Shown: in pieces, positions 1 through 45,213 of the stretch
Layout: each line of letters opens with the position of its first letter
Numbering within the stretch: the first letter of the stretch is position 1
IMG/VR virus record: IMGVR_UViG_3300020452_000985
Coordinates: 1 to 45,213 of that record
DNA length: 45,213 nt
Source of the DNA: a virus
Reading direction: 5' to 3' (one strand)
Notes under the pieces: generated by a model
Database searches by the model: none
Told to the model about the DNA's origin: nothing
What the model saw: the letters and a program-made list of their open reading frames with translations, nothing else
Program-made: the position numbers and the translations under genes

Positions 1-646
1 TAAATTTTTCAATATAAGGTTTTATTGTATCCTTAACATATTGATAATTCTTTTTGTCATGTTCACCTAATATGTTTAAAGATCTATGTTCTTTATTGTA
101 ATACCCATAACTTATTTCTTTTATCTCTTCTAATGATTTAGGCTCCTCTATTACATTTATACCGAATCTTATTAAAAAATAAGAATCTAATAATTTTATA
201 ACTTTTTCAGGATTATGTATAAGATCTTCAAAATATAGAACTAAGTCATAAGGTTGAATACTTTGTAACATTTCATTATAAGCTCCTACTTCATTCCATA
301 CACTTGGTATAAATCCTGGAGAATGATCATGAGAAAAAGGTATTTCATTGGTATCAAATTTTTCTTTATCCATCTTTCCTACTTCAGGTTTAAATCTTCG
401 ATAATATTGGCTGCTTATACAATCAGCAGGATTTCTTAATACATATATTCTTCCATTTATACCCCAACCTTCATCTTCATCATAATGAGCCGTATACATT
501 TCTAAGTTTTCTTTTCCATGTTCAATTGGTTTAACAAATGTTGGTGTCATTTGAGAAAAACCATACCTATAGTGAATAAGGGTACTAAGTAAATGAGTAC
601 CTGATCTTGGATATGTTCTTATATAAATTTTTACTTTTTCTTCCAT
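1..646 (-). CDS. Sulfotransferase family protein (3' end beyond window)
   Basis: This gene enters from 646 and runs off the left edge, leaving about 215 codons of its N-terminal part. It starts MEEKVKIYIRTYPRSGTHLL. The TYPRSGTHL segment is the 5'-phosphosulfate-binding loop of PAPS-dependent sulfotransferases, and YVLRNPADCISSQY further on fits the 3'-phosphate-binding strand and helix. Family members move sulfate from PAPS to sugar or other hydroxyls. The start codon lies 16 bases inside the end of the upstream FkbM methyltransferase gene, so the two are translationally coupled. An APS-kinase-like gene at 4351 could supply PAPS. The acceptor is unknown, and the C-terminus is not visible. 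Confidence 0.82.
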   Translation of the reverse strand, partial: MEEKVKIYIRTYPRSGTHLLSTLIHYRYGFSQMTPTFVKPIEHGKENLEMYTAHYDEDEGWGINGRIYVLRNPADCISSQYYRRFKPEVGKMDKEKFDTNEIPFSHDHSPGFIPSVWNEVGAYNEMLQSIQPYDLVLYFEDLIHNPEKVIKLLDSYFLIRFGINVIEEPKSLEEIKEISYGYYNKEHRSLNILGEHDKKNYQYVKDTIKPYIEKF

Positions 647-1254
647 CCTTCCCATACAAAATCATATTTAAATTTACAAACAAATCCTAGTCTTTTTAAA
701 TCTTTATGAATTTGTTTTCTTTTACTCTCAAAATCAGACGGCCCTATTGGATGCCTATGAAACTGAATTTGTAAGTTTTTGAATCGTTTAATCAAACCTG
801 TGCTTATCCAATTCTCTAATAGTTCATATTCAGCACCTTCTATATTTATTTGTAATAAATCAACTGTCTTTAGATTCCATTCATCTAAAAGTCTTTTCAT
901 TGTTATCAATTCAATTTCCGTATCACCTTCAGAGTTACTTGAGGTAGCATCATCATTTAAAGAAATATTTACCTTTTCATTTTTTAGACCAATACCTACA
1001 CATCTACATTTTACTGGATTATTAATTAATTGAAACTTCTTAGGTTTAAATTTAGTTTTACAAACATCATAAAAAGATTGAATAGGTTCTACTAAATATA
1101 AGTTACATGTAGGAAACTTTTCTAGTATTTGTTCTGCCCATAGTCCTTTATAAGAACCTAAGTCAATTACTATTGAGTTTTCATTAAGGTTGTAATTAAG
1201 ATTGTGGTTTTTATCACCTCTATCTTCTAACCATCTTTGCATTTCCTGTTTCAT
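631..1254 (-). CDS. FkbM-family SAM-dependent methyltransferase
   Basis: The 207-residue protein has a class I methyltransferase core. NSIVIDLGSYKGLWAEQIL (residues about 27-45) is the SAM-binding motif I, LYLVEP is the acidic strand 2, and LLQINIEGAEYELL matches the FkbM signature (D/N-x-E-G-x-E). FkbM enzymes O-methylate sugars or natural products and are common in surface-polysaccharide clusters and in phages with glycan genes. The start overlaps the kdsA-like stop by four bases (ATGA), and the 3' end overlaps the sulfotransferase gene. Methylation of a sugar in the neighbouring KDO/fucose pathway is inference; the substrate is not visible. Confidence 0.82.
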   Translation of the reverse strand: MKQEMQRWLEDRGDKNHNLNYNLNENSIVIDLGSYKGLWAEQILEKFPTCNLYLVEPIQSFYDVCKTKFKPKKFQLINNPVKCRCVGIGLKNEKVNISLNDDATSSNSEGDTEIELITMKRLLDEWNLKTVDLLQINIEGAEYELLENWISTGLIKRFKNLQIQFHRHPIGPSDFESKRKQIHKDLKRLGFVCKFKYDFVWEGWKKK

Positions 1255-1955
1255 TGTAAATAGTGTTTAATTATATTTTCAAATTGATCAATGTTAATCA
1301 TTTTTTTGCCATCCGAAGGAGCTTCATCTGGATTATCATGTACTTCAACAAATAAATTTAATCCCATCTTACCAGCTAACCCAGCCATTGTTTTAGCATA
1401 CTTTCTTTCACTAATGCTATGAGTAATATCTAAAAAGATAGGTATGTCATAACTGTCTTTCATATACTGAATTCCTTCAAAATCAATGACCATCTTATCA
1501 TAACCAAACAATGAACCTCTTTCGGTAATCCATACATTTTCTTTACCTACTTTAGATACAATTCCATGTATTCCTTTAGGTGATATAAATTGCCCTTTCT
1601 TTATATTAATAATTTTACTTGTTGATATTGCCTTTTGAAGTAAATCAGTTTGTTTAGATAAAAATGCCGGTATTTGATATACATCAACTTCTAATTTATC
1701 TACTTGGTGTGTTTCATGGAAGTCGGTAGTTATTTTAAATTCTTTTCTTAATTTAGAAAAATCACCCAGACAAGCAGTTAAACCTAATCCTCTTTGAGAA
1801 TCATTATGTGTTCTATTAGCTTTATCAAAACTAGCTTTAAAATAATACTCTATGCCATACGAATCACAAACACTTTTACAATGTTTAGCTATTTTATAAC
1901 TATGTTCATAACTTTCATGTTGACAAGGCCCAGCTATTATAATTGGTTGGTTCAT
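1251..1955 (-). CDS. kdsA: 3-deoxy-8-phosphooctulonate synthase (KDO-8-P synthase)
   Basis: KdsA condenses arabinose-5-phosphate with phosphoenolpyruvate to KDO-8-phosphate, an inner-core LPS and capsule sugar precursor. The 234-residue protein keeps the family landmarks in order: IIIAGPCQHES at the N-terminus, YYFKASFDKANRTH, TDFHETHQ, VDVYQIPAFLSKQTDLL, INIKKGQFISPKG, ITERGSLFGY, FLDITHS and FVEVHDNPDEAPSDG. It is somewhat shorter than the usual 270-280 residues, mostly at the termini and loops. The start overlaps the kdsB-like stop by four bases. The KASFDKAN segment separates it from DAHP synthase and argues for KDO-8-P, although a NeuB-like activity on another sugar is not excluded. Confidence 0.9.
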   Translation of the reverse strand: MNQPIIIAGPCQHESYEHSYKIAKHCKSVCDSYGIEYYFKASFDKANRTHNDSQRGLGLTACLGDFSKLRKEFKITTDFHETHQVDKLEVDVYQIPAFLSKQTDLLQKAISTSKIINIKKGQFISPKGIHGIVSKVGKENVWITERGSLFGYDKMVIDFEGIQYMKDSYDIPIFLDITHSISERKYAKTMAGLAGKMGLNLFVEVHDNPDEAPSDGKKMINIDQFENIIKHYLQ

Positions 1956-2581
1956 AAATCTTCTTTTGTATTAATTTCTCTACCATCATATTTTACCTCA
2001 ACGGCCATTATCCTAAAGTTAGAACCTAAAATTCTATTCTGCTCTAAACTTTCACTAGGATAGTTTTCTATAAGTGATGAATACTTATTTAAAAATATTG
2101 AAGGATAAGCATATATTCCTAAGTGAGAATCACCATAACCTATATCTTTTCTAGTAAACCAACAAGCAAACTTACCTTGATGAATAATCTTTACTCCGTT
2201 TGTAGTATATCCTTTAGTATATCCGGTAATAACATTTTTATGATCACCTATAGTTTTAATTATAGGTTCTATAGTTTCATATGTTATATCTAACATGTCT
2301 CCCTGAACATTAATGATATAATCATAATCAGCAAACTTCATTTTCTGACTACAAATTCTTGCTGCTCCGTTTTCTTCTTCACCTGTTAATATAACATTTT
2401 TATTAGGTATATGTTGAGCAATTTTTTCGCTATCAGTTAGAACAAAAGTATCATATCCGAACCGAGATACTTTTTCAAATACATTTTGAATTAGAGGTTT
2501 ACCATCAAACCTTAGTAGCATTTTTTCTTTTAACCTACTACTTTTTAATCTAGCTGGAATTGCAATTGCTATGTTTATCAT
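1952..2581 (-). CDS. kdsB: CMP-KDO synthetase-like cytidylyltransferase
   Basis: KdsB activates KDO with CTP to CMP-KDO. The 209-residue protein opens IAIAIPARLKSSRLKEKMLL, the nucleotide-binding signature of the family (IPAR-x-x-S-R-x-x-x-K-x-L), followed by GKPLIQNVFEKV. It also has VLTDSEKI, TGEEENGAARI and the metal-binding IINVQGDMLDI. Family members usually run to about 245-250 residues, so this one is short. It sits directly upstream of the kdsA-like gene with a four-base overlap. NeuA-type CMP-sialate synthetase is a related alternative, but the adjacent KdsA and a distant KdsD-like isomerase favour KDO. Confidence 0.85.
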   Translation of the reverse strand: MINIAIAIPARLKSSRLKEKMLLRFDGKPLIQNVFEKVSRFGYDTFVLTDSEKIAQHIPNKNVILTGEEENGAARICSQKMKFADYDYIINVQGDMLDITYETIEPIIKTIGDHKNVITGYTKGYTTNGVKIIHQGKFACWFTRKDIGYGDSHLGIYAYPSIFLNKYSSLIENYPSESLEQNRILGSNFRIMAVEVKYDGREINTKEDL

Positions 2582-3372
2582 AATTCTTTTTCTATTATGT
2601 CACCTAATGTTATCTTTGATAAGTTAAGAGCTCTTTGATAATTATCTTCGATATAAGGTTTCATATTGTTATATGTTTCAGGTGTAATAGCATTAACCTT
2701 TTTAATTAAATCATCAATACTATTAACTTGAATAATACCTTTTATGTTATAAACCTTTCCTATATCAGCTGCACCCCAATAAATTGGAACTGTTTTTGTT
2801 ATCATGCAATCATTAATCTTTTCAGTATACATGTTTGGGGTATTTATATTTTCTATAGCAATATGAAATTGAGAATCAAATAATTCATACTTAGTATCTC
2901 CTAGAACCTTTCCTTCACCATCTAAAGGTTTTCCTTTACTACTTTTGTAAAAGTTTTTAGGTATAGTAATTTTGTCTTTCTTTATCCATAATTCATTCCT
3001 AAGCCTATGGCCAGGTAAATCCATCTTGTCTCCTACTACTGTTGAAATATTAAAATCTTTCTTAAAGATCCCATTACATTCTCTGGCATAAGCCGCACAC
3101 CAACAATGAAACATCATATAAGATTTAATATTAGCTTTCCTTAAACTTAATAAAGTAGGATCCCATGTAAAAATTAAATCATAAAAAGAATGGTTATGAA
3201 GTAAATGTTGATGAACGTTAGGTAATATTTCTTTAGGTTCATTTGACCAAAAAACTTTAAGAGCATTAGGATTTTTAATAGTCCTAGATAAAATGTCACA
3301 GTATAATTCAATAGGTTTAGATAATTCCTTTACTTGAAATTGCCAACTAGAATGTACAATAGGTTTATGCAT
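2578..3372 (-). CDS. GT10-family alpha-1,3/4-fucosyltransferase
   Basis: The 264-residue protein shows the conserved C-terminal block of GT10 fucosyltransferases: FHIAIENINTPNMYTEKIND followed by CMITKTVPIYWGAADIGKVYN and GIIQVNSIDDL. GT10 enzymes move L-fucose from GDP-fucose to GlcNAc or similar acceptors. I place the start at MHKPIVHSSW (3372), eight bases inside the end of the DUF2061 gene. An in-frame ATG at 3420 would add sixteen residues that belong better to the overlapping gene. A second GT10 lies at 29394 and a GDP-mannose dehydratase at 27720, so a fucosylated product is plausible. Confidence 0.88.
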   Translation of the reverse strand: MHKPIVHSSWQFQVKELSKPIELYCDILSRTIKNPNALKVFWSNEPKEILPNVHQHLLHNHSFYDLIFTWDPTLLSLRKANIKSYMMFHCWCAAYARECNGIFKKDFNISTVVGDKMDLPGHRLRNELWIKKDKITIPKNFYKSSKGKPLDGEGKVLGDTKYELFDSQFHIAIENINTPNMYTEKINDCMITKTVPIYWGAADIGKVYNIKGIIQVNSIDDLIKKVNAITPETYNNMKPYIEDNYQRALNLSKITLGDIIEKEL

Positions 3373-3592
3373 CTTTTTTGATTCCAAATTTAGATTTATA
3401 CCAAACTCTTTCATGTGCATAATATAAAATCATTTTACTAAATACTTCTATTCCTCCAATACTTAAACCTAAAAGTGGATCTCCGCTTAATAACCAAGCA
3501 ATTACCATTGTATCTAAAGTTCCTATTATTCGCCATGTTATAGTTTTTAATAAATGCCTCTTTCTATTAATTACAGGCTTAGAGTTTTCCAT
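3365..3592 (-). CDS. DUF2061 small membrane protein
   Basis: This 75-residue protein matches the DUF2061 pattern: KTITWRIIGTLDTMVIAWLL, then SIGGIEVFSKMILYYAHERVW, with two hydrophobic helices and basic tails. From general knowledge the family often sits beside or is fused to CysC-type APS kinases and sulfate-activation genes in marine bacteria, and its molecular role is unknown. An APS-kinase-like gene lies just upstream at 4351, so the association is preserved in this phage. It overlaps the nucleotidyltransferase gene upstream by 14 bases and the GT10 gene downstream by 8. Confidence 0.85.
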   Translation of the reverse strand: MENSKPVINRKRHLLKTITWRIIGTLDTMVIAWLLSGDPLLGLSIGGIEVFSKMILYYAHERVWYKSKFGIKKDA

Positions 3593-3977
3593 CCTTTCTC
3601 ATTTGATTTCTTATTGAAGTTGCTGAGATATCTCCAATTTCTTTAGGAGGAACATGTTCAATTATATCATAACCTACACCTCTACCATAATTAATAGATT
3701 CAATGTCAGGTATGATTGAAGTAATTACCCTACCGTCTGCGATAAGATCTTTAAGTTCACCTTCATGAACCATCTTTTCAATTTCTTGAGCTGTCCAAGG
3801 ATTCTTTTCATCAGGCTTAACGTCACGTATAGCTAACCATACATTATATCCATCTTTAAGTCTTTCATTAATTAACCAAAGATGTCCTTTATGTAAAGGT
3901 TGCCATCTTCCTACAAACATTGAATACTTTACTTCAGTGCTTGAACTTTCTTTATCTGCTTTAGCTTTTAATTCCAC
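3579..3977 (-). CDS. HxGH-type nucleotidyltransferase (cytidylyl/adenylyltransferase fold)
   Basis: The 132-residue protein has a compact nucleotidyltransferase fold: MFVGRWQPLHKGHLWLI carries the HxGH nucleotide-binding motif, and ISATSIRNQMRK near the C-terminus carries the second motif (ISxTxxR). These enzymes transfer AMP or CMP to a phosphate group; NMN adenylyltransferase and glycerol-phosphate cytidylyltransferase are relatives. The specific substrate cannot be called. The start appears to be a GTG at 3977, because the first ATG inside the frame (MFVGRW) would cut the first beta strand short. It overlaps the HAD gene by 17 bases and sits between HAD, APS-kinase-like and DUF2061 genes. 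A role in nucleotide-sugar or sulfate activation is inference. Confidence 0.75.
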   Translation of the reverse strand: MELKAKADKESSSTEVKYSMFVGRWQPLHKGHLWLINERLKDGYNVWLAIRDVKPDEKNPWTAQEIEKMVHEGELKDLIADGRVITSIIPDIESINYGRGVGYDIIEHVPPKEIGDISATSIRNQMRKDGKL

Positions 3978-4347
3978 TATCTCTTTTTATATTTATTGCA
4001 ATTGCCCGTTCTCCGGGATAATTCGGATCCAAGTCATTAATAACATAACGAGGTCCTCTTTCTATTCCCATAATTAATTTATCATAAGGAATGTTGTTTA
4101 AGCTTAATTCATGTTTAGTATGTTCTCTTAAAGATTCAGGCCTAGCTGTTGTTAAAACAATCATATGACCTTGGTCTCTTACTTGTTGTAAAAATACTTT
4201 ACTATCAATTATTACTTTTGCTTCAGTTGTTTGATAAGTTTCAAATTTTCTGTATTTAAATATAGTTCCATCTATATCTACAAAGTACGTGTTCTTTTTT
4301 TCTGTTGTTTGCATCTTATTTATTCTACTTCTTGAAATTGGTAACAT
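3961..4347 (-). CDS. HAD-superfamily phosphatase-like protein
   Basis: A short HAD hydrolase: TYFVDIDGTIF gives the nucleophile and acid/base aspartates (DxD), IVLTTARPES is motif II, and YVINDLDPN is the acidic motif IV region. It is 117-128 residues with no sizeable cap domain, like the small capsule-biosynthesis phosphatases. KdsC, the KDO-8-P phosphatase, is the one step of CMP-KDO synthesis without an obvious gene here, and this protein could fill it, but it lacks the usual KdsC length and context. An alternative start MQTTEKK at 4314 follows an AATAAATAAG stretch. The 4347 start follows the previous stop by three bases. Confidence 0.75.
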   Translation of the reverse strand: MLPISRSRINKMQTTEKKNTYFVDIDGTIFKYRKFETYQTTEAKVIIDSKVFLQQVRDQGHMIVLTTARPESLREHTKHELSLNNIPYDKLIMGIERGPRYVINDLDPNYPGERAIAINIKRDSGIKS

Positions 4348-4350
4348 AAT

Positions 4351-4878
4351 TTAATTATCTAATTGGTAATCATCTGGTGGTAATTCATTAAGTAAAGATC
4401 CTTTAGGATATAAATTAAAACCTTTCCTATCAAAAGGTTTACTTGTTAAATCAAGGTTCTGAATTACTTTTTGAAAAGATTCTTCTTCAGTGTCATGAGT
4501 TGTATCAATATCAACATATTCTGTTGTTGGAGGTACATAAGCTATTGCTTTAAAATGATCCCTTTCTCTTGGATCAGTTGTATGAACATAAAACTCAATC
4601 ATTTGATCTCCCATAAGCCTTTTAAAATCTTCTCTTTGATCAACATACGGTGCGACTAAAGATACGATAACATCATGACCTTGATTATTTAAATAATGCG
4701 CAATCTTTTGAGCAGTACCTACATTCACCACACGACCGTTGATAGAATAATCTTTATTTGTAAACAATTCTCTCATCTCATCACCATCAATACGAAAAGC
4801 ATTAGGTAGCTTTTCCTTTAGCATATTTGCTAAAACCGTTTTTCCGTGGGCAGGCTGCCCTGTAAACCAATATATCAT
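4351..4878 (-). CDS. Adenylylsulfate kinase-like protein (CysC family)
   Basis: APS kinase phosphorylates adenosine-5'-phosphosulfate to PAPS, the sulfate donor. The 175-residue protein has the Walker A loop GQPAHGKT (residues 7-14), the substrate-binding RIDGDEMREL, a central AQKIAHYLNNQGHDVIVSLV-APYVDQRED region equivalent to the CysC ISPY segment, and a C-terminal YVPPTTEYVDIDT matching the family's YEAP...DT region. The Walker loop is unusual (usual G-L-S-G-S/A-G-K). With DUF2061 downstream and two sulfotransferases in the window, a role in supplying PAPS for glycan sulfation is likely. Another small-molecule kinase role is possible because the P-loop differs. Confidence 0.78.
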   Translation of the reverse strand: MIYWFTGQPAHGKTVLANMLKEKLPNAFRIDGDEMRELFTNKDYSINGRVVNVGTAQKIAHYLNNQGHDVIVSLVAPYVDQREDFKRLMGDQMIEFYVHTTDPRERDHFKAIAYVPPTTEYVDIDTTHDTEEESFQKVIQNLDLTSKPFDRKGFNLYPKGSLLNELPPDDYQLDN

Positions 4879-4893
4879 TTTTCTATTTTTTTA

Positions 4894-5562
4894 TTATGAG
4901 AACCAACCTGAGTATCCCATTCTTGCATTTTTAATTCCATTAGCAACAGGTGTAACCATGTGAGGTACACCTTCTCCAGAAACATCAAATAATGTTAACT
5001 GATTAAATTGTGGTACTACTGTTTTATCAACATTTTGCCAATCAGGTAACCTATGAAACAATCCACCATGTTGTACATTCCAATCTTTAGTTAATTGATA
5101 TACAAAAGCTACTCTTCCATGATTATGATCTGTATGTCGGTTTAAAAAATCACCTTCTTCATATTTAGAAGTAAATGTACGATCACGATCCCAAATTAAT
5201 TGTTCTTCCTCACCAGTAATATAAGATATTGTTGAAAGAAACATTTCATTCCTCCATAAGCCCACTAATAGTCCATGCATCCAATTCGTTCTACTGAATC
5301 TATATGTAAATTCATTATTGGCATTCATCTCATTAACTTTTGTTGTCCACAAAGTATAATTAGGACTTCCTTTTGAAGCAAATCTTAAAGGTACACTGCC
5401 ATCTTCTTCTGCTTCTCCAGTAAAGAAACATGGCTCAAACCCTTTATGATTTTTATAATCTTGCCATATTTGATTTGCATCTTCTTCAGAAAAAAGATCT
5501 TTAATAGTTACAGTCCTATTATTTTTCCAAGTTTCTTTATATTTTTCTATTTGTCCAAACAT
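4894..5562 (-). CDS. 2-oxoglutarate/Fe(II)-dependent oxygenase (prolyl 4-hydroxylase superfamily)
   Basis: The 222-residue protein has the double-stranded beta-helix signature of 2OG-Fe(II) oxygenases. RHTDHNHGRVAFVYQLTKDW gives the HxD iron ligands (His143, Asp145), QHGGLFHRLPDW follows, PHMVTPV supplies the distal His (about 201), and NARMGYSGWF supplies the 2OG-binding arginine. The family hydroxylates protein prolines or lysines, or small molecules. It lies between a small membrane protein and the APS-kinase-like gene. Because GT25 enzymes, which include collagen hydroxylysine glycosyltransferases, are also encoded, hydroxylation of a virion protein before glycosylation is conceivable. 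That is inference. Confidence 0.83.
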   Translation of the reverse strand: MFGQIEKYKETWKNNRTVTIKDLFSEEDANQIWQDYKNHKGFEPCFFTGEAEEDGSVPLRFASKGSPNYTLWTTKVNEMNANNEFTYRFSRTNWMHGLLVGLWRNEMFLSTISYITGEEEQLIWDRDRTFTSKYEEGDFLNRHTDHNHGRVAFVYQLTKDWNVQHGGLFHRLPDWQNVDKTVVPQFNQLTLFDVSGEGVPHMVTPVANGIKNARMGYSGWFS

Positions 5563-5563
5563 A

Positions 5564-5866
5564 TTATTGTAAGTAATTTGATATTATGTAAGCTATTTTA
5601 TAACCAGTAAAACCACCTAAAGCTGTAGGTATAGGAAATAAAATAAACTTAGCCAATGATGTAACATATTTAGGTCTATTAATTACTTTACTAATATAAA
5701 AGTAATGTATCATATAACATATTAAAACTGCTACATCAAACCTAACAGCTATAAAAGGAACAATGACTGCTCCACTTAAACCAAATAAAAAGTTTTCAAT
5801 AACAGCATTAGGTATTTCACCAGGTAAAGCTTCTTTATACTCTTGTTGTACCTTTTTTAGTTTCAT
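5564..5866 (-). CDS. Small multi-pass membrane protein, function unknown
   Basis: A 100-residue hydrophobic protein with a charged N-terminus (MKLKKVQQEYKEALPGEIPN), a first membrane segment around residues 27-60 that may be a hairpin, and a further one near residues 72-96 with small residues (GGFTGYKIAY). I do not recognise a family. It overlaps the C-terminal coding part of the small gene 5835..5996 in another frame and is followed by the oxygenase gene one base after its stop. Confidence 0.6.
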   Translation of the reverse strand: MKLKKVQQEYKEALPGEIPNAVIENFLFGLSGAVIVPFIAVRFDVAVLICYMIHYFYISKVINRPKYVTSLAKFILFPIPTALGGFTGYKIAYIISNYLQ

Positions 5867-5996
5867 TATGCTTTTCTTCTTTTAGCTTTTTAGCAACTTT
5901 TGATTCAATCCATCCACTAAGTTGTGTAGCAGTATAAGCTCCTAAGGCAAAACAGCCACCTCCGAAAAGTAGTATTGCAATTGTTTCCATTTTCAT
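5835..5996 (-). CDS. Small single-pass membrane protein (53 aa)
   Basis: This short frame starts with two close ATGs (MKMETIAILLFGGGCFALGA) and ends at 5835. It has one N-terminal hydrophobic helix rich in Gly and small residues, then a basic and acidic tail (SKVAKKLKEEKHNETKK). Its end overlaps the next membrane-protein gene by about 30 bases. An A-rich leader precedes the start, as is typical for Bacteroidota genes. Function is unknown. Size, composition and position between tRNA-Ala and the next gene support a real gene. Confidence 0.55.
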   Translation of the reverse strand: MKMETIAILLFGGGCFALGAYTATQLSGWIESKVAKKLKEEKHNETKKGTTRV

Positions 5997-6013
5997 TTTT
6001 TTTAATTTATAAG

Positions 6014-6087
6014 TGGAGAATATCGGAGTCGAACCGATGACCTCCTGCGTGCAAGGCAGGCGCTCTAGCCATCTGAGCTAATCCCCC
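6014..6087 (-). tRNA. tRNA-Ala (anticodon UGC)
   Basis: A 74-base cloverleaf folds cleanly on the minus strand. The acceptor is GGGGGAT paired with ATTCTCC, the D stem GCTC/GAGC, the anticodon stem CCTGC/GCAGG with loop CTTGCAC (anticodon TGC), and the T stem ATCGG/CCGAT with loop TTCGACT. The third acceptor pair is G3-U70, the classic alanine identity element. The discriminator base is A and is followed by CTT, so CCA is not encoded and must be added. It lies between two tiny membrane-protein genes. Confidence 0.95.
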
Positions 6088-6093
6088 TAATCT

Positions 6094-6285
6094 CTAATCA
6101 CCAAAAGGTTGATTTTCATAATCTTCTTCAAAGTTTTCATTACAAGGTCTTTCCTCCATTGGCCAGATGTCTTCTTCTTTTAAATCAAAATCATCAGGCA
6201 TTAAAGGTGCATTATAAAGTTCATAAGCTAGCCAACACCAGCATAATACAAACATTACTATTCCTATGATGATCCATGTACCCAT
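6094..6285 (-). CDS. Small acidic membrane-anchored protein (63 aa)
   Basis: One N-terminal membrane helix (about residues 4-21, rich in Ile, Val, Cys and Trp) is followed by a very acidic tail with DDFDLKEEDIWPMEERP and ENFEEDYENQ. No signal-peptidase site is evident, so it is probably an inner-membrane protein with its acidic tail on one side. I do not recognise a family. It starts two bases before the stop of the 38-residue gene upstream and ends just upstream of tRNA-Ala. Confidence 0.55.
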   Translation of the reverse strand: MGTWIIIGIVMFVLCWCWLAYELYNAPLMPDDFDLKEEDIWPMEERPCNENFEEDYENQPFGD

Positions 6286-6402
6286 TTACTTACTTATATT
6301 TCCTGTTGCAAAATTCCATAATAAACTTACAAGGTTATTTGCTTTATATTTATTCCCTTTGTAATTCAATAAGAATTTTTTCATTTCTCTTTTTCTTTTC
6401 AT
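6286..6402 (-). CDS. Small basic protein (38 aa)
   Basis: A short frame begins MKRKREMKKFLLNYKGNKYK and ends TGNISK, with its stop directly against the next ATG (TAAATG). An internal ATG at 6384 (MKKFLL) is an alternative start. It is basic with a short hydrophobic patch (LVSLLWNFA). No family is recognised. The tight junction with both neighbours is the main support, and coding is plausible but not certain. Confidence 0.4.
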   Translation of the reverse strand: MKRKREMKKFLLNYKGNKYKANNLVSLLWNFATGNISK

Positions 6403-6404
6403 CT

Positions 6405-6665
6405 TTACTTTTTTAATTTCATTAATTCTGCACATTCTTCATAAGCCTCTTGTTGCTCAAAGTGTGCAATCATTGCATCTATGTCTTCATTATCAGCTTC
6501 CTCGTTAGGAGGAATAAAAAACACTGGCATTGTTGAAAGATCATCCTCAGGTAAATCTGCTTCTTCTCTTCGATTATCTAAATAATCTACCAGTTCTTCC
6601 ATAGTGAACCAACCTGTTAAAACTTGATAAGAATTATAAATTGCTTGGTCTAACCAATTGTCCAT
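6405..6665 (-). CDS. Acidic hypothetical protein (86 aa)
   Basis: An 86-residue, strongly acidic soluble protein beginning MDNWLDQAIYNSYQVLTGWF, with TMEELVDYLDNRREEADLPE in the middle and a Glu-rich C-terminus. No family is recognised. It is the first gene after the terminator at 6715-6748 and has a candidate promoter at 6671-6691 directly upstream. It therefore probably starts a new transcript that runs through the tiny genes and tRNA-Ala. Confidence 0.6.
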   Translation of the reverse strand: MDNWLDQAIYNSYQVLTGWFTMEELVDYLDNRREEADLPEDDLSTMPVFFIPPNEEADNEDIDAMIAHFEQQEAYEECAELMKLKK

Positions 6666-6670
6666 AGTAT

Positions 6671-6691
6671 CTAATTTATTATTATATGTAA
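6671..6691 (-). promoter_or_regulatory. Candidate phage promoter, shared TTACATATAATAATAAAT motif
   Basis: On the minus strand TTACATATAATAATAAAT is followed by TAG and lies 6-26 bases upstream of the 6405..6665 start. The same 18-base string occurs at 27081-27100 before another small gene, again right after an intergenic gap. It sits just downstream of a terminator, where a new promoter is expected. The TSS and polymerase are not known. Confidence 0.45.
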
Positions 6692-6714
6692 AAAATGAAT
6701 TTTGTTTTATATAA

Positions 6715-6748
6715 AAAGACCCATATTATATAGTTAATATAGGTCTTT
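6715..6748 (-). terminator. Rho-independent terminator after the 6845..7465 gene
   Basis: On the minus strand AAAGACC-TATATTA forms a stem with TAATATG-GGTCTTT around a six-base loop, followed by a T-rich run (TTTTTATAT). The only interruption is one A/C mismatch inside the stem. It lies about 100 bases past the stop of the secreted-protein gene and just before the next promoter-like motif. Confidence 0.75.
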
Positions 6749-6844
6749 CTGCAACATATAAAGATGATAGAGAGGGGCTAGCATCATTAGTTATATTATA
6801 TGTATGTATATATGTAATCAATTATCTCCCTTCTAGATGAGAGT
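6749..6844. other. Short AT-rich intergenic stretch without a recognisable gene
   Basis: Between the secreted-protein stop and the terminator lies a stretch of TATA-rich sequence. I see no convincing ORF, RNA gene or strong hairpin in it. It is presumably 3' untranslated sequence. Confidence 0.4.
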
Positions 6845-7465
6845 CTATCTTAAAAAGACTTTCTGTGTACTTCCATCATTATAGCGGATAAGATATAAGT
6901 TATTAGGTTCTAACCCGGCTATCTCTTTTTGAACATATCTACCTAGAAAATCAAATACACCTATTACTTCCTTGTTAACATTTATCAATTCAGTAACATT
7001 AACCACATCATAACAGTTATCCCATACAGGATTGAATCCTATATAGTTATTTCCGTTATTCATATCTAAGTTAATAGAATTATTAGGACCTACAACAGAA
7101 ACAGTAGCCATGCAAGTTTCTTGATAATAAGTAAATGCATTATCAAAGCAATTGAAAGGATCAGTCCAATCGGAGAATGAATATGTGAGAGTGTCATTTA
7201 AACCAAGAGGTGGATAAAAGTTAGTAGAATTAGATGCAATGATACAAGTAGTACCACCATAACTAAATCCTAATTGTACTACATATACAGAATCAGGAGA
7301 AGGTACCCATGAAGGTGTTGATGAATTAGAACAAATATTGTCAGTTAAAGTTAATGTTATGGTTTGGTCATCCCAATCCATGTTTAGCATTTCTAAATCA
7401 CATTGTTGTGCAGATATGCCTGTAGCTAGAAAAAGGCCATAAAAGGCTGATAAGAATTTCTTCAT
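6845..7465 (-). CDS. Secreted protein with type IX secretion sorting domain
   Basis: The 206-residue protein has a signal peptide (MKKFLSAFYGLFLATGISAQ, likely cut after SAQ) and a Cys-containing beta-rich body, residues about 22-155, with alternating polar and hydrophobic strands (QTITLTLTDN, VYVVQLGFSYGGTTCII). The C-terminal 42 residues (VIGVFDFLGRYVQKEIAGL, then NNLYLIRYNDGSTQKVFLR) match the Por/T9SS C-terminal domain pattern: a strand with LGR, then G/N-x-Y-x-x-x, then G-x-x-x-K-x-x. T9SS exists only in Bacteroidota, so this phage protein should use host Sec and T9SS to reach the cell surface or medium. A terminator follows the gene. The function of the body domain is unknown. Confidence 0.8.
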   Translation of the reverse strand: MKKFLSAFYGLFLATGISAQQCDLEMLNMDWDDQTITLTLTDNICSNSSTPSWVPSPDSVYVVQLGFSYGGTTCIIASNSTNFYPPLGLNDTLTYSFSDWTDPFNCFDNAFTYYQETCMATVSVVGPNNSINLDMNNGNNYIGFNPVWDNCYDVVNVTELINVNKEVIGVFDFLGRYVQKEIAGLEPNNLYLIRYNDGSTQKVFLR

Positions 7466-7531
7466 TGTGTAATAAATTATTTTGGAGGTTTAAGCTCAAC
7501 GTCATGAGCTGAAAGAACTGCGAATTATATA

Positions 7532-7612
7532 TTAGATTCCTAATGCAAAAACCACAATCATAATTAAGACATAAATTGCAGGTGTAATGTCGAGTTTAGT
7601 TTTAGTTTCCAT
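7532..7612 (-). CDS. Tiny single-pass membrane protein (26 aa)
   Basis: This very short frame begins METKTKLDITPAIYVLIMIV and ends ALGI. It has a polar N-terminus and one C-terminal hydrophobic helix, the form of a tail-anchored micropeptide. A TATAAATA box lies four bases before the ATG, downstream of the terminator of the lipoprotein gene. Homologues cannot be checked here, and its size makes the call tentative. Confidence 0.45.
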   Translation of the reverse strand: METKTKLDITPAIYVLIMIVVFALGI

Positions 7613-7616
7613 ATAT

Positions 7617-7624
7617 TATTTATA
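7617..7624 (-). promoter_or_regulatory. TATAAATA box, T4-late-promoter-like
   Basis: The octamer TATAAATA on the minus strand matches the T4 late promoter box. It sits between the terminator at 7693-7723 and the ATG at 7612, at the start of what should be a new transcript carrying the tiny membrane protein and the T9SS cargo. It would give an almost leaderless mRNA. In AT-rich DNA such octamers also arise by chance. Confidence 0.35.
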
Positions 7625-7692
7625 GAGAAAACTACAGATTGTTTCTTATTTCAATATTAATTAAATGTTAAATAATTGTTAACAAGTAAGAC

Positions 7693-7723
7693 AAAAAAAG
7701 CTGGTTTTTACACCAGCCTTTTT
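7693..7723 (-). terminator. Rho-independent terminator after the lipoprotein gene
   Basis: On the minus strand GGCTGG pairs with CCAGC around a TGTAAAAA-type loop and is followed by TTTTTTT. A-tracts on the other side could make it bidirectional. It lies just past the stop of the lipoprotein gene at 7739. Confidence 0.85.
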
Positions 7724-7738
7724 ATGATTTTAATATTT

Positions 7739-8308
7739 TTAATTACATGAAAAGCCTGTTGGGCTAGACGGATCTGCAACGGTTGTACATTTCATTGTTT
7801 TAATTTCTAATGAATTTGTCCATGGGTTTCCAGCTGAAATTTTTTGTCCTGGGTCATTTGCTACAGGAGTACCCCAAACTAATTCATATTTCCATTCTAC
7901 ATCAGCAGAATATATTCTATCATCCATAGGTTGGCCTGACTCATCCCAATATGTCATCTTCATTAATCCTGGTGAAACAATTTGCCAAGATAATCTAAAT
8001 TCTCCACCTGAAGGATTCTTAGTTCCAGCCGGTCCTATTAATCCTGGATTAACCGCAATCCACTCAGTACAATCATGCCCACTACAATTTGATTCAATCA
8101 TTTGTGTAGCTTTAGCTTTAACAGTTACTAGAGTATCTTTTGCATCTATACCATAACTTAATTTAAAAGTTTGGTCTTGATCGGTTGAATTTGTAACTTT
8201 AACTGATACAGTGATAGGATCTGATGCTACCTCAACCTTTTCAGTTTTAGTATTATTACATGCTACAAATAAAGTAGCTGCTAATAAAAGTGTAAATAGT
8301 TTTTTCAT
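7739..8308 (-). CDS. Exported lipoprotein, function unknown
   Basis: The 189-residue protein begins MKKLFTLLLAATLFVAC with a clear lipobox (LFVAC, acyl-Cys at 17), then a Lys/Glu-rich linker. The mature part looks like a beta-sandwich (VSVKVTNSTDQDQTFKLSYG, FRLSWQIVSPGLMKMTYW) and has paired cysteines (NCSGHDC). It should end in the outer membrane or on the cell surface of the host. Phage lipoproteins of this type sometimes act in superinfection exclusion or immunity, but nothing here proves it. A strong terminator follows, and an A-rich leader (AATAAATAAAAACAAAA) precedes the ATG. Confidence 0.8.
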   Translation of the reverse strand: MKKLFTLLLAATLFVACNNTKTEKVEVASDPITVSVKVTNSTDQDQTFKLSYGIDAKDTLVTVKAKATQMIESNCSGHDCTEWIAVNPGLIGPAGTKNPSGGEFRLSWQIVSPGLMKMTYWDESGQPMDDRIYSADVEWKYELVWGTPVANDPGQKISAGNPWTNSLEIKTMKCTTVADPSSPTGFSCN

Positions 8309-8320
8309 TTTTGTTTTTAT

Positions 8321-8647
8321 TTATTTTAAATCTGTTAGTTTATTTGTAGAACGTTTTATAATTAAGTCATCGCCTTTTAATAAAACTGCTAAGGCTCTAC
8401 CAAAATCTTTTTTAGCTAAATCTGTTGAATGTAGATAGCTCCATTCTTTTGCCTCTTTATTTGCCCATTGTTGCCAAAGGTCTCTTAATTTTATAAAAAA
8501 TTGAGTACCGTCTTTAATGCCTTTAAGTTCTTTTTTAATTTTGCCTCTGTTCTTATATGCCCATGCATTAAAATCTAAATATGCAAATTCATTAGGAGTG
8601 TCTTGAAACATAGGTCTTCCTTCATTAAGTGGTTTTATGTATTTCAT
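8321..8647 (-). CDS. Putative capsid-targeted internal protein (108 aa)
   Basis: The protein starts MKYIKPLNEGRP. This resembles the T4 internal-protein capsid-targeting peptide (a short M-K-x-x-x-x-[FL] segment ending in E), and LNE/G fits the T4 gp21 prohead protease rule (I/L)xE. The rest is basic and Trp-rich (FFIKLRDLWQQWANKEAKEW, DLAKKDFGRALAVLLKGDDL), a composition suited to DNA-associated virion interior proteins. It is the last gene of a three-gene block of similar proteins and is separated by two bases from the next one upstream. Cleavage and packaging are inferred, and no domain family is recognised. Confidence 0.6.
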   Translation of the reverse strand: MKYIKPLNEGRPMFQDTPNEFAYLDFNAWAYKNRGKIKKELKGIKDGTQFFIKLRDLWQQWANKEAKEWSYLHSTDLAKKDFGRALAVLLKGDDLIIKRSTNKLTDLK

Positions 8648-8649
8648 GA

Positions 8650-10158
8650 TTATAGTTTATTGTAAAGAGCAGGATATTCTTTTTCAAAATCTTCACCATA
8701 AGTATCTTGCCATATTCTAGCAATTTCTCTTTTATCTTTAATCTTTCTTTGTCTGATAATTTTAACAATAGCTGGATAATGTTTTACAAAATCCTCACCG
8801 TAGGTTTTTTTCCACAGTGCTTCAATGTCTTCTTCAATATGATCTTCATGTTTATGTTTACCGTTTGAATCTTTTGTGCCATCTTGTTGAGATGATAATT
8901 CAAATAAATTACCTTCAAACATTTTTGCAAAAACTTTATAAATTTTATTCTTAGTCTTTGTGTCTGTTTTTTGTAAGTCCTTTTTGTACATTCCATACAT
9001 AAACTTTTCCCATTGCTTTTGATTCATTAGCCCTAAGAATTGAACATAATCGGCCATCTTATATACGGATGATTTATTATCATCAGCCATTTGTTTAATG
9101 TACTCACGTTCTTCCTTCCATTGATCCTTAGCTTCATTAACTGATTCTTTTAAGTATTGTCTCCACTTACTAAACTCCGGAGCCATATTTGTTCCACCGA
9201 CCTCATTGTCTTTTAATTTATCTTGAGCATCCAACCACTCTCTACTACCACTCGTTAACTGCATTGCAAATTTCTTTTTCAGATTAACGGCAAAGAGACC
9301 ACCAGGTAAACCAATTAAGAATGTACCTTTAGGAACTTTCGCATAATTTTTACCAGCAAAATGTAATGAGCCTACTGGCCCTCCAGTTGGTTTAGTGTTA
9401 TACTTTAACATTGCATCTTTTAATAAAATAGCTTGCCATTCAATACCTTCATTAATCTGTACTGATTCTTTAAATACAATAAAAGATTCACCAGCAGAAT
9501 TAGGATCTTCTAATTCTTTATACTTAACTCTCTTTTTATCTAAAAGCTTTTTAGTTTCAGGCCATGAACTTGCTACATAAGAATAAAGAATAACATTATC
9601 GTCATCATCAGTATCAAAACCTGCTTTCTTCCATATCTTTTTTGTGTCATCATCAGCATCAACTAAATAGTTAATTTCATCACCTATCTTTTTTAAATCT
9701 TTAACAATTCCTTCATACATCATATCAGGATGAAATTCCTTTTTCTTTTTCTTTTTCTTTCCATCATTAACTTCTTCTACTTTATCAGGTGCCATGTCTT
9801 TATACATTCCGTACAACCAATCCATAAAATCAGGAGTAGATTTGAATATCTTTGGAAAACCTTTCTTAAACTTTTTCTTAAAGTCTTCATAATCTTTTGA
9901 TGCATCTGCCATTAAATGAATGTTATCTAATACACCTTCTTTAATCATTCCTCCATGATCAAATTGAGATTTATTAACAGTAAAGGTTTTACCGTTTTCT
10001 CCTTTAAGCTTAAGAACATAACCATTATTATCTAATACTTCTACTTGGCCACCCATATATAAGATCTTTGAACCTTTTTTAATTTTCTTAAAATCTTTAA
10101 CATCAATTTTTTGTTGATACTGTTTAGTAAATTTTTCTAATGTAAGTATAAATCTCAT
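8650..10158 (-). CDS. Putative prohead-processed polyprotein (502 aa)
   Basis: It starts MRFILTLEKFTKQYQQKI, close to the N-terminal peptide seen in neighbouring genes. Two internal sites, KESVQINE/G (residues 231-237) and KESVNE/A (338-342), share the E-S-V-(x)-N-E pattern and would cut it into about 237-, 105- and 160-residue parts. A Lys run (KKKKKKK, 134-140) sits near the middle of the first part. WLYGMYK (114-120) and FMYGMYK (386-392) are related motifs. The C-terminus holds a tandem repeat: LWKKTYGEDFVKHYPA (448-463) and IWQDTYGEDFEKEYPA (482-497). It overlaps the upstream gene by one base. Virion-interior location is inferred. Confidence 0.62.
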   Translation of the reverse strand: MRFILTLEKFTKQYQQKIDVKDFKKIKKGSKILYMGGQVEVLDNNGYVLKLKGENGKTFTVNKSQFDHGGMIKEGVLDNIHLMADASKDYEDFKKKFKKGFPKIFKSTPDFMDWLYGMYKDMAPDKVEEVNDGKKKKKKKEFHPDMMYEGIVKDLKKIGDEINYLVDADDDTKKIWKKAGFDTDDDDNVILYSYVASSWPETKKLLDKKRVKYKELEDPNSAGESFIVFKESVQINEGIEWQAILLKDAMLKYNTKPTGGPVGSLHFAGKNYAKVPKGTFLIGLPGGLFAVNLKKKFAMQLTSGSREWLDAQDKLKDNEVGGTNMAPEFSKWRQYLKESVNEAKDQWKEEREYIKQMADDNKSSVYKMADYVQFLGLMNQKQWEKFMYGMYKKDLQKTDTKTKNKIYKVFAKMFEGNLFELSSQQDGTKDSNGKHKHEDHIEEDIEALWKKTYGEDFVKHYPAIVKIIRQRKIKDKREIARIWQDTYGEDFEKEYPALYNKL

Positions 10159-10826
10159 TATGATTGTCTTTTAATTTCGTCCTTAATATCTTTGTGAAAC
10201 ATTTTAATGTAATCTTTAGCACCTTTCTTATCACCATCTTCTATCCAATCAATAGCAATACCTAAATTTCTAAAAGGTGTATGGTAATTAACATCTGTTG
10301 CAGAATCAAATAATTGATTAAGTTTCTTAATAGGTGTTTTTTCATTAACAGTTAATGCAAACTTTAACATTCCATCATAATCAAAATCATTTGACCACAT
10401 ATCACCTGGTTTAAATTTCTTTGCTTCATCCATCTTTTCTGGTTTTTCATGAACATATCCCATTTTGCCCATTCTTAAATGATCTTCATATGTTTCAGCT
10501 TTATAACCTTTTCCTGTTTTAGGATCATACATCATATGAGGTTCAAAATCTTCTTTGTTTTCTAATAATTCAGGAAAGATGCCTTCAATATCTTGATCAG
10601 CCATATCATAGTTACGATCTTTTAAGAAACCTACAATATCTTTTTTCTTTCCTTTAAGCATTACCATTCCTGGTTCATACTCATCAGCATCTAATTTATA
10701 TTTCTTAGCCATCTTTTTTAAATCACCTGGCTTTACTTCAACAAAATCTATATCAGCTTCTCCATCCTTATTAGGATTTTTTAATTTTAACTTTTCTTCT
10801 AAATTTAAACCTTTAATGTATTTCAT
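10158..10826 (-). CDS. Putative capsid-targeted internal protein (222 aa)
   Basis: I place the start at MKYIKGLNLEEKL (10826), which matches the N-terminal peptide of 8321..8647 (MKYIKPLNE). A possible start at 10847 adds seven residues. The central part contains PHMMYDPKTGKGYKAETYED and MGKMGYVHEKPE, a segment I recognise as recurring in proteins of marine T4-like phages. Candidate (I/V/M)xE processing sites are KMDE/A (131-134) and TVNE/K (159-162). The C-terminus is a helical, basic segment. Function is unknown. Context suggests a packaged or core protein of the prohead. Confidence 0.6.
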   Translation of the reverse strand: MKYIKGLNLEEKLKLKNPNKDGEADIDFVEVKPGDLKKMAKKYKLDADEYEPGMVMLKGKKKDIVGFLKDRNYDMADQDIEGIFPELLENKEDFEPHMMYDPKTGKGYKAETYEDHLRMGKMGYVHEKPEKMDEAKKFKPGDMWSNDFDYDGMLKFALTVNEKTPIKKLNQLFDSATDVNYHTPFRNLGIAIDWIEDGDKKGAKDYIKMFHKDIKDEIKRQS

Positions 10827-10851
10827 AATTCTTTGTTTATTATACAATAAT

Positions 10852-10881
10852 CATCCCAGTAACAAAAAATGTACTGAGATG
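10852..10881 (-). terminator. Ten-base-pair hairpin, possible terminator
   Basis: On the minus strand CATCTCAGTA pairs with TACTGGGATG (one G-T wobble) around a T-rich ten-base loop. It lies between the stop at 10897 and the next start at 10826. The poly-T tract expected after an intrinsic terminator is weak (ATTATTGT), so it could instead be a processing or regulatory stem. Confidence 0.45.
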
Positions 10882-10896
10882 AAATTGTGTTTTGAG

Positions 10897-11085
10897 TTAC
10901 TTCTTGAGCCATCCTCTGAAAAGATCCCAGTTTCTAGTTAAGAATACACCGAATGCAATTCCAGCATATATCTTATAACCAAATGCCCAAAGACCTAATC
11001 CTAGACCTAATGATAATAGAGCAGAGAATCCTTTTGAGTCAACCCAACCTACTATTTTTCCAAAAATTTCTTTTACTTTTTCCAT
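10897..11085 (-). CDS. Small membrane protein (62 aa)
   Basis: A 62-residue protein with an amphipathic N-terminus (MEKVKEIFGKIVGWVDSKGF), a Leu/Gly-rich membrane stretch (ALLSLGLGLGLWAFGYKIYA), and a second short hydrophobic part ending in a basic Trp-containing tail (NWDLFRGWLKK). It could be a holin-like or virion membrane-associated protein, but no family is recognised. It follows the repeat-rich virion protein gene and precedes a hairpin. Confidence 0.55.
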   Translation of the reverse strand: MEKVKEIFGKIVGWVDSKGFSALLSLGLGLGLWAFGYKIYAGIAFGVFLTRNWDLFRGWLKK

Positions 11086-11114
11086 CTTTAAATTTTATTT
11101 TTTATTTTAATGTA

Positions 11115-12143
11115 CTACCTATAAAAAATAGTTATTTCTCCAACTGCTGGTCCTGTACCTGCACCTGTTACTTCTGAAAAACAGAATGGTCTTATTTGAC
11201 CTGTTACTAATCCACCTAGTACTACTGTATTTCCTCCCATATCTTTTACTACGATTGTTTCTGGCGCAGCTTGTGTTGCTCCAGCTGCTGTAGTCATAAT
11301 TGCACATGGGTAAATATCTATATCTCCTGGAGTGTTTTCCGTTGAAGAAACAGTTCCTATTGTAACTCCGCCCGTTCCAACAAATGATGAACCTTCTTCA
11401 GATAAAGTTACAACCTCAGCAGCAACATAGCCGTTTCCTGAACCAATGATAGTTATAGGTTGAGAAGTATCAATTGCTCCGTGTACATTATTATCACTTA
11501 TAGTAAAGGTTAAATCGGAATCAAAAGTTGAAGTACCACCAAACCCAGCATCTAATGAAGCTTTTGTTATTGTTATTACATCTCCTATTCTATATCCTGA
11601 ACCTAATGCATTAACAGCAACTCTTGTTACAGAACCTTGTGAAACTGTTACATCAAAAGTTGCAGCAGTTCCTGTTCCACCTGTACTAGCTAAGGCAGGT
11701 TGAGTGCTAGGTCCAATGTTAAAGGCAGGTAATCCTGTTGCAGTTGTTCTTGCATAAGTAAAAGTTGTACCAGGAACTCCAAAGTCTTCCATTTGTTTAT
11801 CAAAAGCTAATCTTAAAGTATTTTGATGTAATTGCATATTAGCAGTAAGGTCACAGGTAGATGCTGAAATAAGAATTCCATTATCTTCTATAATATCAGC
11901 CATTACTTTTAATCCTACACCGTTTGCTGAGGTTGCATTTTGCACTAAAATTTTTCCTTTGCCTATTGTATAACCGTTTCCAGTTGATGTCCCTGAAAGA
12001 GATGCGGCAGCTCCTCCTGGTGATTCATTTCTAGAAATATGTTTTCTAAATAGTAATCCTAAATCAGTATCTCTTACAAATTGAACATTTGCATCTGTTA
12101 TTGCAGCTACATCAATTTTTGCTATTCCGTATTGGGTACTCAT
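11115..12143 (-). CDS. Repeat-rich virion structural protein (tail/neck/fibre type)
   Basis: A 342-residue Gly/Thr/Ser/Ala-rich protein of low charge, quite unlike the Lys-rich neighbours. It contains repeated beta modules with the pattern G-x-G-Y-x-x-G-x-x-(I/V): TSTGNGYTIGKGKILVQ, ALGSGYRIGDVITITKA and GSGNGYVAAEVVTLSEEG. Such modules are common in phage tail, neck and fibre proteins. The N-terminus (STQYGIAKIDVAAITDANVQ) is more compact and may dock to the virion. A candidate AATAAATA promoter lies 21 bases before the start. Exact virion position cannot be told. Confidence 0.68.
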   Translation of the reverse strand: MSTQYGIAKIDVAAITDANVQFVRDTDLGLLFRKHISRNESPGGAAASLSGTSTGNGYTIGKGKILVQNATSANGVGLKVMADIIEDNGILISASTCDLTANMQLHQNTLRLAFDKQMEDFGVPGTTFTYARTTATGLPAFNIGPSTQPALASTGGTGTAATFDVTVSQGSVTRVAVNALGSGYRIGDVITITKASLDAGFGGTSTFDSDLTFTISDNNVHGAIDTSQPITIIGSGNGYVAAEVVTLSEEGSSFVGTGGVTIGTVSSTENTPGDIDIYPCAIMTTAAGATQAAPETIVVKDMGGNTVVLGGLVTGQIRPFCFSEVTGAGTGPAVGEITIFYR

Positions 12144-12156
12144 AATGTTATATTGT

Positions 12157-12175
12157 TTTTCTTTATTTATTCAAC
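12157..12175 (-). promoter_or_regulatory. Candidate late promoter, GTTGAATAAATAAAGAAAA
   Basis: This 19-base string is identical to one at 25490-25508. In both places the AATAAATA core lies exactly 21 bases from the ATG of the downstream gene, a virion protein here and a putative internal protein there. NATAAATA is the late-promoter box reported for T4-like cyanophages. Here it overlaps the end of the SWIM-domain gene. Confidence 0.55.
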
Positions 12176-12469
12176 TAAGCTGAGTTCTTTTTTGACTTGT
12201 GCGATATGTTTACACTTTCCTCTAAATCTACCAGCAGGACAGTTGCATGAGAATTGTCCATTTCTATTAGTTATAGTATATTTATCGCCTCGTGAACCAG
12301 TTATTTGATATTCTTCAACTTTAACATTTGCATAAGGATTAATTACTTCTACATCATCAAAAGAAATATGATCTTCTACTGGAATCCATCCTGGAAATAG
12401 GTATTTTTGTCCACTTATTGTGGAGAATCCTATTCCCATATGAGTTTCTATTTTATATTTTTTTGTCAT
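12167..12469 (-). CDS. SWIM zinc-finger protein
   Basis: The 100-residue protein carries FSCNCPAGRFRGKCKHIAQV near its C-terminus (residues about 73-92), the CxC-x(n)-CxH pattern of SWIM zinc fingers, which bind DNA or protein partners. The N-terminal part is beta-rich with no recognised domain (GIGFSTISGQKYLFPGWIP). It follows the P-loop kinase gene directly and ends inside a candidate promoter. DNA-related function is inferred from the finger type only. Confidence 0.75.
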   Translation of the reverse strand: MTKKYKIETHMGIGFSTISGQKYLFPGWIPVEDHISFDDVEVINPYANVKVEEYQITGSRGDKYTITNRNGQFSCNCPAGRFRGKCKHIAQVKKELSLVE

Positions 12470-13105
12470 TTAGTATAATTTAATATCAAATCTATCTTCC
12501 ATTGCTTGCATTGTTGCTTCAGGTACATTATGAAGACTTGAACTACCATGACGATTTTCAACCACGATAGTATGAACTTTATAACCATACTGTTTTGCAA
12601 GTTTAATGTATTCAGCCATTTCCCATTCTTCTGTAAAAGTATTAGCCACAGCAATTTTTGAATATCCCCATAAAGTTATCCATTCTTTTACTCTTTGTAA
12701 ACACCACTGATGAGCTTGTGGTAATTCACTAGGATTAAAATGATAAGAACCTCTCTCATCATAAAAATAAAGATCGGCTTCAACATAATGCTGAGTTAGT
12801 TGTTGAGCTAAAGTTGTTTTTCCACTTCCTGGTAAACCTCTTACCAAAAATAGATCACCTACTATAGGTAATGGTGTTCTATGAAGTTTTCCTTTTACTG
12901 CCTTAGCTTCTAATACATCATTTACATATACTTCCTTAACATCAGGTTCAGCTAAATCATTTTGCCTATCTATGATAGCATTAATATATGCTTTAGGATA
13001 ATCTACATTATATTCATTGACATAACCTTTCTTATTTACAACCCTTACAACAAATTGTGTTTCTTTTTTCATTCTCTCCATAGGTATTATTGTTTTATAT
13101 TCCAT
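12470..13105 (-). CDS. P-loop kinase, polynucleotide-kinase/zeta-like
   Basis: The C-terminal part (from about residue 80) is a P-loop kinase: LFLVRGLPGSGKTTLAQQL is Walker A, DLYFYDERGSYHFNPSELPQ follows, and KIAVANTFTEEWEMAEYIKL gives the second strand and lid region. This resembles small AAA/polynucleotide-kinase-type proteins that phosphorylate nucleic acids or nucleotides. The first 70-odd residues form a separate unrecognised domain. I choose the start MEYKTIIP (13105), which overlaps the upstream stop by 11 bases. ATGs at 13123 and 13081 are alternatives. No phosphatase domain is fused, unlike T4 Pnk. Confidence 0.72.
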   Translation of the reverse strand: MEYKTIIPMERMKKETQFVVRVVNKKGYVNEYNVDYPKAYINAIIDRQNDLAEPDVKEVYVNDVLEAKAVKGKLHRTPLPIVGDLFLVRGLPGSGKTTLAQQLTQHYVEADLYFYDERGSYHFNPSELPQAHQWCLQRVKEWITLWGYSKIAVANTFTEEWEMAEYIKLAKQYGYKVHTIVVENRHGSSSLHNVPEATMQAMEDRFDIKLY

Positions 13106-13295
13106 ATTTAATTTTATTAACATCTACTTCTCTTGTTTGTAAAGATGCAAAAGGAGTACAGTGAAGTTTCTCCATTTCACATCTTTGGTTTGGATATTTT
13201 GCCTGTTCTCTTTCGGCAATCATCTCAGCCTTTGAGACTGCATGTTTATCATTTTTAGCCTCAATGTACATTGTATATGTTACTGTGTATCTCAT
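13095..13295 (-). CDS. Small hypothetical protein (66 aa)
   Basis: A 66-residue soluble protein (MRYTVTYTMYIEAKNDKHAV) predicted as a beta strand, a long charged helix with KAEMIAEREQAKYPNQRCEM, then a tail. No known domain is recognised. It starts four bases after the nucleotidyltransferase stop, and its stop overlaps the kinase start, so it belongs to the same transcript. Confidence 0.5.
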   Translation of the reverse strand: MRYTVTYTMYIEAKNDKHAVSKAEMIAEREQAKYPNQRCEMEKLHCTPFASLQTREVDVNKIKYGI

Positions 13296-13299
13296 ATTA

Positions 13300-14025
13300 T
13301 TATTTTTTAGTTGTTGGCATTAACCACATTCCATCTTTTAATATAACTTCCATCAATCCTGGTACTAATCTTAAAAGATTTAAACTCTTAAGAGTATCGT
13401 GCTTAAACATTTTAGTAACTTCTTCTCTGATTCTTTCTTGAGAAACTACATCCTCCAACTTTTTTAACAAACCTGGCTCTAACATACAGTTCCATAATTC
13501 ATCATGGATAGTAAATCCTTTAGTTATACAAAATCTTAAACCTCTTATCATTCTTAATGGGTCATCCATTAAAGTTTTCATTGGAGGTAAAGGAGTCCTA
13601 AGGATCCTATCATGTAAATCTTGTACACCGTTAAACATATCTATGATTTTACCGTTCTCATCTTTACATAAAGCATTAAGAGTAAAATCCCTTCTCATTA
13701 AGTCATCCTCTAAAGTACCTAATTCTAATATAGGTTTTCTAGTTCCAGGTATAACTCCTACTTCTTTCCTAGACATAACAAAGTCAGCAACCAAGCCTTC
13801 ATGTTTATGGCCTTTAGGAAACATAGCTCTTACTGTAAAACAATCTGGTGTTTTTAAGAATATTTTAAATCCTTCAGATTCAAGGATAGATAACATTTTA
13901 TTCCACCCTTCTTCTACTGTCATATCAGTATTATCTAATACAAAAGTAAAGTCGATGTCTTTTGTATGAACGTTTAAGATTTCGTCCCTTACACAACCAC
14001 CGACTTCAAATATTTTATGTTCCAT
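13300..14025 (-). CDS. tRNA CCA-adding / poly(A) polymerase-type nucleotidyltransferase
   Basis: The 241-residue protein contains the class II nucleotidyltransferase head and neck: FEVGGCVRDEILN, then TKDIDFTFV with the catalytic DxD, LMRRDFTLNALCKDENGKII, and DDPLRMIRGLRFC, the neck helix that reads the nucleotide. It lacks most of the C-terminal body and tail domains of full-length enzymes (usually over 400 residues). It may add CCA to tRNAs, and the tRNA-Ala in this window lacks an encoded CCA. Poly(A) addition is an alternative. The gene has its own upstream gap with a TTATATTT element and an AACGGAAA ribosome-binding-like leader. Confidence 0.85.
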   Translation of the reverse strand: MEHKIFEVGGCVRDEILNVHTKDIDFTFVLDNTDMTVEEGWNKMLSILESEGFKIFLKTPDCFTVRAMFPKGHKHEGLVADFVMSRKEVGVIPGTRKPILELGTLEDDLMRRDFTLNALCKDENGKIIDMFNGVQDLHDRILRTPLPPMKTLMDDPLRMIRGLRFCITKGFTIHDELWNCMLEPGLLKKLEDVVSQERIREEVTKMFKHDTLKSLNLLRLVPGLMEVILKDGMWLMPTTKK

Positions 14026-14115
14026 TTTCCGTTATTTAATTATATTATAAATATAATACATTTTTGCGGAATTTGAACTATAAATTCTTGTTTTTTTCAA
14101 AAAGTTATTAACAAT

Positions 14116-14412
14116 TTAGCGGTATATCATCTCATCTTTAGGAGCATCTGCTTTATTGTTAAGAATATCCATTAATAATTCTTTAAGTTCTTCAAAAGTA
14201 GGTTCGGATTTATATCTTTTCATAAATAATGCTGCCTTTCTATCAAAATCTATTCTACCAGTTGTTGTAGATTTACCGGCTCTGCCAAACCAACTATTTC
14301 TTGGTGGTTGCATTTTAGTAAGGCCATACCATTGACCTCCTGTTATTTGAACTAATAAACCTTGTACATTTGTAGTACTTTTTAATGGTTTTTCTTTTAT
14401 GATTTGTATCAT
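14116..14412 (-). CDS. Hypothetical protein (98 aa)
   Basis: A 98-residue basic protein beginning MIQIIKEKPLKSTTNVQGLL. The middle (GGQWYGLTKMQPPRNSWFGR) is rich in aromatic and basic residues and may bind nucleic acid; the C-terminus is helical (EELKELLMDILNN). I do not recognise the family. It follows the UV-damage endonuclease gene by nine bases, suggesting shared transcription. Confidence 0.5.
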   Translation of the reverse strand: MIQIIKEKPLKSTTNVQGLLVQITGGQWYGLTKMQPPRNSWFGRAGKSTTTGRIDFDRKAALFMKRYKSEPTFEELKELLMDILNNKADAPKDEMIYR

Positions 14413-14421
14413 CTTATTTAA

Positions 14422-15384
14422 TTAGGTTAGGTCCATTGCCAATTGAGTATCAAAAGGTTGGTATGATTCTAATAAAGAATCGGTTTCATCTTTGTATTTG
14501 AGTACAGCTACTTCTTTAGCTTTAGCTTCTACTTCTATATCCACATTCCATCCATAATCATTAATCTTTTCATAGATAAAATCAGCATGAGCTTGTACTT
14601 TACATCCTGGATCTTCAAAGGTTCTTCGACATGAAGAGTAATGAAATAATGGTCTGATGTTATGATAATCCCACGTATGTTTTGCAAGAATAAATGCTTC
14701 TTCTTCAGATAAGCCACTATCATTAAATCTATGATGATGAAAATCAAAAGTAATAGGAACTTTAATTTCGGAAAAGATTCCTACAAAAAGATCTTGTACA
14801 GAATACATACTTGCTTTATCATCATTTTCTACAACCAATCTCTTTTTAGCAGATTCGGATAACTTAGACCAGTTATCACACCACCTTTGCATAGCTGCAT
14901 CTTTATCACCATAAACACCATTACAATGGATATTGATAGGATATAGATAAGATGTAGGTAATCCCATCAGATCCATAATTTCGGCATGCTGATTAAGTTC
15001 TTTAATGGTTTTCTCAACGAGTGTTGGGTTAGGAGAACCTAGAACATTGAATGGCCCGGGGTGGAATGATAGTCTTTGGCCATACTTGGAAGCAAGATTA
15101 CCTACACCCTTTAGTAAAGTACATATCTTTTTATAATCTGGTAAATCTTTAAATTCATATTCAGACATCCAAGGAAACATATTAGATGACATACGATAAA
15201 CTTTAAAACCGTTTTTGTCATTCCATTTAATAATTTCAATAAGATCTCTGATGTTTTGTAAAGCAAGGTTACTTACATGGGATAATCCTTTTTGGTGAAA
15301 TGTTGCTTTTCTACAAGTACGATTGACCATTGTAGTTTTTCGTAAATTAAGATTGATGCAACAGTAACCTAGCCTTGTTTTCAT
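14422..15384 (-). CDS. uvsE: UV-damage endonuclease (UvdE family)
   Basis: UvdE nicks DNA 5' to UV photoproducts and starts alternative excision repair. The 320-residue protein has the family opening RLGYCCINLNLR, then LIEIIKWNDKNGFKVYRMSS and MFPW, SFHPGPFNVLGSPNP with a metal-binding His, PINIHCNGVYGDK, LVVENDDKAS, ITFDFHHHRFN, and HYSSC with the late metal-site residues, which together form the TIM barrel. Length is usual for bacterial UvsE. It has its own candidate promoter (15402-15434) shared with the ClpC-like gene. A repair role protecting a phage in sunlit water is likely. Confidence 0.92.
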   Translation of the reverse strand: MKTRLGYCCINLNLRKTTMVNRTCRKATFHQKGLSHVSNLALQNIRDLIEIIKWNDKNGFKVYRMSSNMFPWMSEYEFKDLPDYKKICTLLKGVGNLASKYGQRLSFHPGPFNVLGSPNPTLVEKTIKELNQHAEIMDLMGLPTSYLYPINIHCNGVYGDKDAAMQRWCDNWSKLSESAKKRLVVENDDKASMYSVQDLFVGIFSEIKVPITFDFHHHRFNDSGLSEEEAFILAKHTWDYHNIRPLFHYSSCRRTFEDPGCKVQAHADFIYEKINDYGWNVDIEVEAKAKEVAVLKYKDETDSLLESYQPFDTQLAMDLT

Positions 15385-15401
15385 ATTTTGGTATTTAATT
15401 T

Positions 15402-15434
15402 AAATATAACAAATTAAGGTAAATTCTGAAAGTT
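15402..15434 (-). promoter_or_regulatory. Bipartite promoter candidate AACTTTCAGAA-N13-GTTATATTT
   Basis: On the minus strand AACTTTCAGAA is followed after exactly 13 bases by GTTATATTT, 18 bases upstream of the UvdE ATG. The same two blocks with the same 13-base spacing occur before the ClpC-like gene (19829-19861), at 19 bases from its ATG. Two independent occurrences with fixed geometry argue for a real promoter or promoter-plus-operator. Confidence 0.6.
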
Positions 15435-15436
15435 TT

Positions 15437-16519
15437 TTATTTGTTTTCTTCCAATGCATACCAACCTAATCGATTTATTCTTTTTAAATAAATTTCCCAC
15501 TCTTTGATTAACTCTTCAGCTGAGAATCTTTCAGCATTTTTTCTACATGAAGCTGGGCTAATGTTTTCTATATTATTAATAGCATTAACAAAATCACTAA
15601 AATAAGAACACCTAAACCCAGTAACATTATGTACTACAGATTCAGTGTATCCTCCGTGATCTGTACAAATAATTGGTGTCCCAGATAAACCAGCCTCAAC
15701 AGCAGTTAAACCAAATGGTTCAGCATAATGAGAAGGAGAAATAACAGCTTTTGCATTTGCTAAATATTTTTTTCTTTGAATTGGATCCAATACACCAATT
15801 TCTTTAACATTAGGCAAAGGTTGTTTGTTATGTTTTCCTTGTCCTGCTAATATAAATTGTTTATCTTTAAAATGTTTAGCTAAGTCAAAAAATATTCCAA
15901 TTCCTTTATCTTCATTTAATCTTCCCATAAATAAAAAGTAATCTTCTTTTTTAGATTTGTAAGTAAAATTCTTTAACTCATTTGCCATAGGATAAATGAC
16001 AGCATCATGCCAATAACTAAAAGTACCTTCAGGCATACTACCATAAACAAAATGTTTATTTGCATATGAAGCAAATACATGAAAGGCTGTAGTAGGAGAA
16101 GGGTGACGGTGGCCTATATGACCATCAACAATTTTAATATCATGCTTTTCAAATTTATTGTTTACAGCATTTGCAACATAAGGAGTTGCTACAGACCACA
16201 TACAAATAACTATTTCATTATCTTTTAAATTTTTAAGTAAATAATTTATTGCATTAGAGTTGTATATTCTTTCTCCATCATGATTCTGTTCCCATTGCTG
16301 TGAAGGGTCTGTTACACAATATTTTTTGTGATGTTTTTCATCAGCACAAATCCATTTATTATTACATTCAACTGTAGACTGTTCATATCCATAATAATCT
16401 ACATCATAACCTTTTCTATGTAAGTATGTAGTTAAATAATAACTTACCATTGCATAAGGATCCATCGAAATTTTAGGAGTTGATGGATTTCTTGGTACTC
16501 CAATAATATGTATTTTCAT
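15437..16519 (-). CDS. GT4-family glycosyltransferase
   Basis: A 360-residue GT-B enzyme. The N-terminal domain starts MKIHIIGVPRNPSTPKISMD and has a second Rossmann half with DYFLFMGRLNEDKGIGIFFD, KQFILAGQGK, and the GT4 signature SPSHYAEPFGLTAVEAGLSG followed by TPIICTDHGGYTES, where the E-x7-E pair contacts the donor nucleotide sugar. I choose 16519 because the ATG follows the CorA-like stop by one base. It is the only GT-B glycosyltransferase away from the two main glycan blocks. Donor and acceptor are unknown. Confidence 0.88.
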   Translation of the reverse strand: MKIHIIGVPRNPSTPKISMDPYAMVSYYLTTYLHRKGYDVDYYGYEQSTVECNNKWICADEKHHKKYCVTDPSQQWEQNHDGERIYNSNAINYLLKNLKDNEIVICMWSVATPYVANAVNNKFEKHDIKIVDGHIGHRHPSPTTAFHVFASYANKHFVYGSMPEGTFSYWHDAVIYPMANELKNFTYKSKKEDYFLFMGRLNEDKGIGIFFDLAKHFKDKQFILAGQGKHNKQPLPNVKEIGVLDPIQRKKYLANAKAVISPSHYAEPFGLTAVEAGLSGTPIICTDHGGYTESVVHNVTGFRCSYFSDFVNAINNIENISPASCRKNAERFSAEELIKEWEIYLKRINRLGWYALEENK

Positions 16520-16520
16520 G

Positions 16521-16913
16521 TTATATCCATTTATGTTTCTTAAAATACCACCACATACCACCTATTGTTAATACTGAGAGTGCAGTAAATATCCAAAAAC
16601 CGTTATCATCTGAGATTAAAGGTACATCATCAAAATTCATACCCCAAAGACCTGTATAAAATGAAAGAGGTAAAAATATTGTTGACCAAATAGTAAGAAG
16701 ATTTAATCTTCTATTCATTAAATCATTGTTTCTTTTTTCAATCATAGATTCTAAAACCTCAAAAATTTGAATAAGGTCTAAATGTTCTCCTTTTAAAAGT
16801 TGTCTTTTTAAATTATAAAAATCTTTATTGTCTATTGAATGCCCTTCAAAAATAAGATCCTCATATTTTTCTAATTTTTTCTTTAATTCTTTTTCCATAA
16901 ATCTAGTGTCCAT
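16521..16913 (-). CDS. Truncated CorA-like Mg2+ transporter (C-terminal membrane part)
   Basis: The 130-residue protein corresponds only to the C-terminal part of CorA. It has a long charged helix (KELKKKLEKYEDLIFEGHSI, then FEVLESMIEKRNNDLMNRRL), TM1 ending in the ion-selectivity motif GMNFDD (YTGLWGMNF), TM2 (WIFTALSVLTIGGMWWYF) and a basic tail. Full CorA is over 300 residues with a large cytoplasmic funnel, which is absent here. It may form a minimal pore or modify host CorA. It overlaps the preceding membrane-protein gene by 31 bases, and MEKELKK at 16898 is an alternative start. Confidence 0.8.
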   Translation of the reverse strand: MDTRFMEKELKKKLEKYEDLIFEGHSIDNKDFYNLKRQLLKGEHLDLIQIFEVLESMIEKRNNDLMNRRLNLLTIWSTIFLPLSFYTGLWGMNFDDVPLISDDNGFWIFTALSVLTIGGMWWYFKKHKWI

Positions 16914-17188
16914 AATAATGATTCAATAAAATATAAAACTCCAACAAGAGCCATGCCATAATGAGTCCAAGTTCCTTGGTGCCCATAAGTAAAGTCTTGG
17001 TAAATAGAAGGGATAGCCGATAACATAATAGAGAGACTAAAAATTACCTTTACCCATTTATTATCTAAGAATGATTTTGGTTTTACAACCTGCCTCATTT
17101 GATCTTCTAACCAATCATAATCTTCATGCTTACGGGTAGCCAGTAACCTAAAAGATATTTTATCAGTTAATTCTTTTATTGATTTCAT
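16883..17188 (-). CDS. Two-helix membrane protein (101 aa)
   Basis: The N-terminal half is soluble and charged (MKSIKELTDKISFRLLATRK), followed by two hydrophobic helices: one near residues 46-63 (KVIFSLSIMLSAIPSIY) and one near 77-94 (GMALVGVLYFIESLLWTL). No family is recognised. Translation overlaps the CorA-like gene, so the two membrane proteins are probably coupled and may act together. Confidence 0.55.
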   Translation of the reverse strand: MKSIKELTDKISFRLLATRKHEDYDWLEDQMRQVVKPKSFLDNKWVKVIFSLSIMLSAIPSIYQDFTYGHQGTWTHYGMALVGVLYFIESLLWTLDLWKKN

Positions 17189-17193
17189 ATTGT

Positions 17194-17466
17194 TTATTTA
17201 ATTTGATCTTTTGGTGATCTATTACGATTATATTGATTTTTATACCATTCTTTACTCCTTCCATTAGATTCTTCTTCTAACTTATCCATTTCTTCTTCAC
17301 CGATAAATTCTACTCTATCTTCTAACCTAGCAAACTCATCTTGTGAAATAGATACTTGTACATAATTAGCATAACCTGGTTGTGGTAAATGAGTATGATA
17401 CTCTGTTATGTTACCAGATACAGCGTCTTCTTTTTTTATATAAATTAATATTTTCATAGATCCCAT
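17194..17466 (-). CDS. Hypothetical protein (90 aa)
   Basis: A soluble 90-residue protein (MGSMKILIYIKKEDAVSGNI) with a beta-rich N-terminal half, including YANYVQVSISQDEFARLEDR, and an acidic then basic C-terminus (EEEMDKLEEESNGRSKEWYK). An ATG at 17457 gives a slightly shorter form. No family is recognised. It lies five bases upstream of the two-helix membrane protein gene. Confidence 0.5.
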   Translation of the reverse strand: MGSMKILIYIKKEDAVSGNITEYHTHLPQPGYANYVQVSISQDEFARLEDRVEFIGEEEMDKLEEESNGRSKEWYKNQYNRNRSPKDQIK

Positions 17467-17520
17467 ATTGATTTTCTTTTTCTTTTTGCAAACCTTAATT
17501 GAATAAAGAAGATTAATTTT

Positions 17521-17787
17521 TTAATTAGTTTCATTCTTTCTTAATTCAATTATCTTTTCTTCTATCTTACTTGCCTCATATGTTAATGTATCACTTAAGG
17601 TTCGATTTGTTTTAGAAGCAAGAAATGCCTGACCTAAAAGATCTTTATGTTGATCTTCTAATTTTTCTAATTCTGTTTTACCTTTAAATATTTTTTTTAA
17701 AAAATTCATTTTATTTCTTTTTATTATTACTGCTGCACCTGTCACAGTAGCGACAGTGATACAAATTGGACAAGGTATACACGGCAT
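17521..17787 (-). CDS. Lacal_2735-family-like protein with hydrophobic N-terminal extension
   Basis: From residue 27 on, MNFLKKIFKGKTELEKLEDQ, then KDLLGQAFLASKTNRTLSDT and a terminal coiled helix match the small Lacal_2735 family seen in flavobacterial genomes (short F-K-K-K-S-E-x-E-K-L, then S-x-x-N-R-x-x-S-D). The frame is open upstream to an ATG giving MPCIPCPICITVATVTGAAV, a Cys-rich membrane-like segment with CxxC-type spacing. Either the protein is membrane-tethered or it starts at 17709. The start at 17787 follows the ClpC-like stop closely. Its role is unknown. Confidence 0.6.
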   Translation of the reverse strand: MPCIPCPICITVATVTGAAVIIKRNKMNFLKKIFKGKTELEKLEDQHKDLLGQAFLASKTNRTLSDTLTYEASKIEEKIIELRKNETN

Positions 17788-17791
17788 TTTA

Positions 17792-19810
17792 TTATTTATT
17801 TACTTCTATTTTTAGTTGACCCTTTGCTCCTTTTACATTTATAATTCCACCTTCTGTTAATTCACCTTTGAGTATTAACTCAGATATTTTATTTTCAATC
17901 ATTCTTTCTAAAGTTCTTTTTAACGGCCTAGCACCATACTTAGGATCATAACCTTCTTTTAAAATTATTTGTTTTGCAGCTTTAGATATTTTTAATTTAT
18001 AATTTCCTATCTCTTTTAAATTAGTTGATAAATCTTTACATTCAATATTTAATATCTTCATTACATCATCTTCTTGTAATCTATTGAATACAACTATTTC
18101 ATCTATACGATTTAAAAACTCTGGAGAAAACCTTCCTTTTAAAGCTTTTCTTAATGTAGCTTTTTCATCTTCCATTTGAGTAGCTAACCTTTGCTTAGAA
18201 TTAAAACCTATCCCAGATCCAAACTCTTCCAGTTTTCTTGATCCTGTATTAGATGTAAGAATAACTAAACAATTTCTAAAATCAATTACTCTACCTAATG
18301 AATCTGTTAAATGACCATCGTCTAACATTTGTAGTAATACATTAAAGACCTCTGGATGAGCTTTTTCTACTTCATCAAATAATATAACAGAGTGTGGCTT
18401 TCTTTTTACCTGCTCTGTTAAAAACCCACCACCTTCATGCCCTATATAACCTGGAGGAGCTCCAATCATTTTAGAAATAGAATGAGGTTCCATATATTCA
18501 CTCATATCAATTCTGATTAATGCATCTTCACTATTAAAAAGATAATTAGCTACTTCTTTTGCTAATTGAGTTTTTCCTACTCCGGTTGGTCCTAAGAAAA
18601 TAAAATTACCTACAGTCCTATTTCTTTTTCTTATTCCTACTCTATTTCTTTGTATAGTTACAGAAATTTTATCTACTGCATCTTGCTGTCCGATTACTTT
18701 AGATGATAAGTGATCATTAATACCTAAAAGATTTTTATTTTCTTTATCAGATATTTTTTCTATAGGAACACCTGTTGCTTTTGAAACAACTTTAAGTACA
18801 TCATCTTCTAAAATTTCTAATTGATTAACCGCCATTTGTTCTTTCCATATACGGAGATCACTTTTAATTTTATCTTTAAGTGTTAAACATGCATCTCTTT
18901 CTTTAGCTGCTAATTCATACCTCTGTTCTTCAACTGCTCTTCTCTTATCATATTCTTTTTGAACTAGTCTTTCTTCTAAATTTTTAATTTTTTGAGGAAT
19001 CTTCATATTAGTTAAATGTTTATAAGAACCTACCTCATCCAATATATCTACAGCTTTATCTGGGAAATACCTATCAATAACATAACGGTCTGCTAATTTT
19101 ACAATAAGATCTATAATTTCATCGGAATAAGATACACTATGATGATCTTCATATTTATGCCTAATGTTAGAAAGTATTTCTATTGTTTGTTCCAATGTTG
19201 GTGGCTCTACAGTTACCTTTTGGAATCTTCTATCTAAAGCACCGTCACCTTCAATATTTTCTCTAAATTCATCAAAGGTTGTAGCCCCTATGCATCTAAT
19301 TTCTCCTCTTGCTAAAGCTGGTTTAATTATATTAGATGCATCTAAAGATCCGGTAGAACCACCTGCCCCAACTAAGGTATGTAATTCATCAATAAAAACA
19401 ATAATATGTGGATTAAGAATTAATTCATCTACAATAGATTTCATCCTTTCTTCAAATTGTCCACGATATTTTGTACCTGCAACGATAGTGGATAATTCTA
19501 ATGTATAAATGATTTTACCTTGTAATGATACAGGAACATTACCCTCAGACATCTTTAAAGCTAAACCTTCCACGATAGCAGTTTTACCTACACCCGGTTC
19601 ACCAACTAAAACAGGATTATTCTTTCTTCTCCTTCCTAAAATTTGTATGACTCTCAAAATTTCTTCAGACCTTCCAATCACTGGATCTAATTTACCTTCT
19701 ATTGCTCTTTTACTTAGGTTGGTTCCATAAGTATCCAACACTAAAGTGGTCTTTTTAAATCTTGGTGCTTTCTTTTGTTTTGATTCTTCTTCTGGATAAA
19801 TTTCTCCCAT
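17792..19810 (-). CDS. ClpC/ClpA-like double-AAA+ unfoldase
   Basis: The 672-residue protein has two AAA+ modules. NBD1 carries GEPGVGKTAIVEGLAL (Walker A), VFIDELHTLVGAGG (Walker B) and GATTFDEFRENIE. A short middle coiled segment (EYDKRRAVEEQRYELAAKER) follows. NBD2 carries GPTGVGKTQLAKEVA, ILFDEVEKAHPEVFN and GARPLKRTLERMIEN. A GIGFNSK loop in NBD2 matches the (I/L/V)GF ClpP-docking tripeptide. The N-terminal substrate/adaptor domain of ClpC/ClpA is absent. It could work with host ClpP to redirect proteolysis or act as a chaperone. No phage ClpP is in the window. A strong promoter candidate lies upstream at 19829. Confidence 0.9.
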   Translation of the reverse strand: MGEIYPEEESKQKKAPRFKKTTLVLDTYGTNLSKRAIEGKLDPVIGRSEEILRVIQILGRRRKNNPVLVGEPGVGKTAIVEGLALKMSEGNVPVSLQGKIIYTLELSTIVAGTKYRGQFEERMKSIVDELILNPHIIVFIDELHTLVGAGGSTGSLDASNIIKPALARGEIRCIGATTFDEFRENIEGDGALDRRFQKVTVEPPTLEQTIEILSNIRHKYEDHHSVSYSDEIIDLIVKLADRYVIDRYFPDKAVDILDEVGSYKHLTNMKIPQKIKNLEERLVQKEYDKRRAVEEQRYELAAKERDACLTLKDKIKSDLRIWKEQMAVNQLEILEDDVLKVVSKATGVPIEKISDKENKNLLGINDHLSSKVIGQQDAVDKISVTIQRNRVGIRKRNRTVGNFIFLGPTGVGKTQLAKEVANYLFNSEDALIRIDMSEYMEPHSISKMIGAPPGYIGHEGGGFLTEQVKRKPHSVILFDEVEKAHPEVFNVLLQMLDDGHLTDSLGRVIDFRNCLVILTSNTGSRKLEEFGSGIGFNSKQRLATQMEDEKATLRKALKGRFSPEFLNRIDEIVVFNRLQEDDVMKILNIECKDLSTNLKEIGNYKLKISKAAKQIILKEGYDPKYGARPLKRTLERMIENKISELILKGELTEGGIINVKGAKGQLKIEVNK

Positions 19811-19828
19811 AGTATAATTTTATATAAA

Positions 19829-19863
19829 AAATATAACAAGTTGACTTAACTTCTGAAAGTTAA
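19829..19863 (-). promoter_or_regulatory. Bipartite promoter candidate with palindrome TTAACTTTCAGAAGTTAA
   Basis: AACTTTCAGAA-N13-GTTATATTT recurs here with the same spacing as at 15402-15434, 19 bases before the ClpC-like ATG. In this copy the upstream block is a perfect inverted repeat (TTAACTT-TCAG-AAGTTAA, 19846-19863), which could also serve as a repressor or activator site. Confidence 0.6.
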
Positions 19864-19902
19864 TGTATATTAATTATACTGAGAAATAAAAAATGGTTTA
19901 AG

Positions 19903-20232
19903 TTAAGACTTTATATAAATACTTAGTTCTGAAGTTCCTTTAATTAATCTATGAATAACACCTTTAGGAATATAAATAATCTTACCAGGTTCTATTGATT
20001 GAGGTAATTCATTATCAAACTGAAAACTCCAATCATTTTCATTTAAAGATTCCACATACCTATCTTCATCATCGGCATGCCATTTATATAAATGATCAGG
20101 TGCATCTTTATCAAAATGTCTTACTAAAGTATCAGTTGTATGAATTTGAGTAAAAGGTTTAGTCAAATCATCCATTTGTTCTATAACCTTATCATGAGAA
20201 TGTTTACCACATTTACAAGATTTGCAAGCCAT
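19903..20232 (-). CDS. Cupin-fold protein with Cys/His-rich N-terminus
   Basis: The 109-residue protein opens with a metal-binding-looking MACKSCKCGKHSHDK and continues into a single cupin. LYKWHADDEDRYVE resembles cupin motif 1, and PGKIIYIPKGVIHRLIKGT is motif 2 with its terminal His. Small cupins of this kind occur in marine T4-like phages; the ligand is unknown. It stands alone between the ClpC-like gene's promoter region and the block of internal-protein-like genes. Confidence 0.72.
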   Translation of the reverse strand: MACKSCKCGKHSHDKVIEQMDDLTKPFTQIHTTDTLVRHFDKDAPDHLYKWHADDEDRYVESLNENDWSFQFDNELPQSIEPGKIIYIPKGVIHRLIKGTSELSIYIKS

Positions 20233-20240
20233 AATTAATT

Positions 20241-20897
20241 CTAATAAAGTTTTCTAAGTAATTCTTTAGCTTTTTCTAATTCAGCTATTGTTTTTTTATC
20301 TAATCCTTTACCTCCACGATTAATATAAAAATTTAATCTTGACATTGCTTGTTTAAGATCATCACTATATTTTTTAAGTGTATCTGCTATTTCTTTAGCA
20401 GATTTAGTAAAAGTTCCTTCAGGTAGTTCATTATCTGTTTTTACTTTATCACTCCAGTTTTTATCTGCTTCTTCTAATTCTTCATCATCTATAGCAATTG
20501 TTCTCGCAGGAACTCTCATGGCAACTTCTTTTAAAGCTTTATTAAAATCAGGAGTATCAGGAAGTAAGTCATCAGCACCTAAAGCTTTTGCTCTTTTAGC
20601 AATAAATTTAGCAGCCTCAGATTTATTTTTAGCCAAACCAAAAGATAAGATTGCATTTTTTAAATCATCTAAATTTACTATAGGAAAACTCCCGTTAGGT
20701 AAAGCCAATCCTTTTTTAGCTAATTCTTTTCTTTCTTCTTCTGAAAACTTTCTTTCATTAACTTGATTCTCGTCAACATCGGTAATGATTAGGATATCAG
20801 CTAATTCTTTAGCATCCATATCTTCTTCTTGTTGCTTTACTTTATCTACAACTTTACCTTCTGATATAAATTGTTCGTATGTTTTAAAGTTTTTCAT
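20241..20897 (-). CDS. Putative prohead-processed internal protein with phage NGSFPI domain
   Basis: The N-terminus MKNFKTYEQFISEGKVVDK is strikingly like the T4 internal-protein capsid-targeting sequence (MKTYQEFIAEA), with ISE/G as the expected gp21-type cut. A second site is QVNE/R (residues 45-48). What follows, FSEEERKELAKKGLALPNGS then FPIVNLDDLKNAILSFGLAK and AAKFIAKRAKALGADDLLP, is a domain I know from many phage head-associated proteins (LPDGSFPI...DLKNAI...AKRAKALG). The 218-residue protein is helical and charged. Virion-interior location is inferred. Confidence 0.68.
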   Translation of the reverse strand: MKNFKTYEQFISEGKVVDKVKQQEEDMDAKELADILIITDVDENQVNERKFSEEERKELAKKGLALPNGSFPIVNLDDLKNAILSFGLAKNKSEAAKFIAKRAKALGADDLLPDTPDFNKALKEVAMRVPARTIAIDDEELEEADKNWSDKVKTDNELPEGTFTKSAKEIADTLKKYSDDLKQAMSRLNFYINRGGKGLDKKTIAELEKAKELLRKLY

Positions 20898-20898
20898 T

Positions 20899-22101
20899 TT
20901 ATACTCCTATTTTTGCGTATGTTAACATATCATTAATAGCAGCTAATGCTTTATTTTTAGCTCTATCAAATTCTTTACCGTATCTATTACCAGCTCCACC
21001 TTTCTTTAAACCTGAAACTATCGCCATACTTTTTTCAATATCCATCTCTTCTTTGGACTTTTTCATTCTAGGCGCAGCTTCATTTACTTCAACAGATTCA
21101 AACTTTTTAATGTTCTTTATAATTTTATTAATATCCTTATCTCCTATCTTTGCATATACAGCATTAGGAAATGAATTACCGATTGCAGCATTATAAACTT
21201 CACCATTAGGTCTTACTACATAACTTCCTCCTTCATATTTCTCACCACCCATTGATACTTCAAAACCAGCACCACGACCTGCATCATATTCCATATCATG
21301 AACTGCTGCTTTAGTTTTATCTAATTTTGCAATTGCTTTTGCTATTAATTCAGCAACATCTTTTACTTGATCTTCAGAAAAACTAAACTTAGCTTCATTA
21401 ATAGATTTTGCCCAATTACTTAAATCTTCAGACGTCTTTATTGTTCCGTCTTTAATAGCTCTTTCAAGTGCTATTTTATTCTTTCGAGACATCCCTTTTA
21501 TTACTTTCTTTACCTCTGCATGCGTTAATGATGCTTCATTAACTTTACTCTCATTAGCAAAATTATATTCCATATCTTCAGCCCAGTCCTCTACACTAAA
21601 ACTTCCATAATCCTTAAAGAATCTTTTAGCATTTCTTTTTGCCATTCTTTCAATTGATTTAACATAATCTTTCATCCATGACATTGGAAGTTTAACTTGT
21701 TTAGATGCTGCATCAATATCTAACATAATTTCTCCATAAGGTGTGGATCTTTTTTCATCTAAAGATTCAGCTTTCATTTTTTGTTCCTTACTCATTTCTT
21801 TAGCCTTAGCCTTAAGTTCTTTATATTCAGCTTTAATCTTTTTATCTTTGCCAATGTATCTGTCTAATCCCCAATTAAAAGCAGCAGTGAATAACATATA
21901 AAAAGGTAACTTACCGAATTTCTTTCCATAAGTAGACATTCTTTGCCAATCTAAAAATGCTTGAGCCATTTCTTTAGATAATTTAATACCTTCTACGGCT
22001 GAGGTAGATCCTTTTACAACATCTTTAAGTAATCTATCAGCAGCAACTCTTCTTTCGACGATGGAACCTACAGCTTCATCTATTCTTTTTAAGTTTTTCA
22101 T
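20899..22101 (-). CDS. Putative prohead-processed polyprotein (400 aa)
   Basis: It begins MKNLKRIDEAVGSIVERR, with a possible IDE/A cut after residue 9. Internal sites follow the same grammar: ESLDE/K (113-117), ESKVNE/A (184-189), KSINE/A (232-236) and ESVEVNE/A (335-341). Segments between them are basic and helical, except 237-341, which looks like a small alpha-beta domain (VHDMEYDAGRGAGFEVSMGG, GEVYNAAIGNSFPNAVYAKI). A T4-type protease recognising (I/L)xE would release several peptides. The start overlaps the 28-residue gene upstream by one base. No family is recognised for the whole protein. Confidence 0.62.
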   Translation of the reverse strand: MKNLKRIDEAVGSIVERRVAADRLLKDVVKGSTSAVEGIKLSKEMAQAFLDWQRMSTYGKKFGKLPFYMLFTAAFNWGLDRYIGKDKKIKAEYKELKAKAKEMSKEQKMKAESLDEKRSTPYGEIMLDIDAASKQVKLPMSWMKDYVKSIERMAKRNAKRFFKDYGSFSVEDWAEDMEYNFANESKVNEASLTHAEVKKVIKGMSRKNKIALERAIKDGTIKTSEDLSNWAKSINEAKFSFSEDQVKDVAELIAKAIAKLDKTKAAVHDMEYDAGRGAGFEVSMGGEKYEGGSYVVRPNGEVYNAAIGNSFPNAVYAKIGDKDINKIIKNIKKFESVEVNEAAPRMKKSKEEMDIEKSMAIVSGLKKGGAGNRYGKEFDRAKNKALAAINDMLTYAKIGV

Positions 22102-22187
22102 TACTTCTTTTTATTTTTATCACACCAACCTAAACATACTTTTTTAAAAGTTAATGTATAAATTGTATCACATATTAATTTCTTCAT
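22101..22187 (-). CDS. Micropeptide with CLGWC motif (28 aa)
   Basis: This short frame begins MKKLICDTIYTLTFKKVCLG and ends WCDKNKKK. It fills the gap between two internal-protein-like genes exactly, sharing the TAATG junction with the next one. Its C-L-G-W-C segment plus a Lys-rich tail looks deliberate, suggesting a tiny metal- or disulfide-binding or membrane-associated peptide. No family is certain, but position and junction support translation. Confidence 0.5.
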   Translation of the reverse strand: MKKLICDTIYTLTFKKVCLGWCDKNKKK

Positions 22188-22202
22188 AATATAATTATTT
22201 AT

Positions 22203-22748
22203 TTACCAAGGATTAGTACTTTTTAATCCTAATTGCTTTCCAAATAATGAAGGTCCATAACATGCCCAAAAGCCTGCTTTGTTAGGATCCATTTTTTTCT
22301 TTTGATCACATTGGTGTCTTGCCCAAAAACTAGCGGCTCTACCTGGATCATCATTCTTTACTGCTAATTTAGGATCTCCCCATTCAATTTTCTTTGCAAC
22401 AATCTTTCCTGTTTCTTTATCGGTTCTTCCACTGTTACGATAAACAATAAACTTTCTGTTACCTCCTCTTTCTGGTGAATCAAGTTTAACATTTTTAGTT
22501 CTTCCTGATTTACGATCTTTATAAATAGCAGCCTTTCCTACTTCAAGGTTTTTAGACATCCACCCACCTTTACCTTTTAATATAAGATTACCTTCATCCC
22601 AGTATTGTTTTGCTTCCTCAAATAATTTACCATGAGCATCAGATCCTAAACGAAAAACAGTATCTTCTAAACCTATACCATTATCTACATGATACTTAAG
22701 TTCTTCAGATACTTTATCAAAATCCTTAAAGCCTTTTACAAATTTCAT
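22203..22748 (-). CDS. Putative internal protein with phage ARHxC...GFWAC domain
   Basis: A 181-residue protein starting MKFVKGFKDFDKVSEELKYH, again in the style of the neighbouring N-termini. The C-terminal half contains RKFIVYRNSGRT, AASFWARHQCDQKKKMDPNK and AGFWACYGPSLFGKQLGL. This is a recurring domain in marine phage and phage-derived proteins (A-R-H-x-C-x-x-K-K...G-Y/F-W-x-C), with its conserved His and two Cys suggesting a metal site. It abuts the next gene upstream by sharing one base. Virion location is inferred from context. Confidence 0.62.
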   Translation of the reverse strand: MKFVKGFKDFDKVSEELKYHVDNGIGLEDTVFRLGSDAHGKLFEEAKQYWDEGNLILKGKGGWMSKNLEVGKAAIYKDRKSGRTKNVKLDSPERGGNRKFIVYRNSGRTDKETGKIVAKKIEWGDPKLAVKNDDPGRAASFWARHQCDQKKKMDPNKAGFWACYGPSLFGKQLGLKSTNPW

Positions 22749-24412
22749 TACTTAGGTAAACCTGTTGTTTTTAGTTTCTTATCTTGCCCTTTATCGATAA
22801 CTTCTTTAGCAATATCAGCATCAGCTCCAAACTTTCCTTTAGGCCCATTCTTTTTAGGATTATCTAAAGGCCTTCCCCAAGTACCAGGAGCTTTAGTTAA
22901 AAATGAATTAACTCTAGCATAACCCCACTGTTCTTGGCCGGCACCAGGTCTATGTCCACTTTTCCATGCGGCCATACCTCTTCTCATTACCAATCTTAAT
23001 AAGGGTAATGCTACACCAGTCTGTTCGGATTTCTTTTTAAGACCAGTTTCTATTCCTTTTCCTTTAATAGGACCACGATCACCACTTGCCTTTTCTTCAA
23101 GACCTTCACCTAAACCTTCTTCATAAAGATCTTTTAACCAAGAATCCATATCTTTATTAGGTTTAACCTTATCACTAAACTCTTCATAAAACATTTTTCT
23201 AAACTGATTAAAGTTTTTAGCCTCCTCCATCATTACATGTAATTCACTCATTACACTTTCATTAGTAACCATTTCTTCTAAGGCTTCATCAGCATATAAA
23301 TCATCAAATGCTTTAGTGTGTTTAGATTTCTTTAAAAGTTTTTTACCTTTAGTATCACCTGGCATTTCTTTATAAGCATCTGGATTATCATCAGACATCT
23401 GAGATTGCTTTTTCATTTGATCCACCTTTTGACGAGCGGTTGATGTAGATATGCCTTTATAATATCCATCACCTTCAATTTTATCTTCAAAGGATTCCTT
23501 CTCCTTTTTCTTTTCTAATAAAAATTCTGTATATTTTTTAATAAAGTTCTTTTCGTTAACTACAGATTCTGCAAATGCTTCAATATCCCATTGAATTCTT
23601 TGTATTGGATCTTCACCTCTAAATTCTTTCTTAGCCCATTGTAATAGACCTGGTTCGTGCTTAGCGTTTTGAGCCATATCGAATGCATTTCTCCAACCAT
23701 CGTTTGACGCGACATCTTCTAACCATTGGTCATATTTCTTTCTATTCCATTTTACTTTAGCAACAGCTTTCTTGTGTGGGCCATCACCTAATTTAGAAGT
23801 AGCAGCCATATAACTGCCAGGTTTAAATACATCAAGATCTTTACCAGTCTTATCATATTTAATCTCTTTTCTAAATCTTCTTAATGAATAATTACCGCCT
23901 TCAATTTGTTTACGCCTTATAACTTCTCCTTGAGATGCACCGATAGCTATTTTCATTTCTTCTGCTTTTTTAGGATCTGTTTCAAAATGTAGATCTCTAA
24001 CTGCATTTTCAAGAACAGGATCATTTACATCCATAGCTTCAGTAACTTCTTCAGATTCAAATGCCATCTTAGCAAGCTTTTTCATATCTCTACTTTTAAG
24101 ACCATAACTCTGTAACCTATCTTCATCACCATACTCAATAAAGAATTTTTCCATATCCTTAGGTCCTTCTTGGTTTAATATTTCCATGTATCTCTCCATT
24201 GCATCTGGATCTTCTGGTAACCATTCATCCATTTTATTTAAAGCAATGTCAAATTTATTTTCATTAACTTCTTCATCTACAGGAACACAATTATTAACTC
24301 TTTTACCAGTTTTAGAAGATATCTTTGTTTTAGGAGATCCTATTTTATAACCATCCCAACAAGGGCCTGACTTTTCACATAAGAATTGCTCGTACTCTTT
24401 TATATGTTTCAT
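22748..24412 (-). CDS. Putative two-part prohead-processed polyprotein (554 aa)
   Basis: It starts MKHIKEYEQFLCEKSGPCWD, an excellent capsid-targeting-like peptide, followed by a CWDGYKIGSPKTK...GKRVNNCVP module known from marine phage proteins. Cut-like sites: EEVNE/N (48-51), EEVTE/A (121-125) and AESVVNE/K (281-287). Directly after the last, residues 289-300 repeat the targeting motif (NFIKKYTEFLLE), nearly identical to the N-terminus of 44747..45037. The C-terminus has RRGMAAWKSGHRPGAGQEQW and GYARVNSFL, another recurring phage domain. I start at ATG 24412; a TTG three codons earlier is less likely. It looks like a fusion of two packaged proteins. Confidence 0.68.
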   Translation of the reverse strand: MKHIKEYEQFLCEKSGPCWDGYKIGSPKTKISSKTGKRVNNCVPVDEEVNENKFDIALNKMDEWLPEDPDAMERYMEILNQEGPKDMEKFFIEYGDEDRLQSYGLKSRDMKKLAKMAFESEEVTEAMDVNDPVLENAVRDLHFETDPKKAEEMKIAIGASQGEVIRRKQIEGGNYSLRRFRKEIKYDKTGKDLDVFKPGSYMAATSKLGDGPHKKAVAKVKWNRKKYDQWLEDVASNDGWRNAFDMAQNAKHEPGLLQWAKKEFRGEDPIQRIQWDIEAFAESVVNEKNFIKKYTEFLLEKKKEKESFEDKIEGDGYYKGISTSTARQKVDQMKKQSQMSDDNPDAYKEMPGDTKGKKLLKKSKHTKAFDDLYADEALEEMVTNESVMSELHVMMEEAKNFNQFRKMFYEEFSDKVKPNKDMDSWLKDLYEEGLGEGLEEKASGDRGPIKGKGIETGLKKKSEQTGVALPLLRLVMRRGMAAWKSGHRPGAGQEQWGYARVNSFLTKAPGTWGRPLDNPKKNGPKGKFGADADIAKEVIDKGQDKKLKTTGLPK

Positions 24413-24414
24413 AA

Positions 24415-25476
24415 TTACCAAGCGTAATTTTTAGCCTTTACTTTTTTAGCATAATCAGTAAGTCTTTTAGCATAAGCTTTAACTTCTCTTGCATAATAGT
24501 TATCTTCTCTACCATCAGCCTTTGCATCTTTATCTTGTCTTTCGTAATCCTTATATCTTTGATAATCATCTAACATATTTCGGATGGCATTTGCACCGTC
24601 TTTAATTGATACAGATCCACCTCTAGGACTTTTGCCAATAACAAAGTTTCCGTATTGATCCATTTCACCTTTATCTAAAGCATCAGAGATATGTTGATTT
24701 AGCATTTCAATTGAATCTCTAACTGCTTTATCAATATCAGTCATTGCTGCTTTATCTTGCAAGATAGCAGTATACCTTTTACGGTTTTCATCTTTAATTT
24801 CTTTAGCAGTTTTTAAGGCAGTTGCACCCATTTTAGAATTTGCACGATCTGATTTTAATCCACTTACATCGTATTTGTCTCTTAAACTATTTAAATCTAA
24901 AACATATACACGAGTTGCGGCATCAATAAGATTCTTTCTTGTTACTTTAGGAGCAGGAGCACCGTCCCATCCATTATACAAAGAACGAGTTTCATAATCT
25001 TTTGCAAGAACTCCATATCTATCATCCGCACCTTTTCTGTGTCGGCTATAAGTTGATCCTCTATCCATTGCAAAACCGGACCACATACCAACTCCACCTC
25101 TAACAACAGAAAGTACAACTCCATATTTAGAAATGTTCTTTAAATCTAATGCACCTGGCAAATATTTTTTGTTTGCTTTTGCCCACTTAATGAAATTCTT
25201 GTCATCATCAACAAAGAATCCTACTTTATTAGGATCTTTAGCATCAGGACCTTTCCAATAAGCTGCTGGTGTGGTTGTAGTAAAATCTGAATCTGAAATT
25301 TTATCAATAGCAAGATTAGCAAATTTTTGCATGTCCTTTGCTAAATTACCGCTCCATCTTGATTTTAACCCATCTTGAGAAGCAAAATCTCTAAGAATAG
25401 ATGAACTAAATCTTTCGGTAATTAAATCAATTTGTAGAGACTCTTTAAATAATTTATAGTCTTTAATATGTTCCAT
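24415..25476 (-). CDS. Putative internal virion protein (353 aa)
   Basis: The N-terminus MEHIKDYKLFKESLQIDLIT ends in ITE/R, compatible with targeting-peptide removal after residue 21. The mature part is a mixed alpha/beta protein with YGVVLSVVRGGVGMWSGFAM, a GSTYSRHRKGADDRYG loop and a long helical C-terminus (DDYQRYKDYERQDKDAKADG, AKRLTDYAKKVKAK). It could carry an enzymatic fold similar to ADP-ribosyltransferase-like internal proteins, but I cannot show catalytic residues. A candidate late promoter at 25490-25508 precedes it, so it heads the block. Confidence 0.6.
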   Translation of the reverse strand: MEHIKDYKLFKESLQIDLITERFSSSILRDFASQDGLKSRWSGNLAKDMQKFANLAIDKISDSDFTTTTPAAYWKGPDAKDPNKVGFFVDDDKNFIKWAKANKKYLPGALDLKNISKYGVVLSVVRGGVGMWSGFAMDRGSTYSRHRKGADDRYGVLAKDYETRSLYNGWDGAPAPKVTRKNLIDAATRVYVLDLNSLRDKYDVSGLKSDRANSKMGATALKTAKEIKDENRKRYTAILQDKAAMTDIDKAVRDSIEMLNQHISDALDKGEMDQYGNFVIGKSPRGGSVSIKDGANAIRNMLDDYQRYKDYERQDKDAKADGREDNYYAREVKAYAKRLTDYAKKVKAKNYAW

Positions 25477-25489
25477 GTTAAATAGTTTG

Positions 25490-25508
25490 TTTTCTTTATT
25501 TATTCAAC
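25490..25508 (-). promoter_or_regulatory. Candidate late promoter, GTTGAATAAATAAAGAAAA
   Basis: This copy is identical over 19 bases to that at 12157-12175. The AATAAATA core lies 21 bases before the ATG of the 353-residue protein, the same distance as at the other site. It is entirely intergenic here. It probably drives the block of internal-protein-like genes 25476-20241. Confidence 0.58.
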
Positions 25509-25518
25509 AAGGAAGAAG

Positions 25519-25767
25519 TTATTTTTTAACTACAGGAGTTCCGTATTCTTGTCTGATTAATTTGAATATTTCCTCGTCTTGTCGAACTGTACCCATTTGA
25601 GTCCATTCATCATCTGAAATAACATGACCGACCCGTGAAGCCAGGCCGGTTTCTGTTATTAATGCATCTACACCTTTTGTGTACCACTCACGTATTCTAT
25701 TAATTCCACCGTCTTCATAAAGCCTTAAAACTTGTTCATTATCAATATGTCTTTTGTGGAATCCCAT
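25519..25767 (-). CDS. Hypothetical protein (82 aa)
   Basis: A soluble 82-residue protein beginning MGFHKRHIDNEQVLRLYEDG, with the middle RIREWYTKGVDALITETGLA and a C-terminal helix (QDEEIFKLIRQEYG). No family is recognised. It follows the 214-residue protein by two bases and precedes the late-promoter-like element, so it ends one transcript unit. Confidence 0.5.
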   Translation of the reverse strand: MGFHKRHIDNEQVLRLYEDGGINRIREWYTKGVDALITETGLASRVGHVISDDEWTQMGTVRQDEEIFKLIRQEYGTPVVKK

Positions 25768-25769
25768 AT

Positions 25770-26414
25770 TTACACGTTTTCTACTACTGGATCAACTTCA
25801 TCCATCAATTCATGTAACTCTTCTTCCATTTTTTGATACTCATCAATTGCAACATCAAGAATAACATCTGGATGATTAACTTCTTGATCTAATTTAGCCA
25901 TTTCTGCATGATTTTCTCGAAGAGCCTGGTTATCTTCATGTACCTTTCCAACAACTTTAGAAAGATCTGAACCAAATGCAGCCATCATTTCTACAAAATC
26001 ACGAGCAGCAAAAAATCCTTTACCTTTCATTGAAGTAATCATTGACCAAAAGATAGTAATACTTGTACCTCTTAGTTTAATATTTCCATCCCAGTCCTTT
26101 TCTCTAGTTACTGGTTGTTGTTCTTTCATGTTAGAGTATAACATAATCAAACCTGTTGCAGTAGTATGACCCCAATCAGCCTCCTTTTCTAAAAACTTCA
26201 TTATTTGTTTATAAAGTTTTGCAGAACCTACAGGAATATCATACTCATTAGTTTGAAGATCTCTTAATAAATCTTCATTCTTTTTTAATGCAGCTCTTTT
26301 ATCAGCAATGATTTCACTCATCTTTCTTGGAGGAAGCTCATTAGCTAATTCTTGCTGTCCTTCTTTAGTATCATGCGGATGTACCGCATTTTCCATTTTA
26401 ATTGTTTTTGCCAT
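25770..26414 (-). CDS. Helical hypothetical protein (214 aa)
   Basis: A largely alpha-helical, charged protein. It has PPRKMSEIIADKRAALKKNE near residue 30, a central more hydrophobic helical part (SITIFWSMITSMKGKGFFAA, DFVEMMAAFGSDL), and a long acidic C-terminal coiled segment (EYQKMEEELHELMDEVDP). No signal peptide or clear membrane helix. No family is recognised; a scaffold or virion-assembly role is possible given the neighbours. It overlaps the zinc-ribbon gene upstream by 17 bases. Confidence 0.52.
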   Translation of the reverse strand: MAKTIKMENAVHPHDTKEGQQELANELPPRKMSEIIADKRAALKKNEDLLRDLQTNEYDIPVGSAKLYKQIMKFLEKEADWGHTTATGLIMLYSNMKEQQPVTREKDWDGNIKLRGTSITIFWSMITSMKGKGFFAARDFVEMMAAFGSDLSKVVGKVHEDNQALRENHAEMAKLDQEVNHPDVILDVAIDEYQKMEEELHELMDEVDPVVENV

Positions 26415-26655
26415 CTTTATTTGTTTTTGTTTTTGTTTTAGGCGGTGCAGCCTGAAATTCTTTATTAATATTTAAACATTTACTACATTCCATTGTATCC
26501 AAAGGTAATAATCTATCTTGGCCATCAGGTGAAATAAACCTACTAACTTTTCTTAAAAAGAAAGCTGGCCTAAATACATTATGACCGCATTCATCACATA
26601 CAATTTCTGTAGTAGAATCCAAATCAATATTCATCTGTTTACCTTCCATTGCCAT
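26398..26655 (-). CDS. Zinc-ribbon protein (85 aa)
   Basis: Two Cys pairs, VCDECGHNVF and MECSKCLNINK, separated by about 35 residues, form a typical zinc ribbon. Between them lies FRPAFFLRKVSRFISPDGQD. A Lys/Thr-rich tail ends the protein. Small ribbons of this type occur widely in phages and can bind nucleic acid or protein partners. It overlaps the start of the 214-residue protein gene. Confidence 0.68.
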   Translation of the reverse strand: MAMEGKQMNIDLDSTTEIVCDECGHNVFRPAFFLRKVSRFISPDGQDRLLPLDTMECSKCLNINKEFQAAPPKTKTKTNKDGKNN

Positions 26656-26662
26656 TATTTAA

Positions 26663-26929
26663 TTATATGGATTTTTTCTTTTTTGTTTTAATTTTGTTAA
26701 TTTCATTTAACTTATATTCTGAATCAATCCAATTATTATTTACATAATCCCATAAAGAATAACTTGGATGATCTGGAAATTTAGGGTGGGGTTGATTTTT
26801 AGCCCACCTTTTTGCTTTCTTAAATTCTTTAGGTGACCAACCAAAAGCTCCTTGGTGTTCAGGGAGAAGACCAAAAGGATTAAGAAAGAAACCTCTAATC
26901 CAATTTTTTATTTTATATAAAGTTTTCAT
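26663..26929 (-). CDS. Hypothetical protein (88 aa)
   Basis: A Trp- and Lys-rich protein (MKTLYKIKNWIRGFFLNPFG). The middle AFGWSPKEFKKAKRWAKNQP and the phrase HPSYSLWDYVNNNWIDSEYK resemble small basic helical phage proteins. The C-terminus is poly-Lys-like (KTKKKKS). No family is recognised. Its start overlaps the 50-residue gene stop by four bases (ATGA). Confidence 0.5.
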   Translation of the reverse strand: MKTLYKIKNWIRGFFLNPFGLLPEHQGAFGWSPKEFKKAKRWAKNQPHPKFPDHPSYSLWDYVNNNWIDSEYKLNEINKIKTKKKKSI

Positions 26930-27078
26930 AAAGGAATTACAAAGGGAGATTTATTATTTCTTAAAGAGTTACCATAAGCTAATTTTTCAATAGGACTTAA
27001 ACCTTCATACCAACTATGAAAATCTCCACCTTTAATAGTTCTAGATTCTTTTAAGATTCTTTGATTAATTTCTTTCAT
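26926..27078 (-). CDS. Small hypothetical protein (50 aa)
   Basis: The frame runs MKEINQRILKESRTIKGGDF to a C-terminal SPFVIPL, with the phrase HSWYEGLSPIEKLAYGNSLR in the middle. It fills what would otherwise be an almost 190-base gap and ends with an ATGA overlap into the next gene. A promoter-like motif shared with 6671-6691 lies directly before it. No family is recognised. Confidence 0.58.
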   Translation of the reverse strand: MKEINQRILKESRTIKGGDFHSWYEGLSPIEKLAYGNSLRNNKSPFVIPL

Positions 27079-27080
27079 AT

Positions 27081-27100
27081 CTATTTATTATTATATGTAA
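27081..27100 (-). promoter_or_regulatory. Candidate phage promoter, shared TTACATATAATAATAAAT motif
   Basis: On the minus strand TTACATATAATAATAAAT continues into AG and ends three bases before the ATG at 27078. The 18-base core is identical to the copy at 6671-6691. It lies after the end of the glycan block (stop at 27115), a logical place for a new transcript to start. Confidence 0.45.
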
Positions 27101-27114
27101 TTTTAAAGAATTGT

Positions 27115-27720
27115 TTAAAGATATCCTTTAGCTATTTTTCCTAAATAACCACTATGGTGCCTCTTAGCATATTCTGCTTTTGTAAATTTAATTTTTTTCA
27201 TTAATTCAACAACTAAGATATCACCTATCACTGTCATAAGAGTTGTAGATATAGTTGGTGTTAATCCTAAAGGACAAATTTCTTCAGCATCTCCTATATG
27301 TAAAATGATATCTGATTTCATTGCTAATGGACTTTCCTTATTACCTGTAATAGAAATAATACTAATATCAGAATACATTTGTTTAGATAATTCTACTAAT
27401 TCTAAAATTTCTCGTGTTTTTCCAGAGTTAGATAATAAAATAAGTACATCGTTCTTTTGAAGTATTCCTAGATCACCATGTTGAGCTTCGGTAGGATGCA
27501 AGTAAAATGCTGGAGTTCCTGTAGAACTAAAAGTTGTAGCAATGTTTAAAGCAATTTGGCCAGCTTTACCTATTCCTGATAATATTACCTTTCCATTAGG
27601 ACCTAAGCTATGAACTTTATTTCTAATTCTATTAATAGCCAATTCAAAAGAAAAGTCAATAGGGATATTTTTTATTGCCTCTATTTCCTTTTCAATTAAT
27701 TCCTTAATGTCTTCTTTCAT
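27115..27720 (-). CDS. kdsD: D-arabinose-5-phosphate isomerase-like SIS protein
   Basis: KdsD/KpsF/GutQ proteins interconvert ribulose-5-phosphate and arabinose-5-phosphate, the KdsA substrate. The 201-residue protein carries the SIS domain with VILSGIGKAGQIALNIATTF, SSTGTPAFYLHPTEAQHGDL (including the catalytic-site His) and DVLILLSNSGKTREILEL. It lacks the two C-terminal CBS domains of full-length KdsD, a form known in other bacteria. I start at 27720, where TAATG links it to the Gmd stop. It completes a KDO pathway with genes more than 24 kb away in the window. Confidence 0.85.
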   Translation of the reverse strand: MKEDIKELIEKEIEAIKNIPIDFSFELAINRIRNKVHSLGPNGKVILSGIGKAGQIALNIATTFSSTGTPAFYLHPTEAQHGDLGILQKNDVLILLSNSGKTREILELVELSKQMYSDISIISITGNKESPLAMKSDIILHIGDAEEICPLGLTPTISTTLMTVIGDILVVELMKKIKFTKAEYAKRHHSGYLGKIAKGYL

Positions 27721-28712
27721 TATCTTAAGGATTCCTTGCCTTGTAAAACATCCATCCAATGATCACACATTTCATGCATCATAGATTCAAAAGTATATTC
27801 TGGTTTCCATCCTAAAGTTTCTCTAATTTTTGTAGAGTCACCTTTAAGATATGGTAATTCTTCAGGTCTTAAAAATTTAGGATTTTGTACTACATAGTCC
27901 TTATAATCTAAATCTAAATATTTAAATACTAATTCACACATTTCTCTAACAGAATGAGTTTCCATTGTTGATACTACAAAATCATCTGCTTCATCATGAT
28001 TTAAAATAGCATGCATTGCTCTTACATAATCTTTTGAATGTCCCCAATCTCTATAAGAATCCATATTACCTAATTCTAATTTATCTTGTAAACCTAATTT
28101 AATAGAACATGCAGCTTTTACAACTTTATTAGTTACAAAATTACTTCCTCTTCTTGGAGATTCGTGGTTAAATAAAATTCCGTTAACTGCATGAAGTTTA
28201 TGAGCTCTTCGGTAATGTCTTACAATATTATAACCAAATACTTTAGAACATCCATAAGGTGATACAGGATTCATTATACTCGTTTCTCTTTGGAAGCCAT
28301 CATCTTCAACAGTTAAACCAAACATTTCAGAAGAAGATGCTTGATAAAATTTAGCTGTAGGACAGGCTCTTCGGTATGCTTCTAATATATTTAATACACC
28401 TAATGCATTTGTTTGAACGGTATATTGAGGAACATCAAAACTAACTCTAACATGACTTTGTGCAGCTATGTTATAAATTTCATCAGGTTGTATTTCTCCA
28501 AGTAATCTTTCTAAACTACCTTGATCGGATAAGTCTCCATAATGAGTTGTTAATTGGCCACTCTCATAAGCTGTAGTTAACCTGGCTGATTGATTTTCAG
28601 ATGTTGAATTTCTTCTTACAATACCATGTACTTCATAACCTAGACCTAGTAGGTATTCTGATAAGTATGATCCATCTTGACCATTAATTCCTGTTATAAA
28701 TGCTTTTTTCAT
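27720..28712 (-). CDS. gmd: GDP-mannose 4,6-dehydratase
   Basis: Gmd turns GDP-D-mannose into GDP-4-keto-6-deoxymannose, the precursor of GDP-fucose, GDP-rhamnose and GDP-perosamine. The 330-residue protein has the NAD(P) loop FITGINGQDGSYLSEYLLGL, the RRNS arginine segment, IYNIAAQSHVRVSFDVP, the catalytic SSSEMFG and YGCSKVFGYNIVRHYR, and FNHESPRRG. All are diagnostic for Gmd. Length is close to usual (340-370). GDP-fucose synthase (Fcl) is not found in the window, so the host or another phage gene must finish the pathway. Confidence 0.93.
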   Translation of the reverse strand: MKKAFITGINGQDGSYLSEYLLGLGYEVHGIVRRNSTSENQSARLTTAYESGQLTTHYGDLSDQGSLERLLGEIQPDEIYNIAAQSHVRVSFDVPQYTVQTNALGVLNILEAYRRACPTAKFYQASSSEMFGLTVEDDGFQRETSIMNPVSPYGCSKVFGYNIVRHYRRAHKLHAVNGILFNHESPRRGSNFVTNKVVKAACSIKLGLQDKLELGNMDSYRDWGHSKDYVRAMHAILNHDEADDFVVSTMETHSVREMCELVFKYLDLDYKDYVVQNPKFLRPEELPYLKGDSTKIRETLGWKPEYTFESMMHEMCDHWMDVLQGKESLR

Positions 28713-28733
28713 TTTCTTTTTAATTTTATTTAA

Positions 28734-29369
28734 TTATCTAGTTTGAAGATATGGATCTATACCTTCTTCTTTTTTATTAAAGACTGCCATCTTAGTTAAA
28801 TCTGGCCAATCTGTTATTACCCATTGTTTAGGTTTTGATTTAACCGCGTCATCAAATTTATCCAATCCTAACTGAGCAGTTTCAGGTGTCATATAATAAT
28901 GATACCCATAAGATTCAATATCTTGATCCCTCCAAGGAATTTCAGGTAGTCTTCCATCATATGACATTTTCTTCAAGGCAATTGCATCTTCTTCATTATC
29001 ACAAAGTATAGCACCACCTCGACCTAAAGATAAGTGCTTTTGAAATTGAAAACTTAAACACATAAACGATCCTGGAATATAACTATCTTTTTTCCATAAT
29101 ACCGCTGCATCATAAATAGGTTTAAAATGTTCATTAACTTTATAATAATCTTGCCACTCTTCATCTCTCCAATTTAGTTTTATATTTAATTTGTTAGCCA
29201 AAAAAGGAACGGAGATATAAGTTCTTTTAGGAACTGAAATATAAGAAAGATTTTGAAGTCTTAAACATAATTCAATTCCATGAGTGCATGCATCAAGGCA
29301 TACAACATAAGGTGCTCCAAAAAATTCACCTAATCTTTTTTCTAATTGTGTTACGGATTTAAAACTCAT
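28734..29369 (-). CDS. Short DegT/DnrJ/EryC1-type sugar aminotransferase
   Basis: PLP-dependent sugar aminotransferase-like. FFGAPYVVCLDACTHGIELC matches the cofactor-phosphate-binding start, KPIYDAAVLWKKDSYIPG is the central Asp region, and SFQFQKHLSLGRGGAILC holds the PLP lysine with the G-x-G-G signature. At 211 residues it lacks the C-terminal half of the usual 370-400-residue enzyme, so it may be a minimal phage version or non-catalytic. Next to Gmd it could make a 4-amino-4,6-dideoxymannose (perosamine) derivative, but that is inference. Confidence 0.78.
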   Translation of the reverse strand: MSFKSVTQLEKRLGEFFGAPYVVCLDACTHGIELCLRLQNLSYISVPKRTYISVPFLANKLNIKLNWRDEEWQDYYKVNEHFKPIYDAAVLWKKDSYIPGSFMCLSFQFQKHLSLGRGGAILCDNEEDAIALKKMSYDGRLPEIPWRDQDIESYGYHYYMTPETAQLGLDKFDDAVKSKPKQWVITDWPDLTKMAVFNKKEEGIDPYLQTR

Positions 29370-29393
29370 AATCTATATTATTATATTATATAT

Positions 29394-30296
29394 TTATATT
29401 GTTGGAAGTATAAATTGTTTAAAAATAAAGTCTTCAGCATGCAAAAGTTTTTTAGCTTTTTTATAATTTTCTAATACAGCTTTTTCTTTACTCTTATATA
29501 AATCAATATCTAAATCATTTATATCAAAATTTTCATCCATGATAATAATACCATCCAAATTAAAAAAATCACCGATGTTTGGTATTCCATAATAAACAGG
29601 AATTGTACCAGTCATAAAGCAATCGGTTAATTTTTCTGTAAACATATTTGAATACGTAGCATTTTCCATTGCAATAGAAAAGTAATAATTTTTTAAACCT
29701 TCAGCCTTATCTTCAATTTCATGATAACCTCTACCATAATGATCAACTCCAAAGTTAGTATATTTTTTAATCATTTCTTGTCTATATTCATGAGCTTCAC
29801 ATAATACTTTATCCGAGGCAATCATAGATATAAGTTTATCTTTTTTAGGAAACTTTCCATTTTTAAAATACTTATCTTCTAAAAAAGATTTACCTGAACA
29901 CAATGTAAGCTGAAATATATCATCCATCTCAGCAAGCTTTTTATCATGAGTAAATACTTTAATAAATTTCTTCTTTAATTCTTCTATATTATTTTCACAC
30001 CATTCATATATAGAATATCTTTCTTTTATTTCTTCCTTTGCATAATAAGGCAATCTTTTAGTATGCCATTTATAATAAAAAGAAACAGGCCTAGCTTCAC
30101 ATAACCAACCATAATTTTTACCTTTACTATAAAAAGAAGAATATCTTCCAATTAATGCATCATCAATATGAATAGTAATCTTCGCCGTGGCTAATCCTTG
30201 TACCCAATCTACATATTTAGTAGGACTACCCGTTGAAGATATGGTATGCTGAAAGCCACCACCACTCATATTAATTTTTGTTTTCTTAATTGCCAT
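29394..30296 (-). CDS. GT10-family alpha-1,3/4-fucosyltransferase
   Basis: The 300-residue protein has the GT10 block YYFSIAMENATYSNMFTEKL, then TDCFMTGTIPVYYGIPNIGD, FFNLDGII. In the N-terminal half VDWVQGLATAKITIHIDD and the Tyr/Lys-rich segments are less conserved. It should use GDP-fucose and an oligosaccharide acceptor. It differs clearly from the other GT10 at 2578, so the two probably make different linkages. It overlaps the sulfotransferase-acyltransferase gene by 11 bases. Confidence 0.87.
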   Translation of the reverse strand: MAIKKTKINMSGGGFQHTISSTGSPTKYVDWVQGLATAKITIHIDDALIGRYSSFYSKGKNYGWLCEARPVSFYYKWHTKRLPYYAKEEIKERYSIYEWCENNIEELKKKFIKVFTHDKKLAEMDDIFQLTLCSGKSFLEDKYFKNGKFPKKDKLISMIASDKVLCEAHEYRQEMIKKYTNFGVDHYGRGYHEIEDKAEGLKNYYFSIAMENATYSNMFTEKLTDCFMTGTIPVYYGIPNIGDFFNLDGIIIMDENFDINDLDIDLYKSKEKAVLENYKKAKKLLHAEDFIFKQFILPTI

Positions 30297-31563
30297 CAGC
30301 CATTAATTGTTTTGCATTTTCTTTAATCTTACTTCCGTCAATTACCTTTACTAATTTAGCAGGATTTCCTTTATAAACACCCCAAGGTTCAGTATCACCT
30401 ATTAATAAACTCCCAGCTGCCAATAATACACCTTCTCTTAAAATAGATCCTGGTAAGACAATAGAATTAGTTCCTATATTAGAAAATTTTTCCATAATTA
30501 CTGGTTCTATAATTTGCTTTCCTTTTAGATCTTTTGGTATTAATGCTCCAAATAATCCGCTGTCATCAAACCTATCAGAACCACAAATTATTCTGGCACC
30601 TGCCATAATATTATTAAAACCTTTACATTCAAATTGACCAGTCTTACCACCTATGATTGTTGTATAAGGTGAGATGTGAGTATAACTCCCAATCTTAGCA
30701 TTCACCGTACAATAAACGCCTTTATCAATTGCTATATGATCTCCTAATTTTGGTTTAATTTTAAACTCTGCATCGGAATGTATAAAAATATCTCTATCTT
30801 CAAAATAACATTTTACATAATCTGTTAAATGAGAATAGTCTGATGATATTAAATCATCCATAAAATATTTTTGTTCATCTGTAAATACTTTAGAATGAAA
30901 TATGCTTTGGCCTGCTGGTGATTGAGAACCACCTAATGGCTTATATAAAACTTTACATTCATTAGATCTTTCTTCATATGTATCTAAAAATGCATCTATT
31001 AATGTAATGTCACCATCTAAAAAATTAATTAACTTTATAAGTGATTCTTTAATAGTTTCTTTATTAATTAAATCTTCATAATAAAGTAATAATTTTTCTC
31101 CTTCGTAATTATGATAATCATTTAATAGAGATAAGTAATGAATAAGATCTAATGAATTTCCATCATTGGCTTCATTAAATATCAACTCAAGATTTGTTAA
31201 TTTACCTATATCTTTAAAGTTATTATCATAAATTTCAAATGGATAAGCTACATTAATATGTCTTGGTATACATTCTTTATAATTACGTAATATTAAGATA
31301 TGCTTTCCTTTGGCTTTTTTAAGCATCTTATTAACCTTAGGTTCATGTCCATGAGTATTCCACAATGTATCATTATCTTTTGTATCTTTATTTTCACTAT
31401 TAATACTAGGAGATAAAAGATGTAAAGGTTTTCTCATAGGAGTATTAGCTGGTTCACAAACGGTTTCATACTTTGTAAAATATTCTACCAAGTATCTTAA
31501 CCAATTGTTTCCACTTCTAGGATAACCTATTATAGAACCTTTACATGTATATGTTTTTTCCAT
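30286..31563 (-). CDS. Fusion of sulfotransferase and left-handed beta-helix acyltransferase
   Basis: The N-terminal 250 residues are a sulfotransferase: GSIIGYPRSGNNWLRYLVEY is the PAPS 5'-phosphosulfate loop, and KHILILRNYKECIPRHIN fits the 3'-phosphate site. The C-terminal part (about 265-415) shows the hexapeptide pattern of acetyltransferases: VYCTVNAKIGSYTHISPYTT, IGTNSIVLPGSILREGVLLA, GSLLIGDTEPWGVYKGNPAK. The 425-residue protein may thus both sulfate and acylate a glycan. The reading frame is open throughout, so the fusion is not a sequencing artefact of adjacent genes. It sits between a cupin and a GT10 gene. Confidence 0.83.
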   Translation of the reverse strand: MEKTYTCKGSIIGYPRSGNNWLRYLVEYFTKYETVCEPANTPMRKPLHLLSPSINSENKDTKDNDTLWNTHGHEPKVNKMLKKAKGKHILILRNYKECIPRHINVAYPFEIYDNNFKDIGKLTNLELIFNEANDGNSLDLIHYLSLLNDYHNYEGEKLLLYYEDLINKETIKESLIKLINFLDGDITLIDAFLDTYEERSNECKVLYKPLGGSQSPAGQSIFHSKVFTDEQKYFMDDLISSDYSHLTDYVKCYFEDRDIFIHSDAEFKIKPKLGDHIAIDKGVYCTVNAKIGSYTHISPYTTIIGGKTGQFECKGFNNIMAGARIICGSDRFDDSGLFGALIPKDLKGKQIIEPVIMEKFSNIGTNSIVLPGSILREGVLLAAGSLLIGDTEPWGVYKGNPAKLVKVIDGSKIKENAKQLMADGN

Positions 31564-31566
31564 CTT

Positions 31567-31986
31567 TTACTTTGTTTCTATAAATGTTTTATCTAACTTT
31601 TGACCTTCATACGGTCCTGTCTTATATTCATAAACAACAGTATCATCCTCTAAGATAACATAATTATGACCACCTTCTAAAGTAAAAGATGCATCACCTG
31701 GTTTTAATATAGGAGTTGCTAAAACGGTATCATCAAGATCATAAAATATACATTTCACACTACCATGAACTACTATCCAAGACTCTTGAGCAATTACATC
31801 TCTGGTTCTATTTTTCCAAATATGTTTATGTGGCTTAAATGTTTTTCCTTGATCCATTTTTAAAGTAGAACATTGAATAAATTGTTCTTCAGGAATAAGA
31901 TCTTCTCTAGGTTCAACAATTTCTGAAAATCTTTGTACTATATGTAATAGTTTTGTAGGATCTACTTTTGAATAAATTTTTTCCAT
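31567..31986 (-). CDS. Cupin-fold protein, polysaccharide-cluster type
   Basis: The 139-residue protein has TFKPHKHIWKNRT with a His pair, and a jelly-roll core ESWIVVHGSVKCIFYDLDDT, TPILKPGDASFTLEGGHNYV. Its end YEYKTGPYEGQKLDKTFIE resembles cupins that sit in O-antigen and capsule clusters, including WbuC-like proteins. Those are thought to act on sugar nucleotides or bind metals, but the reaction is not established. It is followed three bases later by the sulfotransferase fusion gene. Confidence 0.75.
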   Translation of the reverse strand: MEKIYSKVDPTKLLHIVQRFSEIVEPREDLIPEEQFIQCSTLKMDQGKTFKPHKHIWKNRTRDVIAQESWIVVHGSVKCIFYDLDDTVLATPILKPGDASFTLEGGHNYVILEDDTVVYEYKTGPYEGQKLDKTFIETK

Positions 31987-31991
31987 AATGT

Positions 31992-33536
31992 TTATTTTTT
32001 TATTATATTGTAATTTTTTATGATTGTATCAGAAAAGACTAAAGCAGCATTAGCTACATTACTAGTCCTATGTAAAAGATACTTACATTTACTTAGCATC
32101 ATCATATCTAAAAATGAATGCTCCCAAAATTCTTTCTTGTGATAATTTTCCAATTGTAATTTATAGGAATCCCCTGATTCAGTTTCACACCTATTTAAAT
32201 TATTAATAAATTTAATTCTATCTTTATACCTACGGACTAGTTTATTAATAGATTCATTATTATCAGAAGCTACAAATATTGTATTAATCTCTGGGTGTTC
32301 TTCTAATATTAAATTAATATTTTTTGCAAAATCATTAAAATTAACTTCACCGTGCTCAGGATGAATCCCATTCATATCAGTTAATCTAATATGAACACCT
32401 AATGAATTTTTAAAATCTATTTTACTTTCTTCATTTTTGATAAGCTTTTTTATTCTCTTATTGAAATTTAATTTTCTAGCTAATTTTCTTAAAAACAAAA
32501 TATCCGGTTGATTTGCTTTAACTAATAAATTAAGTTCACAATTTTCAGTACTACCAGGACCTCTATAGTCTTCTTGGCGATTATAATCTTTAGTTCTCTT
32601 AGGTTGATCAAAAATAAAATTAATCATATTTAAATCTTTAGGATTATAAGAAGATTCCATTTTATCAATTTTAATATATTCTTTCTTTTTCTTATCGTAA
32701 GTCCATTCTTTATTTTGTTGAAAAAATAGATTTTTAATATTTTCTCCAGCAGTTTCACGTACACCTTCCAGCCATTTCATATTGTATATCATTCCCATCA
32801 CTAAAGAAAATATACCACCACCTGCTACATAAATATGTTTTTTATTTACATCTTCCCATTCAGGTAATATACCATTCCAATATTCTAGATCTTTATAAGA
32901 ATCATAATTTATACTAATTTCATTATCTTCTAAATTTGTAAATTCTAAAAACTTTTCTTTAAATAAAGGCCATACTTTTGGTGAAAGATGATAACCGTCT
33001 ATATAATTATCATTGCTAGGATTATCTAATAATTCATCTAAGATAGAAACATATTTAAATCCTGAAAACATTAGCATTTCATTAAATCTTTTAGTTATTT
33101 CTACTACTTGTTCATTTCTAGTATGCCACATTGCAATATGTGGACCAATTACTCCTACATTATAACCTTGTGCTTTAATCGAAGCTAAATAAGTAACATA
33201 TTTTCTAACACATACTTCAACGGCTTTATTTATAGATGTCTTCTCTGCTTGCTGAGGGAGATGGCCACTACAATCTATTTCTCCTAAATTAAAAAATATC
33301 CAATCATTTTCTTTATCAATATTTTCTAATGATAAAATATCATGTACCCATTGTGAAGCATTCTTTTCAAAGTTATATGCTGTTAAAGGACCTAATCTAT
33401 ATTGACGAACCCCTTTAATATAAGATGCTCTTATGCTAGTTCCACCTTTACCATCCACATAACCAGGCCATGTAGGTTGCATATATGTTGTTCCACTAAA
33501 AAATGAAACGTGACTATCTCCAATAATGTGTATCAT
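31992..33536 (-). CDS. Fusion of SGNH hydrolase-like domain and fucosyltransferase-like domain
   Basis: The N-terminal 215 residues look like an SGNH esterase/acetyltransferase domain: MIHIIGDSHVSFFSG has GDSH, NLGEIDCSG follows, and DGYHLSPKVW carries the Asp-His pair. The C-terminal part (about 215-514) has GGGIFSLVMGMIYN, LGVHIRLTDMNGIHPEHGEV, NTIFVASDNNESINKLVRRY and MMMLSKCKYLLHRTSNVANA, which resemble O-fucosyltransferase/NodZ-type GT-B enzymes (HxRxxD, then SDN, then SxxS-type motifs). A bifunctional glycan editor is plausible; substrates are unknown. Confidence 0.7.
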   Translation of the reverse strand: MIHIIGDSHVSFFSGTTYMQPTWPGYVDGKGGTSIRASYIKGVRQYRLGPLTAYNFEKNASQWVHDILSLENIDKENDWIFFNLGEIDCSGHLPQQAEKTSINKAVEVCVRKYVTYLASIKAQGYNVGVIGPHIAMWHTRNEQVVEITKRFNEMLMFSGFKYVSILDELLDNPSNDNYIDGYHLSPKVWPLFKEKFLEFTNLEDNEISINYDSYKDLEYWNGILPEWEDVNKKHIYVAGGGIFSLVMGMIYNMKWLEGVRETAGENIKNLFFQQNKEWTYDKKKKEYIKIDKMESSYNPKDLNMINFIFDQPKRTKDYNRQEDYRGPGSTENCELNLLVKANQPDILFLRKLARKLNFNKRIKKLIKNEESKIDFKNSLGVHIRLTDMNGIHPEHGEVNFNDFAKNINLILEEHPEINTIFVASDNNESINKLVRRYKDRIKFINNLNRCETESGDSYKLQLENYHKKEFWEHSFLDMMMLSKCKYLLHRTSNVANAALVFSDTIIKNYNIIKK

Positions 33537-33537
33537 A

Positions 33538-34209
33538 TTAATCTTTTAAGTGCTGTGTATTAGTTTCAAATTTACTTATCATCCAACTATAATCAATAAC
33601 TTGGTTATGTATATCACTAAAACTATTTTCTTGTATAGCTGTTATAGGATATGAACAAAAACAATTCCCTTTTGCTTGTCCATTTTCGGATAGCCAAACA
33701 TCAATTATTTCAATTTCTTTTTTATCAAAAGCATCTATTACTTTATCATAAAATCTTTCATGGTATGCAACAGCATGGGTAGCAAAGCCTTCTTTTAGTT
33801 CTAATAGATTTTCACTAACTTTATTTAAAGGTGTATGTGTATTAGAACCTAAATAAAATAAATTCCATTCCGTGTCTTTAAGTTGTTCTATTGAAGCATT
33901 AATATATTCTTGGTTTATAAATTTAACATCATCTTCTAAAACTAAAACAGATTTCCATCCCATCTGTTTTGCCATTTTTACAATAAGTACATGAGATGAA
34001 ATACAACCGTATTCACCTAACTTAATTTGTTTACCATCACTTACATACCAATCAAACTCTTTTTGAGGCGGAGGTACTGCACGAAACCTTTCTACAATAT
34101 TATCTACACCATATTCTTTAAATGCTTTATAGCGGGCTTCTAATCTGTCTGGTCTTTTATCCAAATTAATTAAAAATACTTTGTCAAAATATTCAAATCC
34201 TTTTTTCAT
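33538..34209 (-). CDS. GT25-family glycosyltransferase
   Basis: The 223-residue protein starts FDKVFLINLDKRPDRLEARY, the GT25 opening, and has KSVLVLEDDVKFINQ with the acidic metal-binding motif EDD, then WNLFYLGSNTHTP. GT25 members include LPS beta-galactosyltransferases (LgtB/LpsA type) and eukaryotic collagen hydroxylysine galactosyltransferases. It is the most divergent of the three GT25 genes here. It overlaps the next gene upstream by one base. Confidence 0.86.
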   Translation of the reverse strand: MKKGFEYFDKVFLINLDKRPDRLEARYKAFKEYGVDNIVERFRAVPPPQKEFDWYVSDGKQIKLGEYGCISSHVLIVKMAKQMGWKSVLVLEDDVKFINQEYINASIEQLKDTEWNLFYLGSNTHTPLNKVSENLLELKEGFATHAVAYHERFYDKVIDAFDKKEIEIIDVWLSENGQAKGNCFCSYPITAIQENSFSDIHNQVIDYSWMISKFETNTQHLKD

Positions 34210-35093
34210 TACTTTATTGTTTTAAAATTTTTAGCTATGTGATTAATAAATGCTAACTTGTCATTAGGTAACATATTCCTAAAAGTATCCCATATCTCTT
34301 CCATCTTCGGTTTCTCTGGATTGGATCCACCCATAAATGGATGCCACATATGATATGCTTCTATAATAGGATCATTACAACCTTCTACCCCAACCATTAA
34401 TTGTAATTTATGAAAAAAGAACGCATCTTCTGGAGAATAGCTATGAAAAAATTCTGGATCATAACCACCTACATTCTTAAAGCTATCATTATGTATAAAA
34501 ATAGATCCTCCTGGTGCCCCTGGATTAGAATGAGGAGGATTAACTCCAGGGTGTAATTCTTCTAATGTAATCTGGTGATTTAAAACTTGCTTACTTAATG
34601 CTTTGCTCATTACTAATATTCTTCTATGAGCGAATGTTTGTAATGCACAATATGGATTTACTCTTTTTAGGTTTTGGAAAATGTCCTTAAAATAATTTTT
34701 GTCCATTAATAAATCAATATCATGAAAAAGATAATATTCACTTTCAGTAGACCATAAAGAACCTACATTCATTGCTAAACATTTATTAAAAGGTTCATAT
34801 ACATCCTTTCTTATCCAAATATAATTACTGTTACTTATTTGACTTAATGATCTATGTTTAGGAATGTCACTATGCTCAACAAAAGTTATACAATAAGTTT
34901 TTTCTGGAAAATTATTCATTGCCTTTTTAAGATGTTCTACTAAAGGATGATGAAAGCTTTCTCTATTCATTACAGGAATAATAACAGATACATCTACACG
35001 ATCTGTATTAGGTAATGAAAACTCACAAGCACTTTTTACAATGTCATAATCGGTTTGCTTAGATCTAAAAAGATTTATTAAACTGTTATCCAT
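34209..35093 (-). CDS. GT-A glycosyltransferase, GT2/GT7-C-like
   Basis: The 294-residue protein begins with a short N-terminal segment, then VDVSVIIPVMNRESFHHPLV (GT2-like nucleotide-binding strand), a DID motif at YYLFHDIDLLMDKNYF, and the GT7 C-terminal-type GGSIFIHNDSFKNVGGYDPE, FFHSYSPEDAFFF. That combination is typical of chondroitin-synthase or beta-1,4-galactosyltransferase-like enzymes that transfer Gal, GalNAc or GlcA. A basic helical tail closes it. It overlaps the GT11 gene by 16 bases. Confidence 0.83.
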   Translation of the reverse strand: MDNSLINLFRSKQTDYDIVKSACEFSLPNTDRVDVSVIIPVMNRESFHHPLVEHLKKAMNNFPEKTYCITFVEHSDIPKHRSLSQISNSNYIWIRKDVYEPFNKCLAMNVGSLWSTESEYYLFHDIDLLMDKNYFKDIFQNLKRVNPYCALQTFAHRRILVMSKALSKQVLNHQITLEELHPGVNPPHSNPGAPGGSIFIHNDSFKNVGGYDPEFFHSYSPEDAFFFHKLQLMVGVEGCNDPIIEAYHMWHPFMGGSNPEKPKMEEIWDTFRNMLPNDKLAFINHIAKNFKTIK

Positions 35094-35857
35094 GATTGAG
35101 GTATTATATTATTTCTTTTTGTATTACTAAACCATTGCTTAGGTCCAACAATTTTTCTGTTTTCTTTATTATTTAAATAGGCTCCCCACCATGAAAAAGA
35201 AGAGCTTGAAATTATATTGTGATTACATTTTGATTGTAAAAATAATTCTACATAATCTTTTTCTTGTTCTATGAAAATAAACTTATCACCAACAAATTGA
35301 GTTTTACACCATTCTATATCATCACTAAATACTAAATATTTATCCACACTACCAACAGCAGCCATTGCTCTGTTAAAATAATCCATTTCTCTAGCAACAT
35401 GCAAATCATATTTTAAATAATCACCTCTCCTAACATGAATAGAACACGTAGTACCTTTTAATATATGTTCATATTTTTGTAATTTAAGATTAACGAAAGG
35501 TGATGGTAAAAATAAATTTAAAATGAAATTCCTATTAGGAAAATAATTTTCTGATTGAAAGAAACCGTCATACATCACATTATCTTGAACTTTAAATGTT
35601 TCATAATGAAAAGGTACATCTATTTTTGCTTTAGGAGGATTACTTATTCTTGGCCATTGAAATTTATTAAATATGTTTAAATAATCAAAAGCATGTTGTA
35701 ATCCTGGATTATGATGAACATTACCATTTAAATGATTTAAGTTTTGTTCTACATTCCAATATCCTGTTTGGAATTTATTCATCTTACCTTCATATTCAAT
35801 AAAAGCAATCTGAAACATCATATTTCCTAAGCCACCTTTTAATCTACAAGTTATCAT
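35078..35857 (-). CDS. GT11-family alpha-1,2-fucosyltransferase
   Basis: The 259-residue protein has all three GT11 landmarks: RLKGGLGNMMFQIAFIEY at the N-terminus, CSIHVRRGDYLKYDLHV (the HxRxGDY motif that binds GDP-fucose), and IISSSSFSWWGAYLNN near the C-terminus. GT11 enzymes add alpha-1,2-linked fucose to galactose. With Gmd and two GT10 genes nearby this supports a fucose-containing product. It is flanked by a GT7-like and a GT25 gene with overlapping ends. Confidence 0.92.
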   Translation of the reverse strand: MITCRLKGGLGNMMFQIAFIEYEGKMNKFQTGYWNVEQNLNHLNGNVHHNPGLQHAFDYLNIFNKFQWPRISNPPKAKIDVPFHYETFKVQDNVMYDGFFQSENYFPNRNFILNLFLPSPFVNLKLQKYEHILKGTTCSIHVRRGDYLKYDLHVAREMDYFNRAMAAVGSVDKYLVFSDDIEWCKTQFVGDKFIFIEQEKDYVELFLQSKCNHNIISSSSFSWWGAYLNNKENRKIVGPKQWFSNTKRNNIIPQSWITV

Positions 35858-36543
35858 TTTACATTATTATTTTTCATCATTACTGAATAGTCTCTATGCC
35901 CATTTACAATATCACTAAAGCATGCACGTTGCCAAGCTAAAGGTGGATGAAATGCATAAGTATTACATTGTGATTGTATATAAGCTCCTAAATATCCATC
36001 AACTGCTGTATGGAACCAAGGTTCATCAGCAAGAACTGTATTAATAGCTAAATCATAACATGTATTCTTTATTGCATAACATGTTGTAGTTATCATTCTT
36101 TTTGCTTTTACAAGATGTTGTGATATTTTTTCTGGTTTATAAACACCACCACGAGTTTCATGAATTCCTCCTAGATATAACAAATCCCAGTCTGAAGGAA
36201 CTTGTTTTATTCTTTCATTAAATTCATTTTGTAATTCAGGTATAAAGTCGCAATCATCTTCAATAATTAAAACATTTTTCCAATTATTTTCTTTTGCCAT
36301 TTTCCAAATGTTAACATGACTAGCCATGCACCCGGCCACACCTCTAAAGACTGTATCTTTAGATCCTAATGGATTATTTTTATTTCTTACATGATTCCAT
36401 TCCATAGGATTACCATCGATAGCAGAATACCTTTCTACCTTCAATCCTATTTTTCTAAATTGTTTTGAAGAATGATTCCACCTATCTTTCCTCCTATCTA
36501 AATTTATACAAATTATCTTATCAAAATAAGTATTTAAATCCAT
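35854..36543 (-). CDS. GT25-family glycosyltransferase (tandem copy A)
   Basis: FDKIICINLDRRKDRWNHSS, GLKVERYSAIDGNPMEWNHV, VAGCMASHVNIWKMAKENNW and VLIIEDDCDFIPEL define GT25. It then has WDLLYLGGIHETRGGVYKPE, CYAIKNTCYDLAI and NGHRDYSVMMKNN. The 229-residue protein is closely similar along its whole length to the next gene upstream, so the pair arose by tandem duplication. Donor sugar is unknown. Family precedent suggests galactose or glucose onto LPS or a hydroxylated protein side chain. Confidence 0.88.
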   Translation of the reverse strand: MDLNTYFDKIICINLDRRKDRWNHSSKQFRKIGLKVERYSAIDGNPMEWNHVRNKNNPLGSKDTVFRGVAGCMASHVNIWKMAKENNWKNVLIIEDDCDFIPELQNEFNERIKQVPSDWDLLYLGGIHETRGGVYKPEKISQHLVKAKRMITTTCYAIKNTCYDLAINTVLADEPWFHTAVDGYLGAYIQSQCNTYAFHPPLAWQRACFSDIVNGHRDYSVMMKNNNVK

Positions 36544-37232
36544 TATACAATATTTTTATCTCTCATCATTTTTGAATAATCCCTATTCCCATTTTGAACA
36601 TCACTAAAACTGGATCTTTGCCAAACTAAAGGAGGATGAAAACAATATGAATTAGTATTAGGTTGAATTCTTGCAGCTAAATAAGCATCTACTGCTGTAT
36701 AAAATTCAGGTTCTTTTTCTAAAATTGTATTGATAGCATAATCATAACAGGTATTTTTAATTGCATAACATGTCGTGGTAACTAATCTCTTACATCTTAA
36801 TACATTAGGTGCAACATGTTTAGGAACAAATAAACCTTTACGAGTTTCATGAACTCCACCAAAATATAAAATATCCCAATCAGCTGGTACATTTTTTATT
36901 TGCTCATTAAAAAGATTCTGTACATTACCAATAAAATCACAATCATCTTCAACAATTAAAACATTTTTCCAATTGTTTTCTTTTGCCAATTTCCAAATGT
37001 TAACATGGCTTGCCATACATCCAGCTGCACCATCCCATGATTGCGGTTTAATTTGATTTAATGTCTTTCCATCAGGTACATACTTCCATCCCATTGGATT
37101 ACCATCAATAGCATAATATCTCTGAACATTAGTTATCCCAGCCTTTGCAAATTCTTGTGTTACTTGTTTCCATCTATCAGGCCTTTTGGCTAGATTTATA
37201 CAAATAATTTTATCAAAATAATCTTGTATCAT
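36543..37232 (-). CDS. GT25-family glycosyltransferase (tandem copy B)
   Basis: It is a paralogue of copy A with the same length (229 residues): FDKIICINLAKRPDRWKQVT, RYYAIDGNPMGWKYVPDG, AAGCMASHVNIWKLAKENNW, VLIVEDDCDFIGNV and WDILYFGGVHETRKGLFVPK. The shared one-base overlap and equal length fit a recent duplication followed by divergence, perhaps giving two different linkages. The EDD metal motif is intact in both. Confidence 0.88.
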   Translation of the reverse strand: MIQDYFDKIICINLAKRPDRWKQVTQEFAKAGITNVQRYYAIDGNPMGWKYVPDGKTLNQIKPQSWDGAAGCMASHVNIWKLAKENNWKNVLIVEDDCDFIGNVQNLFNEQIKNVPADWDILYFGGVHETRKGLFVPKHVAPNVLRCKRLVTTTCYAIKNTCYDYAINTILEKEPEFYTAVDAYLAARIQPNTNSYCFHPPLVWQRSSFSDVQNGNRDYSKMMRDKNIV

Positions 37233-37233
37233 T

Positions 37234-38742
37234 TTATTTAGTATTTACATCGTGTTTAAATCTTCGGCTTGCTTGAAAATGTTCAATAACAGGTTTAGCA
37301 TTAGGATACATTTTTTTCATACTATCAAATATAAATGTATATTCTGGAGGTAAATTATTTACTTTAAAACTAGGATCTTCTTTTTGTATTTGTTGAATAA
37401 CCGTATCTAAATTCCATTGTTCCATCCTATTAGTTTGATTACCTTCCTTTATATTGACATCTCTCCATAACCTACATAACCTTTGTGTCTTATGATTATT
37501 AGCCATATAAATAGTTCCACTTAAACATTCATTTTTTCTCCATCTAAAATCTTGCCATCTTACTGCAATATCACAATCATAATTTTTAAATAAAATTGGA
37601 ACACGGTGCATAACAGCATCACAATCAATATAAAGTAATCTATGATTAGGGTATTTTAATAACATATCTAACATAAAACCTGCTTTAAATCTTGTATTAG
37701 CTTGCCAATTACCTAAACTATTTACACCTACTATATCTTTAGCCATTCCTAATTTTGTTAAAGAATGTATTAAATTTAAAGCTTCTTCTTCATAAGGAGT
37801 ATTAACTGTATAATAACCTACAACCATAAGATCAGCAAATGTATTAGGTGTAATAACTTTATCTCTAGGATGCTCACCGTTCTCTATCATAACATCTTGA
37901 AATGATTGAGTTTTTATATGAGGGCATGTTGCTAAGATACTATCTGTTGAAAGATTTATTATTTGTTGAGGTCCTGCATATTGAGCTAAAGATGTTGTTA
38001 AAGTATTAGCATATAAAGATACTGCTCTCCTAAAAGAAATTTGATCACCTTGAGAATATCCTTGATGGAAATGAGTATGTGCCCCATCTTTTAAATCAAA
38101 ACCTAATAAATAGATTTTTTTATAACCTAAGAGTAAAGCTAATTGTATACCACAATGCCCACTGTTTGAACCAGATGAAAATGTAGAAACAGTATCACCA
38201 AATCCTTCAGTCTCTACGGAGTTAATAACCCCATTGCATAAATGTAAATCTGTATAAGGTATACCTCGAGTATCCATAACCATTCCATTTTCAAAACTCA
38301 TATAAGGATGAGCCATATTAGCTACAAAATATGTATAATTACATTTTTGTCTAATAGTAGATAAAGGCAAACTACCTTTTTCAAAGAATGTATAATCAGT
38401 AGTAATAAAATAAGTAGGATTATTAATAAACTCTACAGCTTTATTTACTGCTATAGTATCATACCCATCTAATTGATTAAAATCAAACCCACTTAAAGAA
38501 GGGCCTCCACCTATGACAAAACATATATCTTTTGAAGGTTTAGGTAAATGATGGTTTTGCATAAAAACTATAGGAGCTGCTGGTATTGGAGGTCTTTTAT
38601 TGAATCTTCTAATCTGCCTCCCTTGGGGAACAACAGCATTAGCTCTATTAGGTCTTATGGTTACTCTAGGAAAATGTTTTTCAGGATTATCGTTAGTTTG
38701 TCGAGTAGGTGTAACGATTTTCTTAATGTTTCTTCTCGCCAT
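37234..38742 (-). CDS. Fusion of DUF115-like domain and GT-A glycosyltransferase domain
   Basis: After a basic Arg/Pro-rich N-terminal tail (about 60 residues), residues about 70-230 form a DUF115/MAF-like domain: ICFVIGGGPSLSGFDFNQLD, YDTIAVNKAVEFINNPTYFI, GYKKIYLLGFDLKDGAHTHF. From about 300 a glycosyltransferase domain follows, with LMVVGYYTVNTPYEEEALNL, HRLLYIDCDAVMHRVPIL (DxD), and WNLDTVIQQI. DUF115 proteins are linked to flagellin glycosylation with nonulosonic acids. The 502-residue enzyme may transfer two sugars in sequence; that is inference. Confidence 0.8.
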   Translation of the reverse strand: MARRNIKKIVTPTRQTNDNPEKHFPRVTIRPNRANAVVPQGRQIRRFNKRPPIPAAPIVFMQNHHLPKPSKDICFVIGGGPSLSGFDFNQLDGYDTIAVNKAVEFINNPTYFITTDYTFFEKGSLPLSTIRQKCNYTYFVANMAHPYMSFENGMVMDTRGIPYTDLHLCNGVINSVETEGFGDTVSTFSSGSNSGHCGIQLALLLGYKKIYLLGFDLKDGAHTHFHQGYSQGDQISFRRAVSLYANTLTTSLAQYAGPQQIINLSTDSILATCPHIKTQSFQDVMIENGEHPRDKVITPNTFADLMVVGYYTVNTPYEEEALNLIHSLTKLGMAKDIVGVNSLGNWQANTRFKAGFMLDMLLKYPNHRLLYIDCDAVMHRVPILFKNYDCDIAVRWQDFRWRKNECLSGTIYMANNHKTQRLCRLWRDVNIKEGNQTNRMEQWNLDTVIQQIQKEDPSFKVNNLPPEYTFIFDSMKKMYPNAKPVIEHFQASRRFKHDVNTK

Positions 38743-39362
38743 TATCTTTTAATTGTTATTCTAGGAATATTTCCAACATAAGTTGTTCGAGTGCTAAGAA
38801 TATGAAAAGTATTTTTTAGAGGATCTAAACTTTCTTTAACATAGGCTTTTTCCTTTTCTCCATTATGATCTGTTACTAACATATGACCTAATTCATTTTT
38901 TCTAATATTAGAAGTTTCAAAAAAATCAAATCCAATTAAATCTAATTTTTTATAATCCATCATTTTATGAAAAAAGTTAAATGTACTTATTCCTGTTGAA
39001 GGTTTAGTTCCACCTAAGTCTTCTTTAAGTTTATGATAAAGAGAAGGTTCTATATTATGTGCATTAGGATAAGGTAATTTATCACTATAAATAATAGGAC
39101 TTAAAATGTAACTTACTTTATTAGAACCTATAACTTGAGATGCTTGTAAAGCTGACTTAATCCCTATAGAAACTATATCTGTTTTATTACCTATTTTTTC
39201 TGCTAAAGAATTATCTAATTTATAACCACGATTAATTCTTACTACAATATCATAACTGTCTACCATTCTCCCGTTGTTATGTCCTAACATTTGAGAAGAG
39301 TTTCCAACTATTATAATACTTTTGTTTTTACAAAAATCTTGTAATTCAGATAATGTGGTCAT
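38742..39362 (-). CDS. GT29-like sialyltransferase-type protein
   Basis: The 206-residue protein starts with NKSIIIVGNSSQMLGHNNGR, followed by DSYDIVVRINRGYKLDN, which corresponds to the L-sialylmotif of GT29 (V-G-N-S/G...G-x-x-I-D-x-x-D-x-V-x-R-x-N). The middle has GTKPSTGISTFNFFHKMMDY, like the S-motif (P-S-T-G). GT29 enzymes use CMP-sialic acid. In this genome the CMP-activated sugar made is probably CMP-KDO, so the donor may be KDO or a related ulosonic acid. The gene is last of the block before the terminator at 39391. Confidence 0.8.
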   Translation of the reverse strand: MTTLSELQDFCKNKSIIIVGNSSQMLGHNNGRMVDSYDIVVRINRGYKLDNSLAEKIGNKTDIVSIGIKSALQASQVIGSNKVSYILSPIIYSDKLPYPNAHNIEPSLYHKLKEDLGGTKPSTGISTFNFFHKMMDYKKLDLIGFDFFETSNIRKNELGHMLVTDHNGEKEKAYVKESLDPLKNTFHILSTRTTYVGNIPRITIKR

Positions 39363-39390
39363 TGAGCTAATTTTAGATTATATATTAAAC

Positions 39391-39422
39391 TAAAAAGGGA
39401 CCCATTTCTGGATCCCTTTTTT
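39391..39422 (-). terminator. Rho-independent terminator after the 39440..39715 gene
   Basis: On the minus strand GGGATCC pairs with GGGTCCC (one wobble) around AGAAAT, with A-tract before and TTTTT after. It lies 18 bases past the stop of the small acidic protein gene and separates the lysis/Hsp20 region from the glycan block. The flanking A/T tracts would allow function in both directions. Confidence 0.85.
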
Positions 39423-39439
39423 AAAATGTAAATAAGGGA

Positions 39440-39715
39440 TTACTCTCCAACCTTAGTCATTACTGGTTCTGCTGGAGTTTCATCTTCATTTACAACTGGA
39501 TCTGTTTCACTCCCTTGCTCTTCAGCAGGTGTTGGAGGAACAAATACCTTAATTGCTTTAGATATCATTTCAGCATCCTCTAATGTATATGCTCCTTTTT
39601 GTTGAGCAATCCTTACAGCTTGTATTAAAACATTTAATGCTTGCTGACCGTTTAGTTGAACAGCCTCAGCTGCTTCACTTTGTGGATTTTCTTGAGTATT
39701 TTCTTCTTTGTTCAT
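39440..39715 (-). CDS. Small acidic hypothetical protein (91 aa)
   Basis: The central segment LNGQQALNVLIQAVRIAQQK-GAYTLEDAEMISKAI is a predicted helical pair. I have an impression of seeing it in other phages, but cannot name a family. N- and C-terminal parts are Glu/Pro-rich and probably disordered. A TATAAATA box lies 29 bases before the start and a strong terminator follows, so it can be a one-gene transcript, which usually means high expression. Confidence 0.62.
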   Translation of the reverse strand: MNKEENTQENPQSEAAEAVQLNGQQALNVLIQAVRIAQQKGAYTLEDAEMISKAIKVFVPPTPAEEQGSETDPVVNEDETPAEPVMTKVGE

Positions 39716-39743
39716 GTTAACGTTAATTTTTAAATATATTTAA

Positions 39744-39751
39744 TATTTATA
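39744..39751 (-). promoter_or_regulatory. TATAAATA box, T4-late-promoter-like
   Basis: The octamer TATAAATA on the minus strand lies in the gap upstream of the small acidic protein gene, leaving room for a leader of about 22 bases. The gene is followed by a terminator, so the unit promoter-gene-terminator is complete. AT-rich context lowers certainty. Confidence 0.42.
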
Positions 39752-39772
39752 TACTTAACTATTAGATTTGTT

Positions 39773-40171
39773 TTACTTTACATCAATAAAATTTTCAGTT
39801 TCTTCTTTTACTGGTAAGTTTAAAGTTAACACTCCATTTTCTACTTTTGCTTTAATTTTTTTAGTGTTAATTTCTTCAGGTAAAGTAAAGCGTTTATCAA
39901 AAGATCCTAACCAAATATTATCTTCATTAGTAGAAGCAATACTTAATTCGCCTTTAATCATTTTTACTTTTAAATCTTCTTTAGTTAATCCAGGTATGGC
40001 AATTTCTAATACCCAGTTTTTATCTTCTTTAATACAATGCCACCCTTTTGATGGTTTTGTAAAAAAGTTTTCAAATTCATCCCAGAAAGGATCTTTTAAT
40101 AAAGTATCAATATTTTCATTGATCTTTCTTGCTTGTGTTACTGGCTTAAAGCCGTTAATAAATGTGTACAT
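39773..40171 (-). CDS. Hsp20-family small heat-shock protein
   Basis: The protein has the alpha-crystallin domain: HCIKEDKNWVLEIAIPGLTK, EDLKVKMIKGELSIAS, FDKRFTLPEEINTKKIKAKV and the conserved end ENGVLTLNLPVKEE. I choose the start MYTFINGFKPVTQARK (40171), preceded by an A-rich leader. A frame-open ATG at 40198 would add nine basic residues. Small heat-shock proteins bind unfolding proteins; T4-like marine phages commonly carry one. A sigma-54-like element lies upstream (40228-40243). Confidence 0.9.
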   Translation of the reverse strand: MYTFINGFKPVTQARKINENIDTLLKDPFWDEFENFFTKPSKGWHCIKEDKNWVLEIAIPGLTKEDLKVKMIKGELSIASTNEDNIWLGSFDKRFTLPEEINTKKIKAKVENGVLTLNLPVKEETENFIDVK

Positions 40172-40227
40172 TGTTTTTCTTTTTTTAATTTTAAACAAGG
40201 ATTAGTTCCTTATTATAATTAATATAC

Positions 40228-40243
40228 TGAAAAAACCGTGCCA
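40228..40243 (-). promoter_or_regulatory. Sigma-54-like -24/-12 element upstream of hsp20
   Basis: On the minus strand TGGCACGGTTTTTTCA fits the sigma-54 consensus TGGCAC-N5-TTGCA except at the -13 base (TTTCA). It lies just beyond the nuclease stop, with about 57 bases left to the 40171 start. The gap also contains GGACATTGTGTCAG, an imperfect palindrome. The call is tentative. Confidence 0.4.
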
Positions 40244-40288
40244 GAGTGATATTTCTGACACAATGTCCACTTTTTCTTTTTCTCTATG

Positions 40289-40672
40289 TCAGGATGTCCG
40301 TTTTTTACCTCCATGATACTCATATCCATGACCTTCTGTAATTAAGGTTTGATTTACATCCCATTGCTTACCTTCTGCATCCATTATAAAAATTTGACCT
40401 AATACTCTACCATATTTACCTACACCCTCAGACTTAATCCTAAAGAATCCTGGTTTACTACTGACTCCATTTAATAAACCTTTTAATCTCGCTTTAGCCG
40501 CTAATCCTTTTTTCTTTACTTCTAAATCTCGAGTTCTACTTTCCCAAGCATCCATTCCTGAAAACCTAATTCTCTTTTTTATCCAAATATCAAATCCTAC
40601 ATCAATCATAGCATCAATAGTATCACCATCAACAACTCTAACTAATTTACCTCTATAAATATACTTATCCAT
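40289..40672 (-). CDS. Staphylococcal-type (thermonuclease) nuclease
   Basis: The 127-residue protein has KLVRVVDGDTIDAMIDVGFD, RIRFSGMDAWESR (catalytic Arg and Glu) and GVGKYGRVLGQIFI (second catalytic Arg), the SNase fold order. It lacks a signal peptide, so it acts inside the cell or in the virion. Family members hydrolyse DNA or RNA with Ca2+. The start MDKYIYRG at 40672 follows the holin-like stop by one base. Degradation of host DNA or a packaging-related nuclease are options. Confidence 0.85.
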   Translation of the reverse strand: MDKYIYRGKLVRVVDGDTIDAMIDVGFDIWIKKRIRFSGMDAWESRTRDLEVKKKGLAAKARLKGLLNGVSSKPGFFRIKSEGVGKYGRVLGQIFIMDAEGKQWDVNQTLITEGHGYEYHGGKKRTS

Positions 40673-40673
40673 T

Positions 40674-40898
40674 TTATTCTTTTTTCTTTCCTGCAAATTT
40701 TTCTAATCCTGCTATTCCAAAGCAACCTAGTACTACTAAAGTAAAAGAATCATAAACAAACTCATTAATCACTAAGTCCTTTCCAAACCAACCTGTTACC
40801 AAGTCGGCTATCATAATAAGACACATTACTAGAAAAGCAATAAAACCTACAATGGCTTTTTCATTCCAGTTATTGTCATCTTTAAAAATGTTCCACAT
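40674..40898 (-). CDS. Holin-like two-helix membrane protein
   Basis: The 74-residue protein has a charged start (MWNIFKDDNNWNEKA), TM1 (IVGFIAFLVMCLIMIADLVT), a short loop GWFGKDLVINEF, TM2 (FTLVVLGCFGIAGLE) and a basic tail KKKE. This is the size and topology of class II holins. It lies two genes downstream of the endolysin, consistent with a lysis role. An AACGGAAATT leader precedes the ATG. Confidence 0.68.
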   Translation of the reverse strand: MWNIFKDDNNWNEKAIVGFIAFLVMCLIMIADLVTGWFGKDLVINEFVYDSFTLVVLGCFGIAGLEKFAGKKKE

Positions 40899-40907
40899 AA
40901 TTTCCGT

Positions 40908-41099
40908 TTATTTTGTAAAAAGAAAGTTAATGGATAAGATAATAAGACCTGATAGTAATAATTTCATAACAGGATCATTCTCTCCACTAACTACTTCTGT
41001 TTTTGTTTTGCAACATTTATCAGCAGCTGGTTTTGTTGACCCACAACTACTTGTTAAAAGTAATGTAGCAAACATTAAAGCTGTAATTTTCCTTTTCAT
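40908..41099 (-). CDS. Small lipoprotein with C-terminal membrane helix (possible u-spanin)
   Basis: The 63-residue protein has a lipoprotein signal (MKRKITALMFATLLLTSSC, acyl-Cys at 19), a short polar part with DKCCKTK, and a C-terminal hydrophobic helix (MKLLLSGLIILSINFLF). An N-terminal lipid anchor plus a C-terminal membrane helix is the u-spanin topology, linking outer and inner membranes in lysis. The periplasmic part (about 27 residues) is much shorter than in T1 gp11. It sits between endolysin and holin-like genes. The start is preceded by the same AACGGAAATT leader as the holin-like gene. Confidence 0.62.
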   Translation of the reverse strand: MKRKITALMFATLLLTSSCGSTKPAADKCCKTKTEVVSGENDPVMKLLLSGLIILSINFLFTK

Positions 41100-41120
41100 A
41101 ATTTCCGTTTTTTTTTATTT

Positions 41121-41996
41121 TTATAAGGATACTAACATATCCATTAATTCAGGCTGAGGAAACATATCTACTTTATCTTTACGAACATTAGTATGAGTCC
41201 ACACACCTTTTAATTTACCAGCTTTAACATCTGGAATATATTCAAATGCATCAGCTCCAATTGATTGTATTAATTTTGGTAATCCTTCGCAAATATCAAT
41301 ACCATCTCTTTCACCTATCCACAAGATCCAGTCTCTTAATACTTCTATTTGTTTATCAGAATACCTTTGCCATGTTTTATATCCTCTAAAAGGTTTATCT
41401 AATGTAACAATTTGAGATTCAGCTGCTCTTGTACCTGCATAAGTTTTACCATCCTTAATCCACCCAAAATTATTTACTTCAATTCCTACTGAATGTTGGT
41501 GCATATGACTTCTTCCTGTTCCTAAGTGCCAGCCCCAACCACCTTCAGGTGTACATTGAACTAAAACACCATCATACTTATCATCATTACCTTTTATAGA
41601 TTGACCTCCTAATACAAACTCTGTAGCAACCTTTCCTCTATCATCTCTACCCCAATGATCTACAGTTCTAAATGGATTATGCCATCCTGCAGTATGATGT
41701 AAGAAAACATATTCAGGTTTACTTCCTGTCATATATTCACCTTGAGGTAACATGTGACGATATACAGTTAATCCATTTGGCGTCTCATATTGCGTTTCCG
41801 AATTATCAGTACTAGCCAAACCCATAGCATCCCAAGTGGCAGGGCCAACAATACCATCAGCAACGAGCTTATTATCGGCTTGCCATATTTTAACTGCTTT
41901 TTCAGTTCCTGGACCAAAATGTCCATCTGAATGTATACATAAAAATTCTTGTAACTCTTGAACTTTTTTACCTTTTGATCCATATCTTAATATCAT
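41121..41996 (-). CDS. Endolysin: peptidoglycan-binding domain plus N-acetylmuramoyl-L-alanine amidase
   Basis: Residues 1-60 (ILRYGSKGKKVQELQEFL, GHFGPGTEKAVKIWQ, GIVGPATWDAMG) form a PG_binding_1 domain. The rest is an amidase_2 domain: EYVFLHHTAGWHNPF with zinc-binding His near 100, TEFVLGGQ, HSVGIEVNNFGW and the C-terminal WTHTNVRKDKVDMFPQPEL with the second His and a substrate Lys/Asp. It cleaves the bond between muramic acid and the stem peptide. No signal peptide is seen, so release needs the holin. It leads the lysis cassette. Confidence 0.92.
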   Translation of the reverse strand: MILRYGSKGKKVQELQEFLCIHSDGHFGPGTEKAVKIWQADNKLVADGIVGPATWDAMGLASTDNSETQYETPNGLTVYRHMLPQGEYMTGSKPEYVFLHHTAGWHNPFRTVDHWGRDDRGKVATEFVLGGQSIKGNDDKYDGVLVQCTPEGGWGWHLGTGRSHMHQHSVGIEVNNFGWIKDGKTYAGTRAAESQIVTLDKPFRGYKTWQRYSDKQIEVLRDWILWIGERDGIDICEGLPKLIQSIGADAFEYIPDVKAGKLKGVWTHTNVRKDKVDMFPQPELMDMLVSL

Positions 41997-42005
41997 TATC
42001 TAACT

Positions 42006-42269
42006 TTATTTTACTAATTCAATTAATTGGTCTAAATTCTGTAAACCAATCTTTTTGTTTTTTATTTCTCCATCTTCAATAACAATAAAGCATGGAATAC
42101 CACGTATCCCATACTTCTTTGCTATTTCTGATTCTTTATCTACATCTACTTTTATTAAAGGAACATCAGAAGATTCTTTAAATTTTTCTAATGTTGGATG
42201 CATTGCTCTGCATGGACCACACCAATCAGCGTAAAAGTCCACTAAGAATTTTCCTTTTTCTGGAATCAT
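42006..42269 (-). CDS. Thioredoxin
   Basis: An 87-residue thioredoxin: FLVDFYADWCGPCRAMHPTL with the WCGPC active site, VPLIKVDVDKESEIAKKYGI, and the cis-Pro segment GIRGIPCFIVIEDG. It is short by about 20 residues at the N-terminus relative to E. coli TrxA, a common phage form. It could serve ribonucleotide reductase or as a DNA polymerase processivity factor. It is found between PhoH and the endolysin. Confidence 0.93.
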   Translation of the reverse strand: MIPEKGKFLVDFYADWCGPCRAMHPTLEKFKESSDVPLIKVDVDKESEIAKKYGIRGIPCFIVIEDGEIKNKKIGLQNLDQLIELVK

Positions 42270-42290
42270 ATCATTAATATTTTTTATTAT

Positions 42291-42992
42291 TTATTTTTTA
42301 GATCTTTTATATTTCTCGTCTTCATAAATTTCTAAGAGATCGTCTACTATAGGATCCCTATGATTTTGTAATAAAGTGATAGATTCTAATTTTTTAACTT
42401 TAAATGCCTGGTTGTATAAAAATCTAAAACCTGAATCTCCTCTACCCTTTAAATCTACTTGACCATCATCTCCACATATTATCATTTTAGATCTTAAACC
42501 AATACGAGTAACAATCATTTCCATTTGTTCATTTGTTACATTTTGTGCTTCATCTACTATTACACAACTATCCACAAAGGTTCTTCCTCTCATAAATGAA
42601 ACAGGCACAATTTCTATTTGTCCATTATCAATAAAAGGTTGAACTCTTTCTTTTCCATAAAGGCTATACATATTTTGGTAAATAGGTTGGACCCATGGAT
42701 CCATTTTCTGATGAAGATCACCAGGTAAGAATCCTATATCTTCTTTAGAAACAGTAGGCCTTGTAATTATGATCTTTTCATAATGTCTTCTAAATAAACC
42801 ATCTAATGCAACTTGGCATGCTAATAATGTTTTACCAGAACCGGCTTTTCCTGCTAATAAAGTTATTGTATTCAATAAAATTAATTCTTTAGCTAGCTTT
42901 TGTTCTTCGTTTAATTTTAACTTAAATGTGATTGGGTTTTTGACCTTTCTCTTTTCGCGAAAGACTTCGTCATTGTATGTTCGTGCAGGCAT
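42291..42992 (-). CDS. phoH: PhoH-like ATPase
   Basis: The 233-residue protein has TITLLAGKAGSGKTLLACQV (Walker A), IIITRPTVSKEDIGFLPGDL, VIVDEAQNVTNEQMEMIVTR (Walker B) and MIICGDDGQVDLKGRGDSGF. These define PhoH. The family is an NTPase/helicase-like protein linked to RNA handling and is one of the commonest auxiliary genes of marine phages. It lies upstream of thioredoxin. Confidence 0.93.
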   Translation of the reverse strand: MPARTYNDEVFREKRKVKNPITFKLKLNEEQKLAKELILLNTITLLAGKAGSGKTLLACQVALDGLFRRHYEKIIITRPTVSKEDIGFLPGDLHQKMDPWVQPIYQNMYSLYGKERVQPFIDNGQIEIVPVSFMRGRTFVDSCVIVDEAQNVTNEQMEMIVTRIGLRSKMIICGDDGQVDLKGRGDSGFRFLYNQAFKVKKLESITLLQNHRDPIVDDLLEIYEDEKYKRSKK

Positions 42993-43036
42993 ATTAATAT
43001 TACTTTTTTTAAACCTTCCGAAATGTAACCGAAAGA

Positions 43037-43921
43037 TTATGGTTTAGATGGAACTGATGGAGATCTGACAAAACCTCTTGACCCTTCATTGTTCTTAGGT
43101 TCTTGTCTTCTCTGTGTTTCAGGTTCCGTTGGGATAACTATAGGATCTCCAACTGGTGTAATATTCGCCTCGGCTATTGGCTCTTCTGATTCAACGCTTC
43201 CTGCATTCTCAGTATCTTTATTTACTGTCTCAGGTGCAATGATCACTTCTCCAATCTCCGCTGGGATAGTTGCTTTGTTAGCATCGCGAGAATATGAATC
43301 TTCTTCCGGTTCCTTCTCGCTGGTATCCGGGATTATTTCTTCTATAACTGGTTCAGCTGAACCGGCAACAGGTGTTTCAATTTCTTCATAATGAATTCCA
43401 TCATTTCCATTTTGTCCTACTATATTCATTCTTTCATCATCTTCAGGATATAAAGGTTGAGGTGGTGTTGGTAATTCTGTTTCTTTTTCAGGTCTAATGT
43501 AATCTACTAAAGATTTAATGAAACCTAATGCTACAACAGGAAGTATAGCACCACTTACGATTGATAAAACTCTTTTTTGGAATATAGGTTCTTCTTCTTC
43601 CAAACCAAACAATTCAATCCATCCCATATAATCTTCTAAATTAATAAATGCATGAAATGAATTAGCCATCATTTGAAAAGCTGTTAATAAAATAAATAAA
43701 CTCCAAACCATTGTTCGGTTAGTTTTATCTAAAATAATGATAGCAGCTAAAGAGGCAGCTGCACCTAATTCAAATCCTATAGCCAAAGCCCAGTTCATTA
43801 AACCATCATGAGCCAAATCAAAAAAGGCTACAGAATTAATCATTGAAATTGTCGCTACTAAAAAGTATAAACTTAAAAATATTCCAATGATTCCTAAATG
43901 TACTATTTTATTCTTTTCCAT
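43037..43921 (-). CDS. Four-helix membrane protein with long acidic Pro-rich tail
   Basis: The first 150 residues hold about four membrane helices (HLGIIGIFLSLYFLVATISM, MNWALAIGFELGAAASLAAI, TMVWSLFILLTAFQMMANSF, LSIVSGAILPVVALGFIKSL). The remaining 140 residues are Glu/Pro/Ile-rich and probably disordered (EIETPVAGSAEPVIEEIIPD). Base composition rises in GC across the tail (about 43050-43380). No family is recognised. The tail on one membrane face could act as a tether or bind cationic partners. Confidence 0.62.
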   Translation of the reverse strand: MEKNKIVHLGIIGIFLSLYFLVATISMINSVAFFDLAHDGLMNWALAIGFELGAAASLAAIIILDKTNRTMVWSLFILLTAFQMMANSFHAFINLEDYMGWIELFGLEEEEPIFQKRVLSIVSGAILPVVALGFIKSLVDYIRPEKETELPTPPQPLYPEDDERMNIVGQNGNDGIHYEEIETPVAGSAEPVIEEIIPDTSEKEPEEDSYSRDANKATIPAEIGEVIIAPETVNKDTENAGSVESEEPIAEANITPVGDPIVIPTEPETQRRQEPKNNEGSRGFVRSPSVPSKP

Positions 43922-43933
43922 ATTAAATATTTT

Positions 43934-44452
43934 TTAACTGCAACCATCATCACAACCATTCTCATATATTCTTGATGCAATAATTTTTGCCACTTGTAAA
44001 CAAGGTATGCCTGAAGTTTCAGCTGTACCACCTGTCATTGCTTCTGTTAAAAGAATTTCTGCAAAGATAGCACTTGGGCTTGTTTTAGTACAGGCAGGAT
44101 CTAAACAAATCCTTACTTTACCTTTATTATGAACTACACCTTTTGAATCAGTGTATTGTAGTATGGTCATTAAAAAACCTTTACACCCTGTAGGTACATC
44201 TGGCCACCAAAAATTGGCAACCGTACAATCAAATTCATTATAGAGCATAATTTGTAAAGATGTATACCTTGTTAAATCTAAAGGCTTTCCATCTTTTCCA
44301 AAAAATTGTAAATCAATACAGCCATCAGTCCCTTGCATTATTACAATAATACAATCAACTTGTGCAATAATTTTACCACATAAGGTTAATGCACACTTAG
44401 GATCTCCACTGATAGGAGTAGGTACTCCAGGTATAATAGGTGTATTGGCCAC
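43934..44452 (-). CDS. Cys-rich hypothetical protein, possible virion component
   Basis: The 172-residue protein is beta-rich and contains around a dozen cysteines, many in pairs (KCALTLCGK, DPACTKT, NGCDDGCS at the end). The segment KPLDLTRYTSLQIMLYNEFD resembles the fold openings of head-fibre or BppU-like N-terminal domains, but the match is weak. No signal peptide. The density of Cys is unusual for a cytoplasmic protein and suggests metal sites or disulfides in the particle. It lies between two membrane-protein genes. Confidence 0.58.
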   Translation of the reverse strand: MANTPIIPGVPTPISGDPKCALTLCGKIIAQVDCIIVIMQGTDGCIDLQFFGKDGKPLDLTRYTSLQIMLYNEFDCTVANFWWPDVPTGCKGFLMTILQYTDSKGVVHNKGKVRICLDPACTKTSPSAIFAEILLTEAMTGGTAETSGIPCLQVAKIIASRIYENGCDDGCS

Positions 44453-44454
44453 AT

Positions 44455-44742
44455 TTAATCTTCTTTTTCCTCTAATGCATTAATAGAAATTCTTTCTTTA
44501 TCAGAAATTTCTTCAATTCTTAGGGTTTTCCAGGCAGGAACTGTTTTGATTAAGAAAATCATTTCCTCCTCATTTACTATTTGAGATGAAAGAGTATCAA
44601 TCTCATTAGTTAATATCCTTTGTTCTTTTTTGATTCTTTCTACTTCTGAATCAATGCCACATGATTTAAAATAACTTAATAGTACTAATACTAAAACTAT
44701 TTTAATTCCATGATCTGCAAAAAATTTGTTAAATTTACTCAT
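44455..44742 (-). CDS. Membrane-anchored coiled-coil protein (95 aa)
   Basis: I place the start at MSKFNKFFADHG (44742), after the zinc-ribbon gene stop at 44747. An open extension to 44904 would overlap that gene heavily in another frame. It has an N-terminal helix HGIKIVLVLVLLSYFKSCGI as a membrane anchor, then a coiled coil (SEVERIKKEQRILTNEIDTL) and an acidic tail. Function is unknown; the layout resembles an i-spanin but it is far from the lysis cassette. Confidence 0.58.
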   Translation of the reverse strand: MSKFNKFFADHGIKIVLVLVLLSYFKSCGIDSEVERIKKEQRILTNEIDTLSSQIVNEEEMIFLIKTVPAWKTLRIEEISDKERISINALEEKED

Positions 44743-44746
44743 TGTT

Positions 44747-45037
44747 TTATTTTTTAAATTCTTGTTTTGGTTTTGCTTTCTTTTCAGTTCCTTTTGGAGC
44801 TCGGTGGTATACGTGAGTTGACCATGGGTCTTCTTCCTCACATTTACAAGCATCGATATGCTCTCCGCATCTCGGGCAGTCGTCTTCGACTTGTTCCAAC
44901 TCATCTGCTATTCTTTTTTCGAGTTCTTTATCAGAACCGTCATTGTTTTCAAATTCTTTCTTTTCTTTATCTCCTGCATGTTTTACTGCTTTATCCCTAA
45001 CCTCTAAAAGAAATTCATTGTACTTTTTAATAAACAT
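44747..45037 (-). CDS. Zinc-ribbon protein with capsid-targeting-like N-terminus (96 aa)
   Basis: It opens MFIKKYNEFLLEVRDKAVKH, nearly identical to the internal copy in 22748..24412 (FIKKYTEFLLE). LLE/V fits the (I/L)xE cleavage rule. A zinc-binding segment CPRCGEHIDACKCEEED follows at about residues 54-70, then a basic tail (KGTEKKAKPKQEFKK). It may be a packaged DNA-binding protein, by inference. It is far (20 kb) from the main block of such genes. Confidence 0.62.
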   Translation of the reverse strand: MFIKKYNEFLLEVRDKAVKHAGDKEKKEFENNDGSDKELEKRIADELEQVEDDCPRCGEHIDACKCEEEDPWSTHVYHRAPKGTEKKAKPKQEFKK

Positions 45038-45065
45038 TAAGTTTAGATTTTTTTTATATATTCAA

Positions 45066-45213
45066 TCAAAGAGGATACATATTATGAAATTCCTTTACCA
45101 GGTTTAAAAACATTTTACCATATTTAGTTATATCATTAAATGACATTTCAAATACTTGGGGAAAACCATCAGCTTCATTACTTATCCATATTTCTCCACC
45201 TTTAGGTTTTCTT
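45066..45213 (-). CDS. C-terminal part of a hypothetical gene (5' end beyond window)
   Basis: The open frame enters at the right edge and ends at a TGA at 45066-45068. Its last 49 residues include RKPKGGEIWISNEADGFPQV and MFLNLVKEFHNMYPL. No stop is found to the edge. No family is recognised from the fragment. Position and frame agree with the uniform minus-strand layout. Confidence 0.5.
   Translation of the reverse strand, partial: RKPKGGEIWISNEADGFPQVFEMSFNDITKYGKMFLNLVKEFHNMYPL

Follow-up and report, generated by a model that had tools for sequence, protein, structure and literature searches.

Putative multi-module internal proteins bounded by prohead-protease-like sites in a T4-like phage genome fragment

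The internal proteins of phage T4 (IPI, IPII, IPIII and Alt) carry a short hydrophobic N-terminal capsid-targeting sequence (CTS) with a terminal [ILV]xE, are targeted by it, are processed by the S77 prohead protease gp21 and are ejected. Their genes are accessory, lie in clusters and differ from one relative to the next, and each protein yields one mature cargo through N-terminal removal (plus C-terminal processing in Alt). Several prohead-protease cuts per protein, at x-x-E, are found in the head and ejection proteins of phiKZ and SPN3US, where the extra cuts lie inside discarded propeptides (PMC5694885). Many domains in one injected polypeptide, with strong architectural mosaicism, are characteristic of the polyvalent proteins of Iyer et al. 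2017, whose authors themselves draw an analogy to polyproteins (PMC5512222); these proteins depend on embedded peptidase domains and on other delivery contexts (MuF, portal, T4SS). In the T4-like cyanophages S-CREM2 and S-SM1, a CTS-led cytidylyltransferase and other enzymes occur in virions according to mass spectrometry, and neither a CTS nor internal processing is discussed in the portions of the published work consulted.

The genes described here resemble those of the T4 internal proteins in CTS, in clustering and, judging from relatives, probably in protease family, with a CTS that is often three residues longer. They differ in the prediction of up to five segments per precursor and in the movement of modules from gene to gene at the predicted cuts. 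Whereas the extra cuts of phiKZ and SPN3US fall in propeptides, these sites separate conserved modules, and in contrast to the polyvalent proteins no embedded peptidase was seen, cutting being predicted to occur in trans by the prohead protease. A search of the literature, with subscription journals and preprints covered only in small part, turned up no account of a prohead protease releasing exchangeable modules.

The stretch of DNA analysed (the window) is an entire IMG/VR record of 45,213 bp, a fragment of a T4-like phage whose host was probably a Bacteroidetes bacterium. A preliminary description, made from the letters alone, had named nine genes as starting with a T4-type CTS. All of these ORFs are present, all on the minus strand, and their coordinates and predicted cuts are collected in Table 1. 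Genes 20241, 20899, 22203, 22748 and 24415 form a block of five tightly packed consecutive CTS genes; another block (8321-10826) consists of 8321, 8650 and 10158, and 44747 is isolated. Translation probably begins at the ATG codons at 24412 (gene 22748) and 10826 (gene 10158) rather than at upstream TTGs. Pfam searches of the window proteins returned neither an embedded peptidase nor a recognised polyvalent effector or marker domain. For 20899 and 24415, Pfam, PHROGs and Foldseek against the PDB assigned no function, and the AF2 models of both are weak (mean pLDDT 55 and 58, respectively).

Table 1. Genes, capsid-targeting sequences and predicted cuts in the window; a slash marks the predicted cut after the P1 Glu.
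Feature	Coordinates	Strand	Remarks
24415	24415..25476	-	CTS protein, single cargo, 353 aa; MEHIKDYKLFKESLQIDLITE/R
CTS of 24415	25414..25476	-	extends to LITE21/R; CTS profile 20.7 bits
22748	22748..24412	-	putative polyprotein, 554 aa, ATG start 24412; order: CTS, CWDGY module, VNE51/, helical module, VTE125/, LENAVRDLHF module, VNE287/, former N-terminal CTS, DUF5824 module
CTS of 22748	24374..24412	-	MKHIKEYEQFLCE/K; 27.5 bits, top score in the window
E51 of EEVNE/N in 22748	24260..24262	-	predicted cut
E125 of EEVTE/A in 22748	24038..24040	-	predicted cut; following module has VNE/G before it in G008
E287 of ESVVNE/K in 22748	23552..23554	-	predicted cut and fusion junction
Internal former CTS in 22748	23513..23548	-	NFIKKYTEFLLE/K
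22203	22203..22748	-	CTS protein, single cargo, 181 aa; MKFVKGFKDFDKVSE/E plus phrog_7595-type domain
20899	20899..22101	-	putative polyprotein, 400 aa; four predicted cuts giving five segments
CTS-like N-terminus of 20899	22054..22101	-	MKNLKRIDEAVGSIVE/R; 13.0 bits; ILE/R in relatives
E116 of ESLDE/K in 20899	21754..21756	-	homology breakpoint aa 116
E189 of ESKVNE/A in 20899	21535..21537	-	pLDDT dip 184-192; G008 has another module at this junction
E236 of KSINE/A in 20899	21394..21396	-	pLDDT dip 235-239; 47-aa module before it missing in G001
E341 of ESVEVNE/A in 20899	21079..21081	-	homology breakpoint aa 341; pLDDT dip from 337
20241	20241..20897	-	putative polyprotein, 218 aa; order: CTS MKNFKTYEQFISE/G, QVNE48/R, module C, ALKE124/V, ELEE143/A, DUF3175
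E48 of NQVNE/R in 20241	20754..20756	-	homology breakpoints and module C contexts
E124 of ALKE/V in 20241	20526..20528	-	end of module C; LxE in 5/5 homologues
E143 of ELEE/A in 20241	20469..20471	-	start of DUF3175 segment; homology end close by, aa 145
10158	10158..10826	-	putative polyprotein, 222 aa; order: CTS MKYIKGLNLEE, module A (DFEPHMMYDP..HEKP), KMDE/A, module B (KKFKPGDMWS)
E of EKMDE/A in 10158	10425..10427	-	between modules A and B; module B junctions in four genomes
8650	8650..10158	-	putative polyprotein, 502 aa; predicted cuts after IKE74, INE237, VNE342
E237 of ESVQINE/G in 8650	9448..9450	-	
E342 of KESVNE/A in 8650	9133..9135	-	
8321	8321..8647	-	CTS protein, single cargo, 108 aa; MKYIKPLNE/G; 17.8 bits; homologue in G008
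44747	44747..45037	-	CTS protein, single cargo, 96 aa, CxxC pair; MFIKKYNEFLLE/V

In the N-termini, positions 4 and 7 or thereabouts are hydrophobic, and the CTS closes with hydrophobic-x-Glu. The T4 IPIII CTS ends in FIAE, the counterpart of the FINE, FLNE or FVNE in which the CTS of many relatives ends. For IPIII, roles of CTS residues 4, 7, 8 and 10 have been described, and processing depends on residues 8 and 10 (PMC9026906). With a CTS profile at a threshold of at least 8 bits we detected 106 N-termini among 1719 ORFs of 25 related records, while the controls gave one shuffled segment and no mid-protein segment, a result that is partly circular because the seeds were taken from these same proteins. 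Seven window proteins reach the threshold. Gene 44747, which overlaps 44455-44904, was left out of the scan by an overlap filter; its CTS was read directly and is conserved in relatives, and the gene, with homologues in eight other stretches, is a real one despite the overlap. The CTS is clear in eight of the nine proteins named, and the ninth, 8650, has a degenerate one (1.9 bits), its homologues starting MKYIKLFEKF.

By "site" we mean a predicted cut after Glu (P1). The eight internal sites quoted in the preliminary description are all present (INE237 and VNE342 in 8650; VNE189, INE236 and VNE341 in 20899; VNE48 in 20241; VNE51 and VNE287 in 22748). It had also proposed counting sites against shuffled proteins of equal composition, and the outcome agrees with it: beyond residue 25 of the window CTS proteins, [ILV]NE occurs 9 times against 1.34 expected, a count reached by none of 2000 composition-preserving shuffles, and the reversed motif EN[ILV] does not occur. 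In 66 CTS proteins of eight related records, which as related genomes are not independent samples (the same holds for the module counts below), [ILV]NE is enriched 5.1-fold, and the controls stay near or below expectation ([ILV][^N]E 0.96, [AFGWY]NE 0.83, EN[ILV] 0.90). The excess is significant individually in six of nine records, is weak in G005 and G006, and is absent from G016 in the per-record shuffle test. Outside the CTS set, the top few proteins by [ILV]NE excess include gp21, gp23 and CTS proteins overlooked by the filter, which indicates that the motif marks head proteins.

The reading of these sites as a single INE/VNE grammar is too narrow, even though NE sites are enriched. The P1 Glu is more conserved than other Glu residues (0.78 vs 0.56), and the P2 Asn shows no such conservation (0.51 vs 0.53), so that the consensus becomes [ILV]xE; judged from these alignments, the grammar is broader than INE/VNE, with N favoured at x. 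The VNE of 10158 (TVNE/K) lies within a conserved domain, reads VNH in relatives and is probably not a cut site. Sites of the wider grammar that had been overlooked are LDE116 in 20899, IKE74 in 8650, LKE124 and LEE143 in 20241, VTE125 in 22748 and the MDE of 10158, which has Met at P3.

One might suppose that the pattern reflects only shared ancestry and composition, that is, paralogues with Glu-rich linkers and no tie to head assembly, given that many members are related and that their linkers are indeed rich in Glu. However, the effect is missing from composition-preserving shuffles, from the reversed motif and from decoys, and the CTS-led proteins are otherwise unrelated, include enzymes and have a homologous packaging in S-CREM2. 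We already disfavour this explanation and consider it highly improbable.

As to the protease, the preliminary description had held that a genome with no prohead protease would speak against prohead cleavage. The window, being a 45-kb genome fragment, contains no S77 protease. That objection nevertheless probably fails, since a 181,663-bp relative (G008), in which homologues of the CTS block lie collinearly at 72940-78051, encodes an S77 (gp21-type) protease (3e-14) along with a portal protein (4e-73) and the capsid protein gp23 (8e-31), and G003 encodes an S77 protease as well. Among 50 distinct gp21 sequences, which carry and were collected by motifs such as GELDHP and SSRA, all 50 have a conserved VNE/S[YF]G at the end of the protease domain. 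The gp23 proteins have INE/[AS] near the start and, in all aligned sequences, LNE/[SG] at about residue 46. By analogy with T4, this LNE/[SG] and the VNE/S of gp21 are presumed processing points, so that these presumed protease substrates and the CTS proteins have one site grammar in common. In gp21, the scaffold-like tail holds many Y[ILV]xE repeats.

The sites also coincide with module boundaries above chance. Compared with random positions, ends of local homology are 2.8-fold as frequent near [ILV]NE, 3.9-fold near [ILV][DST]E and 0.4-1.2-fold near decoy motifs (at 5 residues), these breakpoints being approximate since they derive from BLAST ends; [ILV][^NDST]E shows some excess too (1.8 times), and the linkers are Glu-rich. 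Modules A, B and C change neighbours while the E junction stays the same. Module A (43 aa) has at least 347 matching stretches in IMG/VR; across 42 distinct contexts, [ILV]xE lies within 10 residues downstream in 28 of the 31 with further sequence after the module and just after it in 2 of the 11 in which it ends the protein. This contrast indicates, at the level of sequence, that a site is present where something needs separating. Module B (KKFKPGDxWS) is preceded by MDE/A, LNE/A, VTE/A and LNE/A in four genomes, in at least three of which the upstream modules differ, and module C has a hydrophobic-x-Glu directly before it in 5/5 contexts. A provisional identification of module C as DUF6582 was dropped for want of Pfam support.

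The same behaviour is seen gene by gene. Homologues of 20899 in three relatives (G001 and G008 among them) swap whole modules at the same E/A positions, and the confidence drops in its AF2 model coincide with all three NE sites. The homologue of 24415 forms the C-terminal portion of longer polyproteins in L006/L007, there following FLNE/A. In 8650, aa 1-74/75 recur in other genomes with the ending HGGxIxE, and the module upstream of E237 is found again in gene 92487 of G008, ending ESIDLNE/A. Modules A and B of 10158 also occur in other contexts. The single-cargo protein 22203 has a homologue in the cultured Flavobacterium phage immuto (E=4e-27). This phage (vB_FspM_immuto_3-5A, MW353176) encodes an S77 protease (QQO92118) as well as an 841-aa protein (QQO92109) in which NESVNE/G and KESLNE/D occur. 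Pfam places DUF3175 in 20241 (E=7.7e-11).

Gene 22748 is, judging from its relatives, a fusion. These match either aa 77-298 or aa 290-554, never both in that search, and there the two parts are separate genes. In L001 the second half is a stand-alone gene with the start MEFIKKYTEFLLE; nearly the same peptide follows ESVVNE/K in the window, and FIKKYTEFLLEKK of 22748 matches the N-terminal region of that L001 gene in every residue. Further upstream, a homology breakpoint at aa 54 counted from the upstream TTG corresponds to aa 51, and G008 has EEVNE/K as the counterpart of this site. The C-terminal module is DUF5824 (Pfam, E=1.4e-13), and 22748 matches gp130 of HTVC008M (E=2e-30). An alignment of 22748 with its relatives was left out because its N-terminal half was misaligned.

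This junction, which demonstrably holds a former N-terminal CTS, raises the possibility that the products are packaged as polyvalent-type multidomain proteins and enter the cell uncut, with ESVxxNE serving as flexible linkers or as scaffold-binding motifs copied along with former CTSs; some transferred polyvalent proteins do enter whole (PMC5512222). Yet the site is nearly missing after a C-terminal module A, the presumed gp23 and gp21 processing sites follow the same grammar, and the conserved combination of a hydrophobic P3 with Glu at P1 is that of a T4-type protease. We judge uncut entry unlikely.

Evidence from virions comes from related phages. The modules recur in cultured T4-like phages of Methylophilales and Pelagibacter, and also in members of the Kyanoviridae (Melnitz, HTVC008M), in which the sites look like VxE or LDE, not VNE. 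CTS proteins of relatives include ones with RimK ATP-grasp, poly(A) polymerase/CCA enzyme and cytidylyltransferase domains. Among the proteins of the S-CREM2 virion proteome are a SAM hydrolase, a kinase, a Cas9-like nuclease and a cytidylyltransferase (PMC10665884), and the S-SM1 virion likewise contains a cytidylyltransferase (PMC3037559). At or near the start of the four S-CREM2 enzymes we find MKDFDSFLEE, VKRFDAFLTE, LRFASFMAE and MKNFSSFLTE. A T4-type CTS occurs in 5 of 27 non-structural S-CREM2 virion proteins vs 3 of the 163 ORFs not detected there (Fisher p=0.0017, an optimistic value, as the search pattern was written after a few of the N-termini had been seen), with 2.25 expected from shuffles over 213 ORFs. 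Mass spectrometry here reports presence in virions, not position in the head or internal cleavage. The CWxGY module of S-CREM2 ORF160 was set aside as a window homologue, being a pattern match only with no significant BLAST result.

These virion data bear on another explanation, that the CTS proteins are prohead core or scaffold proteins like T4 gp22, gp67 and gp68, whose sites serve shredding and exit before DNA packaging. T4 core proteins are cut in many places and most of them leave (PMC5694885), and the site grammar is common to the scaffold-like tail of gp21. In contrast to such proteins, the modules are conserved, folded-looking and shuffled, with sites between them and none within; some CTS proteins of relatives have enzyme domains, and mature S-CREM2 virions contain CTS-led enzymes. 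A core or scaffold role thus appears rather doubtful.

We think it probable that the multi-module proteins are packaged, in-trans-cleaved, shuffling polyproteins of a T4-like head, an expansion of the T4 internal proteins. The earlier proposal that the precursors are targeted to the prohead and cut into several peptides remains the best-supported reading in light of the protease in relatives, the shuffling and the S-CREM2 virions, and it does not extend to several of the genes, the single-cargo ones, which have no internal sites. Those four of the nine (8321, 22203, 24415 and 44747) would be of the ordinary T4-internal-protein kind once shown in virions, and the multi-module members would be a new variant.

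On this polyprotein reading, the N-terminal CTS, usually ending F-[ILV]-x-E, would dock the precursor to the prohead core; the shell would assemble and the S77 protease then be activated, and during head maturation it would cut after [ILV]xE, with x often N, two steps (docking and cutting) to which both sequence and comparison point. The CTS peptide would be cut off and leave the head, and the longer precursors would yield two to five small modules. These would remain with the packaged DNA, as the findings in relatives suggest, and would probably enter the cell upon infection, where they may act on the host. With a cutting site at every module boundary, modules could be exchanged or inserted, and genes could fuse or divide them, with processing still intact.

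More broadly, we lean slightly towards the view that marine T4-like phages, from Bacteroidetes phages to the Kyanoviridae, share an injected-polyprotein system of CTS-loaded interchangeable modules, set free in the prohead when the maturation protease cuts; each cut site would thereby double as the recombination boundary at which the payload is reshuffled. Published cyanophage virion proteomes could be re-searched immediately. If true, an abundant marine phage group would deliver several proteins per gene, using its head-maturation protease as a polyprotein processor; with a CTS at the start and [ILV]xE between modules as a simple rule, the injected proteome could be predicted for many phages that have not been cultured, and the excised modules would make up a list for testing anti-defence or host-takeover activity.

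The gp21-type prohead protease of G008, a collinear 181,663-bp relative, and of 50 relatives is joined to a scaffold-like coiled-coil tail containing Y[ILV]xE repeats, with fusions ranging from about 564 to 756 aa and a single shorter one of 344 aa. In the Tenacibaculum phages PTm1 and PTm5, the annotation reads "prohead core scaffolding protein and protease".

Features discussed, with coordinates
Feature	Source	Coordinates	Remark
gp21 protease fused to scaffold-like coiled-coil tail	G008	L017:18182-19903	
RimK-type ATP-grasp + Zn-protease-like domain	L006/L009		CTS-led
Poly(A) polymerase/CCA enzyme	L006/L009		CTS-led
Cytidylyltransferase	L006/L009		CTS-led
AAA-like ATPase	L006/L009		CTS-led
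ClpA-like AAA+ protein, phage-encoded	window	17792-19810	read by eye
ClpP-like gene	G008	80514-81182	read by eye
Sugar-nucleotide, glycosyltransferase and acetyltransferase-like genes	window	27115-39362	long run, read by eye
Secreted-looking protein	window	6845-7465	read by eye
CTS gene	window	44747-45037	conserved
Overlapping gene	window	44455-44904	start as called
Cas9-like nuclease	S-CREM2	OR473000 7704-10313	found in virions (PMC10665884)

By eye, the ClpA-like gene lies immediately downstream of the block of genes with T4-type capsid-targeting sequences (CTS) and of a cupin-like gene, and in G008 the ClpP-like gene comes after it. The sugar-nucleotide/glycosyltransferase run has the CTS block on one side and the PhoH/lysozyme region on the other. 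At its C-terminus the secreted-looking protein has what looks like a sorting tail for type IX secretion, which, on this reading, points to a putative Bacteroidetes host.

At 44747-44904, two window genes share 158 bp in different frames; conservation of the CTS gene suggests that its neighbor starts further downstream than called.

CTS-led proteins of relatives (stretches L006 and L009) carry enzyme domains. About a dozen CTS-led proteins occur in the first 246 kb of LR756500, a 462-kb uncultured huge phage (gp23 identity 51%), some clearly paralogous (MKYIKEYEDFINE/A...LELIAKLAKVS, the slash marking the predicted cut). In the cyanophage S-CREM2, the virion-detected Cas9-like nuclease has a T4-type CTS (LRFASFMAE/A) some 20 residues away from the annotated start, which suggests a packaged nuclease.

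Follow-up and report, generated by a model that had tools for sequence, protein, structure and literature searches.

The protein encoded at 22751..24412 on the minus strand of the window (the whole stretch of 45,213 nucleotides analysed here, IMG/VR record IMGVR_UViG_3300020452_000985) is probably a precursor from a T4-like phage, in which several virion-cargo modules are fused at a VNE sequence and cut apart by the head protease. The initial annotation described it as two tagged proteins fused head to tail, and this is borne out by relatives that encode the second half separately, with 91% identity in L002. The fusion is supported, while the picture of two units is too simple, as both halves are made up of several smaller modules in a row.

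The fused protein has 554 residues when read from the ATG, with the stop codon at 22748-22750, and 557 residues when read from a TTG upstream. All of its segments lie on the minus strand, and [LIV]xE sites are found at LCE13, VNE51, VTE125, VNE287, and LLE300. Residues 1-13 (24374..24412) are a capsid-targeting-like peptide, MKHIKEYEQFLCE, which has the aromatic-x-x-F plus [LI]xE pattern of the T4 IPIII capsid-targeting sequence with equal spacing. The next module contains GPCWDGYK (24260..24373, residues 14-51) and has EEVNE at its end. It is 88% identical in L097/G020, where it lies between LDE and EEVNE; similar segments were noticed by eye in L154 and the cultured phage C48C1, and there is also a match in Melnitz. 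It is followed by a module starting NKFDIALNK (24038..24259, residues 52-125), which has EEVTE at its end and no homologue among the proteins of the relatives compared. The N domain (23561..24037, residues about 126-284) is a mobile domain, and the VNE at the join (23552..23560, residues 285-287) is a predicted prohead-protease site. The internal capsid-targeting-like peptide KNFIKKYTEFLLE (23513..23551, residues 288-300) closes with LLE, a second [LI]xE site. Beyond it are module C1, the KSKHTK protein (23258..23512, residues 301-385, VTNE at the end), module X (SVMSEL...WLKDLY; 23093..23257, residues 386-440), and module C2 (22751..23092, residues 441-554), which belongs to DUF5824 (Pfam PF19141, E=1.4e-13). 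The neighboring genes on the same strand also encode tagged proteins, MEHIKDYKLFKESL... at 24415..25476 (80% identical to the L002 gene at the same place) and MKFVKGFKDF... at 22203..22748, a separate gene in the window.

Database and structure searches give little information on function. DUF5824 is the only Pfam family that passes its cut-off on the fused protein; neither the N domain nor C1 corresponds to a Pfam family, and profile matches of the N domain in Pfam and PHROGs include nothing credible. The C-terminal part is covered by a PHROGs match to a phage 'cytidyltransferase' family. The AF2 model of the whole protein has a mean pLDDT of 62 and a pTM of 0.30, with a single helix (residues 269-299) across the join, and in the AF2 model of the N domain the last helix stops at ESVV immediately before NE. 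These models are too weak for fold assignment, which was dropped. Neither Foldseek against the PDB nor sequence searches of solved structures found a match.

The second half of the protein is a separate gene in several relatives. A search of 2.9 million viral contigs with the fused protein found nine relatives, each matching one half only: in 557-residue numbering, L002, L003, and L010 match residues 293-557, while L004-L009 match within residues 80-301. In L002 the second half is a gene of 267 codons in the syntenic place, with a product beginning MEFIKKYTEFLLEKKKEKESF... and an N-terminus given by MEFIKKYTEFLLE / MEFIKKYTEFLLEKKKEK... Its downstream neighbor is as in the window; its upstream tagged gene differs and comes after the same MEHIKDYK gene as in the window. 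The ATG of the stand-alone gene shares one base with the stop codon of the upstream gene. The second half also stands alone in L003, L010, L013, L016, and L018 with a variant start peptide (MRFIRDFKQFITE, MKYIKTFISFLTE, MKFIKTFVNFLTE, and MKFIKNFVNFLTE in this set). The initial annotation had suggested looking for phages with the halves as separate genes led by the peptide, and for the second half L002 and these five are such phages. About 24 other proteins have the first half but not the second, and in L005, L066, and L091 the first half is the C-terminus of the protein. The peptide segment is not always held inside one globular domain, since it is the N-terminus of the homologues and since C1 is found without a preceding targeting-like peptide in L030 and Melnitz.

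The DNA sequences place the join precisely. Similarity between the window and L002 starts at TTTATTAAAAAATATACAGAA, with no homology upstream. The first 47 bases of the shared part (from TTTATT) are identical, and identity over the whole half is 88.8%. The join lies between ...GTA GTT AAC GAA AAG and TTT ATT AAA..., the latter being the L002 sequence from codon 3, counted from its start. Relatives of the N domain share the pattern GAA TCx GTA GTT AxY GAA AAR with the window up to the join and then differ (GAA TCT GTA GTT AAC GAA AAG in the window, GTA GTT ACT GAA AAG in L065, and GTA GTT AAT GAA AAA in L056). This shared pattern and the limit of homology with L002 together bracket the changeover to the codon AAC, about 3 bases. 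The join lacks an in-frame start codon, which means that no separate product consisting of the second half and its tag can be made. The exact join was sought in other viral contigs and found in none.

The internal peptide resembles the tags of the group and is not a recent DNA copy of another tag in the window. It is encoded at 23513-23548 on the minus strand as NFIKKYTEFLLE (residues 289-300) and comes right after A281-E-S-V-V-N-E287-K288. The initial annotation regarded it as an internal copy of the targeting peptide behind a VNE site and pointed to the N-terminus of a 96-residue protein, starting MFIKKYNEFLLE, at 44747..45037 on the minus strand. That protein is real, since it has homologues in G020 (61%), G008 (47%), and G006 (45%), the one in G020 having the N-terminus MFIRNYRDFLLEVRD. 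Its own N-terminus, MFIKKYNEFLLEVRD, shares 10 of the 11 core residues with the internal peptide, as stated. The peptide and its place are thus confirmed, but its derivation from the tag at 44747 is not: 26 of 33 coding bases agree, codon usage predicts a mean of 27.5 (P = 0.87), and an identity no higher than this expectation shows that the internal site is no recent DNA copy. DNA copying between the tags at 23513 and 44747 is ruled out on this basis. The internal peptide is instead the start tag that belongs to the second protein. It may act as a second anchor, or it may simply be the inherited start of the second protein. The gene at 44747-45037 and another conserved gene at 44455-44904 overlap by about 158 bases in different frames, and the same overlap is present in G020 (54555-54848 and 54694-55143).

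The similarity of the internal peptide to the tags is above chance. A position matrix was made from about 240 N-termini of the phage group, with the internal peptide and its L002 look-alike left out. The N-terminal peptide of the fused protein scores 20.7 in this matrix. The internal site scores 17.7 bits and ranks 10th of 408,170 internal positions, several of the higher-ranking positions being true N-termini with a mis-set start. Twenty shuffled proteomes contain 4 such hits in total, which gives 0.2 expected.

The N domain, C1, X, and C2 are found in differing combinations among the relatives, in agreement with the modular assembly that had been proposed for such polyproteins. Across its roughly 24 proteins, the N domain is followed by 10 different contexts and preceded by 12, and every fused form has [VIL]xE within about 20 residues of the end of the domain. 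C1 stands alone as a protein of 75-89 residues, mostly with its own N-terminal tag, in L023, L027, L028, L029, L031, and L035. C2 is a stand-alone tagged gene in L027, L028, L029, L031, L035, and the cultured phage C48C1, and the first five of these have C1 and C2 as separate small genes. The two are joined in the order C1-C2 in L020 and in the order C2-C1 in L021 and L030. The corresponding gene of L097/G020, a close relative, consists of the N domain, X, and C2 and lacks both C1 and the internal tag. Segments like X are present in many other architectures, usually just after xE. One of these is a further tagged polyprotein of the window (8650..10158, minus strand), which has module X after MIKE and a weak tag score of 6.7.

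Other features were noticed in these genomes. The proteins at L010 5995-6801 and L003 5995-6789 are homologous apart from the part that separates C1 from C2; this part, flanked by NES and NESLNE, has been swapped for unrelated sequence. The C2-C1 fusion at L021 9986-10576 has a degraded-looking targeting peptide, NGHTDGLKFIKKKTNEAESE, between the modules and is possibly an older fusion of the same type. At L005 5815-6546, L008 5109-6086, L058 1518-2660, and L087 9779-11350, in-frame leaders such as MELNENENLSLGDMAG... and MPSVSKSQQRLMG... lead up to an internal Met with a targeting-like peptide, in many cases preceded by a stretch rich in lysine, and may represent a nested second start, not a simple fusion. 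Enzyme domains are present in tagged or neighboring proteins at L010 7865-10693, L005 783-2642, and L005 6644-7801, namely a weak AAA ATPase match, a RimK-like ATP-grasp with a weak zinc-protease match, a cytidylyltransferase, and a poly(A)/CCA polymerase; these are possible virion-packaged enzymes. Within the window, many sugar- and glycosyltransferase-like genes follow one another at 27115-39362; this region is very different between relatives and is a variable glycan cassette.

Homology in the tagged proteins tends to break off at protease-type sites. Breakpoints were taken from an all-against-all comparison of non-redundant proteins, and the expectation was calculated from random positions in the same proteins. 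The tagged-protein family has 410 distinct breakpoints, 166 of which lie within 4 residues of [VIL]xE against 66.4 expected (2.5-fold). For [VIL][NTDS]E the numbers are 105 and 34.8. The breakpoints are not independent of one another, so z-scores cannot be read as probabilities. The control motifs [VIL]xK (0.79-fold) and [VIL][NTDS]D (0.90-fold) show no such effect, nor does [VIL]xE in unrelated proteins of the same genomes (0.82-fold). The reversed motif Ex[VIL] is also enriched at breakpoints (2.16-fold), likely because the junction motif ES[VI]xxE contains E-S-[VI]. The bare [VIL]xE is not commoner in tagged proteins than in others (0.94-fold), so genuine sites can only be a subset, and raw density of the motif was dropped as evidence of cleavage. 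Tagged proteins do have more of the extended motif ES[VIL]x?[NTDSA]E, by a factor of 4.8. At breakpoints V is the commonest P3 residue (58 of 119), while in N-terminal tags it is rarer (16 of 142). There is about an even chance that the modules are cassettes bounded by [VIL]xE that are shuffled like exons, in any order and with or without a tag between them.

Larger relatives encode the head protease and the capsid protein. The window, a 45-kb fragment, has no head genes, and neither it nor its nearest fragments have a protease or capsid gene; larger relatives were used for this reason. An S77 (gp21-type) prohead protease is encoded in 5 of one set of 13 larger records (G007-G009, G012, and G019) and in all six of another (G020-G025). 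The capsid protein gp23 is detected by profile in six of the 13 (G007-G009, G012, G013, and G019) and by similarity in G020 and G021. Six of six gp23 proteins have L[NY]E near residue 45, with a conserved propeptide followed by variable sequence, comparable to the propeptide cut of T4 gp23, which loses 65 residues. A Bacteroidota host is a reasonable guess from these sequences, since the nearest annotated gp23 proteins include those from phages of Tenacibaculum, Flavobacterium, and Prevotella. The gp21-type protease of G020 (L104/L105, 18182-19903) has 573 residues; its C-terminus is extended by a long series of repeats, for example YSEYLGENLTKSI, in which [LIV]xE sites are numerous. The protein gives the impression of a protease joined to a scaffold that shreds itself.

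The tags resemble those of T4 internal proteins. The propeptide of a T4 internal protein is enough to bring cargo into the head; in IPIII, targeting depends on residues 4 and 7 and processing on residues 8 and 10. Cleavage by gp21 takes place after L/I-x-E, the published P3 residue being L/I (PMC9026906). In the tag consensus of the group, F/Y, F, L/I, and E stand where IPIII has residues 4, 7, 8, and 10. Both MKHI-KEYEQFLCE and the internal KNFI-KKYTEFLLE have this pattern. By analogy with T4, peptides of this kind are predicted to target the capsid, and VNE would be a site of cleavage. No virion proteomics papers on these phages were found in the literature searched.

A similar join is present in a second lineage. 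The 2.9 million viral contigs were scanned blind twice for [VIL][NT]E followed, after a spacer of three residues, by IKx[FY]xxF[LI..]xE, and the scans returned 3 and 17 stretches. Eleven contigs form one family (L153, L154, L164-L166, and L168-L173), in which a cytidylyltransferase-type protein has the join ...SWQDVMKAVNE-DAE-IKSFSQF[LI][FY]ER-KTTQDPD. In L153 and L154, the two that were read, C1 and then C2 lie downstream of it. That a distant lineage, too, has C1-C2 behind a VNE with a targeting-like peptide reflects either an independent fusion or old inheritance. The loose-scan matches in L155, L162/L163/L167, and L174 are due to chance, and L175 is an ordinary gene start.

Cultured members of the Kyanoviridae have the same modules. 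Pelagibacter phage HTVC008M, Methylophilales phage Melnitz, and C48C1 share the C1, C2, GPCWDGYK, and 22203-type modules with the window, variously fused or split. C2 is separate in C48C1 (MITFKKYLEEK...) and fused in HTVC008M and Melnitz. The 22203-type module is separate in HTVC008M and the window but lies inside a 650-residue protein in Melnitz. Unlike in the window protein, the modules in these phages are fused behind a cytidylyltransferase. The records label the proteins as hypothetical protein or cytidyltransferase.

The T4 model suggests how the fused protein would have formed and how it would work. An N-domain module would have taken the place of the end of the upstream tagged gene and become continuous, in frame, with the gene that follows. 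This join would have fallen between ...VNE-K and codon 3 of the capsid-targeting sequence of the next gene, with loss of the intergenic stop codon and the start codon as a result. The N-terminal peptide would bring the precursor into the prohead scaffold core, and the gp21-type prohead protease would cut it after [LIV]-x-E, at LCE13 and sites such as VNE51 and VTE125. A cut after VNE287 would free KNFIKKYTEFLLE..., which is the second protein minus its Met, and LLE300 and sites beyond would follow. The modules would be freed within the head, and they would probably enter the host cell together with the DNA. Fusing or splitting such genes would cost little, since the protease would restore separate proteins, and this would explain why the same modules are separate, fused, and reordered in relatives.

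The main weakness of the precursor model is that the preference reported for T4 gp21 at P3 is L/I, while the join has V. This preference would suit a real fusion that remains an uncut multidomain ('polyvalent') protein with the peptide as a helical linker or relic. The single continuous helix that AF2 predicts across the join points the same way, and injected multidomain phage proteins that stay uncut are known, such as the N4 virion RNA polymerase (PMC5512222). An uncut protein is nevertheless rather unlikely, given that breakpoints are at [VIL]xE far more often than expected, an effect absent from unrelated proteins, that the N domain, C1, C2, and X each occur alone or in other orders, and that the large relatives encode a gp21-type protease; the AF2 confidence is also low. 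The fusion could instead be ancestral, with the separate genes of L002 and similar phages derived by splitting and the join an old relic. VNE, a targeting-like peptide, and C1-C2 in the distant lineage are in keeping with this, as is the mixture of fused and split states in cultured Kyanoviridae. However, the second half stands alone in the closer relatives (L002, L003, L010, L013, L016, and L018), L097 has the N domain but no C1 and no internal tag, and the DNA of the tag equals that of L002 over 47 bases while the upstream sequence is unrelated. An ancestral fusion seems about as improbable as an uncut protein.

The remaining explanations have much less in their favor. Two phage genomes could have been misjoined at the tag during assembly, and the exact join does occur only in this record among the viral contigs searched. 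The genes flanking the fused gene are mostly 80-87% identical to G001/L002 at 24415-26655 and 77-91% identical at 17792-20232 and 22203-22748. Both flanks are thus similarly close to G001/L002, which argues against a chimera, as two errors would be needed. The frame is also open throughout, and an analogous join is found in 11 contigs of another lineage, making an assembly chimera very unlikely. The least probable explanation, with hardly any likelihood at all, is that a lysine-rich amphipathic helix resembles a tag by coincidence. Such helices are common and the loose motif gives chance matches (L155, L162, and L174), but the orthologue that stands alone in L002 begins with just these residues, and shuffled proteomes predict just 0.2 hits of this quality.

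The precursor model has parallels in known phage systems. T4 IPI-IPIII and Alt have an N-terminal tag of 10-19 residues with the same pattern of aromatic, aromatic, L/I, and E (PMC9026906, PMC3012670). They too are processed by a serine prohead protease after L/I-x-E and are diverse cargo proteins that share the tag alone, but they are described as separate genes with N-terminal tags, whereas the window protein has an internal tag, a chain of modules, and frequent V at P3. The swapping of internal-protein genes between T-even phages was described in the 1990s and is a precedent for modularity of whole genes. Polyvalent proteins are predicted to be injected, and they are multidomain proteins with rampant domain shuffling, as here (Iyer et al. 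2017, PMC5512222). The window protein has independent shuffled domains in one polypeptide; recognisable effector enzyme domains of that set are lacking, and C2 is DUF5824. Polyvalent proteins are mostly described as single polypeptides built around effector enzymes, while the window modules are delimited by protease-type sites.

More distant systems show some of the same features. The heads of SPN3US and phiKZ have related proteases (gp245/gp175-type) and many head and ejection proteins, with long propeptides that are cut at several A-x-E sites; these cuts remove N-terminal propeptides, and the available part of this source describes no fused pair of tagged cargo proteins (PMC10052503). In phage P1, an N-terminal signal of DarB, of which 30 residues suffice, directs cargo into the head; the Dar proteins have no shared consensus tag, and the portion of the paper at hand reports no internal tag or modules joined by [LIV]xE (PMC9024508). 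No Dar-like family is among the Pfam and PHROGs matches of the fused protein, and Dar was compared by description. Fusion of separately tagged cargo at protease sites is not described in the literature searched, which has most subscription journals outside it.

The short recognition sequence of the head protease is a possible universal joint for building new injected cargo. If this reading holds, any module ending in xE could be added behind a tagged protein without harm to its maturation, which would help to account for the extreme diversity of injected phage proteins. If the modules are indeed cassettes, one gene would deliver several separately matured proteins, and fusion and fission would be close to neutral. 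The arrangement of a tag followed by [LIV]xE-bounded modules would give a sequence rule for predicting virion cargo in uncultured phages, and it would hint at ways for T4-based display and packaging in the laboratory to deliver more than one protein with each tag. Many 'hypothetical' proteins of marine phages, including those of the cultured HTVC008M and Melnitz, become testable virion cargo.
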